Shown in pieces: positions 1 through 64,000 of a stretch of DNA of 64,000 bases. The stretch lies in contig OZ022597.1 of the NCBI GenBank assembly GCA_963669155.1, forward strand, positions 16,925,410 to 16,989,409. The letters run 5' to 3'. The translations under genes and the position numbers were made by a program. Below the pieces are notes generated by a model that was not told where the DNA came from, ran no database searches, and worked only from the letters and a program-made list of their open reading frames with translations. This DNA is from Arbacia lixula. Taxonomy: Eukaryota > Echinodermata > Echinoidea > Arbacioida > Arbaciidae. Positions within the stretch are counted from its first letter, which is position 1; every line of letters starts with the position of its first letter.

Positions 1-142
1 TTTTCATAAATTACACATTTCTTTATATCAAAAAGAAAATTACCTCATTAATATATAGATAGAAACTTGTTGACAATCTGCAAGGACATTTGTTTAATAC
101 TCTTTGAAAAGATAACAACATCAGCAATCGGTCTGTTGGCTC
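1..142. repeat. Inverted repeat A' (outer arm of 9.4-kb palindrome)
   Basis: The reverse complement of this segment reappears almost unchanged at 9285-9426. The match runs from TTGGCTC (136-142) out to the window edge, so the arm probably continues outside. It overlaps the next repeat arm (136-1113) by only the 7 bases TTGGCTC. Confidence 0.9.
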
Positions 143-203
143 AGTTGGTAGAGCGTCAGACTGATAACCTGAAGGTCGTGAGTTCGATTCCTCACATAGA
201 TGC
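131..203 (+). tRNA. tRNA-like sequence 1 (Ile-GAU-like, probably pseudo)
   Basis: A good A-box-like stretch (GGCTCAGTTGGTAGAGCG) is followed by an anticodon-like loop CTGATAA between TCAGA and CCTGA, then a B-box-like GTTCGATTCC. The apparent anticodon is GAU. The T stem only pairs if the loop has 8 bases, the anticodon stem has one mismatch, and the acceptor stem pairs poorly. A functional eukaryotic tRNA-Ile would normally carry AAU or UAU. I read it as a tRNA-derived promoter or pseudogene. A second copy lies at 4155-4224 on the minus strand. Confidence 0.4.
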
Positions 204-1113
204 TCTTTTGGTTTTTCTCTCGTTGATTTGAAACTAATAGTCTATATGCTAAAATCACCAAGCAAAACCACCGACGTCTTATAGCCTAGTGGTAGGGTAA
301 GCGCCGGGACTACCTCACACTCGTGCTAGCGAGCACGGGTTCGAAACCCGCTAACTCCAAGGTTGCAAAACCAAGGTTCAAGGTTTGTCGGATGGCCCGG
401 CAACGGCATTGGGATCGCCCTTGTTCCTCCCCTAAAGAGTTAGAGTCTATAGTTTTTATAGGCTACAGTTTTTAGGAGGTAGGAAGAGATACGCGATGGG
501 CCGGTCGCCATACCAGAAGGGAACTAATGGTAGTCGGTAAGGGTGATGAGCCCGAAGTCACGACACCTGAACTCCTGGCATTACCATCGCTTAACCTTTT
601 ATTTTTTTGTTGTTGAAGTATTGACTTTAATTGTTGTTTTCCTTCTCTCTTTGATGACAACAATCAACCAGAGCCTTATCAGCTTTGTTGTTCCGTTTTT
701 CATTATTCCATATTCCTCTTCTTATTACTTTTCTGCCCGATTTTTGTCCATTGATTTTCTACACTTTCCTGGAGCATGTTGCATGCAGGTTTTATATTCT
801 TCTACCTTACCATCAATGGTAGCTACCGAGGAAACCTATCTGCAACATGGCCCTGATATCTGATATCATCCAATCTTTCTTATTTGCACAGAGTAGAGGT
901 ATCCTCAACCAGCAAGGCTCTCATTCAATCCTACAGCGAAAGGCCTTCCCTTCAGGGAAACGCCTGATCGGAGGAGGGTTCGTTTTCCAGTAGAACAATG
1001 ACCCAAAGCACACGTCACGACTATTCAAAGAATATGCAAAGGCTACTTGAAGAAAACGGAAGAGACACAAGTCCTGGCAATCATGGATTGGCCGCCCCAG
1101 TCTACAGATTTCA
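136..1113 (+). repeat. Long inverted repeat, left arm B
   Basis: About 0.97 kb that recurs in reverse complement at 3250-4224 with few differences. From the outer end inward it holds two tRNA-like sequences, a ~480-base AT-rich stretch and a Tc1-like transposase relic. The arms are separated by about 2.1 kb. The size and closeness of the arms suggest either a foldback element or a recent inverted duplication. Confidence 0.92.
277..355 (+). tRNA. tRNA-like sequence 2
   Basis: An A-box-like TAGCCTAGTGGTAGGG is followed by a 14-base hairpin (GTGCT/AGCAC) where a variable arm could sit, then a B-box-like GGGTTCGAAACCCG with a perfect short T stem. No convincing acceptor stem could be drawn. It is mirrored at 4010-4090 on the minus strand. 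It is probably a tRNA-derived repeat component. Confidence 0.35.
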
Positions 1114-1118
1114 ATCCC
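898..1118 (+). pseudogene. Tc1/mariner-like transposase fragment
   Basis: Conceptual translation gives GILNQQ, then a glycine-rich GGGFVFQ followed by an in-frame TAG, then NNDPKHTSRLFKEYAKAT, and in a shifted frame EETQVLAIMDWPPQSTDFNP. These match the region of Tc1-family transposases around the second catalytic Asp (normally Q-D-N-D-P-K-H) and the W-P-x-Q-S-x-D-x-N-P block. It is broken by two stops and a frameshift, and neither the N-terminal DNA-binding domain nor the final catalytic residue is present. It points toward the centre of the palindrome. Confidence 0.8.
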
Positions 1119-2210
1119 CTTTCTTGTCATTTATGTTTTTTAATTAAAAAAAAAGATGTTTCCATACAAGTTAAACACTAAGTATCGTTTAATTTTATTT
1201 GTGTGTTTGACTTCTAACTAGGAAAATGAAAAATGAATGGAGTTACGCATTTAACCCTGTATAATGGTGAAAAGCTCTGGATATCTAGATTACGCGAATG
1301 TAATAAAAAGGTTAGCATATTGAGAAAATGCCATATTGACTGGTAGGCAGCCATTTAATAGAGTATAACTTTGTTTGAATCAAGGATAAAATGTACATTC
1401 TCATATACTATTCACTTTAAAACGAAACTTGAACTTTGCTATGAGCCTGAATATCAATAAAGCCTACCAATTATACACTGAATGCAGTTGTTCCTAAACT
1501 TTTGGAGTTCAGTGTATCTCTCTTACTTTCTCCCCCACTACATATTACTCTTACTTCCTCTCTCCCTATACGGTACATACAGCTGGCCACCATACCGTAC
1601 CGGGTAGGCAAGCGAAGGAAGGGCAGACCACAGCGAAGGTGGATAGAATCAATCAATGGATAGATGGAGCAGCCAATCTACCAACTAACACGGGCTGCGA
1701 CAGGTAGATGCTGCTGCGGGAATATTTATGTGTATGATTTATTCAAATAAGAAATGTCAATTACAGTACATTTATGTAAAGAAAAAAATCATAAAAGCAA
1801 AAATAAAATTGAAGAAAAAACGGGGAAAGAGAAGCACTATCATCTAATGATCAAAAGTGGTGCATGTTGTTGCAAAATGATGAGTAAAGCACAACCCTGT
1901 CACATCAAACTTCATAGGAGAAGGGGTAAAGTTGATAGTCCTTATGATTTTGAAAAATAGATATGAAGGACTGAAAATATGTCTTTTTTTACAGCATGGT
2001 GGCAAGATCGTCACGCTTGCGAGACAATAAATCTTATGATTTTGTTCAGATGCATATGCATAACTTCAGATGCTTACGAAAAGAAAGTTTGGATGATATC
2101 AGAGATCAGGGACATGTTGAAGATATGTTTTCTTAGTAGCTACCACTACATTTAAGTTACAATTATTGAAAACCTATATGCAACATCTTCCTGGAACTGA
2201 CAACAAAGTG
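1114..2210. other. Palindrome loop, left part: no gene seen
   Basis: AT-rich DNA with no recognisable coding segment or structured repeat. The short open frames have no family features. Confidence 0.5.
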
Positions 2211-2211
2211 T

Positions 2212-2212
2212 A

Positions 2213-2268
<56 letters not shown>
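2212..2268. repeat. (AAT)n microsatellite
   Basis: About 19 consecutive AAT/TAA units with one terminal imperfection. Confidence 0.95.
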
Positions 2269-2384
2269 TACATGATGCTTCTGGCAGAAATACCATGTGG
2301 GCTCACATGTGTGGTGCACAATGGGGGTTGTTGTGCTCTGAATTAATTATCTCATACACACAAGTCCAAATCGGACCAATAATT

Positions 2385-2745
2385 GATTAGAGTCAAATAG
2401 TAACATATCTCCCATATGAAGTCCATGTATTTTATAATGAGGCAAAAAAAAAGACACCAGTAGCCCGAATGGAGAAGTAAACAAACTATATATTTGCCTG
2501 GAGTAGATTTTCGAGTAAGAGATCAAAGGGGAAGGACTGAAAGTCAGCAATTGTTTAATTCACTTAGAAATTAATATCAGTAAATAAATTTAAGTAAGAA
2601 ATTAATTTGATAATTCAGAGCAAAATAGATTAAACCGCCATTTACATGAAGCCTGTGTGATTTTCAATGAGGCACAGAAAACAGCGGCCCATATGGAGAA
2701 GTAAACAAAATATATTTTTGCCTGGAGTAGATTTTTGAGTAAGAA
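2385..2745. repeat. Imperfect tandem duplication (~250-bp unit)
   Basis: The block containing TGAAG..TGAGGCA..GGAGAAGTAAACAAA..TTGCCTGGAGTAGATTTT occurs at about 2400-2530 and again at about 2645-2745 in the same orientation, with substitutions and small indels. Confidence 0.75.
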
Positions 2746-2839
2746 AATTGGGGAACAAGGGGATACCTTCTCGTTTTAGCCAATAATACAGTTTATATGA
2801 TGTAACCTTTTTTTAATTGAAATGCGCAGAAAGAGAAGT

Positions 2840-3130
2840 TTTGAAAAACACATTGCGATCTTTGTTGTAGAAAACTTATAATTCAATCAATTATAAAAGG
2901 CCTTACATCGATTGCAATCAATTTTCTTATCAAAATGTTATGATCTAATCTGTCAAAAGCTTTTAAAAGATCTGTACATACAATGATTGAAATCGATTTT
3001 GATCTTTCACAATTTTTATTAATCTCATGTAGCAATATAATTAAATAATGGGTGGTCGATAAAACACGTCTATTTTCATACTGGTGAGAATCAATGTATT
3101 TTCAAATATCATTTGCGTTAATTTGTCACA
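2840..3130 (-). pseudogene. Non-LTR retrotransposon RT fragment
   Basis: The minus strand reads through LLHEINKNCERSKSISI and then a palm-like motif A, CTDLLKAFDRLDHNILIRKL, which matches the LINE pattern DLSKAFDxLDH. An upstream STTH block resembles the conserved R-S-T-T-H preceding motif A. No endonuclease, YADD or 3' part is seen. It is a short internal relic sitting in the loop of the palindrome. Confidence 0.75.
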
Positions 3131-3249
3131 TGCTTGTAACCCTAGCAATGGTTGGCGTTCACCTGGAGTTCCTAGAAACGCGATGTTGTGAGTTGACCCC
3201 TTGTACAAAACAACGACCCTTCACCGGGATTGCTACCCGTCGTCAACTT

Positions 3250-4224
3250 CAATCTGTAGACTGAGGCGGCCAATCCATGATTGCCAGGACTTGTGTCTCT
3301 TCCGCTTTCTTCAAGTAGCCTTTGCATATTCTTTGAATAGTCGTGACGTGTGCTTTGGGTCATTGTTCTACTGGAAAACGAACCCTCCTCCGATCAGGCG
3401 TTTCCCTGAAGGGAAGGCCTTTCGCTGTAGGATTGAATGGGAGCCTTGCTGGTTGAGGATACCTCTACTCTGTGCAAAGAAGAAAGATTGGATGATATCA
3501 GAGATCAGGGCCATGTTGCAGATAGGTTTTCTTGGTAGCTACCATTGATGGTAAGGTAGAACAATTTAAAACCTTGCAACATGATCCAGGAAAGTGTAGA
3601 AAATCAATGGACAAAAAACCGGGCAGAAAAGTAATAAGAAGAGGAATATGGAATAATGAAAAACGGAACAACAAAGATGATAAGGCTCTGGTTGATTGTT
3701 GTCATCAAAGAGAGAAGGAAAACAACAATTAAAGTCAATACTTCAACAACAAAAAAAATAAAAGGTTAAGCGATGGTAATGCCAGGAGTTCAGGTGTCGT
3801 GACTTCGGGCTCATCACCCTTACCGACTACCATTAGTTCCCTTCTGGTATGGCGACCGGCCCATCGCGTATCTCTTCCTACCTCCTAAAAACTGTAGCCT
3901 ATAAAAACTATAGACTCTAACTCTTTAGGGGAGGAACAAGGGCGATCCCAATGCCGTTGCCGGGCCATCCGACAAACCTTGAACCTTGGTTTTGCAACCT
4001 TGGAGTTAGCGGGTTTCGAACCCGTGCTCGCTAGCACGAGTGTGAGGTAGTCCCGGCGCTTACCCTACCACTAGGCTATAAGACGTCGGTGGTTTTGCTT
4101 GGTGATTTTAGCATATAGACTATTAGTTTCAAATCAACGAGAGAAAAACCAAAAGAGCATCTATGTGAGGAATCGAACTCACGACCTTCAGTTTATCAGT
4201 CTGACGCTCTACCAACTGAGCCAA
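3250..4224 (-). repeat. Long inverted repeat, right arm B'
   Basis: Reverse complement of 136-1113, ending at TTGGCTC (4218-4224), after which the sequence differs from both other arms. It contains the mirror copies of both tRNA-like sequences. Confidence 0.92.
3252..3463 (-). pseudogene. Tc1/mariner-like transposase fragment (mirror copy)
   Basis: Same relic as at 898-1118, on the opposite strand: NDPKHTSRLFKEYAKAT and the frame-shifted DWPPQS region. It keeps the same in-frame TAG before NNDPKH. Shared lesions in both arms mean the transposase decayed before the inverted duplication formed. Confidence 0.8.
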
Positions 4225-4325
4225 GGGTTTTACTCATGAGACTCTCTTGCGCTATCGAAAATCTCGAAAATTGGAAGGAAAAAAAATCAACACTTTCTTC
4301 CTAAATTGGCTGGAGAAAGTTTGAG

Positions 4326-4327
<2 letters not shown>

Positions 4328-4364
<37 letters not shown>

Positions 4365-4495
4365 TAGAAGAAAGGAATGAAAGACAGAAAAACAGAAGGA
4401 ATGATTAAAAGGAATGAAAGATAGGAGAAATGAATGAAAGATAGAAAAACAGAAAGAAAGATTAAAAGGAATGAAAGATAGGAAAACAGAAGGTT
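4328..4495. repeat. (TG)n plus GAAAGATAG-type minisatellite
   Basis: A TG run (4330-4360) is followed by about seven degenerate copies of a ~20-bp unit containing GGAATGAAAGATAGRARAA. Confidence 0.85.
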
Positions 4496-4499
4496 AATC

Positions 4500-6220
4500 A
4501 TTTATGTGTTTGTGAAATGACTATATTTACCCATGTCAGTTTATGCAACAATAGTAGAACATTGTGGCTAGCATTATTATTCGAACCATACACCAAGATC
4601 AATTACACCTGCCAATAGGGGTAAAAGATGAATATGAGTATACATGTACCAAGAGATTTTCCAAAGTCCTTCTGTACCCTCCTCCATTTCTTGCATAATT
4701 CATACAAGCAAGCAACAATGAAACAGAATAAAGGAATTCCATACAAAATTATACATCTTCTGTTGAAAAAATGGTGACTCCCAGCAACCCCCCCCCCCCC
4801 CCCCCTTGAGATGTTGATTGTCAACCACACGAACACAATGAAAAATCAATGCGCATGTTGCCCACGATGTAATTTCTTGCAATAATGCCAATCTAATTTA
4901 TTCACCAAAATGTTTTTCCATCATTAGATTTTAGCATAGTTAATGTGTGATTTCAGACATTTTTCTTCAAACCCCTTAGGGTAAGGTCCAAAAGACGCAA
5001 ATGTTTTTCATCTAGACTTCCTTTGTAGTGTTTGTATCAAGAGTACCTTAAAAAAAGTGCGACATCAACATTAATTTCTGATTTTATCTTAATTCCTTTT
5101 TTTTCAACCTTTTTGTTTTATCGTTCTTTCAAGAAAAGTCGCCATTGATACTTATATTGCATTGTTGGCAGTATGGAATTCAGTATTTTGAATTTGAATC
5201 AATAATAACGATAACATGTTTGAAGGGCTGAAAACACAATGTGTATTGTTGGATGAGGCGTTGAGTATCCGAACACCTATGTTTGTATGTGTTTCTAGGA
5301 TATGTTTTCCAGAATCGAAGTTTGTTACTGATTTATATTACAATTTTCATGAAAGATCAGGATTTATGAGAGGAAAAATACTATCTGCGTCCCAGGTGTC
5401 TGTTCGCGAATGTATGTCATGGTTTCCAGCACATGGATCGCTGAACACTGAGCGCTGTTCTAATACATGGTTTCCTGGTATACAACCTGACTGAAATTAC
5501 ATCTTCTCATAATACATTAAGTCACATGTTTCATCAAGTTTTTGACTCCCAAGCTTAGCTTTAAAAGAGGCAAAACACATGTTACAATGCGATTACAATC
5601 CCTGACACATTTAGATAAATCTAATCAAAATCAATAATGTTATGAGTGGAAGCGTGACCTAGGTGATTAACAGCATCAACAATATCAGAATTCTAGGCAT
5701 ATATCTACAGGAGTGCTAATGATATGATTATATTAGTGGGTAATGAGGTCAAAGGATGGAGATGAGAATGACATATGAATGATAATAATATTTTGTTTTG
5801 TGAGATAAACTTTTGAGAGTAATGTCTAAATTCTAGCAAATGTATGATTGAGAGAACACTAATTTCTCTCAGGGTCATGTGGAAAGGTGTCAGGACTCAT
5901 TATTTGCTTGAAGATATTGGAGTAGCTGGTTATGGTGATTTGTCATCAACTTCAAACGTAGTAGGTGGCAATGGAACAATACGATTTGGGGGTCATGAAG
6001 TTAAGGGTCACAATCGACATAGGTACCAGTGTAGTAACAGCGATTTCCTGTTTCAAAAATGGTCTTTTCCATTTCAGAAAATGTATAATTCTGTTTCAAC
6101 TTGACCTAAAAATGGAAATTCCATTTTGGTATAGAAAATGTACATGTTTTATTTATACTTATGTTAACTATGGAAATTATTATTATGGATACTGTAATTA
6201 GATAATTTAACCACTTTATG
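4500..6220. other. No gene recognised
   Basis: AT-rich sequence with a C17 tract near 4790-4805. The open frames (for example 5216-5494 and 5844-6104) show no splice context, signal peptide or family motif that I can support. Confidence 0.5.
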
Positions 6221-6221
6221 G

Positions 6222-6334
6222 CTCAAAACGTGCACAAATTTGCCACCGCTGGGACTTGAACCCAGAACTGTTCTTAGATTAAGAACTGTTTTACCATTAA
6301 ACTACAGTAGCTTGTGATTGTGCGGTTTTGAGCA
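6222..6334. repeat. Hairpin flanking a tRNA-like gene
   Basis: GCTCAAAAC..GCACAA on the left (6222-6238) is mirrored by TTGTGATTGTGC..GTTTTGAGC on the right (6312-6334). The inverted flanks enclose the tRNA-like sequence exactly. Confidence 0.7.
6241..6311 (-). tRNA. tRNA-like gene with intact cloverleaf but odd anticodon loop
   Basis: The 71-nt minus-strand sequence folds as a full cloverleaf. The acceptor stem has 7 pairs (two G-U), the D stem GTTT/AAAC, the anticodon stem GTTCT/AGAAC is perfect, and the T stem CTGGG/CCCAG is perfect with loop TTCAAGT. A discriminator A ends it and CCA is not encoded. The 7-base anticodon loop is TAATCTA, giving apparent anticodon ATC, and it lacks the universal U33. 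A TTTT run about 12 nt downstream could serve as a Pol III terminator. The lack of U33 argues for a pseudogene, organelle-derived copy or repurposed fold rather than a working tRNA. Confidence 0.6.
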
Positions 6335-7140
6335 AGGTAGCTGAAGGATAAACAAAGAAAATGTTTATTCTGATGATCACTCAGAATAAAAATACTTCGA
6401 TTATAAAAAAAAAAAATTCCCATTTGCTTTTACAATGACGCTGAACCTTCACTTTTTGCCAACTAATTACCCCAAAATGGTACTTTAAAGATTGTTATTA
6501 AAATTGTTGCTGTTATTAAAGTAAATCGTGCCCTAAGAAAGTTAAGGTGATGGCCGTAAGGTAGGCACAGAATACCTGTGGGAAGAACTAATAGAAGGGA
6601 ATGGGACTTACTGATGAAAGGCATTGGTGTAGCCCTGTTGAGTTCCCACTAAGAGTATTTCTGGGTAGTAGACTGCATGCAGAGAGCAGACTGGAAGCAT
6701 GCAGGCCGCTTCTAGCAGGCACGCAGGTAGCACTTGAACATGGCAGCATCAGGCACACACAGAAGCATATATGTCATGCTAAAAATATGCCGAGTTGGAG
6801 GAGTCGACCAGAGATGGTCATGAGAGGTGAGATCCATCCTGGGAACTGACTCGTTTGGCCCTTGTCAGCTCCATATTAGTGAGTGCAGTGTTACTTGTGC
6901 GGTTCATGACATACATGTACGTGTACAGCTGTAGTATACTTGCCCTCAAATGATAGGATAGCAACAAATCTGGGCACCGGTTGCTATACAGGAATAACTG
7001 GATACATTACCCTATAATTGGACGAAACATGAATACCTAATGCTTTGTAATCATTTCATATGACAGGGATAAGAAAGGCAAACTTAATTACCCTCTGGAA
7101 TCCAGTCCCAGGTAGTTTTCATATCGATACAGTGTATGTG
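6335..7140. other. No gene recognised
   Basis: No coding motif, tRNA signature or repeat partner within the window was seen here. Confidence 0.5.
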
Positions 7141-7144
7141 ACAA

Positions 7145-8372
7145 CGACACCAGGTTTTCACCCTACTCTTTTTGACGAGGGTATGGGACTGTGGGTTCTT
7201 TTATGGGACCTCCAGCTTTATGTCCTATCCGATGGATAAAAGTGCCTTACCCAAGGACACAATCGCCTTTGCCCGGCATAGATTTGGACCACGGAGCTAT
7301 AGATTAGGCCTGAGTCGAATCGATTATTAAGCCGGTGTTCGATCGAAGAAGTCGAACTCCGATTTCGTTTTGATGAATTCGATGCATCGACGAAATTACC
7401 AAATTGACTAGAAAACACAAAATCTTTTGTTTGATAGTCCTGTTATACACAATTTATCTTCATATTTTCACAATTTTAATTTGCTTACTTGGTTCCTACT
7501 CTCTTTTGTGAGTTTTGCAGGTAACGCATCAAGAGAATGAACAGGTCGCTCGATGATCAAGCAGCTACTACATACTACTTGGATTTGATTCGTTCACTAC
7601 TATATACAGCGCAACGCCACAACAAACAATTGTCCATAGACTTTGTACAACGGATAGCATCGTGTGTTGTGAAAACCCGGAAATACAGTGGCAATCGTGC
7701 GTAAGGCTCATTTGCATACACGCTGCCGACGTACAGACTAATAGAGCGTCTCCGTACAGCGATTCGGAGACCACTGATTGGTGCATCGCGTAGATCACGT
7801 CATAACCATGTGGTCGCCAAAACAGTGATACAATATCCAGTCACGTTGTCCGAAACCCGGAAGCGATTTTTCGACGCATTAGGGTTACGAAAAAAAAAAA
7901 TCGCAACCCGGAAGCTGATTGACTTTCTGCCCGTTGCAATCACTGAACTATCCTACATACATGTATACGATGCCATATTGACGCTAATTTGTAAGATTTT
8001 GACGGAAAAACAAGAAGTAATCGAAATTCGCTTACATGTGCAGTATCGGTGAGAAAATAGATTCTCCGAGGTTACCTATCATAATTCATATAAAATATAG
8101 GAAAGTGAAATTCTAGGTCAATTTTGGTACGAGGTGATAGAGAATTGCATGCTTGTTTATGTGGGGAAATGGAAGGATTGCACTGCGTATGCTTACTATA
8201 TTTTCATTCATAAATTGGCTCTTGGCAGTGGCTGGGTGACGTCATGTATCGATGCATCGATGTTCGATCGGCGCAAAGCCATCGAACACCGGTTTCTGAA
8301 AAAATCGATATGACTCAGGCTTACTATAGATCGAGAAACCAACGTCTTATCCACTGAGCCATGAATGTAAGC
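7145..8372 (-). repeat. tRNA-related repeat interrupted by a DNA transposon
   Basis: On the minus strand an A-box-like TGGCTCAGTGGATAAG (8346-8361) leads into AGACGTTGGTTTCTCGAT. The sequence then resumes beyond the inserted element with CTCCGTGGTCCAAATCTATG (B-box-like, 7282-7297). Removing 7305-8331 restores one continuous tRNA-like block of normal box spacing. Confidence 0.6.
7305..8323. mobile_element. Non-autonomous hAT-type transposon with 8-bp target duplication
   Basis: The ends are imperfect inverted repeats: TAGGCCTGAGTCGAATCGAT.. at the left and the complement of TAAGCCTGAGTCATATCGAT.. at the right, with a shared inner GGTGTTCGAT block. CTATAGAT lies directly outside both ends (7297-7304 and 8324-8331), a perfect 8-bp target-site duplication. 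An 8-bp duplication with a central TA fits hAT elements. No transposase is present in the 1,019 bp. Confidence 0.85.
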
Positions 8373-8554
8373 TGAGATATTGTGGGTGACAAAACTGCTA
8401 TGCCCCAGTTTTGGCTCTGCCTAAAACTAGTACATGTCTAGGCAGACTTGATTTTTTGATGAGCCAGTTAATTCTCAAGAACTTGAACTTAAGCTCTGGC
8501 GATTGCCAACTTTCCATGCCTTGTCGCCAAACATATCGTCTCATAAAATGAGAA

Positions 8555-8830
8555 GTGTTAAATTCTAAATGGTCATTCAGCCGAGAAAGTGTGATCCAGT
8601 ACTACTCGACTGCCAGTTGATTAATATTAAAAAAAACTGAATACTGTACTGATTGGTAAACAGTCAGTGTCAGTCCATCTTGTTGTAAAATAATATAAAT
8701 GTAGCATAAATTCAAGTGTTGAACTTGAAATAGTCATCCAGCTGACGAAGTATGCCCCATAGTTTCCACTCGACTGTCAGTTGATTGTCAAGGTAGAACA
8801 TTTTATGAGACAATGTTGTTGAACGACGCT
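8555..8830. repeat. Degenerate direct repeat (~160-bp period)
   Basis: The block AAATGGTCATTCAGC..CTACTCGACTGCCAGTTGATT near 8565-8620 recurs as AAATAGTCATCCAGC..CCACTCGACTGTCAGTTGATT near 8725-8785. Short inverted flanks (CATAAAATGAG / CATTTTATGAG) bound the pair. Confidence 0.6.
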
Positions 8831-9284
8831 GATGATCCTATCTCCAGTGTTGTGAACTAACACAGAAATGGATGTGTGGGACACGGTGGGACATGTTATG
8901 ACAAACACTAAACAGTGGCAAATTGGTACTCACTTTAATACGTGTAGAGCTTAGTCAGGGAGGTCTGTTCTGCAAAATTGTGAATAACAGCAAAGCAACA
9001 CAATCTAGATAAGTAAAACCCAGATTTTTAGCAACTTTTCCGGAGAGAGAGTTGTTCATTTCACGTAGATGAGTGAATAGTGTATGGTGAATGATCGCGA
9101 ACCCACTGCGTGTACGTACGTACGTACGTGCGTGTGATCAGCTGGTCCCGCGGCTGCAATTTTCGATAGAATCCTGACGTTCTATTGGTTAATTCTCGAT
9201 AAATTTCGATAGCGCTGGTGGCGCTGATTGGATAACTCGCTATCGAGATGTATCGAGATTTGAGAGTCTGATGGTCCCTTCTCA

Positions 9285-9426
9285 GAGCCAACAGACCGAT
9301 TGCTGATGTTGTTATCTTTTCAAAGAGTATTAAACATATGTCCTTGCAGATTGTCAACAAGTTTCTATCTATATATTAATGAGGTAATTTTCTTTTTGAT
9401 ATAAAGAAATGTGTAATTTATGAAAA
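9285..9426. repeat. Inverted repeat A (outer arm of 9.4-kb palindrome)
   Basis: Reverse complement of 1-142. The inner limit is the same TTGGCTC heptamer (as GAGCCAA, 9285-9291). Confidence 0.9.
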
Positions 9427-9589
9427 AAAAATCACATGGGGGTGGGGATTTGTTGCCCAAATGTATCCTGAAAGTGACCTGAGAGCCCTCTAAATCTGAT
9501 ACAATCTTGTAGTAATATGAACTATGATATGACATCTTATATGCTGTGAGATAACTGGCCATTGAAATGTTACTACTTTTCCATGGCGC

Positions 9590-9690
9590 TCGCTTTTCTC
9601 TCCGTCTCTCTCTCCCAACCTCTTCTCTCTCCACCTCTCTCTCCCTCCCTCTTCTTCTTCTCTCTCTCTCTCTCTCTCTCTCTAACACCC
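9590..9690. repeat. CT-rich microsatellite
   Basis: Nearly pure CT/CCT/CTT tract. The open frames through it on both strands are low-complexity artefacts. Confidence 0.9.
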
Positions 9691-9758
9691 CCCTCCCCTC
9701 TTTCTCTAAAACCATATTCGTTGTTCTTTCCTCTTCCGATGCAAGCATTCTTTCATAT

Positions 9759-9983
9759 AGAGTACCGAAGTGGTGTGTCATATGAACATGTTGTCAAGAC
9801 AAATTGGCTCTAAACAAACTCACTCCACTGAGAGGTTTACCTGTCCGATATTGTATATCGAGCTAGTGTTCGGCATTCTCAATTACATTCCCCGTTGTAA
9901 TCACCGCTGCTTGTTCTGCCCATATTGTTTAGAGCCATTTGTCTTGACAATAATGCTCAAATGGCGTCACACTTCGGTATTCT
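9759..9983. mobile_element. Foldback MITE, AGAGTACCGAA family, copy 1
   Basis: The arms read AGAGTACCGAAGTG..TTGTCAAGACAA..GGCTCTAAACAA and their near-complement TTGTTTAGAGCC..TTGTCTTGACAA..CTTCGGTATTCT. Total 225 bp with arms of about 65 bp. Two further copies occur at 47391-47517 and 52793-53021. No target duplication is obvious. Confidence 0.8.
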
Positions 9984-10474
9984 ATCTTCAGAAAAGCAGA
10001 CGTAGACGGTTGCTTATTTTTCCCACAAATATATATATTTTTTATTCTTGAATGCATCAACATCAATACGATAATAATGACACTGATCCATGTATAATCA
10101 TGTAAATGCTCATTGTTTTGATGAAGGAAACACTCAAATATCTATATTGTGGATGCAGAGAATTGTCCTAGGCAAAACTCTATTCAAACAGTGATGCAAC
10201 ACCATGGCAATTGTCGACAAGAACTCTCCTGAATATAAAAAAATGCCATGTTGTTTTCTTACATATTTGCTGGCTGGGTCTCTCCCCCCCCCCCCCACAC
10301 ACACAGACACAAATACAACTAAAATCAGAGTAAGAAAGTAAAATGATTTATTATAAAATAAAATTTATGAATGAAAATGAGGTATATTAGGTTGGATATG
10401 TGACAAACATACATATCTTTTTATTTTTTCAAGAACTAAAAATTAAAAACACATACTTGTTCTTTTAAAATACT

Positions 10475-10741
10475 GTCTTTATTAAACGCTTAGAAATATA
10501 ACTTAAGTTCTTATTTATTCCATCCTTAAAAAGAGAAGTACATTTATACTAGGATCCCTCATGCCATGGTCACAACCGGCCGTCCGTGTTTTTCTACGTG
10601 CGAGTTGGCAGCTTGCTTGCCAACATTTACGTCCTTCCCTGCGTCGTCCTTGCGTCTGATGCAAGGAGTTTCTGCGAAACCCGACGCAGACCACAAGCAG
10701 ATATGTATATATATGTGAAGGAACATCACGGGGGAAATCAA
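10475..10741 (-). CDS. Possible terminal exon or small secreted protein with poly(A) signals
   Basis: A GC-richer island in AT-rich DNA encodes, on the minus strand, ETPCIRRKDDAGKDVNVGKQ and then a tail ending GRPVVTMA before TGA (10559-10561). AATAAA hexamers follow about 40 and 76 bases downstream (10514-10519 and 10478-10483), which is right for a 3' end. Either the frame starts at the upstream ATG (10739-10741), where a hydrophobic leader reading MFLHIYIHICLWSASGFA resembles a signal peptide, or a 3' splice site at GGTTTCGCAG makes this a last exon. No family recognised. The two readings cannot be separated here. Confidence 0.4.
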
Positions 10742-11590
10742 GAAAAACCGACCTGTACACTCTAAAATGCAAAGAAGCTAAGCCATTTGAATCACCAATT
10801 CAAATGGAAAGCTCATATCGTTGGAGATTCACATGCAATAGAATATCATTTTGAGAGAGAGAAATAGCCTGTTAAAAATTGCTTTCCTCAATTTAATACA
10901 ACCACAATTATCAGATTACGTTCACCAAACCCATGAAATTTTGCTACTTTTCTATACGACTGAGCATTACCATATGGACAAAATCATGCAGGAGATTTCC
11001 CATTTTATGTAAATACTTTTCTAATAGGTATAAGTATTTCAAGTAGTATAAATAATTACAACACACAAAAAACCCACATACAACCACATTCACACACACT
11101 TACACCCACATCGTAAAAATATAATTGACGAAAAACAATGAAATACGTGAGAAGTACCACAACCTATCCTTTTTTCAGGAATTGATGAGGGATTTTTGAA
11201 AGACATTTGTACCAGAAATTGATATTCCTGAGGCTTTGTCTAGTGATTTCTTGCATAGATAAGCATACATTATTGAATTTAAAAAATAAAGGGACTTTCG
11301 TAAATTTAGCTATAAAACTTTGTAGAATACATAATTCTTGACCCTTATAAAAAAAAAAAAACGTTTGAGGGAATCTGGCGGCCCATGGCCATAATGCCTC
11401 CCCCCACCCTAACAACATGCTTTGAAATACCCCGGTACCATTAGGGTTAAGAGTGGTATCATTCTTTGTTCAAAAGTATTCATGCATGCAATCCAACTTT
11501 TCGTGAGATAATTCAACGACCATGATTTGCATTGTGGTCTGCCCAAGCTATCTTGGTAGTTAATATGACCACGTTGTTACTAGACGCCTG
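10742..11590. other. No gene recognised
   Basis: AT-rich DNA with CA-rich patches near 11050-11110. Confidence 0.5.
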
Positions 11591-11599
11591 CTTGATATA

Positions 11600-11602
11600 C
11601 TA

Positions 11603-11665
<63 letters not shown>
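11600..11665. repeat. (CT)n microsatellite
   Basis: Over 25 nearly perfect CT units. Confidence 0.95.
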
Positions 11666-12310
11666 GGGTACTTTGTCGTGTGACGTAGGCGATCATGGAG
11701 TGCTACACAGTTCTCTGTACTAAGCTCTTTGTGTCAATTGCATATCATGGTGAACCAGTCAGTCAGGATGCTTATCAACTTAATGCCCATGCCCCATACC
11801 CCTGGTTCTTTTTCATCAATCCAAACTCTTTCAAGTCAACTTAACACAGTATACGACGCACAAAATCTCAACCTTGAGATTCTTGGCTCACATATCAGTT
11901 TCATAATATACATATATGATAATGAAACATTCTTCTTTGTGTGACATAACACATACATTACTTGAGTCATATGTCACAAGTTAGGTAAATACTTGTTTTA
12001 GGCATATCTGAATATGATCCGCTATTACGGTGAACATGTCTATACTGACTGTCCAATGGGTGGAGACAAAATACCTTTTGTTCCCCTGCATCAGTTATAA
12101 ACTATATAGTTACAAACTACGTTCAACACCCCAGAGGAGCTGCAGTCCGCTGGTTCAATAATGATGTGCGAGTTTCGGCATGTAAACAATTAAGATTGGC
12201 GGTTATTTCTGACCAGTCAATCCTAAAGCTCGCAGCTTATTCAAGAGAAAGATGTGTCGCTGATATTTATATAGGACATGTGTGGAATTACCCCGATGTT
12301 CCTCTGTGGG

Positions 12311-12720
12311 AAAGTCCACCCTTCAGTGACCTCTCCTTAAGGAGAGATGTAGCGTTGATTAGTTGAGCTACCTCTGCGCGTTCTCTTCAAATCCTGCCAA
12401 AGCCCATCCGTTAATTCATCGTGACCTTTATTTTAGGGAAGATTTAGAGTTGATTTGTTGCGCTAACTCAGCTGGCTCTCTCTCTCCCTTTCCATTTTGT
12501 CAAGTTTCGCAAAAGTCCATCCTATAATGGCATCTCTGGTAGGACAGATTTCTTGTTCATTTGTCAAGCTGGCTGCGCGGATTAATTATCTACCTTACTC
12601 ATCCTTCGTTAAGTCGTACCAAAGTCCATCCTACACTCCATAGTGACCACTCCTTTAGGAAGATTTAGCCTAATGTTCATTTGTTGAGCTCCGCGAGTTC
12701 TCGAAAAGCTCCCTCACTCA
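12311..12720. repeat. Four-unit degenerate tandem repeat (~105 bp each)
   Basis: Units start at about 12311, 12402, 12513 and 12621 with AAAGTCCATCC-like sequence. They share, in order, a GTGACC block, a CTTTAGGAAGATTTAG block, GTTGATTTGTTGAGCT and a GCGCG/CGCGAG-TTCTC block. Identity between units is modest, so the array is old. Confidence 0.65.
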
Positions 12721-12789
12721 TTCTACTTTAATTCGGCCTGCTTTGGCGCTTCCTACAGTAGCGTCCCCGCCGACAACGGAAGGACAGGT

Positions 12790-13045
12790 TTCTCTAACAG
12801 GAACGTGCGGCAGCTCTGCAGTGTCAGCTTGCCCATGAAGCCGTAGATGCTCTCCTCCTACTCGCCACTGTGCTTCGCAAAGTGGGGAGCTCTGCAACTC
12901 TTGACGTCAAGGTCGCTCTCCAGATGCTTGCGCCACTGCTCGACCAACTCGTTTTCCTTGGCCGTAGCGATCGGGTCATCGCGAGAGAAGGGGGTTCGGG
13001 GCGGTCGCCTTGACCGGGCGGCCAGTGAAGATCGTATTCACCTGA
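12790..13045 (-). pseudogene. Exon-like minus-strand segment with one stop
   Basis: A GC-rich segment whose minus strand reads RDDPIATAKENELVEQWRKH and LESDLDVKSCRAPHFAKHSG. A single in-frame TAG follows, then EESIYGFMGKLTLQSCRTFL. Composition and residue order look protein-like across some 75 codons either side of one stop. I do not recognise the family. It is either a decayed exon or an active exon with a sequence error. Confidence 0.4.
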
Positions 13046-13364
13046 AGGACAATGCAGAACAATAGGACCGTTGATAAACTCCGTTTCTTTGGAAATTCTT
13101 ATGAAATTCTCGCTTTCCTTCATACATCATTATGAAGTATTCTCCAAGATCCAAATTACTGGTAAGTTATGTCTTGTAATAAATAATATTCCAAAATGTT
13201 AGAAATATGTGGCTTATTAAAGACCGAGTATCTGCGAGACTAGACAAGTCTCCGAAGAGTCATGGTGAATTGAAATGTGTTTGATTGTTTGAACACTTTT
13301 TTCAAGTCTCCTGGTTATTGTCGGTAACTTATCTGTGATGTCCCCGCAACATTTCCACCAATGA

Positions 13365-13515
13365 GACAAACCTTTACCCTTACTTTACTCGGCCCTGACA
13401 ACCCCCATTGGCTTACTACATATATTCGTGTCAATGGTAATGAGAGAGTTAACCCTTACATTACCAGGCCCTGACAACCCCATTGGCCTACTACACATCT
13501 TCACGCTAATGTTCA
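13365..13515. repeat. Tandem duplication, ~72-bp unit
   Basis: CCTTACWTTACYMGGCCCTGACAACCCC..ATTGGCYTACTACA occurs twice (about 13377 and 13453), each followed by a GAGAGAGTT-type block. Confidence 0.7.
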
Positions 13516-13559
13516 CCAGAGAGTTCACCCTTCAAGCTCACCTAGAAGATGCTATCCAT

Positions 13560-13735
13560 GGTGTACTTGTTAGTCAGCCCAAACTACGTCTCTGCAATCC
13601 TCTTGATGAAAAACTGGTGGAGGAGTTGTTGGTGGCCTGCCAGTAGATACCCTCGTGGCTATCCCTGGAGAAAACACAATAGTCCAGGATCTGACCAACG
13701 ATGCGGTAGCGCACCGACGCAAGGGCGGAAATCGC
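13560..13735 (-). pseudogene. Exon-like minus-strand segment with broken frames
   Basis: Minus strand: SVRYRIVGQILDYCVFSRDS and HEGIYWQATNNSS in one frame, then in another FFIKRIAET, a TAG stop and FGLTNKYTMDSIF. The segment is preceded by a TTTTCTCCAG-type acceptor and followed by TAG|GTGAGC, a strong donor-like sequence. A frameshift and a stop break it. Not recognised. Confidence 0.35.
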
Positions 13736-13844
13736 TCCTCGAAGGTGGGGGAGACATGTTTTTCCTCAAAAAGGTAACCGCTGAGCGGGGGGGATGTTTT
13801 TTTCATATTTTTAAAATCCCGACCAGTCTCTGAAAGGGCTCACA

Positions 13845-14228
13845 ATAAGGGGGGGGGGGGGGGGGGGCAGTAGTGATTTTTTCTATGAAAGTGCTATCTG
13901 TTCGCGGGAGGGGGGGGGGAGTAGCCATGACTTCTCTTCCGGCTCTGCAGAATTTTGAGAATACGCGCCTGTACACGGCCAAAAAAAAATGCGGGGGGGG
14001 GGGGGACATTTGATAGAAATAAACAAAATTTAACAAAAACGAGCAAAGGATACGGAAATGGGGGAGGGGGCACCCCCCTAAAACCCCCATTCTGTACTAT
14101 TAATAGATCTATAAAAACAAATATATAAATTACATAAAAAAAAACAACACGACCAAAAATAGTGGGGCGGGGGACATTTGATATTGTGTCCCCCACTTTC
14201 CAAATGGTGGGGGGGGGGGGGGGGGCGG
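13845..14228. repeat. Cluster of four long poly(G) tracts
   Basis: G runs of roughly 11-22 bases near 13849, 13909, 13995 and 14207. The last two lead into the shared word GGGGGACATTTGATA. Proline-rich open frames on the minus strand are artefacts of these tracts. Confidence 0.9.
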
Positions 14229-14397
14229 AATTTCCGCCCATGCACCGACGCATAGGCCTGCCGGCTGCTCCGCTCCACAGACGCCTGCTTCGCCTCCTGC
14301 TCCTGCGCGTCCGTTGGGGATTTCCTTTCTGCGGCACTGGGGGATTTCACCTCTTCCGCGGAAGGGAATCTCCCTCTCTCTAATGCACCCATCAGGT

Positions 14398-14564
14398 CGA
14401 GCATCTCGGCATATACGTGGCTGCTGACGAAGAAGACATGGACCAGGGGAGGTCATGTGTCGCCGTCCGTGACGTAATCGAGGATCTCCCGCGCGATCTC
14501 ATTGGCGTTGGCGGGCCAGGCGATGTCGATGGGTCACGTCTTGACCACCAGCATATCGAATCTA
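14398..14564 (-). pseudogene. Exon-like minus-strand segment with two TGA codons
   Basis: A good 3' splice site (TTTTTAATTGTTCTAG, ending at 14565) opens a segment reading FDMLVVKT, TGA, PIDIAWPANANEIAREILDY, VTDGDT, TGA, PPLVHVFFVSSHVYAEMLDL. It ends near CTGATGG|GTGCAT, a possible donor. Both stops are TGA followed by a proline codon, where TGG (Trp) is one substitution away. Not recognised. It may belong with 12790-13045 and 13560-13735 as a decayed minus-strand gene. Confidence 0.4.
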
Positions 14565-14569
14565 GAACA

Positions 14570-15350
14570 ATTAAAAATAATGATATCATTGAAACATGTA
14601 TTACATGAATATATGACTTAACGTAGGAAAAGATAAATGAACAGTAACTGATCGGCAATAGCGACGGTTGATAAAAATCGGCAAAACATGAGTATTGCAG
14701 AGATGTCAGTATAAACAATGAAGAAAAGGGTTTACTCGTAAAAGCCTCAGTGGCTTGATACATTGGGGACACCCGTGCAAAATAAGATGAAGATAAATAA
14801 AATAGTTCCACCGGGGAGCTAAGGCTGTTAACTTATTTTATTCTATGTTGCCCCAGGTAAGGAGAGGAGGAATGCTGTACGTTGATTTTTAAAAGAGTTT
14901 CTAAACAGAGCATTTTGTATGTGGGCTGGTAATGAATTTCAGGTTACTGGACCTAAACAACGGACTGATTTGGAAAGAGTATTTTTATTAACTTTCCACT
15001 TGTGGAATTTAACAGACTGACGGGAATTGTACTAATGAATTTCACCATTCAATGAAAACATGTGCATGAGATAAGAAGGTAGAGAGTTTGAAAAGTATTT
15101 GCGCATTACAGGCAACTTGCATCGTATTTAACGGTCGAACAGAGGTAAAGAAGGTTACAAGCACTCCAAGACATGTAACCACAGAACATTGCTTAATTCT
15201 AAGGTTGTTGGTGTAAAAGGGAGCATCATTATAGCACGCATTTAGGTTTGGCCTATGTCTGAAAACAACAAATTGAGTTTTATAATGTTTAGAATTAATC
15301 TATTGCACAAAAGACAATTATGAACATGCATTAAACATGTTAAATGTTGA
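14570..15350. other. No gene recognised
   Basis: AT-rich DNA without recognisable coding or structured repeats. Confidence 0.5.
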
Positions 15351-15359
15351 ATAAGAAAA

Positions 15360-15505
15360 AAGCTGAAAGGAAGCGGGGTTTCCATCCAGGAGGACCTCGC
15401 AACGACGACACTGAGCTTCTTCTGAGGACGAGTCACCACGATAAGGTGTCGGCTGCCTGGACGATTGACGGCCGTGTCTTCGCCGCTTTACCGACAGTTC
15501 TCTGA
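15360..15505 (-). pseudogene. GC-rich exon-like segment
   Basis: Preceded on the minus strand by CTTCAGTTGTTTTTCAG, a good acceptor. The frames after it (RTVGKAAKTRPSIVQAADTL, then a shifted VTRPQKKLSVVVARSSWMET) require a frameshift to join. It could be the 5'-most remnant of the same decayed minus-strand gene. Weak evidence. Confidence 0.25.
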
Positions 15506-15978
15506 AAAACAACTGAAGAAGAGGATTTTTAATGAAAACGATCTTTCCAAACTATAAACAACAACGAAGCAAACAATAGCGAATGCTCAATATCAATCAA
15601 TATCTTGCATGTAATCATTATCAGTGGATGATCATTTTCATTATGACTTTCTTTATTACTTTCGCTGTTATTTATTTTTCTTTATTTGCCTTAGTAATTT
15701 GAAGTCATTTCGCTGTAGTTAAATTTCATATCAGTGCATTTGCATAACGTTAATACCCCTTTAGCAGGGATGTGTTAGGAAGGAGGGACAATTCGAGCAT
15801 AATATATTCAAACATCTGTATGGATATTATAAGCGTGCTAATGAATGTCAAAAGCATTCCACAATCACTACAATACTTTGATGTACCATGCGCGCCACCG
15901 ACATTTAGCTGTAGTGAACTTGGAAAGCAATATCTTTAATTCCCTATTTTGTCTCTCGAAGCTGTGTTTCTTATCACA

Positions 15979-16880
15979 TTATTTTAATTGTTGGAAGGTT
16001 CTCTCCCTTGACCATCCTGCCTGGTTCATGATGTTAGAAATAGGCACGCTTGCTCCGTTGGCTGCCGATGCTGCAGCCGATCTTGTAGAATGTGACTTGT
16101 ACACGAAAGTGTTGATCCCGGCGCCTCCTAATGTCACTTTGATCTTTCTTGATATGATCTGGGATGAAACTTTACCATGTGGTTTGGTATAGCGGTGCTC
16201 TGTTCCTCTGATAGTCTCGGTCCTCTTAACATATGCTCGTAAATATTTAACAATGCACACCCTCCTGTCTGGTGGATATGCCTTTAGCTTCATAGTGAAA
16301 CAATGGTTACCTGGTCTGCTGTGTTTGAGCAGTTCATCAACATAAAAACTCACTGAATTTTGTTTCAGTTCCATCTTATCCAAGTTCAACAAATGCAACG
16401 TTTGCACCCTCTGTGCGGAAATCAAATCTATGAATAAGCAAAGTTTATGTGTGAGCTGCTTTAGGCTTAGAGTCTTTGCTGGTGAAAGCGTACGCAGGTA
16501 TTTCAATACTAGACTGAAATCCCAAGTGTCTTTATATCGGGCCTGTCATGCCTGTGGGGGTCTGAGGTTAAAGGTCCCTTTGAAAAACCTGCAGATAAGA
16601 GGTTGCGTCCCCACAGAATGAACACTATTCTCCAGTGTTATGTACAAAGATAATGCGCTTCTTCAGGTTCTTACCGCATTTAAGGTGCTATAACTAGCCT
16701 TCTCTCGTTAAAAGAATTCTGCTAAGAATTCTAACACAAAGTTAACTGAGGATCGAACAGGATTTTTCGTCTTTTTTCCACGAAATTGTATCCACTTTGT
16801 TCAGTATACTTGGTACTGTCGCTGAGTTGACTTCCTCAATGATTCTGTCAGCTCGTTGGTGATCCCTTCATCCAAGCCTA
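15979..16880 (-). pseudogene. DIRS-type tyrosine recombinase
   Basis: The open 175-codon part (15979-16506) shows the first catalytic Arg region (LISAQRVQTLHLLNLDKM) and the C-terminal H-x-x-R box (YKSHSTRSAAASAANGASVP), followed by AGWSRERTF. An upstream, stop-interrupted stretch (about 16507-16880) reads TESLRKSTQRQYQVYWTKWI, like the SAM-like core-binding domain of DIRS recombinases. The final Tyr region is not evident: the frame ends FQQLK just after SRERTF, at the junction with the surrounding transposon. DIRS elements use this enzyme instead of an integrase. Confidence 0.85.
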
Positions 16881-17019
16881 TATTCTCGAAGGGTCCCCTG
16901 TTACCCTGCAACACAAAAGATCAAGACGATCATAGAGTGGGTGAGGTATATTGGTTACAGGTTGTCGAAGGAGGTTAAAGTCTCTCTTCAGGAATAAGGG
17001 CTCCTCATGAGAATGCTAT

Positions 17020-17525
17020 TTAAGGGGAAATTCACCGTGAAATTATTTTGGTTTCAATAAAAAGAGACAAATGAAAGAAACATATGAGTGAAGGTTTGAC
17101 GAAAATCGGTCAAAGGAAAAGAAAGTTATTTGATTCTAAAGTTTTTATTTAGTGACGTCACATGCGAGGTGCTCTCCCATATGTTGTGTACATTTTTTTT
17201 TCGAAAATGTGCATTTTCTCACAAAGATATGCATCCTTTTACTTGTGCGTTTGATACATTATCAGAAATACGTTTTTACACACATACCTGTACGAAAAAA
17301 AAAATCATTCCGTTGTCAAAAACAGAAAAAAAGCAATTTATCGACTTATTTCGTACACAACATAAAGGAGAGCACCTCGCACGTGACGTCACAAAATCAA
17401 AAATTTAAAATCAAATAACTTTCTTTTCCTTAGACCGATTTTCGTCAAACCTTCACTCATATGTTTTTTTCATTTGTCTCTTTTTATTGAAACCAAAATA
17501 ATTTCAGAGTGAACTTCCCCTTTAA
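17020..17525. mobile_element. TTAA-flanked MITE, family 1, copy a
   Basis: TTAAGGGGAAATTCACCGTG at the left and the complement of TTAAAGGGGAAGTTCACTCT at the right, with TTAA at both ends (17020-17023, 17522-17525). The arms are ~150 bp, including GGTTTCAATAAAAAGAGACA and GACGTCAC blocks. It lies between the RNase H and recombinase parts of the DIRS element, in opposite orientation to the copy at 19169-19675. TTAA target duplications fit the piggyBac or Kolobok superfamilies. Confidence 0.88.
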
Positions 17526-18560
17526 GGCAACCATGATTGCGTTGGCCAGTTTGGCACAACCAAGATACCTGAAGCCCTATCAGACTTGATCTTTTGAATG
17601 CATCTAGCTGATAAGCAGAAGGGTGGAAAAGCATAAAAATTTAGCTTACCCCAATCTAGTGTGAATGCATCTACCGATTCCGCATTTGGATCCGGCAACC
17701 ATGAAACGTATCTCTGTGTTTGCGCATTCAACCTAGGAGCAAAAATATCAATTTCAGGACTGCCAAATCTTTGGTAACTTATTTGAATGCCGTTTTGCAG
17801 AGCATCCATTCAGTCCTGTCATTAAAATTGCGTGATTCATAATCCGCATCAACATTTTGGCTGCCTAGAAGGTGTGCAGCACTAATCCAGAGATTTCGTT
17901 CAATGCACCATTTCCAAATTTTTGCTGACAGCTTGTTACAATTGGAGGATTTTATGCCCCCCCCCCCCCCAATATTGTTAACACAGCATACTGCCGTTGT
18001 GTTACCAGACCTGATCAAGATATGGGCATTATGAGTATTACTGTAAAAAGATCGGAACCCAAGATCAATGGCCAAGATTTCAAGATAATTTATTTCATTG
18101 TTTTGTACTTTTTCACCTTCAAACTGATTCCACCTTCCCCCTGTATGAACTTGCATGTTTGTGGCACTCCATCCGTCGCCATTCGAGGTTTTTCCTTTTT
18201 ATAGGAGCAAAATAATGCCACGTCCACATGGATTATCCACCATTCAAATTCCTGCCTTGACTCATGAGATAGCTCCATGATTCTGTCATAATGTACTTTA
18301 TTCTTTCTCACGGCTTCTATTTTGTCCTTCTCCAGGTTTATATAAAACAGTGGCCCATGTTGGACAGAAGGGAAGGTGGAAATTATCTTTCTATTGTGCA
18401 ACCTGTCTAATTGTGGGTTTTGGTTGTGCTGGCAACTATTCACATTCCTCCCTGACATGAGCTTTCTCTACTGGGAGTTTAATGGTCATGTCTACGGTAT
18501 TGATGGTAAAGCCCAGGAACTGGAGATTTTGTACTGGTTTTAGCAGATTAGATCTCTTCT
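17526..18560 (-). pseudogene. DIRS RT C-terminal part and RNase H
   Basis: In order on the minus strand: KPVQNLQFLGFTINTVDMTI (RT thumb-side LGF motif), a stop, HESRQEFEWWI, then RNase H reading NYLEILAIDLGFRSF and NNIGGGGGIKSSNCNKLSAK, then the DIRS C-terminal block FGSPEIDIFAPRLNAQTQRY, VDAFTLDWGKLNFYAFPPF and ILVVPNWPTQSWLP. Several frameshifts and stops. The RT fingers and palm, including the YxDD box, are absent: gag runs directly into the LGF segment. The glycine run in NNIGGGGG comes from a C14 tract (plus strand 17957-17970). Confidence 0.85.
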
Positions 18561-18564
18561 GTAC

Positions 18565-19168
18565 CCTAGCTAGCTTGAGGTCTCTGCCCCTTGTTGAGGG
18601 AGACAGATTCTCCCAGATGACTGGGTTTACTTAAGGTGCATCTAAGGAATGGCAGTTGCTAGGTGGCAGATATTTGATCCCCGTTTCTTCAAGAACTCTC
18701 TCCTCTAGCTTATTGTTCATCATGAACATCGTTGAGCTAGCTATGTCCTCTTCAAGTGGAGGCCCCTCATCAGACTGGGCAGCAAACTTAGCTGCGAAAG
18801 TGGGGATCACTTTCTGCGATGTAGATCCCAATTGTGCTGTTTCAATTTCATTCTCTTGGGAAGTGAAGTCGTAATCAACATCAAGATCACCTGGTTGTGC
18901 ATACTGTTGCCTTTAACATGGTTGGTACGGATTAATATTATCCTCAGGTGTGAGCTCATGAGCTACGTCAGCGTAATGCTGTTCGCAATCTTCCTCTGCT
19001 GGCAGTGGGAGGGCACTAATGACACGACTAAGCATAGATTCTACTCTGGTTAATCGGCTGTCAATCTCTGAATTATCCTTCCCATCCCGTGCGTGGGCTG
19101 ACCGCTCCTTTTCAGAAGTTGCAGCTGAAGAGCCGCTCTTGTCCTCTCTAGCATCGTTTTGCTTCCTT
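18565..19168 (-). pseudogene. DIRS gag-like region, C-terminal part
   Basis: Reads KRKQNDAREDKSGSSAATSE, then YQPC and a stop, then QPGDLDVDYDF, IKYLPPSNCHSLDAP, a stop, and VNPVIWENLSPSTRGRDLKL. The PPSNC..LD..VNP..W..L sequence is typical of the gag-like protein of DIRS1-like elements. Stops and frame changes show it is not functional. Confidence 0.75.
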
Positions 19169-19675
19169 TTAAAGGGGAAGTTCACCCTGAAATTATTTTG
19201 GTTTCAATAAAAAGAGACAAATAAAAGAAACATATGAGTGAAGGTTTGACGAAAATAGGTCAAAGGAAAAGAAAGATATTTGATTTTAAAGTTTTGATTT
19301 TGTGACGTCACGTGGGAGGTGCTCTCCCATATGTTGTGTACAAAATAAGTCGATAAATTGCTTTTTTTCTGTTTTTGACAACGGAATGATTTTTTTTTTC
19401 GTACAGGTATGTGTGTAAAAACGTATTTCTGATAATGTATCAAACGCACAAGTAAAAGGATGCATATCTTTGTGAGAAAATGCACATTTTCGAAAAAAAA
19501 TTGTACACAACATATGGGAGAGCACCTCGCATGTGACGTCACTAAATAAAAACTTTAGAATCAAATAACTTTCTTTTCCTTTGACCGTTTTTCGTCAAAC
19601 CTTCACTCATATGTTCCTTTCATTTGTCTCTTTTTATAAAAACCAAAATAATTTCAGGGTGAACTTCCCCTTTAA
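19169..19675. mobile_element. TTAA-flanked MITE, family 1, copy b
   Basis: 507 bp with TTAA at 19169-19172 and 19672-19675 and arms beginning AAAGGGGAAGTTCACCCTGA. It is inserted inside the DIRS gag region. The centre is inverted relative to the 17020-17525 copy. Open frames of 90-110 codons within both copies are shared repeat sequence, not genes. Confidence 0.9.
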
Positions 19676-19925
19676 CCTTCCCAGGCCTTTTAGCCGATCG
19701 TTTATCTATCTTCTTCCCACTCGCGGAGCTCTTGGGCTCATGACTCGCGAGGCTTTGAGAGGTTGATGTGCTCGCGGGGTGCTTAGACCCATGGTGGAGC
19801 ATCGCCGCCGGAGTTTCGGGGGCCGCAGAGGGCCCTGATACGGTCGGAGACAAGTGGAAATCCGCCGACTCCCGGTCACGAGAGTTGCTCGAACTCATCA
19901 TAGAAAACATGAAATACGATTCCAA
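19676..19925 (-). pseudogene. DIRS gag-like region, N-terminal part
   Basis: Starts MESYFMFSMMSSSNSRDRES, is rich in Ser/Pro/Lys and runs into the MITE at GKVKG. Removing the MITE (and one TTAA) joins it to KRKQNDARED. Confidence 0.65.
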
Positions 19926-20698
19926 ATCGAAAGTAAATGTTTACCTTGCCTTGTGTTACTTCTTGAAACAAGATGTGAAGAGTCCAAAGTAAGAAATACG
20001 ACGTATTTCCGAAGAAAAAACTACCTTTTCTTTAGAGTGCAGCAGGTGTTTGAACCTGCGTTTTCAGAGAGCGAAACGATAATGAGTGCGCATGCGTGAG
20101 GCGGTATCTCAATTAGTCTCCTCTCGAGACGAACAAAATAAAATTCTTACTAACACAATTAACACATTTCTGCACTTTCCACAGATTTCCGCAAATGTGG
20201 GATTCAATCATTATCAAAATCATTTCATAAGCTGTTTATTTCCATTAACAGAGTTTGCGTGCATTTGCGTGCAGCTAAGATGAAAAAAAAAACTGTTTAT
20301 TTTTGTTCGCTGATATCTCTTTTCCTCACAAAAGTATTGATGCAATCCAACAGAAGTTGACAAGCAAATAAGACTCTCCATTTCTTTTGTTCTCTCTGAG
20401 AAACCGTTGCTACGCAATCCTGTTCGTTATTGTTAAAACACCTGAAACATATGAAAAGCACATGCTGAGACCACGTAATTTTTCGGCGGTGGCACACATG
20501 GGTTTAAAGAAAGAAAGTTGTTTCATGTCCTCCCATTACACATCCCTGCCTATCATTGCCTATAGTAAGAACAGTGTAGTCTTCACTGGTATTTTGTGTT
20601 CAACCCTTTTTTTGTCTAATTTTAAAGCGCTCATTCCGCTGTCATTAAATAGATAGTGCTTTTCTGAAGCTGTAGTTATTAACAGTTGTTACTTTGTC

Positions 20699-21408
20699 CA
20701 GGGATGGTTATGGAAGGATATGAAACAACATTCTTTCTTTCAGCCCATGCGTGGCACCGCCAAAAAATTATGTGGTCTCAGCATGTGTTTTCACGTGTTT
20801 TAACAATAGGGAACAGGATTGCCTAGCAACGGTTTCTCAGAGAGAACAAAAGAAATGTAGAGTCTTAATTATTTGTCCACTTCCTTGGATTGCATCAATA
20901 CTTTTGAGGAAAAATGATATCAGCGAACAAAAATAAACAGTTTTTTTTAGTAAAATATCTCAGCTGCACGCAAATTCACGCAAACTCTGTTAATGAAAAT
21001 AAACAACTTAATATATAATTTTGATAATGATAGAATCCGATATTTCCGGAAATATCTGGAAAGTGAAGAAATTGGTTAATTATGTAAGAATAGTATCTTA
21101 TATATCCGTTTGTGCATCATTCAACAATTATTTAGAAGAAAAACGAATACATGATCTTTAGTGGTGTTGCCCTTAACTTTCTTGAAAATTACAAAAAAAA
21201 GTGATATACACAGCTTCGAGAAACAAAACAGGGTATTAAAGATATTGTTTTCCAAGTTGACGGCAGCAAAATGACGGTGCTGCGCATGGGACATCAAAGC
21301 ATTGCAGTGATTGTGGAATGCTTTTGATATTTATTAGCACACTTTAGTATCCATACAGAGGTTTGAATATATTATGCTCGACTTGTCCCTCCTTCTAACA
21401 CATCCCTG
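20699..21408 (+). mobile_element. CAGGGATG-ended transposon, full copy with 7-bp target duplication
   Basis: 710 bp from CAGGGATGGTTATGGA to CTAACACATCCCTG, flanked by CTTTGTC on both sides (20692-20698, 21409-21415). No transposase. The CAGGG start is hAT-like, but hAT elements normally leave 8 bp. Confidence 0.88.
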
Positions 21409-21415
21409 CTTTGTC

Positions 21416-22690
21416 AATGAGTGATACTGTAGAGACACCAATAGATAATGAAGAACCCCATCCACAAAGTGCTATTACAACTTACCGGACGAACAACACT
21501 AAGATGAATACGCTTAATTATGGGTTTAGTCTGTTGCACCTGAATGCATGTAGCTTAAATCGTAACCTTGACTCTGTAAATACTTTAATGTCATTTCAAA
21601 AGCCATTCTCGGCTATAGGTATTAGTGAAACATGGCTATGGAATGGTATGGAATACTGGGTATACCGTTAAAATGGTTTCAAGATTATCCGTCAGATAGG
21701 GAACAATTTATTCAAATTGTTTGTGAGCAATCTTGAAGTTTTAACATTACAATGTTGTGTACCCAAGCGTCAATTCTTGGTCCCCTGTTTTTTGTTGTCT
21801 TTATCTATGACATCATAAATGCTTCTGCTGAATTTTCCTATATATAATATTTGCTGACGACACAAACATATTGTATGCGCACAAAGATTTCGACTAACTT
21901 ATTAGTAATGTAAATAACGAATTATCCAAGGTTAAAAAATAGTTTGATTGAAATAAATTATCTCTGAACTTATCCAAGACTTATCACATAATTGAAGACG
22001 AAGAACTGTCATAGCTGATAATGAATGTAACATCGAGATTGGAAATTGCAAAATAGAGCGTAAGCACAGTACAAAGTTTTGGGTAGTCATGATAGACGAA
22101 CATCTCAACCATGTCAACTGCAAAAGTTGTCGCGTTGCGAAAGTTATTTCTTCGGTAGCCAAATCCATTGGGATAATACATAAACTCAAAGATTTTCTCC
22201 CTGAATATGCTCTGATAATATTTTCTAATTCGTTAATTCTTTCACATATGTCTTACTGTAATACTGCATGGGCCAAAAGCAACCGGAAGAATATAAGGCA
22301 ATAATCCGTCTACAAAAGAAAGCGGTACGATTATGTAGTGGTCTTCACTTTCTTGCTCACACGGCTCCCTTATTTCAAAGACATAACCTACTGAAAGTGA
22401 ATGATATGAATTTTCTGCAGACTTCAATATTCATGTATAAACTAGAGCATGGAATCTCACCTCCATATTTCACATCAATGTTTAAACGAAATTCCAAATT
22501 GCAGCAATATCATACCCGAACTGCAAACGATTTTCATTTACGTAACCCAAAGACCATTCTTCTATATAAATTAATTAAGTACAGCGGTCCAGACGTATGG
22601 TACGCTCTGTCAACAGAGACCAAAGTGTGCTCTTCATTATTTTCATTTAATTCTGTTCTAAAAAAGAAGTTGCTTCTCCCATACACTTGA
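21416..22690 (+). pseudogene. Degraded non-LTR retrotransposon (endonuclease N-term, RT, C-term)
   Basis: Endonuclease start SLLHLNACSLNRNLDSVNTL and GISETWL (to about 21650). After a deletion come RT motif B' QASILGPLFFVVFIYDIINA (about 21765), the catalytic motif IFADDTNI (about 21849) in another frame, and the C-terminal domain (22268-22690: RLQKKAVRLCSG, FLAHTAPLFQ, NDFHLRNPK). The order and wording fit the CR1/Jockey-like group. Motif A is deleted and there are several frameshifts. Confidence 0.85.
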
Positions 22691-23095
22691 TTTTGAAATA
22701 GGTGTACGATTTCAAAGTTTGATTTCCTGTCTTCTTTTATTCGAATTATATTAATTCAGATATACTAACGCTGTTATCAAAGTACGACCTGTAACTAGGC
22801 TGGGAGAGAGGGAATGGGGTAGAACAGGGGGGCGTAACCTTAGGTTATTGTAATTCATAGGTAAGATTAATTTGTCATACATATGTATATTTTTTTTATT
22901 AATAGTGTTATACATAGCAAACAAACCAACCATTTAACGCCATATACCAAATCGGGCTGAATGATTTTGTCAAGCCATTGAGCGTTTAATTTCAGTCCAT
23001 TTTCCAATCTCTTAAACTGTGAAACCCTTATTACCCATATTGTACAATGTACTATTTTTATATTAGAAATTAATTTCATCTTCAATCTTGAATCT
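22691..23095. other. No coding motif; possible LINE 3' sequence
   Basis: AT-rich DNA between a plus-strand LINE end and a minus-strand LINE RT relic. It may include untranslated tails of either, but nothing specific is visible. Confidence 0.4.
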
Positions 23096-23099
23096 TGAA

Positions 23100-23605
23100 A
23101 ATATTATTGATGTATCTTAGCAACAACAAAGAACCAAGAATCGCACCCTGTGATACACCAGAAATTAGAACTATGTGAGTTATAAACAGTGTTTTGTTTT
23201 CTGTCAGTTTGATAGCTTTGAAACCAAAGATGTGGTATGCCCCGAATCCCGTAATAACGCAATTTTACTAAAAAGTATTGTATGCGACAGGGTATCAAAT
23301 GTTTTTGATATATCCATAAAAATAGCTATTGCATGCTTATTCAGATTTACATCATTCAGAATTTTATCATAAAGATTGATTAAAGCAAATTCGGTAGAGG
23401 AATTCGTATTACACACCAAGAAAGTGTAGATACGATTGTACATTAAAGAACTCTCCCGAGTACCTTGGGAAAAAATGGAAGGATAGAAATAGGTCTATAA
23501 TTGCTACAATCAGAAGTGAGGCCTTTTGTTTATGAATATGGGTACAACGTTTGGCGATTTTCATTTTGGAGGAGAATACACCAGTTTGTATTGACAGATT
23601 GCGTA
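23100..23605 (-). pseudogene. Minus-strand LINE RT fragment
   Basis: Reads NYRPISILPFFPKVLGRVL, then NSSTEFALINLYDKILNDVN, motif A IAIFMDISKTFDTLSHTILF, then in another frame YYGIRGIPHLWFQSYQTDRK. Typical RT fingers and palm of a CR1-like LINE. No YADD box remains. Probably the same copy as the endonuclease/linker fragment at 25486-25830, split by the plus-strand RTE element between them. Confidence 0.8.
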
Positions 23606-23610
23606 TAATA

Positions 23611-25480
23611 TGTACACAACTTCTTGCTTGTTATCGGTGATTTCAACTCCAGAGTAGGTCTTGATAAAGCACCATATTCTTATCATGACCACACTAATAG
23701 AAATGGAGAACAACTACTTGATTATGTACTAGAGAATAATTTGATCATTTCAAACACTACCTTCCAGAAAAAGTCCAAAAAATTATGGACATGTGAACTA
23801 CCAAGCAGACATAAAGCACAACTCGATTACATTACAGCAAAAATCAGGCTTAGTCTTAGAGCTAACACTAATACAGTTCAGAAGAAGATAAAAGATGACT
23901 GGAATAAACTAAAGTTGGACACACACCTGCAAGAAAGATACACTATTGAAATCAGAAACAATATGCCCTGCTGTCCCGAGATGATGACAGCTGCGATAAG
24001 ACAATAAACTATAGCAACTTAATTCAGGCAAACAGGGAAGCAGCCGAGAAAGTGATGCCCAAAGTCCTAAGAAGCAACATAGGGCACTGTGCTACGATAA
24101 AAGAGTGGAAAGAGAAAGGCAGGTATTAAATGAAGTAAACAAGAGACATGTAAAGGAAAATACCAGAGACACTCATATTGAATTTGAAAGGAGTAAAGAA
24201 AAGTTGGATGAGGCATATGATAAAGCAAATGGCGAATATCTGGAGCAGAAACTAAAGAAAGTTCAAGAAGGCAATAATGAACCAGAAACATTAAACGGGT
24301 TGGAAATCAATGAATGAAGTAAGTGGAAGAAAAAAGACAAGAGCCGGTAGATTGCAAGGTATCACAAAAGAGGAGCGGATAGGCTGCTGGTATGACAACT
24401 TTAAAACACTTTTGGGGAACCTTTCCAATGTCATAGATGAAGATGAGGAAATCCCACAAATCCTTAGTGAGCTCTCAATCCAAACTGATGCTTTTGACAT
24501 AGAAGAATATAAGAAGGCGGAGAGGGCTACAAAAGAAGGCAAAAGTTGTGGAGAGGATGGCATCCCACCAGACGTCATCAAAGGTGCGAGATTGATGACA
24601 TCATACTCTAATTCTGTAACGATGCACTTCTCAACAGAAGAACACCTAAACAATGGTCCTTACTGAATCTGTTTCCAGTGCCTAGAGCGGGGGATTTAAG
24701 CAACACATCCAATTATAAAGGAATTAGCTTGAGCTCTCTCGTGGCAAAGACATACAACAGGATGATCCTGAACAGATTGAGACCCCATTTAGAGACAAAA
24801 TTAAGACCAAATCAAAGTGGCTTTAGAGAAGGTCGATCTACTACAGAACAGATCCTAGCTTTACGAAGAATTCTCGAAGGCATTAAGGATAAGAACTTAC
24901 CAGCTATCATAACCTTTACTGACTTTGCCGACGATACTGCACTTATCTCGGATACTACATCCCAAGCTCAGGAACTCCTGAACGCAGTTGAAACAGCATT
25001 GAAAGTTGGATTGCATATGAATGCAAAGAAAACTCAATTCATGGCATTCAACCAATCACATCAGATTCATATCCAAACACAAGACGGCACATTTCTTAAA
25101 GAAGTTCAGGACTTCAAACATCTCGGAGCCTGGGTCCACAACACAGAAAACGACATTAAGATCCGGAAAGCCATGGCATGAAGAGCATGAAATAAGCTCA
25201 ACAACATCTGGAGCTCAAAATTACCATGGAATGTTAAGAGACAACTCTTCCAGGCTGCTGTTGAAAGTGTGCTTCTGTATGGTTCAGAAACATGGACCAT
25301 TACTAACAGAAGTAACAAGTCTCTGGATGGATGTTACACCAGAATGCTGCGAAAAGCAGTTGATGTAAGTTGGAAGGCCCACATGAGTAACAAAGAGCTC
25401 TATGGTGACCTTCCCAAGATAACAAAATCTATCAGAAAGAGGCGACTACAGTTTGCAGGACATTGCAAAAGAGGGGTGAG
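23611..25480 (+). pseudogene. RTE-like non-LTR retrotransposon with internal deletion
   Basis: Endonuclease end (VIGDFNSRVG, NRNGEQLLDYVLENNLIISN, LWTCELPSRHKAQLDYI), linker, RT start (KSCGEDGIPPDVIKG, NTSNYKGISLSSLVAKTYNR, RPNQSGFREGRSTTEQILAL), then ITFTDF fused directly to ADDTALISDT and the C-terminal LLYGSETWTI, QFAGHCKRG. The fusion of motif A to the YADD block (near 24925) removes roughly 90 residues of the palm. Frameshifts also occur near 24010, 24310 and 25180. Wording fits the RTE group. Confidence 0.88.
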
Positions 25481-25485
25481 TTTAA

Positions 25486-25830
25486 AATGGCACTATTTAT
25501 CAATGGCTTTTGGACGGCGGATAGAACATACCGGTTTTAAAGGCCTCTGCAAATCATATAGAGATGAGAAACGTTTTACGAAATAATCATATGCTTCATT
25601 TACGTCATTAGTTTATAAGACATCGGACCAATCAATGTGGCTTAAATCACGAAGAAACGATTGGATAGCGGTAGGAGTTACCTTACGTCAAAATGTTTTG
25701 GAGTTGATTGATTTTCAAGTTTTGTAACATATTTCTCTGATTTGGAAAATCGGAAAGTGATCGCTGGCGTCAGACAAAAGAATTCCTGAAGAACTAGGAT
25801 CATTAAAGGCGTTAGTAAATATATTACCAA
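25486..25830 (-). pseudogene. Minus-strand LINE endonuclease end and linker
   Basis: NIFTNAFNDPSSSGILLSDA then SDHFPIFQI, the conserved C-terminal S-D-H motif of AP-endonuclease-type LINEs. The linker HIDWSDVL..NDVNEAYDYFVKRFSSLY follows in adjoining frames. Reading order (25830 down to 25486, then 23605 down to 23100) fits one element interrupted by the RTE copy. Confidence 0.8.
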
Positions 25831-25859
25831 GTAAGGTTGCACATTCATTCATTACACGT

Positions 25860-26090
25860 ACGAGTTCGAAGAGGCTTTCGTCTTGGAGCTGGTCATCGTC
25901 GGTTTTCAGCTCGAGGTTATCGGAGGTGACCGTGGTGTTGAGTTCCAGAGGGAAGAAGCTGTCCAGGTCTACCACAAACGTCGGACGACGAGGACGACAG
26001 ACGAGCACGTGGACCCTGTGGTAGATGGAGTGATATGAAAACACTTGCGATTGGAACTGAACGGATCTCGTGATGGCAAAGCATGATATT
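25860..26090. repeat. Shared ~190-bp repeat, copy 1
   Basis: The block TCGGTTTTCAGCTCGAGG..GTGGTGTTGAGTTCCAG..AAACGTCGGACGACGAGG..CACTTGCGATTGGAA recurs at 27140-27325. No coding assignment. Confidence 0.8.
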
Positions 26091-26280
26091 TGACACTGCC
26101 TGGTGTCATTATCCGTGACAAATTTCCCGGTGAGATAAGGGAAAAGGTGAGTATGTAGACCTTTTATATGAGATTAAAACGAAAAGCAGGTATATAGCAT
26201 AATATGGTATTTGAACTGAAAGACCGGATATGTTTTCCGGTGTGGCACAGCTGCTTGAGGGGTAGGTTGCCTTTCGAGAG

Positions 26281-26303
26281 GGTGGTGGAGGAGGGGGGGG
26301 GGG
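26281..26303. repeat. Poly(G) tract
   Basis: Interrupted G run of about 20 bases. Confidence 0.9.
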
Positions 26304-26394
26304 AGAATGTTTCAGGACATGGCAATGTATCATCAAAAGTAAAATAACTTTGAATCCATTTATGTCAAAGCGGGACTTGCTTGATCTCAAATGC

Positions 26395-26710
26395 TGTTCG
26401 ACAGCAAGTTTGTGCACTCCCCCCCCCCCCCCCCCCCCGCAAGTGCATTTCTACGGCTAACCGATATCAGTCGGTTTCGTTTTGGGGCGGCCGAATAATG
26501 ACCACAACGAATGTACTGCTGCCGGTTTTCATTCATGTCAATGAAAAACTAACAGTAATCCCATTAGTAGCCTGTCAGCGACGAGCATGGGAGTATTAAT
26601 CGGGTCATATAGACAGAGGAGAGAGAGAGAGAGAAAGAAAGAGAAAGAGAGAGAGGAAGAGAGAGAGAGAGAAAGGGAGATAGAGAGAGATAGAGGGAGA
26701 AAGGAGAGAC

Positions 26711-26743
<33 letters not shown>

Positions 26744-26898
26744 AGGGGGAGGATAGATGGGGAACGAGAGATAGAGACAGATATACACAGGTGTATGAGA
26801 GAGAGAGAGAGAGAGAGAGGGAAAAGAACGAAAGGGAGATAAAATGGGAGACAGATAAAGAAAAGGAGAAGGGCAAAAGAGAGAGAAAGAGAGAAGGG

Positions 26899-26949
<51 letters not shown>

Positions 26950-27140
26950 GAGAGCGAGCCGTGTCTCATTCGGGTGATGTCATGGAAACATAATTATATG
27001 AGTGTACTTACAATACAACACAGCTCGGTTGATATGCTCAGGCGATTTATATTGCGCAAGATTATATACAAATCTGATACGAATATTGTCACAGTAAAGA
27101 CGTGTTAGATCACGTGTAATCACAGTTGCATTACATAACT
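26395..27140. repeat. Composite module copy 1: C tract, hinge, GA microsatellite, tail
   Basis: In order: a C20 tract, GATATCAGTCGGTTTCGTTTT, AACGAATGTACTGCTGCCGG, TAATCGGGTCATATAGACAG, a ~300-bp GA-rich microsatellite with internal ACAGGTGTAT, then ATATTGTCACAGTAAAG and AATCACAGTTGCATTACATA. The same order appears at 28150-28525. Open frames through the GA tract are low complexity. Confidence 0.85.
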
Positions 27141-27325
27141 CTTGTCGGTTCTCAGCTCCAGGTTGTCGGAGATGACTGTGGTGTTGAGTTCCAGGAAGGA
27201 GAAGCTGTCCAGTTCTCCGACAAACGTCGGACGACGAGGAAGACAGACGAGCGCGTGGACCCTGCGGTAGATGGAGAGATTTGAAAACACTTGCGATTGG
27301 AATTCAACAGATTTCGTGGTGGCAT
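27140..27325. repeat. Shared ~190-bp repeat, copy 2
   Basis: Second copy of the 25860-26090 block. Confidence 0.8.
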
Positions 27326-27342
27326 GGAAAAATGCTTTTTGA

Positions 27343-27508
27343 TTTGGTGTTGTCCTTAATTTTCTTGAAAATTGGAAAATAAAAATGTGATAAGAAGCAC
27401 AGCTTCGAGAGACAAAATAGGGAATTAAAGATATATCTTTCCAAGTTGACAACAGCTAAATGTCGGTGCTGTGCAAAGGCCAGCAAAGCATTGTAGTGAT
27501 TGTGGAAT
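27343..27508 (+). mobile_element. CAGGGATG transposon, 3' fragment
   Basis: Matches the inner right part of the full copies (for example 30045-30210) and stops at GTGATTGTGGAAT before the terminal repeat. Confidence 0.75.
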
Positions 27509-27509
27509 A

Positions 27510-27700
27510 TCGTAATGTATTCACAACTATCCCCCCTAACTGACGGTTTATTACTTCCACCTGTATTTCGTGATTCAGTTTCAATGAATGGAACGCACTT
27601 TTAATCTATTAGTTGTTGCTACTCGGACAAACCTCGGACAAGCTTTTGGGTTACCATTGGTAACATATTATTTGAACGACGTGAATAAAATCTGCAGAAA
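27510..27700. repeat. Interspersed module M, copy 1
   Basis: TCGTAATGTATTCACAACT..ATTAGTTGTTGCTACTCGGA..AAACCTCGGACAAGCTTTT..CCATTGGTAAC. Related copies at 29440-29575 (truncated by a transposon), 31080-31265 (reverse) and 33065-33260 (inside a TTAA MITE). Confidence 0.7.
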
Positions 27701-27859
27701 ATTGTCTATTTTTCCGATTTGTCCAAATTTGTCGTTGGATTGTCGTTACGAAGAAAAGATAATCCAATCTTTTGAGGCTAAAAAAATATATGTTTTTAAC
27801 GAATAATAAAAACATGTTTTAATTTTTTTGTAATAGTCTAGAAATGTTAAGTTTATATT

Positions 27860-28142
27860 TACATGTGTATTAATGTTACGGCACAAGAGAGTACAGAATG
27901 GAACCAATGGGCGTAGAGGTTGTATTTGTTCGTATGTGACGTCACAGTTTTGAATGGCAGCGCGGAATATGGCGGCGCCCGTAAGTTTTCTCGGCGTACG
28001 CTTTGGCAACTGAAACTGGAAAGTAAACGGGCTTCGTCTGGTTCTGTCTCAACCAAAATCTGTTATTTTAGAGCCATTTTTAAGTATCATGACTGAATTG
28101 TTAAGTTAGAATTGACATGTTTCATGGGTAAACTTGCCCTTT
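27860..28142. repeat. Possible half of another TTAA-type element
   Basis: Ends GGTAAACTTGCCCTTTAA (complement TTAAAGGGCAAGTTTACC), a form like the other TTAA MITE ends. No partner end was found. Inside are a GTGACGTCAC palindrome and a GC-rich AATATGGCGGCGCCCG stretch. Confidence 0.35.
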
Positions 28143-28149
28143 AATCTTA

Positions 28150-28323
28150 ATGGATATTCGACAGCAAGTTTGCCCCCCCCCCCCCCCCCCCCCCCCAGGA
28201 TATCCGTCGTTTTCGTTTTGGGAGAGCCCGAATAATTACCTCAACGAATGTACTGCTGCCGGTTCTCATTCGTGAGCACATCCGGACAGGAATATTAATC
28301 GGCTCATATAGACAGAGGAGAGA

Positions 28324-28369
<46 letters not shown>

Positions 28370-28525
28370 GGGGGGGGGGGTAGCTGGGGAACGAGATAGA
28401 GACATACATACACAGGTGTATAGGGAGAGTGAGAGAGAGATAGGGATAAAAACCTGATATAAATATTGTCACAGTAAATTGTGTTAGATCACGTTTAATC
28501 ACAGTTGCATTTCATGACTTGTGTA
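28150..28525. repeat. Composite module copy 2: C tract, hinge, GA microsatellite, tail
   Basis: Same order as 26395-27140 but with a much shorter GA tract (about 60 bp) and a longer C tract (about 25 bases), plus a G10 run. Confidence 0.85.
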
Positions 28526-28705
28526 CAAGTGAAAGTGTCTGTCTGTCTCTGTCTCTCCAAACACGATTAATTCAGGAAGAGCTCTTGAAATAATTTATTA
28601 ATGTACATAAACAATCCTTCAACATGTATACTCTTTGTCTGAATTCATGTTTTTGTCTTAACAACGGCCCTATCAGCACTTTCTCTCTTTCTCTTTCTGT
28701 TCTTC

Positions 28706-29429
28706 CAGGGATGTGTTATGGAAGGATATGAAGCAACTTTCTTCCTTTGAACCCATGTGCCAAGCCGCTGAAAAGTTATGTGTTCTCAACAGGTGCTGTT
28801 CAGGTGTTTGAACAATTATGAACATGATTGTGTGGCAACGGTTTCTCAGAGAGAACAAAAGAAATGTACAGTCTCATTTCGCTTGTCCCGTTCTGTTAAT
28901 GGCATTAATACTTCCTTGAGCATAACAGGTATCAGCGAACACAAATTAACAAGTTTTTCAAGTGAAATATCTCTGTTTCACGCAAACACACACAAACGCT
29001 GTTAATGATAATACACAGCTTAATATATCATTTTGAGAGTGGTTGAATCCCCCAAATGCACAAGTTGTCGGAAAGTGAAGAAATTGGTCGATTTTGTAAG
29101 TAATACTAATAGCTTATATGTCCGATTTTTAATGATTCCTCAATACTTTTCGAAACAAAAGCAGAGTATTAGGATCTATCATTATCTGCCGTTAACTTCC
29201 TTATAGTTTGCGAACGAATTTGTCCAAAACAAAACGTCTACAGATAAATGGGAAATTAAAGAATTTTTTTTTCAAGTTGACATCAGCTAAATGTCGGCTC
29301 GGCACATGGAACATCAAAGCATTGCCATGATTATGGAATGCTTTTGACATTCATGAGCACGCTTTAGAACCCATACAGATGTTTGAATATATTATGCTCG
29401 AGTTTCTACTCCTTCGTAACACCTCCCTG
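28706..29429 (+). mobile_element. CAGGGATG-ended transposon, full copy with 7-bp target duplication
   Basis: 724 bp from CAGGGATGTGTTATGGA to CGTAACACCTCCCTG, with GTTCTTC on both sides (28699-28705, 29430-29436). Non-coding. Confidence 0.88.
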
Positions 29430-29439
29430 GTTCTTCCAA

Positions 29440-29575
29440 ATACGCAGAATAGACGTTTTCGAAATGTATTCACGACCAACCGCCTAACTGGGTAGCAACG
29501 CGTTATTACATTGACTTGTACTTGTCCATTCATATTCAATGGGTGGAGTGCACTTTTGAATCTTATTAGTTGTTG
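29440..29575. repeat. Interspersed module M, copy 2 (truncated)
   Basis: Matches 27510-27620 up to ATTAGTTGTTG, where the next CAGGGATG element begins. Confidence 0.7.
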
Positions 29576-30299
29576 CAGGGATGTGTTAGGAAAGGATATG
29601 AAACAACATTCTTTCTTTGAGCCCATGCGTGGCACCGCCGAAAAAAAATGTGGTCTCAGCATGTGCTTTTCACGTGTTTTAACAATAACGAACACGATTG
29701 CGTAGCAACGGTTTCTCAGAGAGAACAAAAGAAATGTAGAGTCTTATTTCGCTTGTCCACTTCTGTTGGATTGCATCAATACTTTTGTGAGGAAAAGCGA
29801 TATCAGCGAACAAAAATGAACAGTTTTTTAAAGTAAAATATCTCATTTGCACGCAAATTCACGCAAACTCTGTTAATGAAAATAAGCAGCTTAATATATG
29901 ATTTTGATAATGATTGAATCCGACATTTCCGGAAATCTCCGGAAAGTGAAGAAATTTGGTGATTACGTAAGTAAGAATATTATTTTATATCTCCGTTTGT
30001 TCATCATTCAACAATTATTTAGAAGAAAAACGATTGCAGGATCTTTAGAGGTGTTGCCCTTAACTTTCTTGAAAATTACAAAAAAATGTGATAAGAAACA
30101 CAGCTTCGAGAAACAAAACAGGGAATTAAAGATATTGCTTTCCAAGTTGACGGCAGCAAAATGACGGTGCCACGCATGGGACTTCAAAGCATTGCAGTGA
30201 TTGTGGAATGCTTTTGACATTCATTAGCACGCTTTAGTATCCACACAGATGTTTGAATACATTATGCTTGAGTTGTCCCTCCTTCCTAACACATCCCTG
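29576..30299 (+). mobile_element. CAGGGATG-ended transposon, full copy without target duplication
   Basis: 724 bp from CAGGGATGTGTTAGGA to CCTAACACATCCCTG. The flanks (GTTGTTG and CTCTCCC) differ, and module M does not resume on the right, so the right side was replaced after or during insertion. Confidence 0.85.
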
Positions 30300-30433
30300 C
30301 TCTCCCTTTTCCCCTTCCCGATTCCACACATACCTACGACTATTTCACCTCTCATTTTTCTTCTGCGCCATCGTCCTTTTAACTCTCGTTTGCTCATTGT
30401 ATCCCCCCTCTCTCTTTCAACATACATCTCCTG

Positions 30434-30470
<37 letters not shown>

Positions 30471-30690
30471 TACACACACATCCCTTTCGGGCTCTCTCTC
30501 TCTCTCTCTCTCTCTCTTCTGGCTTTATTCCTTTCTTTGCTGTCTCCCACTTTATATCCTATCCTATCCCACTCATGATGTCTCTTCTTTCTCACATTCA
30601 ATCCTAAACTCTTCCAGATCGACCCCCCCCCCCCGCACTCACACATCCGCCGAGCTATACACACATCCCAATCACTGCAGTGCACTTGTG
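30300..30690. repeat. CT-rich, (CA)n and (CT)n low-complexity tract
   Basis: CT-rich DNA, then CA repeats (30437-30480), CT repeats (30493-30518) and a C10 run. Open frames are composition artefacts. Confidence 0.9.
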
Positions 30691-30728
30691 ATATAGAATA
30701 TTGTCAGTAATGTAAAAACATAGGTATC

Positions 30729-30992
30729 ATGTTACAACATGAAATAAGGCAAATTCTCACAAGTTTTTCTAAGCATACTTACCATGTGCCCATAGAGAGT
30801 GGCCGTTCCCTTGTAGTACAAAACGTATACAATCGAGACCAAAACGGGAAGAAAGTGTTTCGGACGGAGTCAAACACGATTAGATTTATTGCACCTCAAA
30901 TCGTACTGAAACAAATCCGCTCAAAACACACCTCCCTCTTCAAAAATCGCAGCCGATTCAGACGTGTTCCATTAAAAACTGACAACGGGTGA
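30729..30992 (+). pseudogene. Possible LINE C-terminal fragment
   Basis: The 87-codon frame reads HVPIESGRSLVVQNVYNR and TIRFIAPQIVLKQIRSKHTS. The R-F-x-A-P-Q-I..I..K stretch resembles the RxxGPxxWNxLP tail of some LINE proteins, but only loosely. Confidence 0.25.
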
Positions 30993-31079
30993 CAGTTAAT
31001 AGTAGCACGTCATGAATTCAGAACGATAAAAAAAGAAAGATGATGGATGTTGCAGTAAAAGGGTAAAAAGGTACACAAT

Positions 31080-31265
31080 TTGTTAATAATGGCAACTGAC
31101 GTTTGTCCGTGTAGCAACAATTAAGAAGATTCAAAGTGCATTTCATCCATTGAATATGAATGACTAGATAGAGGTGAATGCAATACCATGTTGCTACCCA
31201 GTTAGGTGGGAAGTCGTGAATACATTACCATGATTACGCAACGGTCTATTGTTATCTAATTTAAG
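31080..31265 (-). repeat. Interspersed module M, copy 3 (reverse)
   Basis: Reverse complement carries TAATGTATTCACGACTTCCC, TAACTGGGTAGCAACA, CATATTCAATGGATGAAATG and TTGTTGCTACACGGACAAAC. Confidence 0.65.
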
Positions 31266-31789
31266 GGGGAATGTTGATTTGCATATGATTACGCAACACG
31301 TTATTGTTGCTATGTTAGGTGAAAGGGAGCTTTCGGGTTAGCCTCCAGTCGCGGTCATCACACCATACAAGCCAGTAACATAATTATTTTGTTCTTTCCC
31401 TCAAGCCTTGTATAATTATGTACTGAATCAACGGAAAAGGTACACGTCTCAAGATGTTTGTTAACGTTATAGAACGAATCATTTTTATTCCTTTTTACTG
31501 CATTTCCCTTCGCTCATCTAAATAGAAATTCACACCTTGTTGTATTAAAAGAGAAAAATAAAAGAACCCTTAGAGCAATTCAAAACACATGCGCAAGCTA
31601 AAAGTCCTGAGTTTTTAAGGCGGTATTCATGGTAGAATCAATGGAAGGCGATCAAACATAGTCCATAACAGGCCCATGGTATGTCGCAAAGCCAAACGAG
31701 GGCTCAAAAAGAAATGCAGATTTGTCTTTCACAATATTCTCCTTATCCTATTTAGAGTAGGTGTAATACAGTGGAATGCCTAAAAAGGT

Positions 31790-32600
31790 AAAAATGCTGT
31801 CCAGGTGCAATAATGAGAACTTATTGGTTATTGCCATGGTAGTTACCATTGATAGTAAGTTACAACAAGGATGTTTAAGCACATGGATATCCAGCTGCCG
31901 TTTAATTAGTGCAGATTCATCGTACTCTCCTTCTAGTCACCAAATAACGCTTTCCAAAGATTTTCTCTTTGATCCCCATGTTCGATTCCGCCGATTCTCT
32001 GGATGATTTTTGCAAAACAAAACAAAATCGGATGCGCAGAAGAATTTGGTGAAATATCCTCACCCCATATGCTTGCGCAGTTGTGACATGTAATACCTAC
32101 GATGCATCAGTAAAGATTCAATCGAGGAATAGTGTTACAATATGGCAAAAAGGCTCTAAACGTGATATCAAGTTGCAGTATAAAAGTCTCAATTTCGCAA
32201 TGTTCCGCTTCATACCTGCTTAAAAATTGCATGAAACGTTACTTCCAGATATTTTCCTTTCAGACAAGCAACATGAAAAACGTGGCCAGCCGCGCCCAAG
32301 CTAGTATTTCCATCTCAAAAAGTATCAAATTTCGTATTCGTTTGTCCTTATTAAATACATAATAAGTACTTAGTGACAAAATGAAAAGTTCAGCAGCGAA
32401 AGCTGAAATGTATGCATGTATAGACCTATTCTAAAAGGCAGGTGAACGTGACGCAATCGCGTATTCATCATATTGTTGAGAGCAGTTTCTAGTCATGAAT
32501 ATTAAGTGGCGGCATCAAACCTTGTTCAAAGGGATGCATATCCGTGTGCTTAAACATCCTTGGTTACAATAATTGAAAATCTATATGCAACATGGTCCAG
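31790..32600 (-). repeat. Interspersed repeat R, copy 1 (reverse)
   Basis: Reverse complement matches 34440-35130 in order: GAACAAGGTTTGATGCCGCC, TAATATTCATGACTAG, CATGCATACATTTCAGCTTT, CGCAAGCATATGGGGTGAGG. Related copies at 34235-35509 and 39325-40400. Confidence 0.75.
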
Positions 32601-32878
32601 ATCAGCAAATGTGGTACCTCAGTCAGTAGTAACGGCCTTGTGGGCAGATAGCAGGCAACGACAGGGGGGCATATGATTTTAAAGAAAGAACAACGGCAGA
32701 ATACATGTATAGGTCTACTCACCTGGTCCCAAATCGTGGTGAGTCCTGCTTCCGTTAAACCTCCTCAGAACGCCTTTGTCTTCTTGGTTTATGTGGTGAC
32801 TAAAAACCGGGAGAGCAAGCAACTCTACCAAGTCAAGTCAGAGAATGACTTAGCGATATGCAACCAGAACAAGCGACT

Positions 32879-33444
32879 TTAAAGGGTTACTAATTTAGAA
32901 AAATAAGTTCCCACTAATCTATGTAAAATTACCCATTAAAACGAACTTCACATTCGTTTGTCGCATTTAAGTCTCATTTTGACGAAAATTTGAAAAAACG
33001 CACGCCTCCAGTGACGTATGAGAAGTCAAAATTCCATAGATTGTACAGAAGTCAACAATAGACCATTTTCGTAATGTATTCACAACTTTCCTCCTAACAG
33101 CGTAGTGACGCGTTATTGCATTTACTTGTATCTTGTCATTCAGATTCAATGGATGGAATGCACGTTGAATCTATTAGTTGTTGCTACTCAGACAAACCTC
33201 GGACAAGCTTTGGGGTTCCCATTGGTAACGTATTGTTTGAATGGCGTGAATAAAATATTTTATTTACGCCGTTGCCATTTATGACATTTTGACTTCTCAT
33301 ACGTTACCGGAGGCGTGCGTTTTTTTTTTCAAATTTTCGTCAAAATGAGACTTTATTGCGGCAAACGAATGTGAAATTCGTTTTTAGTGGATAATTTTAC
33401 ATAGATTAGTGGGAACTTATTTTTGTAATTTAGTAACCCTTTAA
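32879..33444. mobile_element. TTAA-flanked MITE, family 2
   Basis: 566 bp bounded by TTAA (32879-32882, 33441-33444). Arms read AAAGGGTTACTAATTTAGAA..TTCCCACTAATCTATGTAAA..CGAACTTCACATTCGTTTG..AAAATGAGACTT in mirror image. The centre contains module M and TTTACGCCGTTGCCATTTATG. Confidence 0.85.
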
Positions 33445-34017
33445 CTATCAAATGCCAAGAAAACCTGGTTATTTGTGACATTATGTCTCCTTTAGATCGA
33501 TTTATAATACCTATAAAACATTGCCATTTGACGAATAGTGTCATTAAAAGGAAATAATGATTTGTGTGTGTTGTTTCATCCTATAATCCACACACCTTCA
33601 TTTACATGGTATATATCAAAGAGTCGAGTCATTTGATACTAAGCTGTTGATTAGCTGGGCATGAGCTGGCAGTGCCAGAAGGTCGTGTCGATGGTTAAGT
33701 TCATGATAAAAGTCCATCAGTAGAAAATTTCATAATCAAATATCAACATGTGGAGACAAATCATAAATCAAAATGTGAAAAAGATAGTTAGTGAGAATCA
33801 CTAATCGTGAAAATGTTGGACAAACTCGTGGCTGCAATTAATGGGTTTGTCTGGATTGTGTCTTCCAAACAACAGCAAATTGTAGATTTACAAAATGTAC
33901 AATCATTAACATCCTTGGAGTACCGCAGATAATTCCTTCGGTCCCTGCACAGAAAGCCGATGTCGATAATGCATTAGTAACAATGATGGTGATTCTCATT
34001 AAAAAGGTAAATGAATA

Positions 34018-34225
34018 TTAAAGGTTACTAAATTAGAAAAATAAATGTTACTAAATTAGAAAAATAAAATCCCACTAATCTATGTAAAATTATCCACTAA
34101 AACGAATTTCACATTCGTTTGCCGTAATAAAGTCTCATTTTGACGAAAATTTGAAAAAAAACACGCACGCCTCCAGTGACGTATGCGAAGTTAAAATGCC
34201 ATAAATGCCAACGGCGTAAATGTAT
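34018..34225. mobile_element. TTAA MITE family 2, solo left half
   Basis: Left arm of the same family, starting TTAAAGGTTACTAAATTAG, with TTACTAAATTAGAAAAATAA tandemly duplicated. It ends near the family's internal centre. No right arm follows. Confidence 0.75.
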
Positions 34226-34234
34226 AGTTATCAT

Positions 34235-35509
34235 TTATGTAAATGAAAACATGGCCTGATATTCCATCCTCACGGGGCTGTCGCATTTACTTTGTATGCT
34301 GTATATGCCGTAGTCATATCAATACTTCAATTAAAGAAGTTCTCCTCAATTTCATTTCTTATTTCAGCATTTGTATTGGCTAGTTTTATATCTCTACACT
34401 CGATACTCACGAGCTTTCGTCGCTTGTTCGCCGTTGCCATACCATTACTTCAATCAAGGATGTTTAAAGAAATGGATATCCATCCTTTTGAACAAGGTTT
34501 GAATCTGCCACTCAATATTCATGACTGGCAGCTGCTCTTAAGAGTATGATGCATACGCGATTCCGTCATGTCCAGCTGGATTTTACAATAGGTGATGCAC
34601 ATTCCTATACATGCATATATTTCAGCTTTCGCTGATGAACTCTTCATATCTCCTTTGCTATGTTTACGGGGGTATTGTAACTGTTGAGATGACGTGATTT
34701 AAACGTGTGCACATCACTTCTGCGTTTATGCTATGCCTCCCCGTTAGACGTGATTAGTCAGGATAGGCGTTTTGAAACGGCTTTTTTTATATAAAAATGA
34801 GCCGCAAGCTCGTTTTAAACTAAACGCGCATCAGAACGCTGATTTTGGCCCCAAAAGTTGAGCATTAACCCAACCTTTGTCACTAAGTCCTAAGCGAACA
34901 AGAAATTTTGTATTTTTCTCGATGGAAATGCTAGTTTTGGGGCGGCTTGGCACATTTTTCATGTTATAAATACACTTTATATAATATTTCATGTCACAAC
35001 AGCCGCGCAAGCATGTGGGGTGAGGATAATTCCTCCAGTTCTTCTGCGCATCCTATTTGTTTAAACATCAATTCCAGGCAACAATTGTCCAGAGAATCGG
35101 TGGGTTCGAATATGGGATCATTCTTTTGTGACTAGACATGCTAGAGGTTGACTACAATGAATCTGCATTGATCAAATGCCTGATGGTACTCCATGTAATT
35201 AAAACGTCCTTGCTTCAAATTAACGGAGTTCTCCTCAATATCATTACTTATTCAAGCATTTCATTACCTATTATATCGACACTTAATCCTCACAGGCTTT
35301 TGTCAAGTGTATCTGTATGCCATTGTCATATCATTGGTTTAATCAACATGATCAAGTAAGTTCTACTCAATATCACTATTCATTCAAGTATTTGTATTAG
35401 CTCTTTTTATATCTGTAAGCACGATCGTCACGTGCTTTTTGTCAAGGGTTTCAAAGATATTAATGATATTCACATTATACATTTGAATAAACGGCATAAA
35501 TAACAATAC
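34235..35509 (+). repeat. Interspersed repeat R, copy 2
   Basis: Matches 39325-40400 over most of its length (TTTACGGGGGTATTGTWACTG, AGCCGCGCAAGCATRTGGGG, GATCGTCACGTGCTTTTTGTC). Within it, a ~140-bp subunit with CTCAATATCAYTA..TCAAG..CATTT recurs about three times. A 2.7-kb retroelement insertion interrupts it at 35510. Confidence 0.8.
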
Positions 35510-35836
35510 GGCAAATTCTCGGTATGAGAAATGTTTAGCGTTCAAGTTTCGTGGTGGATTTCCGTAGTTGGTGGATCGTAGTGTTGCTGTGTTTGTCATT
35601 GATGGTCGCCATAATCGTTGATATAGTTGGTCTGGTATTTGTTGTTGTTGTTGTTGTTGATGTGGTAAGGCAGCCGTCCAGGCCGTTTTCATGGATCCGT
35701 GAGGCAAGTGTTGCCAAAGGATTCAAGTTGAGGTAGAGGACATAAGAGTTTTTGCCGTGTTTACGAAGTTCGATTTGATTGATGTTGCCATGTATGTTTA
35801 CTTATAAAGTGTATTTATTTATGTTTGTACTTCAGA

Positions 35837-35860
35837 CTGAAGAAGGCGTAACAGCCGAAA
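35837..35860 (+). ncRNA. Hammerhead-core-like motif (weak)
   Basis: CTGAAGA (fits CUGANGA), hairpin GGC/GCC, then GAAA. The bases after GAAA do not give the short palindromic stem III seen in the better copy, and stem I is unclear. Confidence 0.35.
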
Positions 35861-35907
35861 ACTTTTAAATAAACTCGGAAGGTCCAGCTACGTCCCAACT
35901 CCTACAC

Positions 35908-35912
35908 TCTCT

Positions 35913-35949
<37 letters not shown>

Positions 35950-35954
35950 TATAT
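35908..35954. repeat. (TA)n microsatellite
   Basis: About 20 TA units with one C interruption, directly abutting the retroelement end. Confidence 0.95.
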
Positions 35955-36060
35955 GTGTGATCCGAAAAGGGGGTTTTTCGAAGAGGGCCGTTGCAAGACA
36001 TTCTATACCACTAATTAGGACCAAGCTTTCGGGCACCTGCCCTTCATCAGGATCTGGAAT
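35955..36060 (-). repeat. Penelope-like terminal repeat, left (inverted copy of 38000-38107)
   Basis: GTGTGATCCGAAAAGGGGG..TTGCAAGACATTCTATACC.. is the reverse complement of the right-hand end (38003-38106) with few changes. Confidence 0.88.
36019..36054 (-). ncRNA. Hammerhead ribozyme motif in Penelope-like end
   Basis: On the minus strand: stem I GATC/GGTC (4 pairs, one G-U), core CTGATGA, one extra A, stem II GGGC/GCCC with loop AGGT, core GAAA, then GCTT. The self-complementary AGCT would give a two-molecule stem III, with cleavage expected after CUU. Short palindromic stem III and dimer action are known for hammerheads of Penelope-like elements. Activity is untested and the extra A is a weakness. 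Confidence 0.6.
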
Positions 36061-36323
36061 CAATAACATTCACGACAGTACAGTACAGTGCACATATGAA
36101 ATAACAATAGATACATCAACAAAAAGATCATAAGTTATGAAACGATAAACATATAGACGGCAGAAATATACAAAGTATAAGGTAGAAACGGTAGAAATAA
36201 ATCGTATCATACTAATCGATATACAAGAATATACAAGAAATGGTCAATTACCTTCCCGATTTTTGAGTTATTGTGTGTCTAGTGTGCTTGAGCTATAGTG
36301 AAGTGATATGGCGCGTTTGGGGG

Positions 36324-37980
36324 TCAGTGTTTACTTAGGCGTGAAAATGGATGGTCATGGCATTGGTCTGCATTGATACCACGTGGTCTTAAGGTTTGTA
36401 GTTTGGATATCCAATGAGACTCTCGTTTTATGATGGTGTCGTGGTGCTTTGTTTTGACTATTTCGATGCCAGTGATGTTGATGTTTTGAACTGAGTGTCC
36501 CGGGAGATTGAAGTGTGTAGTGTATGGTAGAGTCTTGCTGTTTGGCTTGTTTTTGTTGTAGTTGGTAACTTCCGATCTAGTGTTATTTAGGCGTGTATAT
36601 AGCGTTGTCTCTGTCTTTCCTACGTATTGCATATTGCATTTAGTGCATGTGAGAAGGTATATTGCCCAGGATGATTTACAATTGATGTGATCGCGTATTT
36701 TGAACTTCTGTCCTGTGGAGGTGCTTTTGAACGTGGTTGTATCTTGAATGTGTTGATTTTTTGGCGTTGCATTTGTAGAATCCTAGTTGTGCCGTGGAAT
36801 TGTTTGTCTCAGCCAGAGGGGTGGTTGGGTTGTTGGCGTGGTTGTTGTTGCTGGTGGTTGTGTGGTTGTTGTTGTTTGTCTCGATGTTCGGTGCTTTGGC
36901 GTTGACAAATAGGTCGCGGAGTGATTTACTGCGGCCGAATGATGTCATAGGAGCTCTAGGGAAGATGGTTTGTAGTGTATGGCATTGTTGGATAAGTTGA
37001 TAATGTTTGTGGATGATTTTGGGTACTGCTGATGTGCCGGGTGTAAATGTGATAGAGAAGTGCACATTATTGGAAGCCTTTTTCTCCTTTTTGGTGAGGA
37101 GTTGGTCTCGGGGTGTGTTGGTGGCTTTGTGTAATTGTCGACTGACCATGTTTGTGTTGTATTGACGATGTGTGAGATGTGCTTCTAGTTTGTTGAGATG
37201 ATGGGTTGCTCTGTCCTGATTCGAGCAAATTCGTCTGATGCGGGTGGCTTGACTAAAAGGGATACTGCGGAAAGTGTGTTTGGGGTGGCAGGATGTGGGG
37301 AGAAGATACGTGTGTTTTTCTGTAGGTTTGTTGTACAGTTCTGTTTGGAGTATTCCTTCTTTAATTTGAAGTAGTGTGTCAAGGAAGCTGACTTCCGAGT
37401 TAGAGTAGTTGAAAGTGTATTTGATCGAGTGATGTTTTCTGTTGATTGCGTCTTGGAATTTTGAGAGGAGTCGGGGAGAGCCCGACCAAATGAAGTGAAT
37501 ATCATCTATGTAGCGTTTCCATGATCCTGCGATGATAGTATGGTGCCTCGAGTTAAGTATGTCCTTCTCAAGCTCGCCCATGAAAATGTTGGCATAGGAA
37601 GGTGCGACTGGTGTACCCATCGCATTCCCTTCGATTTGTAAATAATGTTGGTTCTGGAACTGGAAGTTGTTAAGTGTAAGAACTAGTTCTAGAAGGCGCA
37701 TGAGTTGATCTATAGGTGGATGCTGTGTGTTTCTTGTGTTGAGTGCAGTTTTACATGCTGCCATGCCTTCCCCATGGTGGATATTTGTGTAAAGAGACGT
37801 GACGCCTGCGTTACCAGTATGGCAGTGTATGGTGCGTTCTGGGAAAGGGGCATGAGAGGAAGTCTGTTGTGTCTTGGAAGTAGGATGGGAGTTTTTCTAC
37901 TAGCGGGTGGAGGTGGTAGTCTAGATATTTTGATATCTGTACTGTTGGACAGGAGCATCCTGACACTATGGGCCTTCCAG
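36324..37980 (-). pseudogene. Penelope-like element RT with GIY-YIG endonuclease
   Basis: From 37980 downward: [20 protein letters not shown] and [20 protein letters not shown]; then after a frameshift VTSLYTNIHHGEG (motif A), LQIEGNAMGTPVAPSYANIF, WKRYIDDIHFIW (catalytic Y-x-D-D), [14 protein letters not shown]; a low-complexity Asn/Thr linker; the Cys-containing NCKSSWAIYLLTCTKCNMQY; and the GIY-YIG domain YVGKTETTLYTRL..HWISKLQTL. The motif A aspartate (normally D-V-T-S-L-Y-T-N) is read as glycine (GGC). One frameshift lies in an A6 run near 36770. The plan fits the GIY-YIG-bearing Penelope group. Dead by several lesions. Confidence 0.92.
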
Positions 37981-38107
37981 GTCAGCTTCCTTGACACACT
38001 ACTTCAACTGATGAAGGGCAGCTGCCCGAAAGCTTGGTCCTAATTAGTGGTATAGAATGTCTTGCATCGGCTCTCTTCGAAAACCCCCCTTTTCGGATCA
38101 CACATAT
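37979..38107 (+). mobile_element. Second, plus-oriented Penelope-like end joined head to head
   Basis: 37982-38007 (GTCAGCTTCCTTGACACACT..) is sense sequence of the VSFLDTLLQ part of the RT gene, here on the plus strand, while the gene to its left is on the minus strand. It is fused at CTTCAA to the terminal repeat with its hammerhead core, skipping the rest of the gene. Confidence 0.8.
38008..38036 (+). ncRNA. Hammerhead motif, stem I disrupted
   Basis: CTGATGA, GGGC/GCCC hairpin, GAAAGCTT and GGTC are all kept, but the 5' half of stem I was replaced by TCAA from the RT gene, which cannot pair with GGTC. Confidence 0.55.
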
Positions 38108-38151
38108 GATATGACGAAGAACCGCAAACGTACATCACCGAGACTGATCAC

Positions 38152-38154
<3 letters not shown>

Positions 38155-38230
<76 letters not shown>

Positions 38231-38236
38231 TGTGTG
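38155..38236. repeat. (TA)n then (TG)n microsatellite
   Basis: About 17 TA units followed by about 20 TG units. Confidence 0.95.
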
Positions 38237-38272
38237 TTTGAATTAACGGCATACATAACAATACACCAGCAC

Positions 38273-39300
38273 AATCCAATGAGAGTCCCTTGCTCTACCA
38301 GCATTGTGTAGAACCAATGGCTCTCGTGACCAGTTCGTCTCGCAATACATCCTTAGATAATTGATATTGAAGTTGATAATGATATTGGTTTGGGGATTGG
38401 CGACATCATCACAACAGCATGCGCGTGCTGATCGGAGCGGTATTCTTAAGTCGAACGGCTGAGGGAAAACAGCTTGTTTTTGTGAGGTCACTAAAAATCA
38501 ACAATGGTAAGCGCAGACCTCATTTGCTTTTCTGTTTAACCAAAGAACTGTTTTTTAGATAGTTAAATCTTTGCACGCCGTTATCACACTTTTGCAAGAA
38601 TTCTTTGGCCAACAAAAAAAAAATTCTTTGACTTACCTAATGTTCACTTTTTATGCTATTTTAGACGTTTTGGTAAATAGGCCTTTAGTGTCAATTTCTT
38701 TTGCAAAAGGGCTTAAAATCGCAATTTTGTTCACATATTTTATCACTCTGAAAGGGTCTTTTGTAGCATATAAGGCCGAATTTCTGATCCTGCTGACTTT
38801 TATTTGCATAAATAAAAATCTTATTAAAAATGCTCTTGTTTATAGTATACATTGTCGTACTTAAATCCATTACTTATAGTAACGGATTCGTGTGTCAATA
38901 TCCGTCTTTAAACGCACTCTCTTCCTCTGACTTTTATTACCTTAATCAAGTCAACGTATTATCATTCATTGACTCTCTTGTGTCATTCATATTCAGTACG
39001 AGTAATCGTGATTATCAAAAGTTCACAACATTCCTTAATATATGACATGTCTCAAGTATTTGTAAATCTTTATTATCAGCAGTACAAATACATAGAAGGA
39101 AATGATACAGCGACCTAAAAAAAAAAATCGAGAAACATGTACTTACATATGCTTTTATGGCAAACTATTAATACTAAGTTGAACAAAATTTGACACATTT
39201 GAACAATAAAAGCAAACATTAAACTCACATCTAAACATCATCTAGTCGAAGGATATCAACGCTCCTTTGGAGCAGAAGTCGTGACATTTCATGAATCAAC
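38273..39300. other. No gene recognised
   Basis: AT-rich DNA. The plus frames at 38571-38864 and 38830-39045 are Leu/Ile/Phe-rich, as expected from AT-rich noncoding DNA. Confidence 0.5.
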
Positions 39301-39324
39301 ATAAAATACACGGTAGTAGTATTG

Positions 39325-40400
39325 GACCTATACATGCATACATTTCAGCTTTCGCCGATGAAGTCTTCATATTCCCTTTGCCATGTTTACGGGGGTATTG
39401 TTACTGTTGAGATGACGTCATGTAAACGTGTATACATCACTTCTGCGTTTATGCTATGCTTCCCCGTTAAACGTGATTAGTCAGGATATGAGTTTTGAAA
39501 CGACGTTTTGAAACGGCTTTTATATAAAAATGAGCATTAACGAAAGCTCGTTTTAAACTAAACGCGCATGAAAACGCTGATTTTGGCCCCCAAAGTTGAG
39601 CGTTAACGCAGCCTTTGTCACTAAGGGCCTATCATGTAGTTAATGGAGACAACCGAACACGAAATTTGATATTTTTCGAGATGAAAATTTTAATTCTGGC
39701 GCGGCTTGCCATATTTGTCATGTTACTTTTCTGAAAGGAAAATATATTATAATGAAGTTTGCGGCGTATGCGGAACAGTGTGAAATAAAGACTCTTGTAC
39801 TGTTACTCGAAATGACGTTTAGGGACCTTTTCCCTTATTTAAACTGTATTCTTTGATTTAATCTTTATAGATGCGTTATAAGTATTACGTGTCACAACAG
39901 CCGCGCAAGCATATGGGGTGAGGATAATTCCCCCAGTTCTTCTGCGCATCCTATTTGTTTAAACACCAAATCCAGGCAACAATCATCCAGAGAATCGGTG
40001 GGTTCGACCAAGGGATCATTCTTCTGTGAGGAGAAGATGAGTACAATGAATCTGCATTGATCAAATGTCTGACGGTACTCCATGTAATTAAAACGTCCTT
40101 GCTTCAAATTAAGGGAGTTCTCCTTAATATCATTACTTATTCAAGCATTTCATTACCTATTATATCGACACTTAATCCTCACAGGCTTTTGTCAAGTGTA
40201 TCTGTATATGCCATTATCATATCATTGGTTTAATCAAGTAAGTTCTACTCAATATCACTATTCATTCAAGTATTTGTATTAGCTATTTTTATATCTGTAA
40301 GCACGATCGTCACGTGCTTTTTGTCAAGGGTTCCAAAGTTATTAATGATATACGCATTATGTGTTTGAATTAACGGCATAAATAACAATACACCAGCACA
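39325..40400 (+). repeat. Interspersed repeat R, copy 3 (uninterrupted)
   Basis: Close match to 34600-35509 with a ~200-bp extra block near 39660-39860. It provides the empty target site for the Penelope-like insertion in copy 2. Confidence 0.8.
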
Positions 40401-40417
40401 GGTGTGGTGATAATATA

Positions 40418-41568
40418 GGTTTTCCCGTTCAATTTCGCACTTAGTGCATGCAAGAGTATAAATAGTTCGTTCAATTTCGCTAATGAGCCACTAAATAATT
40501 CAAACTAGTCATTCAAAATCGCCATAGGGACGCCAAAAATTCATAATGGGCATTCAGTTTGGCTAAAGAGCAATCAAAAGTGTAAAAACATCATTCAGAT
40601 TTGCCATAGTGCACTCAAGTTAACACCAGAGGTCACGTGACTGAAGACAGAGCGTTCAATTTCGCTATTGGGTATCCATGTTCATAACTAGTGCATTCAA
40701 TTTAGCACTGTATTTACATGACTTGTAATGCATATTCAAGCATTGATCGTATGCACGGCGTAATAGTCACACCTTGTAAGATATTTATTCGCTCCAAGTC
40801 TCACATTTTTTTGGGAGGCTTGATCAATGTTGGTGATACACAACCAAAGTCCCTGGGAAGAAAGTTTGCGTAATCACAAAACTTTAGGAAATGTTCGAGA
40901 ACAAAAAAAAAGAAGAAGAGTGCGTCGGTCGCCACTCAGATGGATGTGGTAATCTACACAGAAATATTACGCACAGTCAGTAAAGGTTTTTGAATAAGAT
41001 TTATTTATAGTTTTGTATAAAATATAAGTTTGCAGAGGATGGAGAATAGGGGATTTAATGGTATGTGGAAAAAGAAGAGCGGTTTAATTGTCGTGAATTT
41101 TCCGTATAAAAGAAAATCATTACATTTAAATAAAACATGGAGGCTTTGATTCATTCTACATTCATTCATAAACAATGAGCGTGGTATAAGCGTGTCATGC
41201 TTATGGAAGAAAATATAAACATGAGAAAGTTTTAAAGCATATAGAAAAATTACGTATGCTAAGTTAGATGCACAGATTGCATATTTAGATGCACAATGGC
41301 AAAATTGAATTCTCTAACATAGCTCGAGAGAGTTTCATGGGCCAACTTGGTTGTACAAATTCGTTGCTCTGAAGCGATTATGAATGCAAAATGGCCATTT
41401 TGGTTGCACTATATCGAATTTGAATGCCGACTGGTGATTTTGGCTGCCCTATCTAACAAATTGAATGACCTATCTATACTTTCTCATGCACTATGTGCGA
41501 AATTGAACATGTTGAATGACTTATCTTTACTTTTGCATGCACTAAGTGCGAAATTAGACGGGAAAACC
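40418..41568. mobile_element. Foldback element with arrays of a subterminal motif
   Basis: Ends GGTTTTCCCGTTCAATTTCG / complement at 41568, with TA directly outside both. From 40427 to about 40720 a degenerate motif (WTTCAATTTCGCTA..GTGCA) recurs about seven times at ~30-60 bp spacing. From about 41290 to 41555 about six copies occur in the opposite orientation. No transposase. 1,151 bp. Confidence 0.85.
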
Positions 41569-41593
41569 TATTAACGATTTATATGTCACGACG

Positions 41594-42010
41594 ATGGCAA
41601 ATTGTGTGCAGCGGTGCGACGACCGCTTTCTGGAATTAAATCTAACCAAAACTAAAGAGTTGATTATAAATTTCCGCCGTAATTTCACCAAAAATAGAAC
41701 AGTATCTCTTCATGGAGAAGATAGAACAAGTGAAAGAATACAAATACCTGGGAGCTTCTATAAGTTATTCTCTGGAATGGACAAGGAATGTGGAACAAAG
41801 TCAAAAGAAAGTAAATAAGAGGCTTTACTTTGTCAGAGCAATGAAGAAATTGAGAGTAGATAACACGCTCGTCGTACTGTTCTATAAGTAAATAATCCAA
41901 AGTGTTCTATCTTAAAACTTAGTGTGTTACTTGGCAAATGCTACACAGGCTGATCTAAAGAGGCTCAAACAACCAAGAAAGGTTGTCCAACGGATAATAG
42001 GGGCAGGCTC
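41594..42010 (+). pseudogene. LINE RT thumb/C-terminal fragment
   Basis: CDDRFLELNLTKTKELIINF, then in another frame KYLGASISYSLEWTRNVEQS, KRLYFVRAMKKLRVDNTLVV, a stop, and ANATQADLKRLKQPRKVVQR. Matches the region after the YADD box of Rex/CR1-like LINEs. Truncated at both ends. Confidence 0.82.
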
Positions 42011-42014
42011 TGTT

Positions 42015-42640
42015 CCACTATTGCGTGCAAGCGTTGCGTATGACTTGCGAGGAACAATTTTCCAGCACACAGGGAAGTTTCTGCGAGCTGAGAAGAATTT
42101 TGACAAGTTTTGCGTGCTTCTTGCCTGCTGGGCGCGTGCTAACTACGGTCTACTGGCGTGTATTCCGTGTGACCTGCGTGTCAGGCGCGTTGGTGGCGGC
42201 TGAGATCTTCGAAACTGATCCGTGTTAGTTACGGGCGACATACGAGCGCTGCGAGTTACCTATGTCACAACTGCGTGTTACATGCGTGAGAGTTGCGTGC
42301 AAGTGCGAGCCTCTCAGAACGTCATCATCTTGGCCGCAGCCGACCCTCAACTAACCTGCAGAAAGGAAGTAACTGACCCTTAAAATACACGCAATTTGCT
42401 CGTATATGCATCGCTCCCCACCCGCAGGAATGACCAGCTACACGCCCATGACGCCTGTTGGCAGTATGGACACCGTTCCTTGCCAGTAAAACGCCCGTAT
42501 TATGCTAGTAGAATACCCGCAGATGACTCGCGTTTTCCGGTGCATAGCCACAGATCCACGGGCAAGTTACCTTTTTTTCTTTTCATAAAAAAGGTGTGGC
42601 AACGGACCAAACTGTAAACTTGTATTGTCATACCTGTGCA
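42015..42640. other. CpG-richer unassigned segment
   Basis: Many GCGTG/CACGC words in both orientations, unlike the AT-rich surroundings. It could be a degraded element, but no paired ends are clear. Confidence 0.4.
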
Positions 42641-42862
42641 TGTTCCACTTAATACTTCGTTAGTATTTTTAATAGCCTGTAAGTTGTCATATAAATAGAC
42701 TTCCTCTGTCATTATTTGTATTACATTGTATATCATTGGTGAACTATGCATAAATTAATAGAAACAAATGTTTATTTTTGGAAAAAAAAAGATAAAACAA
42801 ATTCAAGTATCAATATATTATTGTCTACAGAAGTGGTCTGTCTGCTTGTTTCACATTGTCAG

Positions 42863-42926
42863 GTGTCATCAAAAGAAGCTGTGCTGCTGGTCACGATGGG
42901 GGCGCTCTTCTCCATCGCCTGGGGAG
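42863..42926 (+). CDS. Candidate 5' exon encoding a hydrophobic leader (exon 1)
   Basis: A 3' splice site (TGTTTCACATTGTCAG, ending at 42862) and a donor (GGAG|GTGCGG) bound 64 bases reading VSSKEAVLLVTMGALFSIAW plus G, ending in phase 1. A short hydrophobic stretch ending in phase 1 is typical of signal-peptide exons and would splice in frame to 43930-44076. No start codon context was settled; an upstream exon may supply it. It is the weakest member of the gene model. Confidence 0.35.
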
Positions 42927-43782
42927 GTGCGGTATTTTTAAGATCTTCTTGTGTCACTTTGTAACAATATATGAGGCTGCTAAGCTTCACATCCAAAACA
43001 TTTTCAAGATAATGATTCTCATCGAAATAAGCAATAAAATGGACACAGTTATACGCATAGCTTTGTATTGCTATGACTACCTGGAATTCTTTACAATAAC
43101 ATGGCATGTTTGATCGACAATGCAAAGTTATTTGTTCTTCATTGGCATAGCTGGGTCATTTCTGACATAGCAACGATTATTCTGACATGAAAGAATGTTC
43201 GTCGGTAATGTGTGAAGACATGGCATGCTCATTGTGAGCAAGTGGTGAAAGTATTAGCAGTGGTTAGTTATGCGCAGAATTCTGACCATTCTCATTTGAT
43301 AGTACATGTCAGGACAAGAATCCTGATCGTGAGGATTTTCGAGGCGGCGCTTGGTGTTGCTGAGAAAAATATAGACGATTATTTTTAAGCATATATTTAT
43401 CTATGATATATATAAATTCGTTAAACAGTAAGTGATTTTGTCGTGAACATACTTATATGCATTAAAATATTACATTTAACATACATGTACATTTCCATGT
43501 CAGGAAATTTTTAAGCTTGTGAATTGCAACTCAAACATGACGTAACACCATTTATGCTGGAACATCGAAGCATTTAAACGTACACTGAAACTAGATTACG
43601 TAACATGTACACCGTAACTATGGCATCCAACTGATTTAGTCGGTTCGTCCCTCAGTCTCTATTTGTACTGGTTATCAGACGTTAATAGCGTAAAATCAGT
43701 CGTATCATGTGACAGTAGTTTTGTCAAATGTCTGTAAATATATTGTTTGTCAATTAAATGAACTAGGAAGTAATTCTTTGAG

Positions 43783-43842
43783 GCTCTCTCTCTCCTCCCC
43801 CTCTCCGCCTCTCCTTCTCTCTCCCTCTCTCTCTCTCTTTAT
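43783..43842. repeat. CT-rich microsatellite
   Basis: Pyrimidine-rich tract ~90 bp upstream of the next exon. Confidence 0.85.
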
Positions 43843-43929
43843 CCTTATCTCTTTCCACCAATTCTCTACCACGTTTTATTTTGTAACCATTCTTGCCTCC
43901 TTTCCTTCTTAACGTGTAATACTCGGCAG

Positions 43930-44076
43930 GCCTTTCTAAAGAAACAAATACGTTGGACACTTCTGGTTGTGGGGAAATCACAGTCCACGGATCTCTGATA
44001 CAACTCGTCCCGAAAGTATCGGAAAATCAGTCACTGATACCCGATAGACCATGGAACATCTTTTGTCGCCTGCCTG
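43930..44076 (+). CDS. Exon 2 of unrecognised secreted-type gene
   Basis: A pyrimidine-rich run and CTCGGCAG acceptor open a 147-base exon (49 codons), phase 1 at both ends, closed by CCTG|GTATGT. It reads LSKETNTLDTSGCGEITVHG then SLIQLVPKVSENQSLIPDRP and WNIFCRLP. Two cysteines and the CGxI..W.I.C arrangement faintly recall a CUB-type fold, but this is not secure. Spliced to the next exon it gives CRLPDCFSDPC. The 3.5-kb intron after it contains a LINE. Confidence 0.6.
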
Positions 44077-44934
44077 GTATGTCATGTATATGATTATGTC
44101 AGGCATTGTGCATGTAGTGTCGATGATTTTTTTTTTCTTAAATGCTCTCCAAACAGAAGGCACGTATAGTATATAAAATCATAACATTTCCTTTCACACA
44201 TTATAGTAAGGATGATTGAGAAAATAGAAATTGATCAGAATGAGTGTATTCGGGGACTACTAACCATGATCCAAATGACATGGTGTTGTATCATTAATTG
44301 ATCATGTCAAATAATCCTTCCGATTAAGCTGATCATGTAGAAATGTGATAATTATATTTAGACCTGTATATGAAAGCCGTTAAAGACAGACAAGAAATGT
44401 AGTATCTTTGTACAGGTAACTTTAAAACACGTTTCCATTAAAATCATGTCAGGAAAGCAACCAACGGGTCTTTCTATGCAAGTGGTCGCTAAGACTGGTT
44501 TCACTATAGCACTCTAACACAGCAATGGGTGCGCATCGCTTTACAGAGAGTGATAAATGGAAATCCCTTTCAAAATCATGCCTCACAGGGATCCGTGCTT
44601 AGCGCTTTTTCAAACATCTAGCAATGAGGATGATGATGGTGGTGGTGGTGGTGGCGGTAATGATGTGATGTTGATGATAATCATGATGAGCACATGTGAT
44701 GTGGAAGGTTGTTCCACCATGACCCTGCTACCATGACTACTCGGGTCTATGGTCACATGACCGCAGTACATGACTTTGGAACGTCTGGGAGTTTGTGATA
44801 AATTTTATTCCAAAAATATTGAATTTCCTTCAATTTTTTTTTTCATTGAAAACCCCCTCTGAATATCCTCTATTTCCTTTTCTTTATACATAACTGAATA
44901 TCCATATCACATTTTGTGACAAATTCTTTAATTT

Positions 44935-47305
44935 GTGTACATTCTTCAATGTATATCTTGGGAAAATATTAATTACCTCAATTCAAGTAGAGTTCACTTT
45001 CCGATCAAGAAGATCACATTTCGAAGGCTATCTGCAATCAATACTGATTTGTTAAAAGAAGATATTGTTGAAAGTCGTCTTTATAAGGAAATTCCCAATG
45101 ACGTTTCTGAACTAGCTACATTGTATGATACAACACTCAGAGAAGTGTTAGACAAGCATGCACCAAGGGTAGTAAAAAATGTGGTCCTGAGACCTAAGGT
45201 GCCTTGGTTAAATGATAGCATATTGGAGAAAAAACGGAAAAAGAGGAAAGCTGAGAAGCGTTGGTCAAAGACGAGAACAGATGAAGACTGGAAAGAATAC
45301 AAGTCAGCTAGAAACGCTTATTCTTTCCATTTGTATGAAGCACGCAAAGCCCATCACATAGTGTTGGTGTCTGAAAATAAAGAAAATCCAAAAACACTGT
45401 TTAATATCGTGAAAGGTCTGTTAAACATGACTAACAAACAGCCAGTTATACCAAATTATGTTGATAGTAAAACCTTTGTCAATAGCTTAGGGAATTACTT
45501 CTTGGATAAAGTTCAGAAAATTCATGATGATATTGAATCCAAAATCAGTAATGTTAACAAATTAACCACTGACGAAATCTCACTTGATAAAGGAATTTTA
45601 GTTCTCACAGATTTCAAAGAATTGCCTGAACATGATGTTAAAAATCTTGATCATGAAGCTTTGTAAAAAATCCTGTCCATTGGACCCAATGCCCACAAAA
45701 ATACTTATGCAATATTTGGATGTATTATTACCTGTCATAACCTCCGTGATCAATACATCTATGTCAACAGGGCAGTTTCCTGCTCTGTGGAAAGTTGCAC
45801 TTGTTAAACCGCTGTTGAAAAAGTCAGGTATTGGTACAGAATTTTGTAATCTGAGGCCTATTAGTAATCTTCAGTACATTTCAAAGTTGGTAGAAGGCGC
45901 TGCTACCCAACAAATCCTTGAGCACATTGATTCTCACTCACTCATGCCAATCAACCAATCAGCCTACCGAAAATTTCATAGCACTGTAACAGCACTCCTA
46001 AGAATCAAAAGTGATCTTCTAATGTCAATGGATGACCAGAAGATTAGTATACTGCTCTTACTTGATTTGACCGGCACTTTTGACACTATTGACCATTTGT
46101 CTCGGTTACAAACTTTAAAAAGTCATTTTGGGATAAATGGTACAGTTTTTGCTTGGATCGAATCTTACTTGGCTGATAGAAAACAGATGGTTGAAATGAA
46201 TGATATTGAGTCAGATGTGTTCAAGGTACCTTTTAGTGTCCCTCAAGGGTCACGTCTAGGACCCTTACTTTTTACATTGTATACAAGCAGACTCCTCACA
46301 AATATTGAAAAGGAGTTCCCCATTATTACTTGTCACTGCTACGCAGATGACACCCAAATATATTTGTCATTCTGTCCTAACACACCAACTGAAGACTACT
46401 GTATCAGTGTGTTAGAAATATGCATTGAGTACATCAGAGCTGTTAGTCATTGGTACTCCACGTCAAGTATCCAAGTTTCGGACAAATGGTATATCAGTAC
46501 GTGGCACTGTTATAAAACCGTCCCATAGCGTAAGAAACCTAGGAGTCTTATTCGATACCCATTTGAGCATGGAGTCACAAATTACTAGTGTATGCAAATC
46601 AGCATATTACATGATTTATCATCTGAGGCGCATTCGTAAATATTTCGATCAAGATAGCATGAAAAGTGTAGTTCACGCATGCATTACGAGTAAATTAGAT
46701 TACTGTAATAGTGTACTGTACGGATTACCAGACTCACAGATAGCAAAGTTACAGCGGGTTCAAAATACATGTGCAAGATTGATTTGTAATCTTCCAAAAT
46801 TTGCCCATGTTACACCATTGTTAAGAGACTTGCACTGGCTGCCCGTACGCCAAAGAATTGAATTCAAAATGTTGGTGATAGTCTTTAAAGCATTAAATGG
46901 TCAGGCTCCTAGATACATTAATGAATTACTGCATTTTAAATGTCAAACCTATGGTCATAATCTCCGCAGTACACAAGACACATCGTTGTTGCAAGTCCCC
47001 CAAATCAGAACAAAAGTAACCCTAGGTGGCCGATCATTCTATTGTGCAGCTCCTAGATTGTGGAATAAACTACCTGGAGACATCAGGAAATCTAAAACAT
47101 TAGACAGCTTTATATCAAAGGTGAAAACCTATTTGTTCTAAACACAGACCTAATCTACTTCTGACCATGATTTAAAATTATACAGCATTACGAAGTAGAA
47201 GTGCATATAAAAGCTCTTGCAGCGCAGTAGAATATATAAATATAGTTTCTGCGCTCTATAAATGATTTATTATTATTATTACTGTTATTATTATTATTAT
47301 TATTA
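44935..47305 (+). pseudogene. 5'-truncated CR1/L2-like LINE in an intron
   Basis: Linker (LREVLDKHAPRVVKNVVLRP, VPWLNDSILEKKRKKRKAEK), then after a frameshift near 45660 the RT: KSCPLDPMPTKIL, NLRPISNLQYISKLVE, motif A LLLDLTGTFDTIDH, B' VPQGSRLGPLLFTLYTSRL, C CYADDTQIYLSF. A second frameshift with a small deletion lies near 46440. The C-terminal domain follows (ELLVIGTPRQVSKFRTNGIS, LHWLPVRQRIEFKMLVIVFK, APRLWNKLPGDIRKSKTLDS) to the stop at 47141. It ends in a (TTA)n tail at 47265-47305. Catalytic motifs A and C survive. Endonuclease absent. Confidence 0.93.
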
Positions 47306-47390
47306 TGATTAATGCATGCGTGAAGACAGGTGATAATTCCTGAAAGATAACTCTTGCGGCGGATTGGCCTGAACAAGAGAGTACAAGCAT

Positions 47391-47517
47391 AGAGTACCGA
47401 AGAGTGACGTCATTTGAGCTTTATTGTCAAGACCGGTAAACCTATCAATGGGGTGATTTTGTTTAGAACCAGTTGTTTTTACAACATATTTACATGACGA
47501 CACTACTCCGGTACTCT
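47391..47517. mobile_element. Foldback MITE, AGAGTACCGAA family, copy 2
   Basis: AGAGTACCGAAGAGTGACGT..TTGTCAAGAC and its mirror ..GGTACTCT. 127 bp, internally deleted relative to the other copies. It ends 55 bp before the next exon. Confidence 0.75.
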
Positions 47518-47572
47518 TTATAGAAGACTGGATTAAAGTTCGCATATGCATTGGTAACCATTGTTGTTATAG

Positions 47573-47692
47573 ATTGCTTCTCAGACCCGTGCGGCCCTTA
47601 CTGTGAATGTGAAGAGACTCGGGATGCCTTCGAGTGCCACTGCCAGGAATCAACCTCAACCACCTCCGCTCCTACAACAACTAATATCCAAG
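47573..47692 (+). CDS. Exon 3: EGF-like cysteine cluster plus Ser/Thr linker
   Basis: Acceptor TTGTTGTTATAG and donor CAAG|GTGCGT bound 120 bases (40 codons), phase 1 both ends. It reads CFSDPCGPYCECEETRDAFE, CHCQ, then ESTSTTSAPTTTNIQ. Six cysteines spaced C-x4-C-x3-C-x-C-x8-C-x-C resemble, but do not exactly match, an EGF domain. The Thr/Ser/Pro tail looks like an O-glycosylated linker. The best single argument that this is extracellular protein. Confidence 0.7.
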
Positions 47693-47787
47693 GTGCGTCC
47701 ACAAGATATACGATCAGCGTGGTATTCAGAACTAGGCATCTATGCTGTGTTTAACGTTTTTCTCGACGCTTTTTCTCTGAGTCGGAC

Positions 47788-47970
47788 AACATGTCACTTG
47801 GTGTGATGTGTATGTGTGGGTTTAAAGGCCGTCACATACGATGCGATCTGGTGACGAACATGTATCCTGTACGGATGCACCCTTAAGTCCAACCTGGTTA
47901 TTCGTCGGACGACATGTCGCTTTGTTGGATTTATATGTGTGGGTTTAAAGGCCACCACACACGACGCGAC
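47788..47970. repeat. Tandem duplication, ~120-bp unit
   Basis: ACATGTCRCTTTGTTGGATT..TATGTGTGGGTTTAAAGGCC occurs at about 47788 and 47909. Confidence 0.65.
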
Positions 47971-48680
47971 CAGACCAGTTGTACGATTCTGCGACTGGCT
48001 TAATCGCAGGTACTGGCCATTGGATTTGTGCAACAAGATGACGTCACATTTACAGTCGAAAAGACAAAATGGTGTCGTCTGCGGCGGCCTTAAGTAGAGC
48101 ATAAAGGCGACAATGGCTCTTAATTCTCAACGGGTTACGCGTACAAAAGAAACTGGGATAAGTTTAAAACAATGATGTCAACATTTATATCTATATGTGG
48201 ACATTTTGAATATTCATACTATGAATTTGTTATGATGTGATCACATTATGGGTTGTCTGTTGAGTATTACAATATACCATGTGCAGAAGAATAAAAGGTA
48301 TGAATTTATACCCATATTCAGATAAACATTGGGAGATGAATTATAATTGTTCGTTGGGAGACGTGCCTTTGGTTGTGTGTTTAATCCGGGAGCTTAAAAC
48401 CCCACGGAAGAAACGAAACTTGGTAAAAGAGTATCTCCATTTTACACAACATGATAACTTAACCTGAGTAGGTAGCTTAAGGAAAATCTCAAAATTTTTT
48501 GGCTTCGATGGTTGTTGGGCATTTCTAATCCGAACTATTGAATAAAGGGGTTCGACTGCAGTAAACTTCCTTCTCCATTTCTTTACCTGCTCTCCCACAC
48601 CTTGGGTGGATTAAGAAATGAGAAATATAACATGGCCCGTCTTATCAGTACTAGGTTTTTTCCCCTTCAAATTGGATCAG

Positions 48681-48953
48681 AAATGTCGAAGAGTATGGGA
48701 GCAAGGCTATCAATACAGCTGAACATGGGATGGAACGATGCGTTATACAGACAGAAATGGACATCAAAGTCTATGCTCTTCCTAATTTTCCAAACATCCG
48801 AGCATTCTATTTACCAACAATTCACATTCTCCTTGTGTCCTTCATGCACAGAACTGATGACAACGCCGAACGGCATCCAATGTCCTTCTGGTGACTTCGG
48901 ACAGCACATGCAAGTGGAATTAAGTATGAACATAGACATGGTTATCTTCTTAT
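48681..48953 (+). CDS. Exon 4 of unrecognised secreted-type gene
   Basis: Acceptor TTTTTTCCCCTTCAAATTGG..ATCAG and donor TTAT|GTATGT bound 273 bases (91 codons), phase 1 both ends. It reads MSKSMGARLSIQLNMGWNDA, LYRQKWTSKSMLFLIFQTSE, then FSLCPSCTELMTTPNGIQCP and ends NIDMVIFL with a Cys completed by the next exon. No known domain recognised. The donor lies 30 bases before a long minisatellite. Confidence 0.6.
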
Positions 48954-48982
48954 GTATGTAACTGTTCAGAAGTCTCACGCCA

Positions 48983-50146
48983 GGAGCTGGGCAGATCCCA
49001 TTGCGAGCTAGGTTGGTCACATTGTGAGCTAGGCTGGTCTGATCACATTGTGAGCTGGGTTGGTCTCACTCTAAGCCAAGCTGGTCTGATCACATTGTGA
49101 GCTAGGTTGGTCACATTGTGAGCTGGGTTGGTCTGATCACACTGCGAGCTAGGTTGGTCTCACTTTGAGCCGAGCTGATCCGATCACACTGCGAGCTAGG
49201 TTGGTCTCACTTTGAGCCGAGCTGATCCGATCACATTGTGAGCTGGGTTGGTCACATTGTGAGCTGGGTTGCACTTTAAGCTTAGCTGATCCGATCACAT
49301 TGTGAGCTGGGTTGGTCACATTGTGAGCTAGGTTGCACTTTAAGCTTAGCTGATCCGATCACACTGCGAGCTGGGTTGGTCACATTGTGAGCTAGGTTGG
49401 TTACATTGTGAGCTGGGTCGGTCTCACTTTGAGCTGAGCTGATTCGATCACACTGCTACCTGGGTTGATCACATTGTGAGCCGGGTTGGTCTGATCACAT
49501 TGTGAGCTAGGTTGATCTCACTCTGAGCTAAGCTAATCCGATCACACTGCGATCTGGGCTGGTCACATTGTGAGCTATAGATTGAGCTGCACATGCGAGC
49601 TACGCTGGTCACATTGTGAGCTGGGTTAGTCTGATCACATTATGAGCTAGGTTGGTCTCACTCTAAGCCAAGCTGATCTGATCACATTGTGAGCTGGGTT
49701 GCACTTTGAGCTCAGCTGATCCGATCACATGGTGAGCTGGGTTGGTCACATTGTGAGCTGGGTTAGTCTGATCACATTATGAGCTAGGTTGGTCTCACTC
49801 TTAGCCAAGCTGATCTGATCACATTGTGAGCTGGGTTGCACTTTGAGCTCAGCTGATCCGATCACATGGTGAGCTGGGTTGGTCACATTGTGAGCTAGGT
49901 TGGTTACGTTGTGAGCTAGGTTGGGCTGACCACATGCGAGCTACGCTGGACTCATGATTATGAGCTGGGTTTGACTAATCATCCTGCGAGCTAGGCTGGT
50001 CACATTGTGAGCTGGGTTGGTCTGATCACAATGTGAGCTCGGTTGGTCTCACTTTGAGCCAAGCTGATCTGATCACACTACGAGCTGGGTTGGTCACTCG
50101 CTAAGCTGTGCTTACTGTATAGCTGGCTTGGTCACAATGAGAGCTG
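48983..50146. repeat. GAGCTRGGTTGGTCACATTGT minisatellite
   Basis: About 45 variants of GAGCTGGGTTGGTCACATTGT (21 bp), mixed with longer forms containing TCTGATCACATTGT or TCTCACTTTGAGCC. Blocks of several units recur as higher-order repeats (for example 49620-49760 and 49740-49880). Confidence 0.95.
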
Positions 50147-50184
50147 AAATAGTACTTGAACATATTAACAACATCGTGAAACCA

Positions 50185-50905
50185 TGCACTTGTTGCTGTG
50201 AATTACAGATTGAACGAAGTAGTCAATATCAACGTGATATAACGTGAGTCTAAAAAAAATATACATTTTTGAAATGGCTGCCAAATAAAGAGTGTTTAAT
50301 TCTGAGGAAAGTGTTTCCTTGTGTGGATAGGTTATGGTCTCAACTTTCATCTGACACCAAAATGTCCAAAAATAATACTTGCTTGAATGAGCACTGCTCA
50401 CTTCTGTAAAGGGTATGAAAATTAGGCTGCGCATGAATTAGCCTTTACTTAATAAACAGATTGGGATTATGTAAATTCATTATTCAAATACATTTTGTTG
50501 AAAAGAAAAGGAATGTCTCAGCTAGCTGCCTATTCTTCAGGTTATCCTAAAAAATAATTTGCCGGCATCTTTGACATTCTTTTTTTCTCCCACCCATAAT
50601 TGAATATTCAATGTTACATTATCCCTTTCTCTCGCAAAATTGGAAGGTTAATTCCTGCGCAGCTTAATTTTTATAACATTTACAAAAGTGAGTAGTGCTC
50701 ATCCAAGCATGAATTATTTTTATGAATTATTTTCATATGAAAGTTGAGTCCATAAGCTATCCATACATGTAATATTTTCCCCTGAATCGTATATATTTTT
50801 TCATTTGGCCGCCATTTCAAAAGCGCATAGTTGTTGAGACACACGGTATAAACAGGCGTCAAATCAAAGTGAAGTATGTGTTCATCGCATATTTCTGATA
50901 CTGTC
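50185..50905. repeat. Foldback repeat (~240-bp arms)
   Basis: The left arm (to about 50440) and the reverse complement of 50650-50905 share TTTTGAAATGGCKGCCAAAT, CTCAACTTTCATMTGA, TGAGCACTRCTCACTT and AATTARGCTGCGCAKGAATT. Confidence 0.7.
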
Positions 50906-50915
50906 GATAGTTTAG

Positions 50916-51065
50916 GTTTGCCACGACTGTGATAATGACTGTGACGATGGCAGCTGCTCTTCACAATGTGATGCATACGTGATTTCACCACGCCTGTCAG
51001 GAGGCTACAGAAGATTCTACGTCACAATGACAGATTTGAAATCCCTTATAACACTAGAATGCTAA
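50916..51065 (+). other. Cysteine-rich open frame (possible exon, weak)
   Basis: After TCGATAGTTTAG the frame reads VCHDCDNDCDDGSCSSQCDA, then YVISPRLSGGYRRFYVTM. Seven cysteines in 48 codons are striking, but the splice phase (0) does not fit the neighbouring phase-1 exons and no good donor is seen. Confidence 0.2.
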
Positions 51066-51250
51066 ACCTATCTTACTTGCTGGTACTTGTTCATTGTTTG
51101 GTTTCAGATTTGCTGTTCACCTATACCACAAAAACATACTGCAAAGCATCTGTGTTGTTCTGCAGTATTGATTAAAGTTCACTATTTATAGGATGATTTT
51201 TTTCCAACAATGCACACAAAACCACACAAAATCAATTTATCGGGAAGCAC

Positions 51251-51765
51251 TCGTTATTCCGAAGATTCATTATTCCGAAGGTTCGAATACTCCGAAGGTT
51301 CGTCCGAAGGTTCACTATTCCGAAGGTTCGGTAGTCCGGGAACAAAATAAGGTTCGTTATTCTGAAGGTTCGTTTGTCCGAGAAAGAAATAAGATTTGTT
51401 ATTCCGAAGGTTCGTTAGTCCGAAAAAGGAATACGGTTCGTTATTCCGAAGGTTCGTTTCTTTGAAACCGTAAAAAGGTTTGTGTTGTTCCGAAGGATAG
51501 TTATTCTGAAGGTTCGGACTAACGAACCTTATTACATTTTCGGATTAACGAGCCTTCGGAAAAACGAACCTTATTTCGTTTTCGGATTATACGAACCTTT
51601 GGAGTAACGAACCTTTGGAATAACGCCACAAATGCTCGGATGAACGAACCATTTTCCGTTTTTCGGACTAACGAGCATCGAGGTATAGGCAATTTACATG
51701 TTTCAAAATTACAAACCTTCGGAATAACGAACCTTCGGAATAATGAACCTTCGGAATATCGAACT
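51251..51765. repeat. Palindromic TTCCGAAGGTTCGTTA array
   Basis: From 51251 to about 51515 the unit TTCCGAAGGTTCGTTA recurs about ten times with degenerate spacers (CGAGAAAGAAATAA-like). From about 51515 to 51765 the same units run in reverse complement. The turning point is near 51515. Confidence 0.92.
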
Positions 51766-51787
51766 GTAAACAATTTATGTGGCACAG

Positions 51788-51889
51788 ATGGATTTAAGAG
51801 TTCGCACTTCGGTGATATAATCCTTCTGAACGCTCATAATGACAGAACATGTGATTCCTGTGTGGTAACAATGAAAGGACTGCTCTGTG
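51788..51889 (+). CDS. Possible extra exon (weak)
   Basis: The acceptor ATGTGGCACAG is followed in phase 1 by DGFKSSHFGDIILLNAHNDR and TCDSCVVTMKGLLC. The only phase-1 donor is a poor TGTG|GTTTGC, and the reading frame stops shortly after. If real it would sit between exons 4 and 5 and keep the frame. Confidence 0.22.
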
Positions 51890-52500
51890 GTTTGCACATT
51901 GGACCATTTTGATTCACGTGGTAATCTGAGTGCGTACATAGTATTCTGTGTTGCCAGACCAACCTCACTTAGGTCATGCTCTGACATTTAATCTTCTTGA
52001 AAGATCAGTTGGCTGATACCAGTAGGGAGTTTGTGGACCTCTTGATGAAAGATTGTGAGTAGCGTTCCATTTATTGCGAAATGCTACCAGAATATATTTA
52101 TCTTCATATCAGTCATACCCAGCTCGCGCAAAACAATGCTGCGTGTGTCACACGTACGCGATATCAACAAAATTTGTGCGTTTGTACGTTCATAGATATT
52201 ATGAAACATAATGAACATAATGAAACTGCGCTACCTTTCGCTTAATTTTCAATAATGAGTGATGTAAAGCAACTAACCAATGTGCTGCTATGAGCGGGTA
52301 AATCTATTACCTCGGTGGGGTACAAATGACCATTACCCTCGGCTAAAGCCTCTGGTAATAATCATTTCACCCCATCTTGTTAAAAGATTTACCAGGTCAT
52401 AGCAGCACATAGTTTAGTTGTATACTATCTTCCCGACTATCTTACGAACTAGTCTATTCAGTGTCTTTTTTCTTTCTTCTTGTACTCGCGCATGTACCAG

Positions 52501-52770
52501 GTGGATGGATGTACGACATATCGTGTTGCGCAACGCAATACGTGGAAACATACGATTTCTGTGTTGACCATTTCCGCGGAGCCGGATATACGCCTCCACC
52601 AGAGTTCGACACCCAAACCCTGGCCCGAATGGCCCGGGAGGGGTGCACCGTGACAGGCGACCTCTTCTGGATCCATTGTTACGGGATTAACAGACCCAAG
52701 GCGTTCTGCGCTTCTTGCCCGAGTTGCGATGAGTTCGCTGACCTCCCTGACCTTACCGGAAACTACACGG
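52501..52770 (+). CDS. Exon 5: cysteine-rich module
   Basis: Acceptor CTTTTTTCTTTCTTCTTGTA..TACCAG and donor ACGG|GTAATC bound 270 bases (90 codons), phase 1 both ends. It reads GWMYDISCCATQYVETYDFC, VDHFRGAGYTPPPEFDTQTL, ARMAREGCTVTGDLFWIHCY, GINRPKAFCASCPSCDEFAD and ends GNYT, a potential N-glycosylation site. Eight cysteines. GC-richer than its surroundings. Family not recognised. A foldback MITE begins 22 bases into the following intron. Confidence 0.75.
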
Positions 52771-52792
52771 GTAATCGCGTGGTGTGTGATAT

Positions 52793-53021
52793 AGAGTACC
52801 GAAGTGCGACGCCGTCAGAGCATTATCGTCAAGACAACCAGCTGGTTCTAAACTTTGCGGGTAGAGCAACCAGTGGTGATCATAGCGGGGAATCCAATTG
52901 GAAGTGCCCTTCACTGGCCCGCTAGACAATACCGGACCGGTAAACTTCTCAATGGAGTGATTTTGTTTCGGACCAGTTGTCTTGAGAATATGCTCAAATG
53001 ACGACACCATTTCGGTACTCT
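52793..53021. mobile_element. Foldback MITE, AGAGTACCGAA family, copy 3
   Basis: AGAGTACCGAAGTGCGACGC..TATCGTCAAGACAA and mirror ..TTGTCTTGAGAATATGCTCA..TTCGGTACTCT. 229 bp, immediately inside an intron. Confidence 0.8.
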
Positions 53022-53595
53022 GTTGCACACAGCACACTTCTTGCATCTGTACTGATAATTCCTTCTCTTTCTTCTCAAGTTGTCTGTCAGATTTTAGCTG
53101 TGAATCTGTCGCCGCTAAAAAACACGTAGGATAAAATGGTTAAGCACCTCTCAATTCATACGAATACTTTGCAGATTTTGTATTAGGTTTTAATTGGATC
53201 ATGAAGCTATAAAACATGTTATAATGTTAAGTTTTACAATTGTTGGTCAAAGGGTTGCTGGCATGATGTCATACATGTCATAGGTAATCGATGGTATGAT
53301 TGGGCAACGGACATCTAAAGTTAGCGTGTAAACATTGGTTGTTTCTCAAAGACATGAGAGGTATATTGTGCATGATTCGGTGATCGCTATACCATTTTTC
53401 TAAAAGTGCATGTGCAAAATCAACTTTAATTTGGCCTTTGTGAAGGTCGATATAATGTCATGAAAGTTACGATTTCAACATAAGCCTATATAGCATTTCA
53501 AAATTGCCTTTTCTTCATAATGAATTACATGTTTATCGACGCGTTTTAATACTTCGTGTTTGAATAGAATTGAAATGTTTAATTGTTTTCCCCAG

Positions 53596-53703
53596 CATGG
53601 TCTCCTATCATTGTTCCTGAGGGGTACATGTTTCTTACCAATGAGGGCGAGTGGCAGCTCGACCCTGATCACCTGATGGTTCTTCCCGTCAATGTGTGCG
53701 TCA
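53596..53703 (+). CDS. Exon 6 of unrecognised secreted-type gene (3' limit uncertain)
   Basis: Acceptor TTGTTTTCCCCAG, entered in phase 1, gives AWSPIIVPEGYMFLTNEGEW and QLDPDHLMVLPVNVC. Possible donors are TGC|GTCAGT (good, but phase 0), AATGT|GTGCGT (phase 2) or GTCA|GTTCTA (poor, but phase 1 and 108 bases, which would join exon 7). Without a donor the frame ends in TAG at 53719-53721. Confidence 0.5.
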
Positions 53704-53791
53704 GTTCTACGCCCTTACCATAGACAGCTTGTTGCAGTTATGTGTGCACGTGTGCGCGCGCGTGTCTGTAAGTGTGTCTGTATATGTGCCT

Positions 53792-54195
53792 CCCTGAAAT
53801 TAATTTAGTTTTTATAAAAACATAAACATGACGGAAGCATATCAATGAAGGTTTGGCGAAAATCCGTCAAAGGATGAGAAAGTTATCATCTTTTGAAATT
53901 TCAATTTCGTGAAGTCACGTGCGAAATGATCTCCCATATGTTGTGTTTAAAATAATTCCATAAATGGCTCTTTTTCTGTTTTTGACAACGCATTTTTTTC
54001 ATTCAGGTTTGTGTGTAAAAAAGTATTTTTAATGATGTATCAATACACAGGTAAAATGATACAGATCTGTTGAGAGAATGCATATCTTTTAAAACAATTG
54101 TACACAACATATGGGAGAGCACCTCGCACGTGGCGTCACTAAACAAAACTTTAAAAGATCATAACTTTCTCATCCTTTTGACGGATTTTTAGTAA
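53792..54195. mobile_element. TTAA MITE, family 1, truncated copy
   Basis: CCTGAAATTAATTTAGTTTT..GAAGGTTTGGCGAAAATCC..CACATATGGGAGAGCACCTCG matches 17020-17525, but both TTAA ends are missing. A LINE 3' end abuts it at 54196. Confidence 0.8.
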
Positions 54196-55182
54196 AGTTG
54201 CAGCAGGTTCAAAATACATGTGGAAGATTAATCACGAGAGAGGTTTACGGTACACCATGTGTAAAGTCCTGGGAGGACTGAGATGAGAAAAGAAAACGAC
54301 TGTCCGTCTGAAGACGGACAGTCAATCTGCCCGAAGCGTCGAGTCTACCTCTCTACTCATCAGCTCTTCACGCTTTCTGGTTTACAGTCCTTTTCAGGAC
54401 TACACTCATTTCGAAAGAATACTCTACTTTCAAATCTCGACTTTCTCGCTTGTCCATTTCACCTTAAATTCTATCCACGTTTTCTTTTCTCATCTCAGTC
54501 CTCCAAGGACTTTACACATGGTGTACCGTAAACCTCTCTCGTGATTGATCGTACCACCATGCAAACCTTCAAACATCATCTGATGTGGAAAATTGATGTG
54601 TAATCTTCCCAAATTTGCCCATGTTACACCATTATTAAGAGACTTGCACTGGCTGCCCATACGCCAAAGAATTGAATTTAAGATGTTGGTGATAGTCTTT
54701 AAAGCGTTAAATGGTCAGGATCCTAGAAACATTAATGAATTACTACATTTTAAATGTCAAACCCATGGTTATAATCTCCGCAGTACACAAGACACATTGT
54801 TGTTGGAAGTCCCCCAAATCAAAACAAAAGTAACCCTAGGTGACCAATCATCCTTTTGTGCAGCTCCTAGATTGTGGAATAAACTACCTGTAGACATCAG
54901 GGAATCTTAAACATTAGACAGCTTTAAATCAAATGTTAAAACCTATTTTTTTCTAAACATAGACCTAATTTACTTCTGATCATGATTGAAAATTATATAT
55001 GATTACGTAGTAGAAGTGCATATAGAAGCTCTTGCACCACAGTAGAATAAATAGATATAGTTTCTGCGCTCTATAAATGATTTATTATTATTATTATTAT
55101 TATTGCTATTGTTATTATTAGTATATTATTATTATTATTATTATTGTTCTTCTTATTATTATTATTATCATTAGGATTATTA

Positions 55183-55232
<50 letters not shown>
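54196..55232 (+). pseudogene. 5'-truncated CR1/L2-like LINE, second copy, with foldback insert
   Basis: Begins in the C-terminal domain (AAAGTTGCAGCAGGTTCAAA), is interrupted at 54231-54589, and resumes with CNLPKFAHVTPLLRDLHWLP, EFKMLVIVFKALNGQDPRNI and APRLWNKLPVDIRES before a TAA (TCT-TAA where the copy at 44935 reads TCT-AAA). It ends in a 150-bp (TTA)n tail. Close relative of the 44935-47305 copy. Confidence 0.9.
54231..54545. mobile_element. Foldback element with Penelope-like hairpin
   Basis: Arms of 68 bp (54231-54298 and 54479-54545): ATCACGAGAGAGGTTTACGG..AAAGTCCT..GGACTGAGATGAGAAAAG. Between them is a perfect 11-bp hairpin (GACTGTCCGTC TGAA GACGGACAGTC, 54298-54323) followed by CGAAGCGTC. 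CTGAAGA plus CGAAGC resembles a decayed hammerhead core. It interrupts the LINE. The flanks AGATTA and AAATTGAT suggest an imperfect short target duplication. Confidence 0.65.
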
Positions 55233-55745
55233 ATTACTAGGTGGTCTGTCGCCAACGACAGATCATCTCTGAATTTCGTCAGAAATTTCTTTTTTATTCT
55301 CTTTATTATTTATTTTTATTCTTTCACCCCCACTTTTTTATGCCGCGCGTAACTCCTCTTTGCCTCTATCATTTTTATTGAAACTTCCATCACTTCTTGG
55401 TATTTATGTAACCTTTTAGGAAAAGGCTTTTCAAGGTAATTTGATAGAAATCTATTGCTTCATCCTACTCTAGAATGGATTATTGGATCAAAAGGAAATT
55501 TGACATGAATGAATTTGATAAGTAGACAATTGATTTCATTACAAAAAACGCGCGCGTACGCGTACGTTAATGCATTTACAAGCGTTCAAAATTTAAAAAT
55601 GCTGTAAATCAGCTAAAACTTTTTTGCAGATGTTTTAGGCCATTTTGAGCATTTCGAAAATTTCCGCGCGTTCACGCGTTTTTTCGGGCGCAACGCGAAC
55701 GCAGTGTCAAAATTCAATTTTTTACTGGTGTCATGTTTCCCATGT

Positions 55746-55878
55746 TTTGAGCCATTTCCATGCAAGAAAAAGGTCGTGCGGGTGCGTCAAAGCTTCATGT
55801 TTCTGACACTACATAGATCACATCCTGCAATTTTGAGCCATTTCCATGCAAGAAAAAGGTCGTGCGGGTGCGTCAAAG
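55746..55878. repeat. 47-bp direct duplication
   Basis: TTTGAGCCATTTCCATGCAA..GTGCGTCAAAG occurs identically at 55746-55792 and 55832-55878. Confidence 0.9.
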
Positions 55879-56506
55879 TTGAAAGTCTGCGCGCTCGTCA
55901 ATACGTTTTTGTGTGCAAATATAGTTAAAAACATAACTACCTTCAATCGGCCATAGCTCTTCAAAATGGCTTGTGACCCCCATTTTTTTTTAATATTCTA
56001 AAAGAATGGGAAATCAGGATGTAATTTGATGTTCGACTTACCTTTTAGACTTATGTTGATGTCATTATATTGCCATATGAATAAAAAAAAAGATTTTTCA
56101 TGTATGACGTCATGAAGTTTTTTACCCGTTTTTGCGTATCTCAGTAATCCTTGGTCGATTTCCTCCCAAATTTCACTATGTTGTAGCTGAGACCTTGCTC
56201 TATTGTAATAGTTGCTTTCATTTTTCATTTTGATAACATCTTCATGGTGTAAATTTCATTATACACATTAATGTCATAACCGGCCGCATGTACGTGTTAT
56301 GCCAATGGAAGGGGTATTCATGAAATTACATGACGACCTTCTAGGAGCTGTATCTCGCTGATGTTAAAATCTATTACTGTTAAATTTTAGTATGTCGTAG
56401 CTGAGTCTACTAGCTTTTTATAAGATGTCGGGATCATGGTGAAATTTTAGCTTGAATATCGAAGTCATTCTAGCCCCTGCTGGGCATTAAGTGTTAAGTG
56501 AATGGG

Positions 56507-56582
56507 AAGATTTGTGGCTCAATGGGTAAGGCGCCGTTTTATGAACCCGAGGACCCCGGTTCAATTCCTGGAGTGGGTAGGG
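56507..56582 (+). tRNA. tRNA-like sequence (A and B boxes only)
   Basis: TGTGGCTCAATGGGTAAGG (A-box-like) and CCCCGGTTCAATTCCTGG (B-box and near-complete T stem) at normal spacing. No acceptor pairing was found, so it is more likely the head of a tRNA-derived SINE than a tRNA gene. Confidence 0.4.
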
Positions 56583-56730
56583 TCAATTTTGCATTCCTTT
56601 TTCAATGTTTATTTTGCAACCTTTCATGTGGGAATAATCGTTTCCTAATGTCAGAAATGTGCTAGCTGTGTGATGCTATTATAAGTACTTTCAGGTAGTC
56701 ATTTCAATGTTTAGTTTGTGTTGTTTGTAG

Positions 56731-56895
56731 CTGATCAACATGTTTTGACAAGGCGCAGATACCGGAGACGACTGAACGCTATGGTTTGCACCACAGTGCA
56801 TGCGTTCAATGGAAGCAACTGCGGTACCCGGCAACTCGCGCACAGACAGGGGCAATACGATTATGAATGTATACTACGGCCGCAAGGTTACAAAA
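56731..56895 (+). CDS. Exon 7: basic segment plus cysteine module
   Basis: Acceptor TTTGTGTTGTTTGTAG and donor AAAA|GTAAGC bound 165 bases (55 codons), phase 1 both ends. It reads DQHVLTRRRYRRRLNAMVCT, TVHAFNGSNCGTRQLAHRQG, QYDYECILRPQGYK. The RRRYRRR run is a possible furin-type processing site. NGSN holds a potential N-glycosylation site. Degenerate copies lie at 59800-60000 (minus) and 63591-63770 (plus). Confidence 0.7.
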
Positions 56896-57299
56896 GTAAG
56901 CGTCGATATGTTTTCACTTTTCTTGAAAAGGTTCTTGAAGTTATTACTCTGAGATTTCATACACATTACTATAAGGGTATACTGACGTGTTTTCTATTTC
57001 TCTCCCGACCTCTTTATCTCCCGCTCTTTCCCAAGCCCCACCAAAATTCCCTGCTCGATTTCTTTCACTCTTTCTTTACTTAAATCGTACAAATTGCTTC
57101 TAAACGTTATGATTCAATTTAAGTTGTCTTGATGAAAGACAAACAGAAAAAGAAAAGAGGAAGAATCCATAAGTTAGACAAGTAAGTGGCCACTTAGCCA
57201 TCAACAACAACAGCATAAACCAGAGAAACATTTACCCTAAGTCATTACACCATGAGGTTTTCGAGGTGGATAAGGCATGTAAGGAAAGCATGGGCGGAA

Positions 57300-57352
57300 A
57301 TCCCGGGGGGACGGGGGGGGGGGGGGGGGGGGGACGTGCCCCCCCCCCCACA
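57300..57352. repeat. Facing poly(G) and poly(C) tracts
   Basis: A G20+ run, GACGTG, then C10. Able to form a hairpin or quadruplex. Confidence 0.9.
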
Positions 57353-57716
57353 CACACACCATTATATGCACCGAACGAGACAGAAATGTTACCCACACCT
57401 GAGTCAGTGCACTTTCTCTTCAACATCCAATTCCTTATCTCAGAACGACATATGTACTACACCAGCACCATCTACGACGAAAAGTATATAGTCAACTTAA
57501 TGTCTGAGAAAGCCGATTACAGATCCAGTCTGAGCAAAAGCTGGTACTACCTTCAACATTAAATTCACTTAAATCATTCGCTGCCTCATTTGATCATGTC
57601 ATTTCAAGAGCCTTGGTGCTTCTTTTCCTATCTCTCTTTCCAATATAGATTAGGCAAATCTTGATAAAATTTCGGTGCTACACATAATGAGATTTTTTTA
57701 TATTTTGCTCTCGTAG

Positions 57717-57795
57717 ATCTGTGCGAAACGTCGTAGAACTGGACAAACTCTCTGACAGCGGAAAAATGTAATAAACGCTCTCAAAAACAAGCAGG
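57717..57795 (+). CDS. Candidate terminal exon with stop and poly(A) signal
   Basis: Acceptor TATATTTTGCTCTCGTAG. Joined in phase 1 to exon 7 it adds NLCETS and a stop TAG (57734-57736). AATAAA follows at 57770-57775. The short reading, correct phase and nearby poly(A) hexamer make a plausible gene end. A phase-2 reading would give SVRNVVELDKLSDSGKM and a TAA overlapping the same signal. Confidence 0.45.
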
Positions 57796-57799
57796 ACAA

Positions 57800-59795
57800 A
57801 GACCTATTACGTCACTTTTAATTTTTTGGCCAATGTAATCAAGTAAATACTTTATATACTTTTAGATCAGGCTATTTATTACAGCTTCTTAGCCATATTG
57901 CTTCTCTCAAGTTCAAGCAGATGTTGTCATGTTTTATCGCCCCATATTTAGATATCGGTTACCATAGTTATGACAAAAACAAGTGTTATAAAAGCTGAGC
58001 TCAATCATTTCATACCGAGATTTCGTAATTCTAGTTAACCGTTTGTGTGCCAGCCAATTGGTTGTTCTATGGGATTTTTTGGCGTGTATTATCTGTACAA
58101 AAATACAACAATGGCGCGTACACATTTAAAGAAAACGAGTGAAGTATGTCCAAATCTTCTTGGCCCTTACCAACATTTTTCACATAGAGCCTTGCATTCG
58201 CCGTGCTTCTAATGACTTATTGCGATCCTCTGCGCCCCCCTCCTTAACCGCCATCCTCATAAATCTAAAAGAATGCCCGTAACCATGACAACGATGCTCT
58301 TCCCCGTCAGAGGGGCAACATAGGATGAGGAAGAGTCAGTAAACGAAGTCATTCCTCGCCCAGGGAAGATCAAGAGGCTCTTGAAATTCGCTCAAGTACT
58401 ACTCCTGCCGCCTTGGAGCTACTTAAACCAGCCGGATGGATCATAAAACTAATGATTATTCTCATTCCAATGCAATATTCACCGGTCTGAGGGGCACCGT
58501 CTTGACCACGCAATGAATTTTACATTTTCCAGAAAAAAAAGAAAGTATACGCACAAACAGAAATAATAAAGAACATAAGCTGAACTGAATGTTATTATGG
58601 TTATATTTCAGGATGTTAATGAACCAAGTGGAGTGTGTTATCCCAGCAACGGTCAAGGGCGCAACCATTATGCAAGGGGGGCTTACGTCATCATTTAACG
58701 ATATTTAATTGAGTTAAAAGAAGAACACTACTCCTAAAACTGCCACAAATAAAAATATCAAAAACAAAACAAAAAAGCAAACAAAAAGGGGAAGGAAATA
58801 AGATTAAGATGTAAAGAAAAGATCTACCCATAAAGAAACTTCTTGTAAATAAAAACAGAAAATAACACAAACGGATTCGCACAAATATGAGTAGAATCGT
58901 CCAGATAACAACAAACGTCATGAATTTTGGAATGGAATTCCCCCGTTCTTCCTGATACTGATGCCCTTGGCCCCAATTCTCTGGATTTCACCTGCGTCAT
59001 CTAAAGTCCATCCTGCGTGCCCATAGAGTTAGATCTATTTTGTAAACCACTCGTTCTGGGTAATTGGCGGTCTGTTATCCGCAAAGGCGAGCACTCTAAT
59101 CATGTTTGTGGTAATCTAGCGATGACCTTCCCACTGTCATCCCTTATTGATAGCCTCAACCATACGGTGGATCAAGACGAGCTCGAGCACGACTACGCAC
59201 CTCGCTCCCGATGAGTTTTTTGCTATTTGATGTGATGTAGTGTATGCGTGCAGTGATGTGATTGCTTCGTGTGTTGTCCTATCGGTCAACAATGATAGAT
59301 CAATAAAAAAACATATCACCATTTTAAACAAATTCATTAAACAAGACATAACACACACGAGTCCCATTCACTTGATAGAACAGTGCTTTCCCCAGCACAA
59401 ACGAGTGTTAAAGAATCGCTACTTTCTTAGAAATGTTCTTACGCCAATAGTAATCTTGGAATGTTCAATTGATGTGAATTAGGCCTTAGAATCCATATAT
59501 TTTAGCCATTTGCATGCCAGACACAGGGTGCTCTTTGTGGTATCTGTGTATTTTCGTTGAAGTAACATACAGGTGGCACCTTAAAATTCATGAAACTCGG
59601 CAGGAATCAGCAGTATACCCTAAAGTGTATGAAATCTCACAGTCGTAACTTCACGAACATTTCTAGGGAAAATGATTAACTATCCTTGTCTAAGTTTGAA
59701 ACCCACCGATCATTAATACTTTTACACAGGACCTTGATGAAAAACCGTTTGTGCTGATGTTTTCATCCGTTTTAATTATGTTTGAATAAATAATT
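57800..59795. other. No gene recognised
   Basis: AT-rich DNA. A 65-codon plus frame ending at 59214 (GEHSNHVCGNLAMTFPLSSL) looks mildly protein-like, but no splice site in a compatible phase was found. Confidence 0.4.
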
Positions 59796-59799
59796 AATT

Positions 59800-60000
59800 A
59801 AATAAATAAATGAATCATAGTCTACATTCGTAAACGTATTATCCTTGTCAGCGTGCGATTCGGGCATTTCTCTCATTGAAAGCATGCACCGTGGAGCGGA
59901 CTGTGCCAAACGATAACCCAGAGCGATCTCCGGTATTTAAGCTGTAGGTTTCGGACGACCCGCCCAAAACCTCCTCAAAATCTAGCAATCTCTACAATTT
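59800..60000 (-). pseudogene. Degenerate copy of exon 7 (minus strand)
   Basis: The minus strand reads TVRSTVHAFNERNARIAR, TGA, QG, TAA, YVYECRL, TGA, aligning in frame with TTVHAFNGSNC..HRQGQYDYECIL of exon 7. A flanking CCGAAACCTACAGC block is shared with the 63591 copy but not with exon 7. Confidence 0.65.
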
Positions 60001-60274
60001 CGCTTAAAGTTAGTCATGTTAATTGTCACTTCTATTATTGGAAGGTGGGTTCTGATACAGTATCTTCTTCTATTTTCCGTGTTTTTTTTTTTTTTACAAA
60101 ATTGTATGGTATTTGTTAGACCTGCAAAATGGACACCCTGTCTTTAAAAGGCATATACTGTACTGGGAAGGCAAAAAAAAAACATTCAAAATGGAATTAT
60201 TAGCAATCTTCTTGCCAATGGTCTTAATTTCATGTATTGTCTATTTTAGAAGCTTGCTGAAAGTTATTTGCCCT

Positions 60275-60391
60275 CAAATGATCTACATTTGGAGTAATGA
60301 GTGATTAAATCACAAATCCTCAAAATGTTCGGGCCGAACATTTTGAGGATTTAATCATTAATCGATAATTACTCCAAATGTAGATCATTTG
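60275..60391. repeat. Nested cruciform-forming palindrome
   Basis: Outer arms of 24 bp (60275-60298 / 60368-60391, CAAATGATCTACATTTGGAG..) are perfectly complementary. Inside lies a perfect 18-bp-arm palindrome (60315-60332 / 60334-60351) with a one-base centre. Confidence 0.95.
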
Positions 60392-60769
60392 ACACGGACA
60401 CGGACACACTACCTTTAATTCTATCCCTTGAATGTCATACGTAATGTACAGCTGTGGGATCTGTGTGTATCAGATTACTTGTGAATAAATGGACATGTCG
60501 CACATAAAGAGTCACTTATAGAAATACATCAAGTGAAACACCATTACACTACAAAATTACGAATCCAATAGGCTGGCTGGATTGCAAAGACTCAGCTCTG
60601 CCCACAGGGGACAGTTCTTTTTTCTTCCAAGGCCGTCCTTCAAGTGTAAAATTTCCTTTTAAGAAATGTTTTTACATATAACAAGAGTGGTAAGGTCGTG
60701 GATTTATAGGTGATGGGTCTACACAGCACTATACATGATAGAATGTATCTCATTCACCTTGGTTGACAA

Positions 60770-61338
60770 TTAAAGGGATAGTTCACCCTGAAATTAGTTT
60801 ATTTTCAATAAACGGAGACACATGAGAGAAACATATCAGTGAACGTTTGACCATGTTGACGAAAATGTGTGTAAAAACATGTGTCTAATGATATATCAAT
60901 CGCACAGGTGAAATGGTAAATATCATTTTGAGAAAATGGACATTCCCCCAAAATTGAACACATGGGGGAGCACCTCGCATGTGTTGTCACAAAATCGAAT
61001 TAAACGTCACAGTCACAGACACAGTCACGTCAATCTTAAACTCTCTCATCATTTTACCTGTACATTTGATACATCACTAGAAACACGTTTTTACACACAA
61101 ACCTATATAAAAAAATATATATATTCCTTAGACAAAAAAAAAAACAACATTTTATTGAAATACACAGCACATAACATAAGGGAAAGCCTCTCGCACGTGA
61201 CGTCACAACATTAAAAATATGAAAAGTCATAACTTTCTTATCCTTTGACGGGTTTTCTTCAAACCTTCACATATATGTTCTTTCATGCTTCTGCTTTGAT
61301 TGAAACCAAATTAATTTCAAGGTGAACTATCCCTTTAA
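60770..61338. mobile_element. TTAA-flanked MITE, family 1, diverged copy
   Basis: TTAAAGGGATAGTTCACCCT at the left and its mirror AGGTGAACTATCCCTTTAA at the right, with TTAA at 60770-60773 and 61335-61338. The interior keeps the ACACGTTTTTACACACAAAC and GTGACGTCAC blocks of the family. Confidence 0.87.
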
Positions 61339-61344
61339 CAGAAT

Positions 61345-62270
61345 CTAAAAGGATGTTTGGAAACGGCTTGTTGGAAGAAGTTCGGATGAAGTCATTTCTC
61401 TTTAAGTGATAACTACATATTGTTATATTTAAACAAAAAGATTAACACTTTTTACGTAAAAGTTAGAATAACACTCTAGAACTTCCTTCAAATCATTTCA
61501 ATCGAAAACGTTTTTTTTTTTTTTTTATAGTTATATCAATAGTTTAATTTCAAACGGATTTATTGCCGAGTCGTTTTAAAACAAAGTCTGGTATCTGAAA
61601 ACCCTTACCATTTATACTAGTTTCATTATGTTGAACATTAACGAACCAGTCGGATCGATGCTGTTTACACACATGTTGATTGTCAGTTGTGTCATGAGAT
61701 GCGGTTATGTATACGCGTGGAAAATAGCATCGCTAATCTCAACTTGTTTGCGTTTAAATTGAAGATGAACATAACATAATAACATGATATATTATTCCAC
61801 GTCAATGTCAAGTTTCATATTTCACAAAGGGGATCTAAATTTTGTTATTGTGATTCATTAGATGTTTTACGGCAATATAAAAGTCTGCTAAAGGGGCACG
61901 CTTCCTTCAATGATCTTAAAGTCACCCTCCGGTCTTCGCAAACACTTAGGCACGCATTTATAGCAACAAACGTACTCATGCCTATAATCCGTATCATGTG
62001 AGTGACGTGTATGAAGCTAGACGGCAATAACCGCTTCTTGTCGGGTAATTTTTGACACTTTCTGTCAGTTTTGCTCATCCTGTACAAAGTTAGAAGTGCC
62101 CCTTTATTGCCAGAGGCCCGATCATGTAGACACATGTGATGAATAGCGTCAACAGGATCGCCAAACCTGTCTGTCCAAAGCAAACATGTCAGCCAATGGA
62201 TTTGACACATGCCCTTTAAGAGACGGTTATTGCCACTCAGACGAGACCATAATGTTAACAACATTCAACA
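61345..62270. other. No gene recognised
   Basis: AT-rich DNA. GGCAATA..AAAGGGGCAC near 61870-61900 and GTGCCCCTTTATTGCC near 62096-62111 are mirror words that could bound a degraded MITE, but the match does not extend. Confidence 0.4.
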
Positions 62271-62279
62271 GACACATTC

Positions 62280-62328
62280 ATTCTCTCCTCTCTCCTTCTC
62301 TCTCTGTCCCTGTCTGTTTCTCTCCCTC

Positions 62329-62371
<43 letters not shown>

Positions 62372-62560
62372 CTAATAACTGTTTCCCTTGTTTTCAATCT
62401 CTTTCTCTTTCTTTCCCTCCTTCTCCTTTCCCCCCCCCCCCTCTCTCTCTGTCTGTCTGTTTCCCTCTCTCTCTCTCTCTGTCTCTCCATTCCCACTCAC
62501 TCTCTATCTCCCCCTCTCTGCTCCTCCTGCCCTCCCTACCTTTACATACAGCCCACCCCT
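62280..62560. repeat. CT-rich microsatellite
   Basis: Almost pure CT/CCT tract with a C10 run. The open frames through it are artefacts. Confidence 0.92.
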
Positions 62561-63183
62561 ACCCCTAGGCCACTGTGTGCTTAACTTCACGTACCATATA
62601 CAGCTTAGCAGGTGAGACAACATAGACACTGCCCTACCGATTTACCCCGTTCAATACTTTATTATAATTCCTTTAGACTTAAAGGGCTATTTCAGTCTCA
62701 AAATAAGTGGAAAATGGGAAACATTTGAGAAGAAGGGCAACAAATATCTAAGGGAAATTAGACAACTAATGAGACATTTAAGAATGTATCAGAGAATATT
62801 GATACTTTTGGAGGCAAATTACCAACTCGATCGTGAGGATGTGGTGTCACAAGTGCACTTTCCTTCTCTATAAATTTCATGCGAATAATGTATGTTTCGA
62901 TAAACTAAATTTCCACGCTTTCTCGAAGATAGTGAAGTGGTCTGCTTCTATAAGAGCAACTTATTTTGGAACTAGAGTTCCCTTTTAATATGATAACCTG
63001 TCGGGTGACGTAAGCTGATGGCTATTTTGCACATCTTGATTACAGGTAAGATGGATGGCACGTGACACGGGGCTGACAGGGCAATAGGTCTCCGTGCACG
63101 GGGGAGCTTTCCGTGCACGGCGGTCTACGCGCTGCTTGGATTCCATTCGAATTTCGACATTGTTAATTCTACTCTACATTATG

Positions 63184-63463
63184 TTAAAGGGGACCACCGG
63201 GCATTACCAAACCAATGCTTCGTTATTTCGATACTAGATTTTAATATCAATCATACTGTTGAGGTGTCTGATATGTTTCTGTAATTTGAGAACAATGCAA
63301 TTAATTACTACGGCTCGCGGAACATCGGTTATCTCGATGTCTGCGCGTGCCGCTTTCTTTGCACGTCCGCTAGATCAATACGCGTACGTTATTATTGTAT
63401 CTAAGCGATTTATCGCTCGATAGTCGAAAATAGTTAGTATCGCTGCCCGGTGGTACCCTTTAA
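63184..63463. mobile_element. TTAA-flanked MITE, family 3
   Basis: TTAAAGGGGACCACCGGGCA at the left and TGCCCGGTGGTACCCTTTAA at the right, with TTAA at both ends (63184-63187, 63460-63463). 280 bp, short arms of about 20 bp. Confidence 0.85.
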
Positions 63464-63590
63464 GTCTCATGCATATTGTATCTCACCCAACCTCTCTACT
63501 TAACATGCTTTATGTGTTCTCACTAGCTCTCTTAGCAGCTCTCTTCAGAGCTATTCCGAAATGAATGAGCCAATTATAGAGCTCGAGAGA

Positions 63591-63770
63591 GTAAATTTTA
63601 AGGAGGTTCGGGGCTGGTTAGTCCGAAACCTACAGCCTAGAGACCGGGGACGGATGTGCTCTTTGGTCCGCTCCACGGTGCATGCGTTCAATGGATGTTC
63701 GCATCGCGCGGTGAGAGGGACTATACAATTATGAATGTACACTATGCTCGTTGCATCTCAAACGTATTTA
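63591..63770 (+). pseudogene. Degenerate copy of exon 7 (plus strand)
   Basis: Reads RMCSLVRSTVHAFNGCSHRA, then after a one-base shift YNYECTLC, aligning with NAMVCTTVHAFNG..QYDYECIL. Similarity continues into intron-like sequence downstream (TTTTCACTTTTCCTGAAAAT..CATACACGTTATTG versus 56908-56985). A CCTACAG acceptor-like site precedes it. The frameshift and lost residues suggest a dead duplicate. Confidence 0.6.
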
Positions 63771-64000
63771 AGGATAGTTTTTCACTTTTCCTGAAAATGT
63801 TCGTGAAGATATGACTGTGGAATTTCATACACGTTATTGTACGTGTTGTAAGGGTATACTCCCGATTTTTACCGAGTTTCATGACTTATGCAAATGAGAC
63901 ACCCTGCATTTAATTTTTAAGTGCATGGTGCAGTAACTAATATACCGCATCATGGTGAGATGAAGACTCCATCGCCTCAGCAAGAGAAAAGATTTAGATT

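Follow-up and report, generated by a model that had tools for sequence, protein, structure and literature searches.

A candidate short run of host exons in a transposon-rich stretch of Arbacia lixula DNA, where phase-1 symmetric segments are common by chance

According to excerpts of one account, class 1-1 modules, which have symmetric phase-1 borders, are preferred in extracellular proteins (PMC8001218). The segments discussed here share that form, with borders at which splicing would take place, but unlike such shuffled modules only one of them resembles a known module, and chance readily produces symmetric open segments in this DNA. That one segment is like the EGF-like modules of extracellular animal proteins in the order of its six cysteines and in its phase 1-1 borders and carries in addition a Ser/Thr/Pro linker, whereas it has no evident last part and its Pfam match is sub-threshold. 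A third comparison is with the Methuselah-like receptors of the secretin superclade, where, as may be the case here, cysteine-bearing sequence precedes a possible membrane part; unlike those receptors, the exons considered here come with no 7tm match in the three + frames of 53.7-63.6 kb and no Methuselah_N match. In the portions of the source that treat this family, many members are described as having ectodomains without known domains, and the Methuselah_N ectodomain of arthropod members as having ten cysteines (PMC4768249).

The window analysed is a stretch of 64,000 nucleotides from the echinoid Arbacia lixula. A sequence-only reading had placed in it a single gene made of five consistently phase-1 exons on the + strand, at 43930-44076 (segment 1; 147 bases, donor 7/9), 47573-47692 (segment 2; 120 bases, donor 8/9), 48681-48953 (segment 3; 273 bases, donor 6/9), 52501-52770 (segment 4; 270 bases, donor 6/9) and 56731-56895 (segment 5; 165 bases). 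All five were found as described, each with AG and GT borders, no stops, both ends in phase 1 and a length that is a multiple of three. The phase-1 symmetry taken as the telling pattern thus stands as form, but it does not rise above chance when the − strand and the reversed sequence serve as controls. With no limit on splice scores, the + strand between 42 and 58 kb offers 488 segments of 90-400 bases that run from AG to GT, stay open and are symmetric 1-1. Requiring a donor score of at least 6/9 and at least 7/13 pyrimidines at the acceptor gives 104 for the + strand of the whole window, against 54 for its − strand and 71 when its sequence is reversed. The + strand does have a real excess, but retrotransposon frames contribute to it; of the 15 merged 1-1 loci listed for that strand of 42-58 kb, a retrotransposon at 44.9-47.3 kb contains three and its copy at 54.6-55.1 kb one. 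Segments of class 1-1 will always join in frame, whichever are picked, so that the agreement in phase is a product of how they were chosen. The earlier reasoning from phase is sensible, yet it does not turn these segments into exons.

Cysteine richness, which had been claimed for the joined product, holds for segments 2 and 4 and fails for the other three: segments 1 to 5 contain 2, 6, 3, 8 and 3 cysteines, and as many are found in 48%, 0.9%, 44%, 1.4% and 29%, respectively, of stop-free window pieces of equal length. The GC content of segments 4 and 2 is 0.559 and 0.525, against 0.393 for the window, with 0.503 for segment 5, 0.463 for segment 1 and 0.418 for segment 3. Coding potential was scored with a Fickett table whose values serve only for comparison inside this window, and the random pieces were drawn from the whole window with exons and low-complexity stretches included. 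On this scale segment 1 scores 0.484, with 87% of random pieces as high, and it is a doubtful exon because it falls below most of them. The corresponding shares are 5% for segment 2, 10% for segment 3, 10% for segment 4 and 64% for segment 5. Segment 3, although its own score lies in the top 10%, is doubtful as well, its composition being ordinary and its borders weak. Of open stretches with 139 residues or more, like the one around this segment, the two strands of 42-58 kb have five against 0.47 per shuffle, an excess that still leaves room for it to be coding.

Segment 2 is a plausible exon, with six cysteines in EGF-like order. Its match to Pfam EGF_3 (PF12947; E 0.015, 15.9 bits) is below the cut-off of 28.5, so that no EGF-like domain is called at the curated threshold, EGF_3 being the sole match. 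A search of the window in all six frames meets a loose five-cysteine EGF spacing pattern once, where 30 shuffles average 0.5, and the cysteine spacing is therefore not significant alone.

Segment 4, by composition the most exon-like of the five, sits inside an open frame of 170 residues, and 8 of its 89 residues are cysteines. The two strands of 42-58 kb have four open stretches that reach 170 residues, against 0.08 per shuffle (60 shuffles), and these are three retrotransposon frames and the frame holding segment 4. Downstream of it we found a putative exon missed earlier, at 53596-53721 on the + strand, which starts in phase 1, continues the frame of segment 4 and reaches an in-frame TAG at 53719-53721. 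Its acceptor has 10 pyrimidines in 13 positions, the best of those scored; its GC content is 0.52, and 11% of random window pieces have a Fickett score as high as that of 53596-53718. By eye no AATAAA lies close 3′ of it, which makes its role as last exon uncertain. A stretch at 50952-51008 with a weak likeness (tblastn E 1.2) to the final part of segment 4 was set aside, as its nearest acceptor misfits phase 1 by eye; a second ground is that 50948-50984 matches 34526-34562 in the self-comparison of the window. The single-sequence AlphaFold model of segment 4 has a mean pLDDT of only 49.3 and is of no use.

Six exon sets, picked after the data were seen and all given here, were scored as joins against a null that mixes chance-segment joins from the − strand and from the reversed sequence. 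Segments 1+2+3+4+5 score 0.544 (55% of chance joins as high), 1+2+3+4 0.584 (51%) and 1+3+5 0.625 (49%), while the sets that include 53596-53718 reach 0.738 with segments 2+3+4 (18%), 0.844 with 2+4 (10%) and 0.918 with 4 (8%). None of these scores is strong, and they are only suggestive.

We prefer, at a rough probability of 0.5, the reading that true and chance segments were over-chained, and that a short portion of a host gene lies on the + strand at 47573-47692, 52501-52770 and 53596-~53721 in phase 1. It draws on the GC content of 0.52-0.56 of its three segments against the window mean, the long open frame around segment 4, the many cysteines of segments 2 and 4, the matching phase and good acceptor at 53596, and the join scores of 0.844 and 0.918. 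Against it stand the weak donor of segment 4 (6/9), scores that are only suggestive for exon sets chosen with the data in view, and homologue searches that found nothing; start exon, signal peptide and clear 3′ end were likewise not identified for it. The transposon-rich DNA would then hold a short run of host exons spliced in phase 1, in which an EGF-like exon that includes a Ser/Thr/Pro linker leads to the cysteine-rich exon and on to the exon at 53596. The product would be exported, with disulphide-rich modules that may fold extracellularly and bind an extracellular partner. It is plausible that this short run is part of a gene, intact or decayed, whose protein is secreted or sits at the surface; such a protein had already been proposed, and the proposal remains plausible for segments 2 and 4 with 53596-53718 added, but not for the five-exon chain.

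The reading that comes closest to this one, to which we give a considerable though smaller chance, holds that there is no host gene and that the segments, with borders that only look like splice sites, are open by chance or derive from decayed transposons. It is favoured by the frequency of such segments by chance and by the density of repeats in the region. A retrotransposon with broken frames occupies 44932-47305 (+) in the proposed first intron, its extent and non-LTR type being our reading of its frames and of the self-comparison; RVT_1 is matched at E 5.1e-23 within 45602-46525, and the 3′ part has a 91% copy at 54583-55120. One further repeat family lies near the segments at 47389-47530 and 52791-53021 and again at 9746-9985, and palindromic stretches lie near them at 50238-50850, 51251-51762 and 52270-52420. 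A long degenerate minisatellite (48984-50147) directly follows segment 3 on its 3′ side, and a palindromic repeat of ~400 bases at 53792-54189 has more copies near 17.1-17.5, 19.2-19.6 and 60.8-61.3 kb. Segment 5 was rejected as an exon, with 139 of its 165 bases inside a dispersed repeat that has copies elsewhere in the window: 56757-56968 matches 63639-63836 (E 3e-19, 70% across 212 columns), with opposite-strand matches at 59818-59897 and 59611-59675. Segments 1-4, on the other hand, lie in no repeat found within the window by this self-comparison (E up to 1e-3; rows for 42.5-58 kb other than those starting at 48990-50140, in the minisatellite), which speaks against the absence of a host gene, as do segments 2 and 4 by their composition, their cysteines and the length over which they are open.

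Other elements were seen farther from the segments. Frames on the − strand at 36324-37896 resemble a Penelope-like element, as we take it to be, with a presumably GIY-YIG-like second frame at 36324-36782 and an RVT_1 match of 24.4 bits, below the cut-off. At 15982-18467 (−) a frame resembles Phage_integrase (E 1.1e-4, also below the cut-off), and other frames near it suggest a DIRS-like tyrosine-recombinase retrotransposon. Three tRNA matches exceed the Rfam cut-off, at 132-200 (+), 4164-4224 (−) and 6241-6311 (−), the first and last of which are also called by ARAGORN.

The absence of a host gene is favoured, too, by homologue searches in Pfam, PDB and a set of 5.8 billion proteins that stayed empty at threshold. 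Pfam queries with single and joined exons, the joins being approximate (the first protein had two incorrect residues at its junctions, the fifth incorrect letters at its junction), returned only the EGF_3 match in segment 2, and no family for segment 3 or segment 4; with no domain at cut-off in joined or single exons, no exon borders were found to match known domains, as they would in an exon-shuffled protein. Segment 4 with 53596-53718 had no match in PDB. In the 5.8-billion-protein set, where exon relatives shorter than ~171 residues never became candidates, neither the 311-residue join (506 candidates) nor the 131 residues of segment 4 with 53596-53718 (51 candidates from a widened length range) had a match up to E 10. 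This set may hold few spliced animal genes, while related transposons are present: as a control, the neighbouring reverse transcriptase found 1475 relatives, the nearest among the 120 listed having 76% identity over 87% of the query, 86% over 74% and 88% over 49%, and some among the matches listed carrying coral names (Paramuricea clavata). No relatives of the exons were found in viral contigs, and two matches to segment 4 in prokaryotic (bacterial) genomes, covering 19 residues (22-40) only, were taken as chance. Pfam scans of + frames over 24.0-63.6 kb gave RVT_1, ALKBH8_N, which occurs in LINE frames, and a weak DUF6451; the − strand was seen by Pfam through single frames only.

That 52501-52770, 53596-53721 and the upstream EGF-like exon represent an undescribed cysteine-rich family, secreted or surface, confined to one animal lineage, is in our opinion unlikely. 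Far less likely still is a Methuselah-like receptor for which the exons would supply the ectodomain, its membrane part being lost or encoded farther downstream. What suggests it is a presumed likeness of 53596-53718 to the sequence that leads up to the first membrane helix in these receptors. The frequency of ectodomains without domains in this family, as far as the source describes it, fits as well (PMC4768249). Yet the Pfam scan of the three + frames over 53.7-63.6 kb gave nothing, and thus no 7tm_2 seven-transmembrane domain; moreover, Methuselah_N is not matched by Pfam in the exons, and an in-frame stop lies at 53719-53721.

The five-exon model as first drawn, one cysteine-rich extracellular gene with five or more phase-1 exons and an end near 57.77 kb, is the least credible of all, for although every segment is open, in phase and bordered, its joins with and without segment 5 are equalled by 55% and 51% of chance joins, it passes over the better acceptor at 53596, and segment 5 is a dispersed repeat, the kind of result named beforehand as undoing the chain. 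Nor does its terminal exon hold: AATAAA is indeed present at 57770-57775 and an AG precedes the piece at 57717-57775 (+), but the phase-1 reading stops there after five residues, and the piece was rejected as an exon.

The check teaches that phase-1 symmetric open segments arise easily by chance in animal DNA, as seen from the hundreds on one strand of 16 kb. If the exons at 47573-47692, 52501-52770 and 53596-~53721 are true, they would add one more uncharacterised invertebrate extracellular protein gene, useful for annotation.
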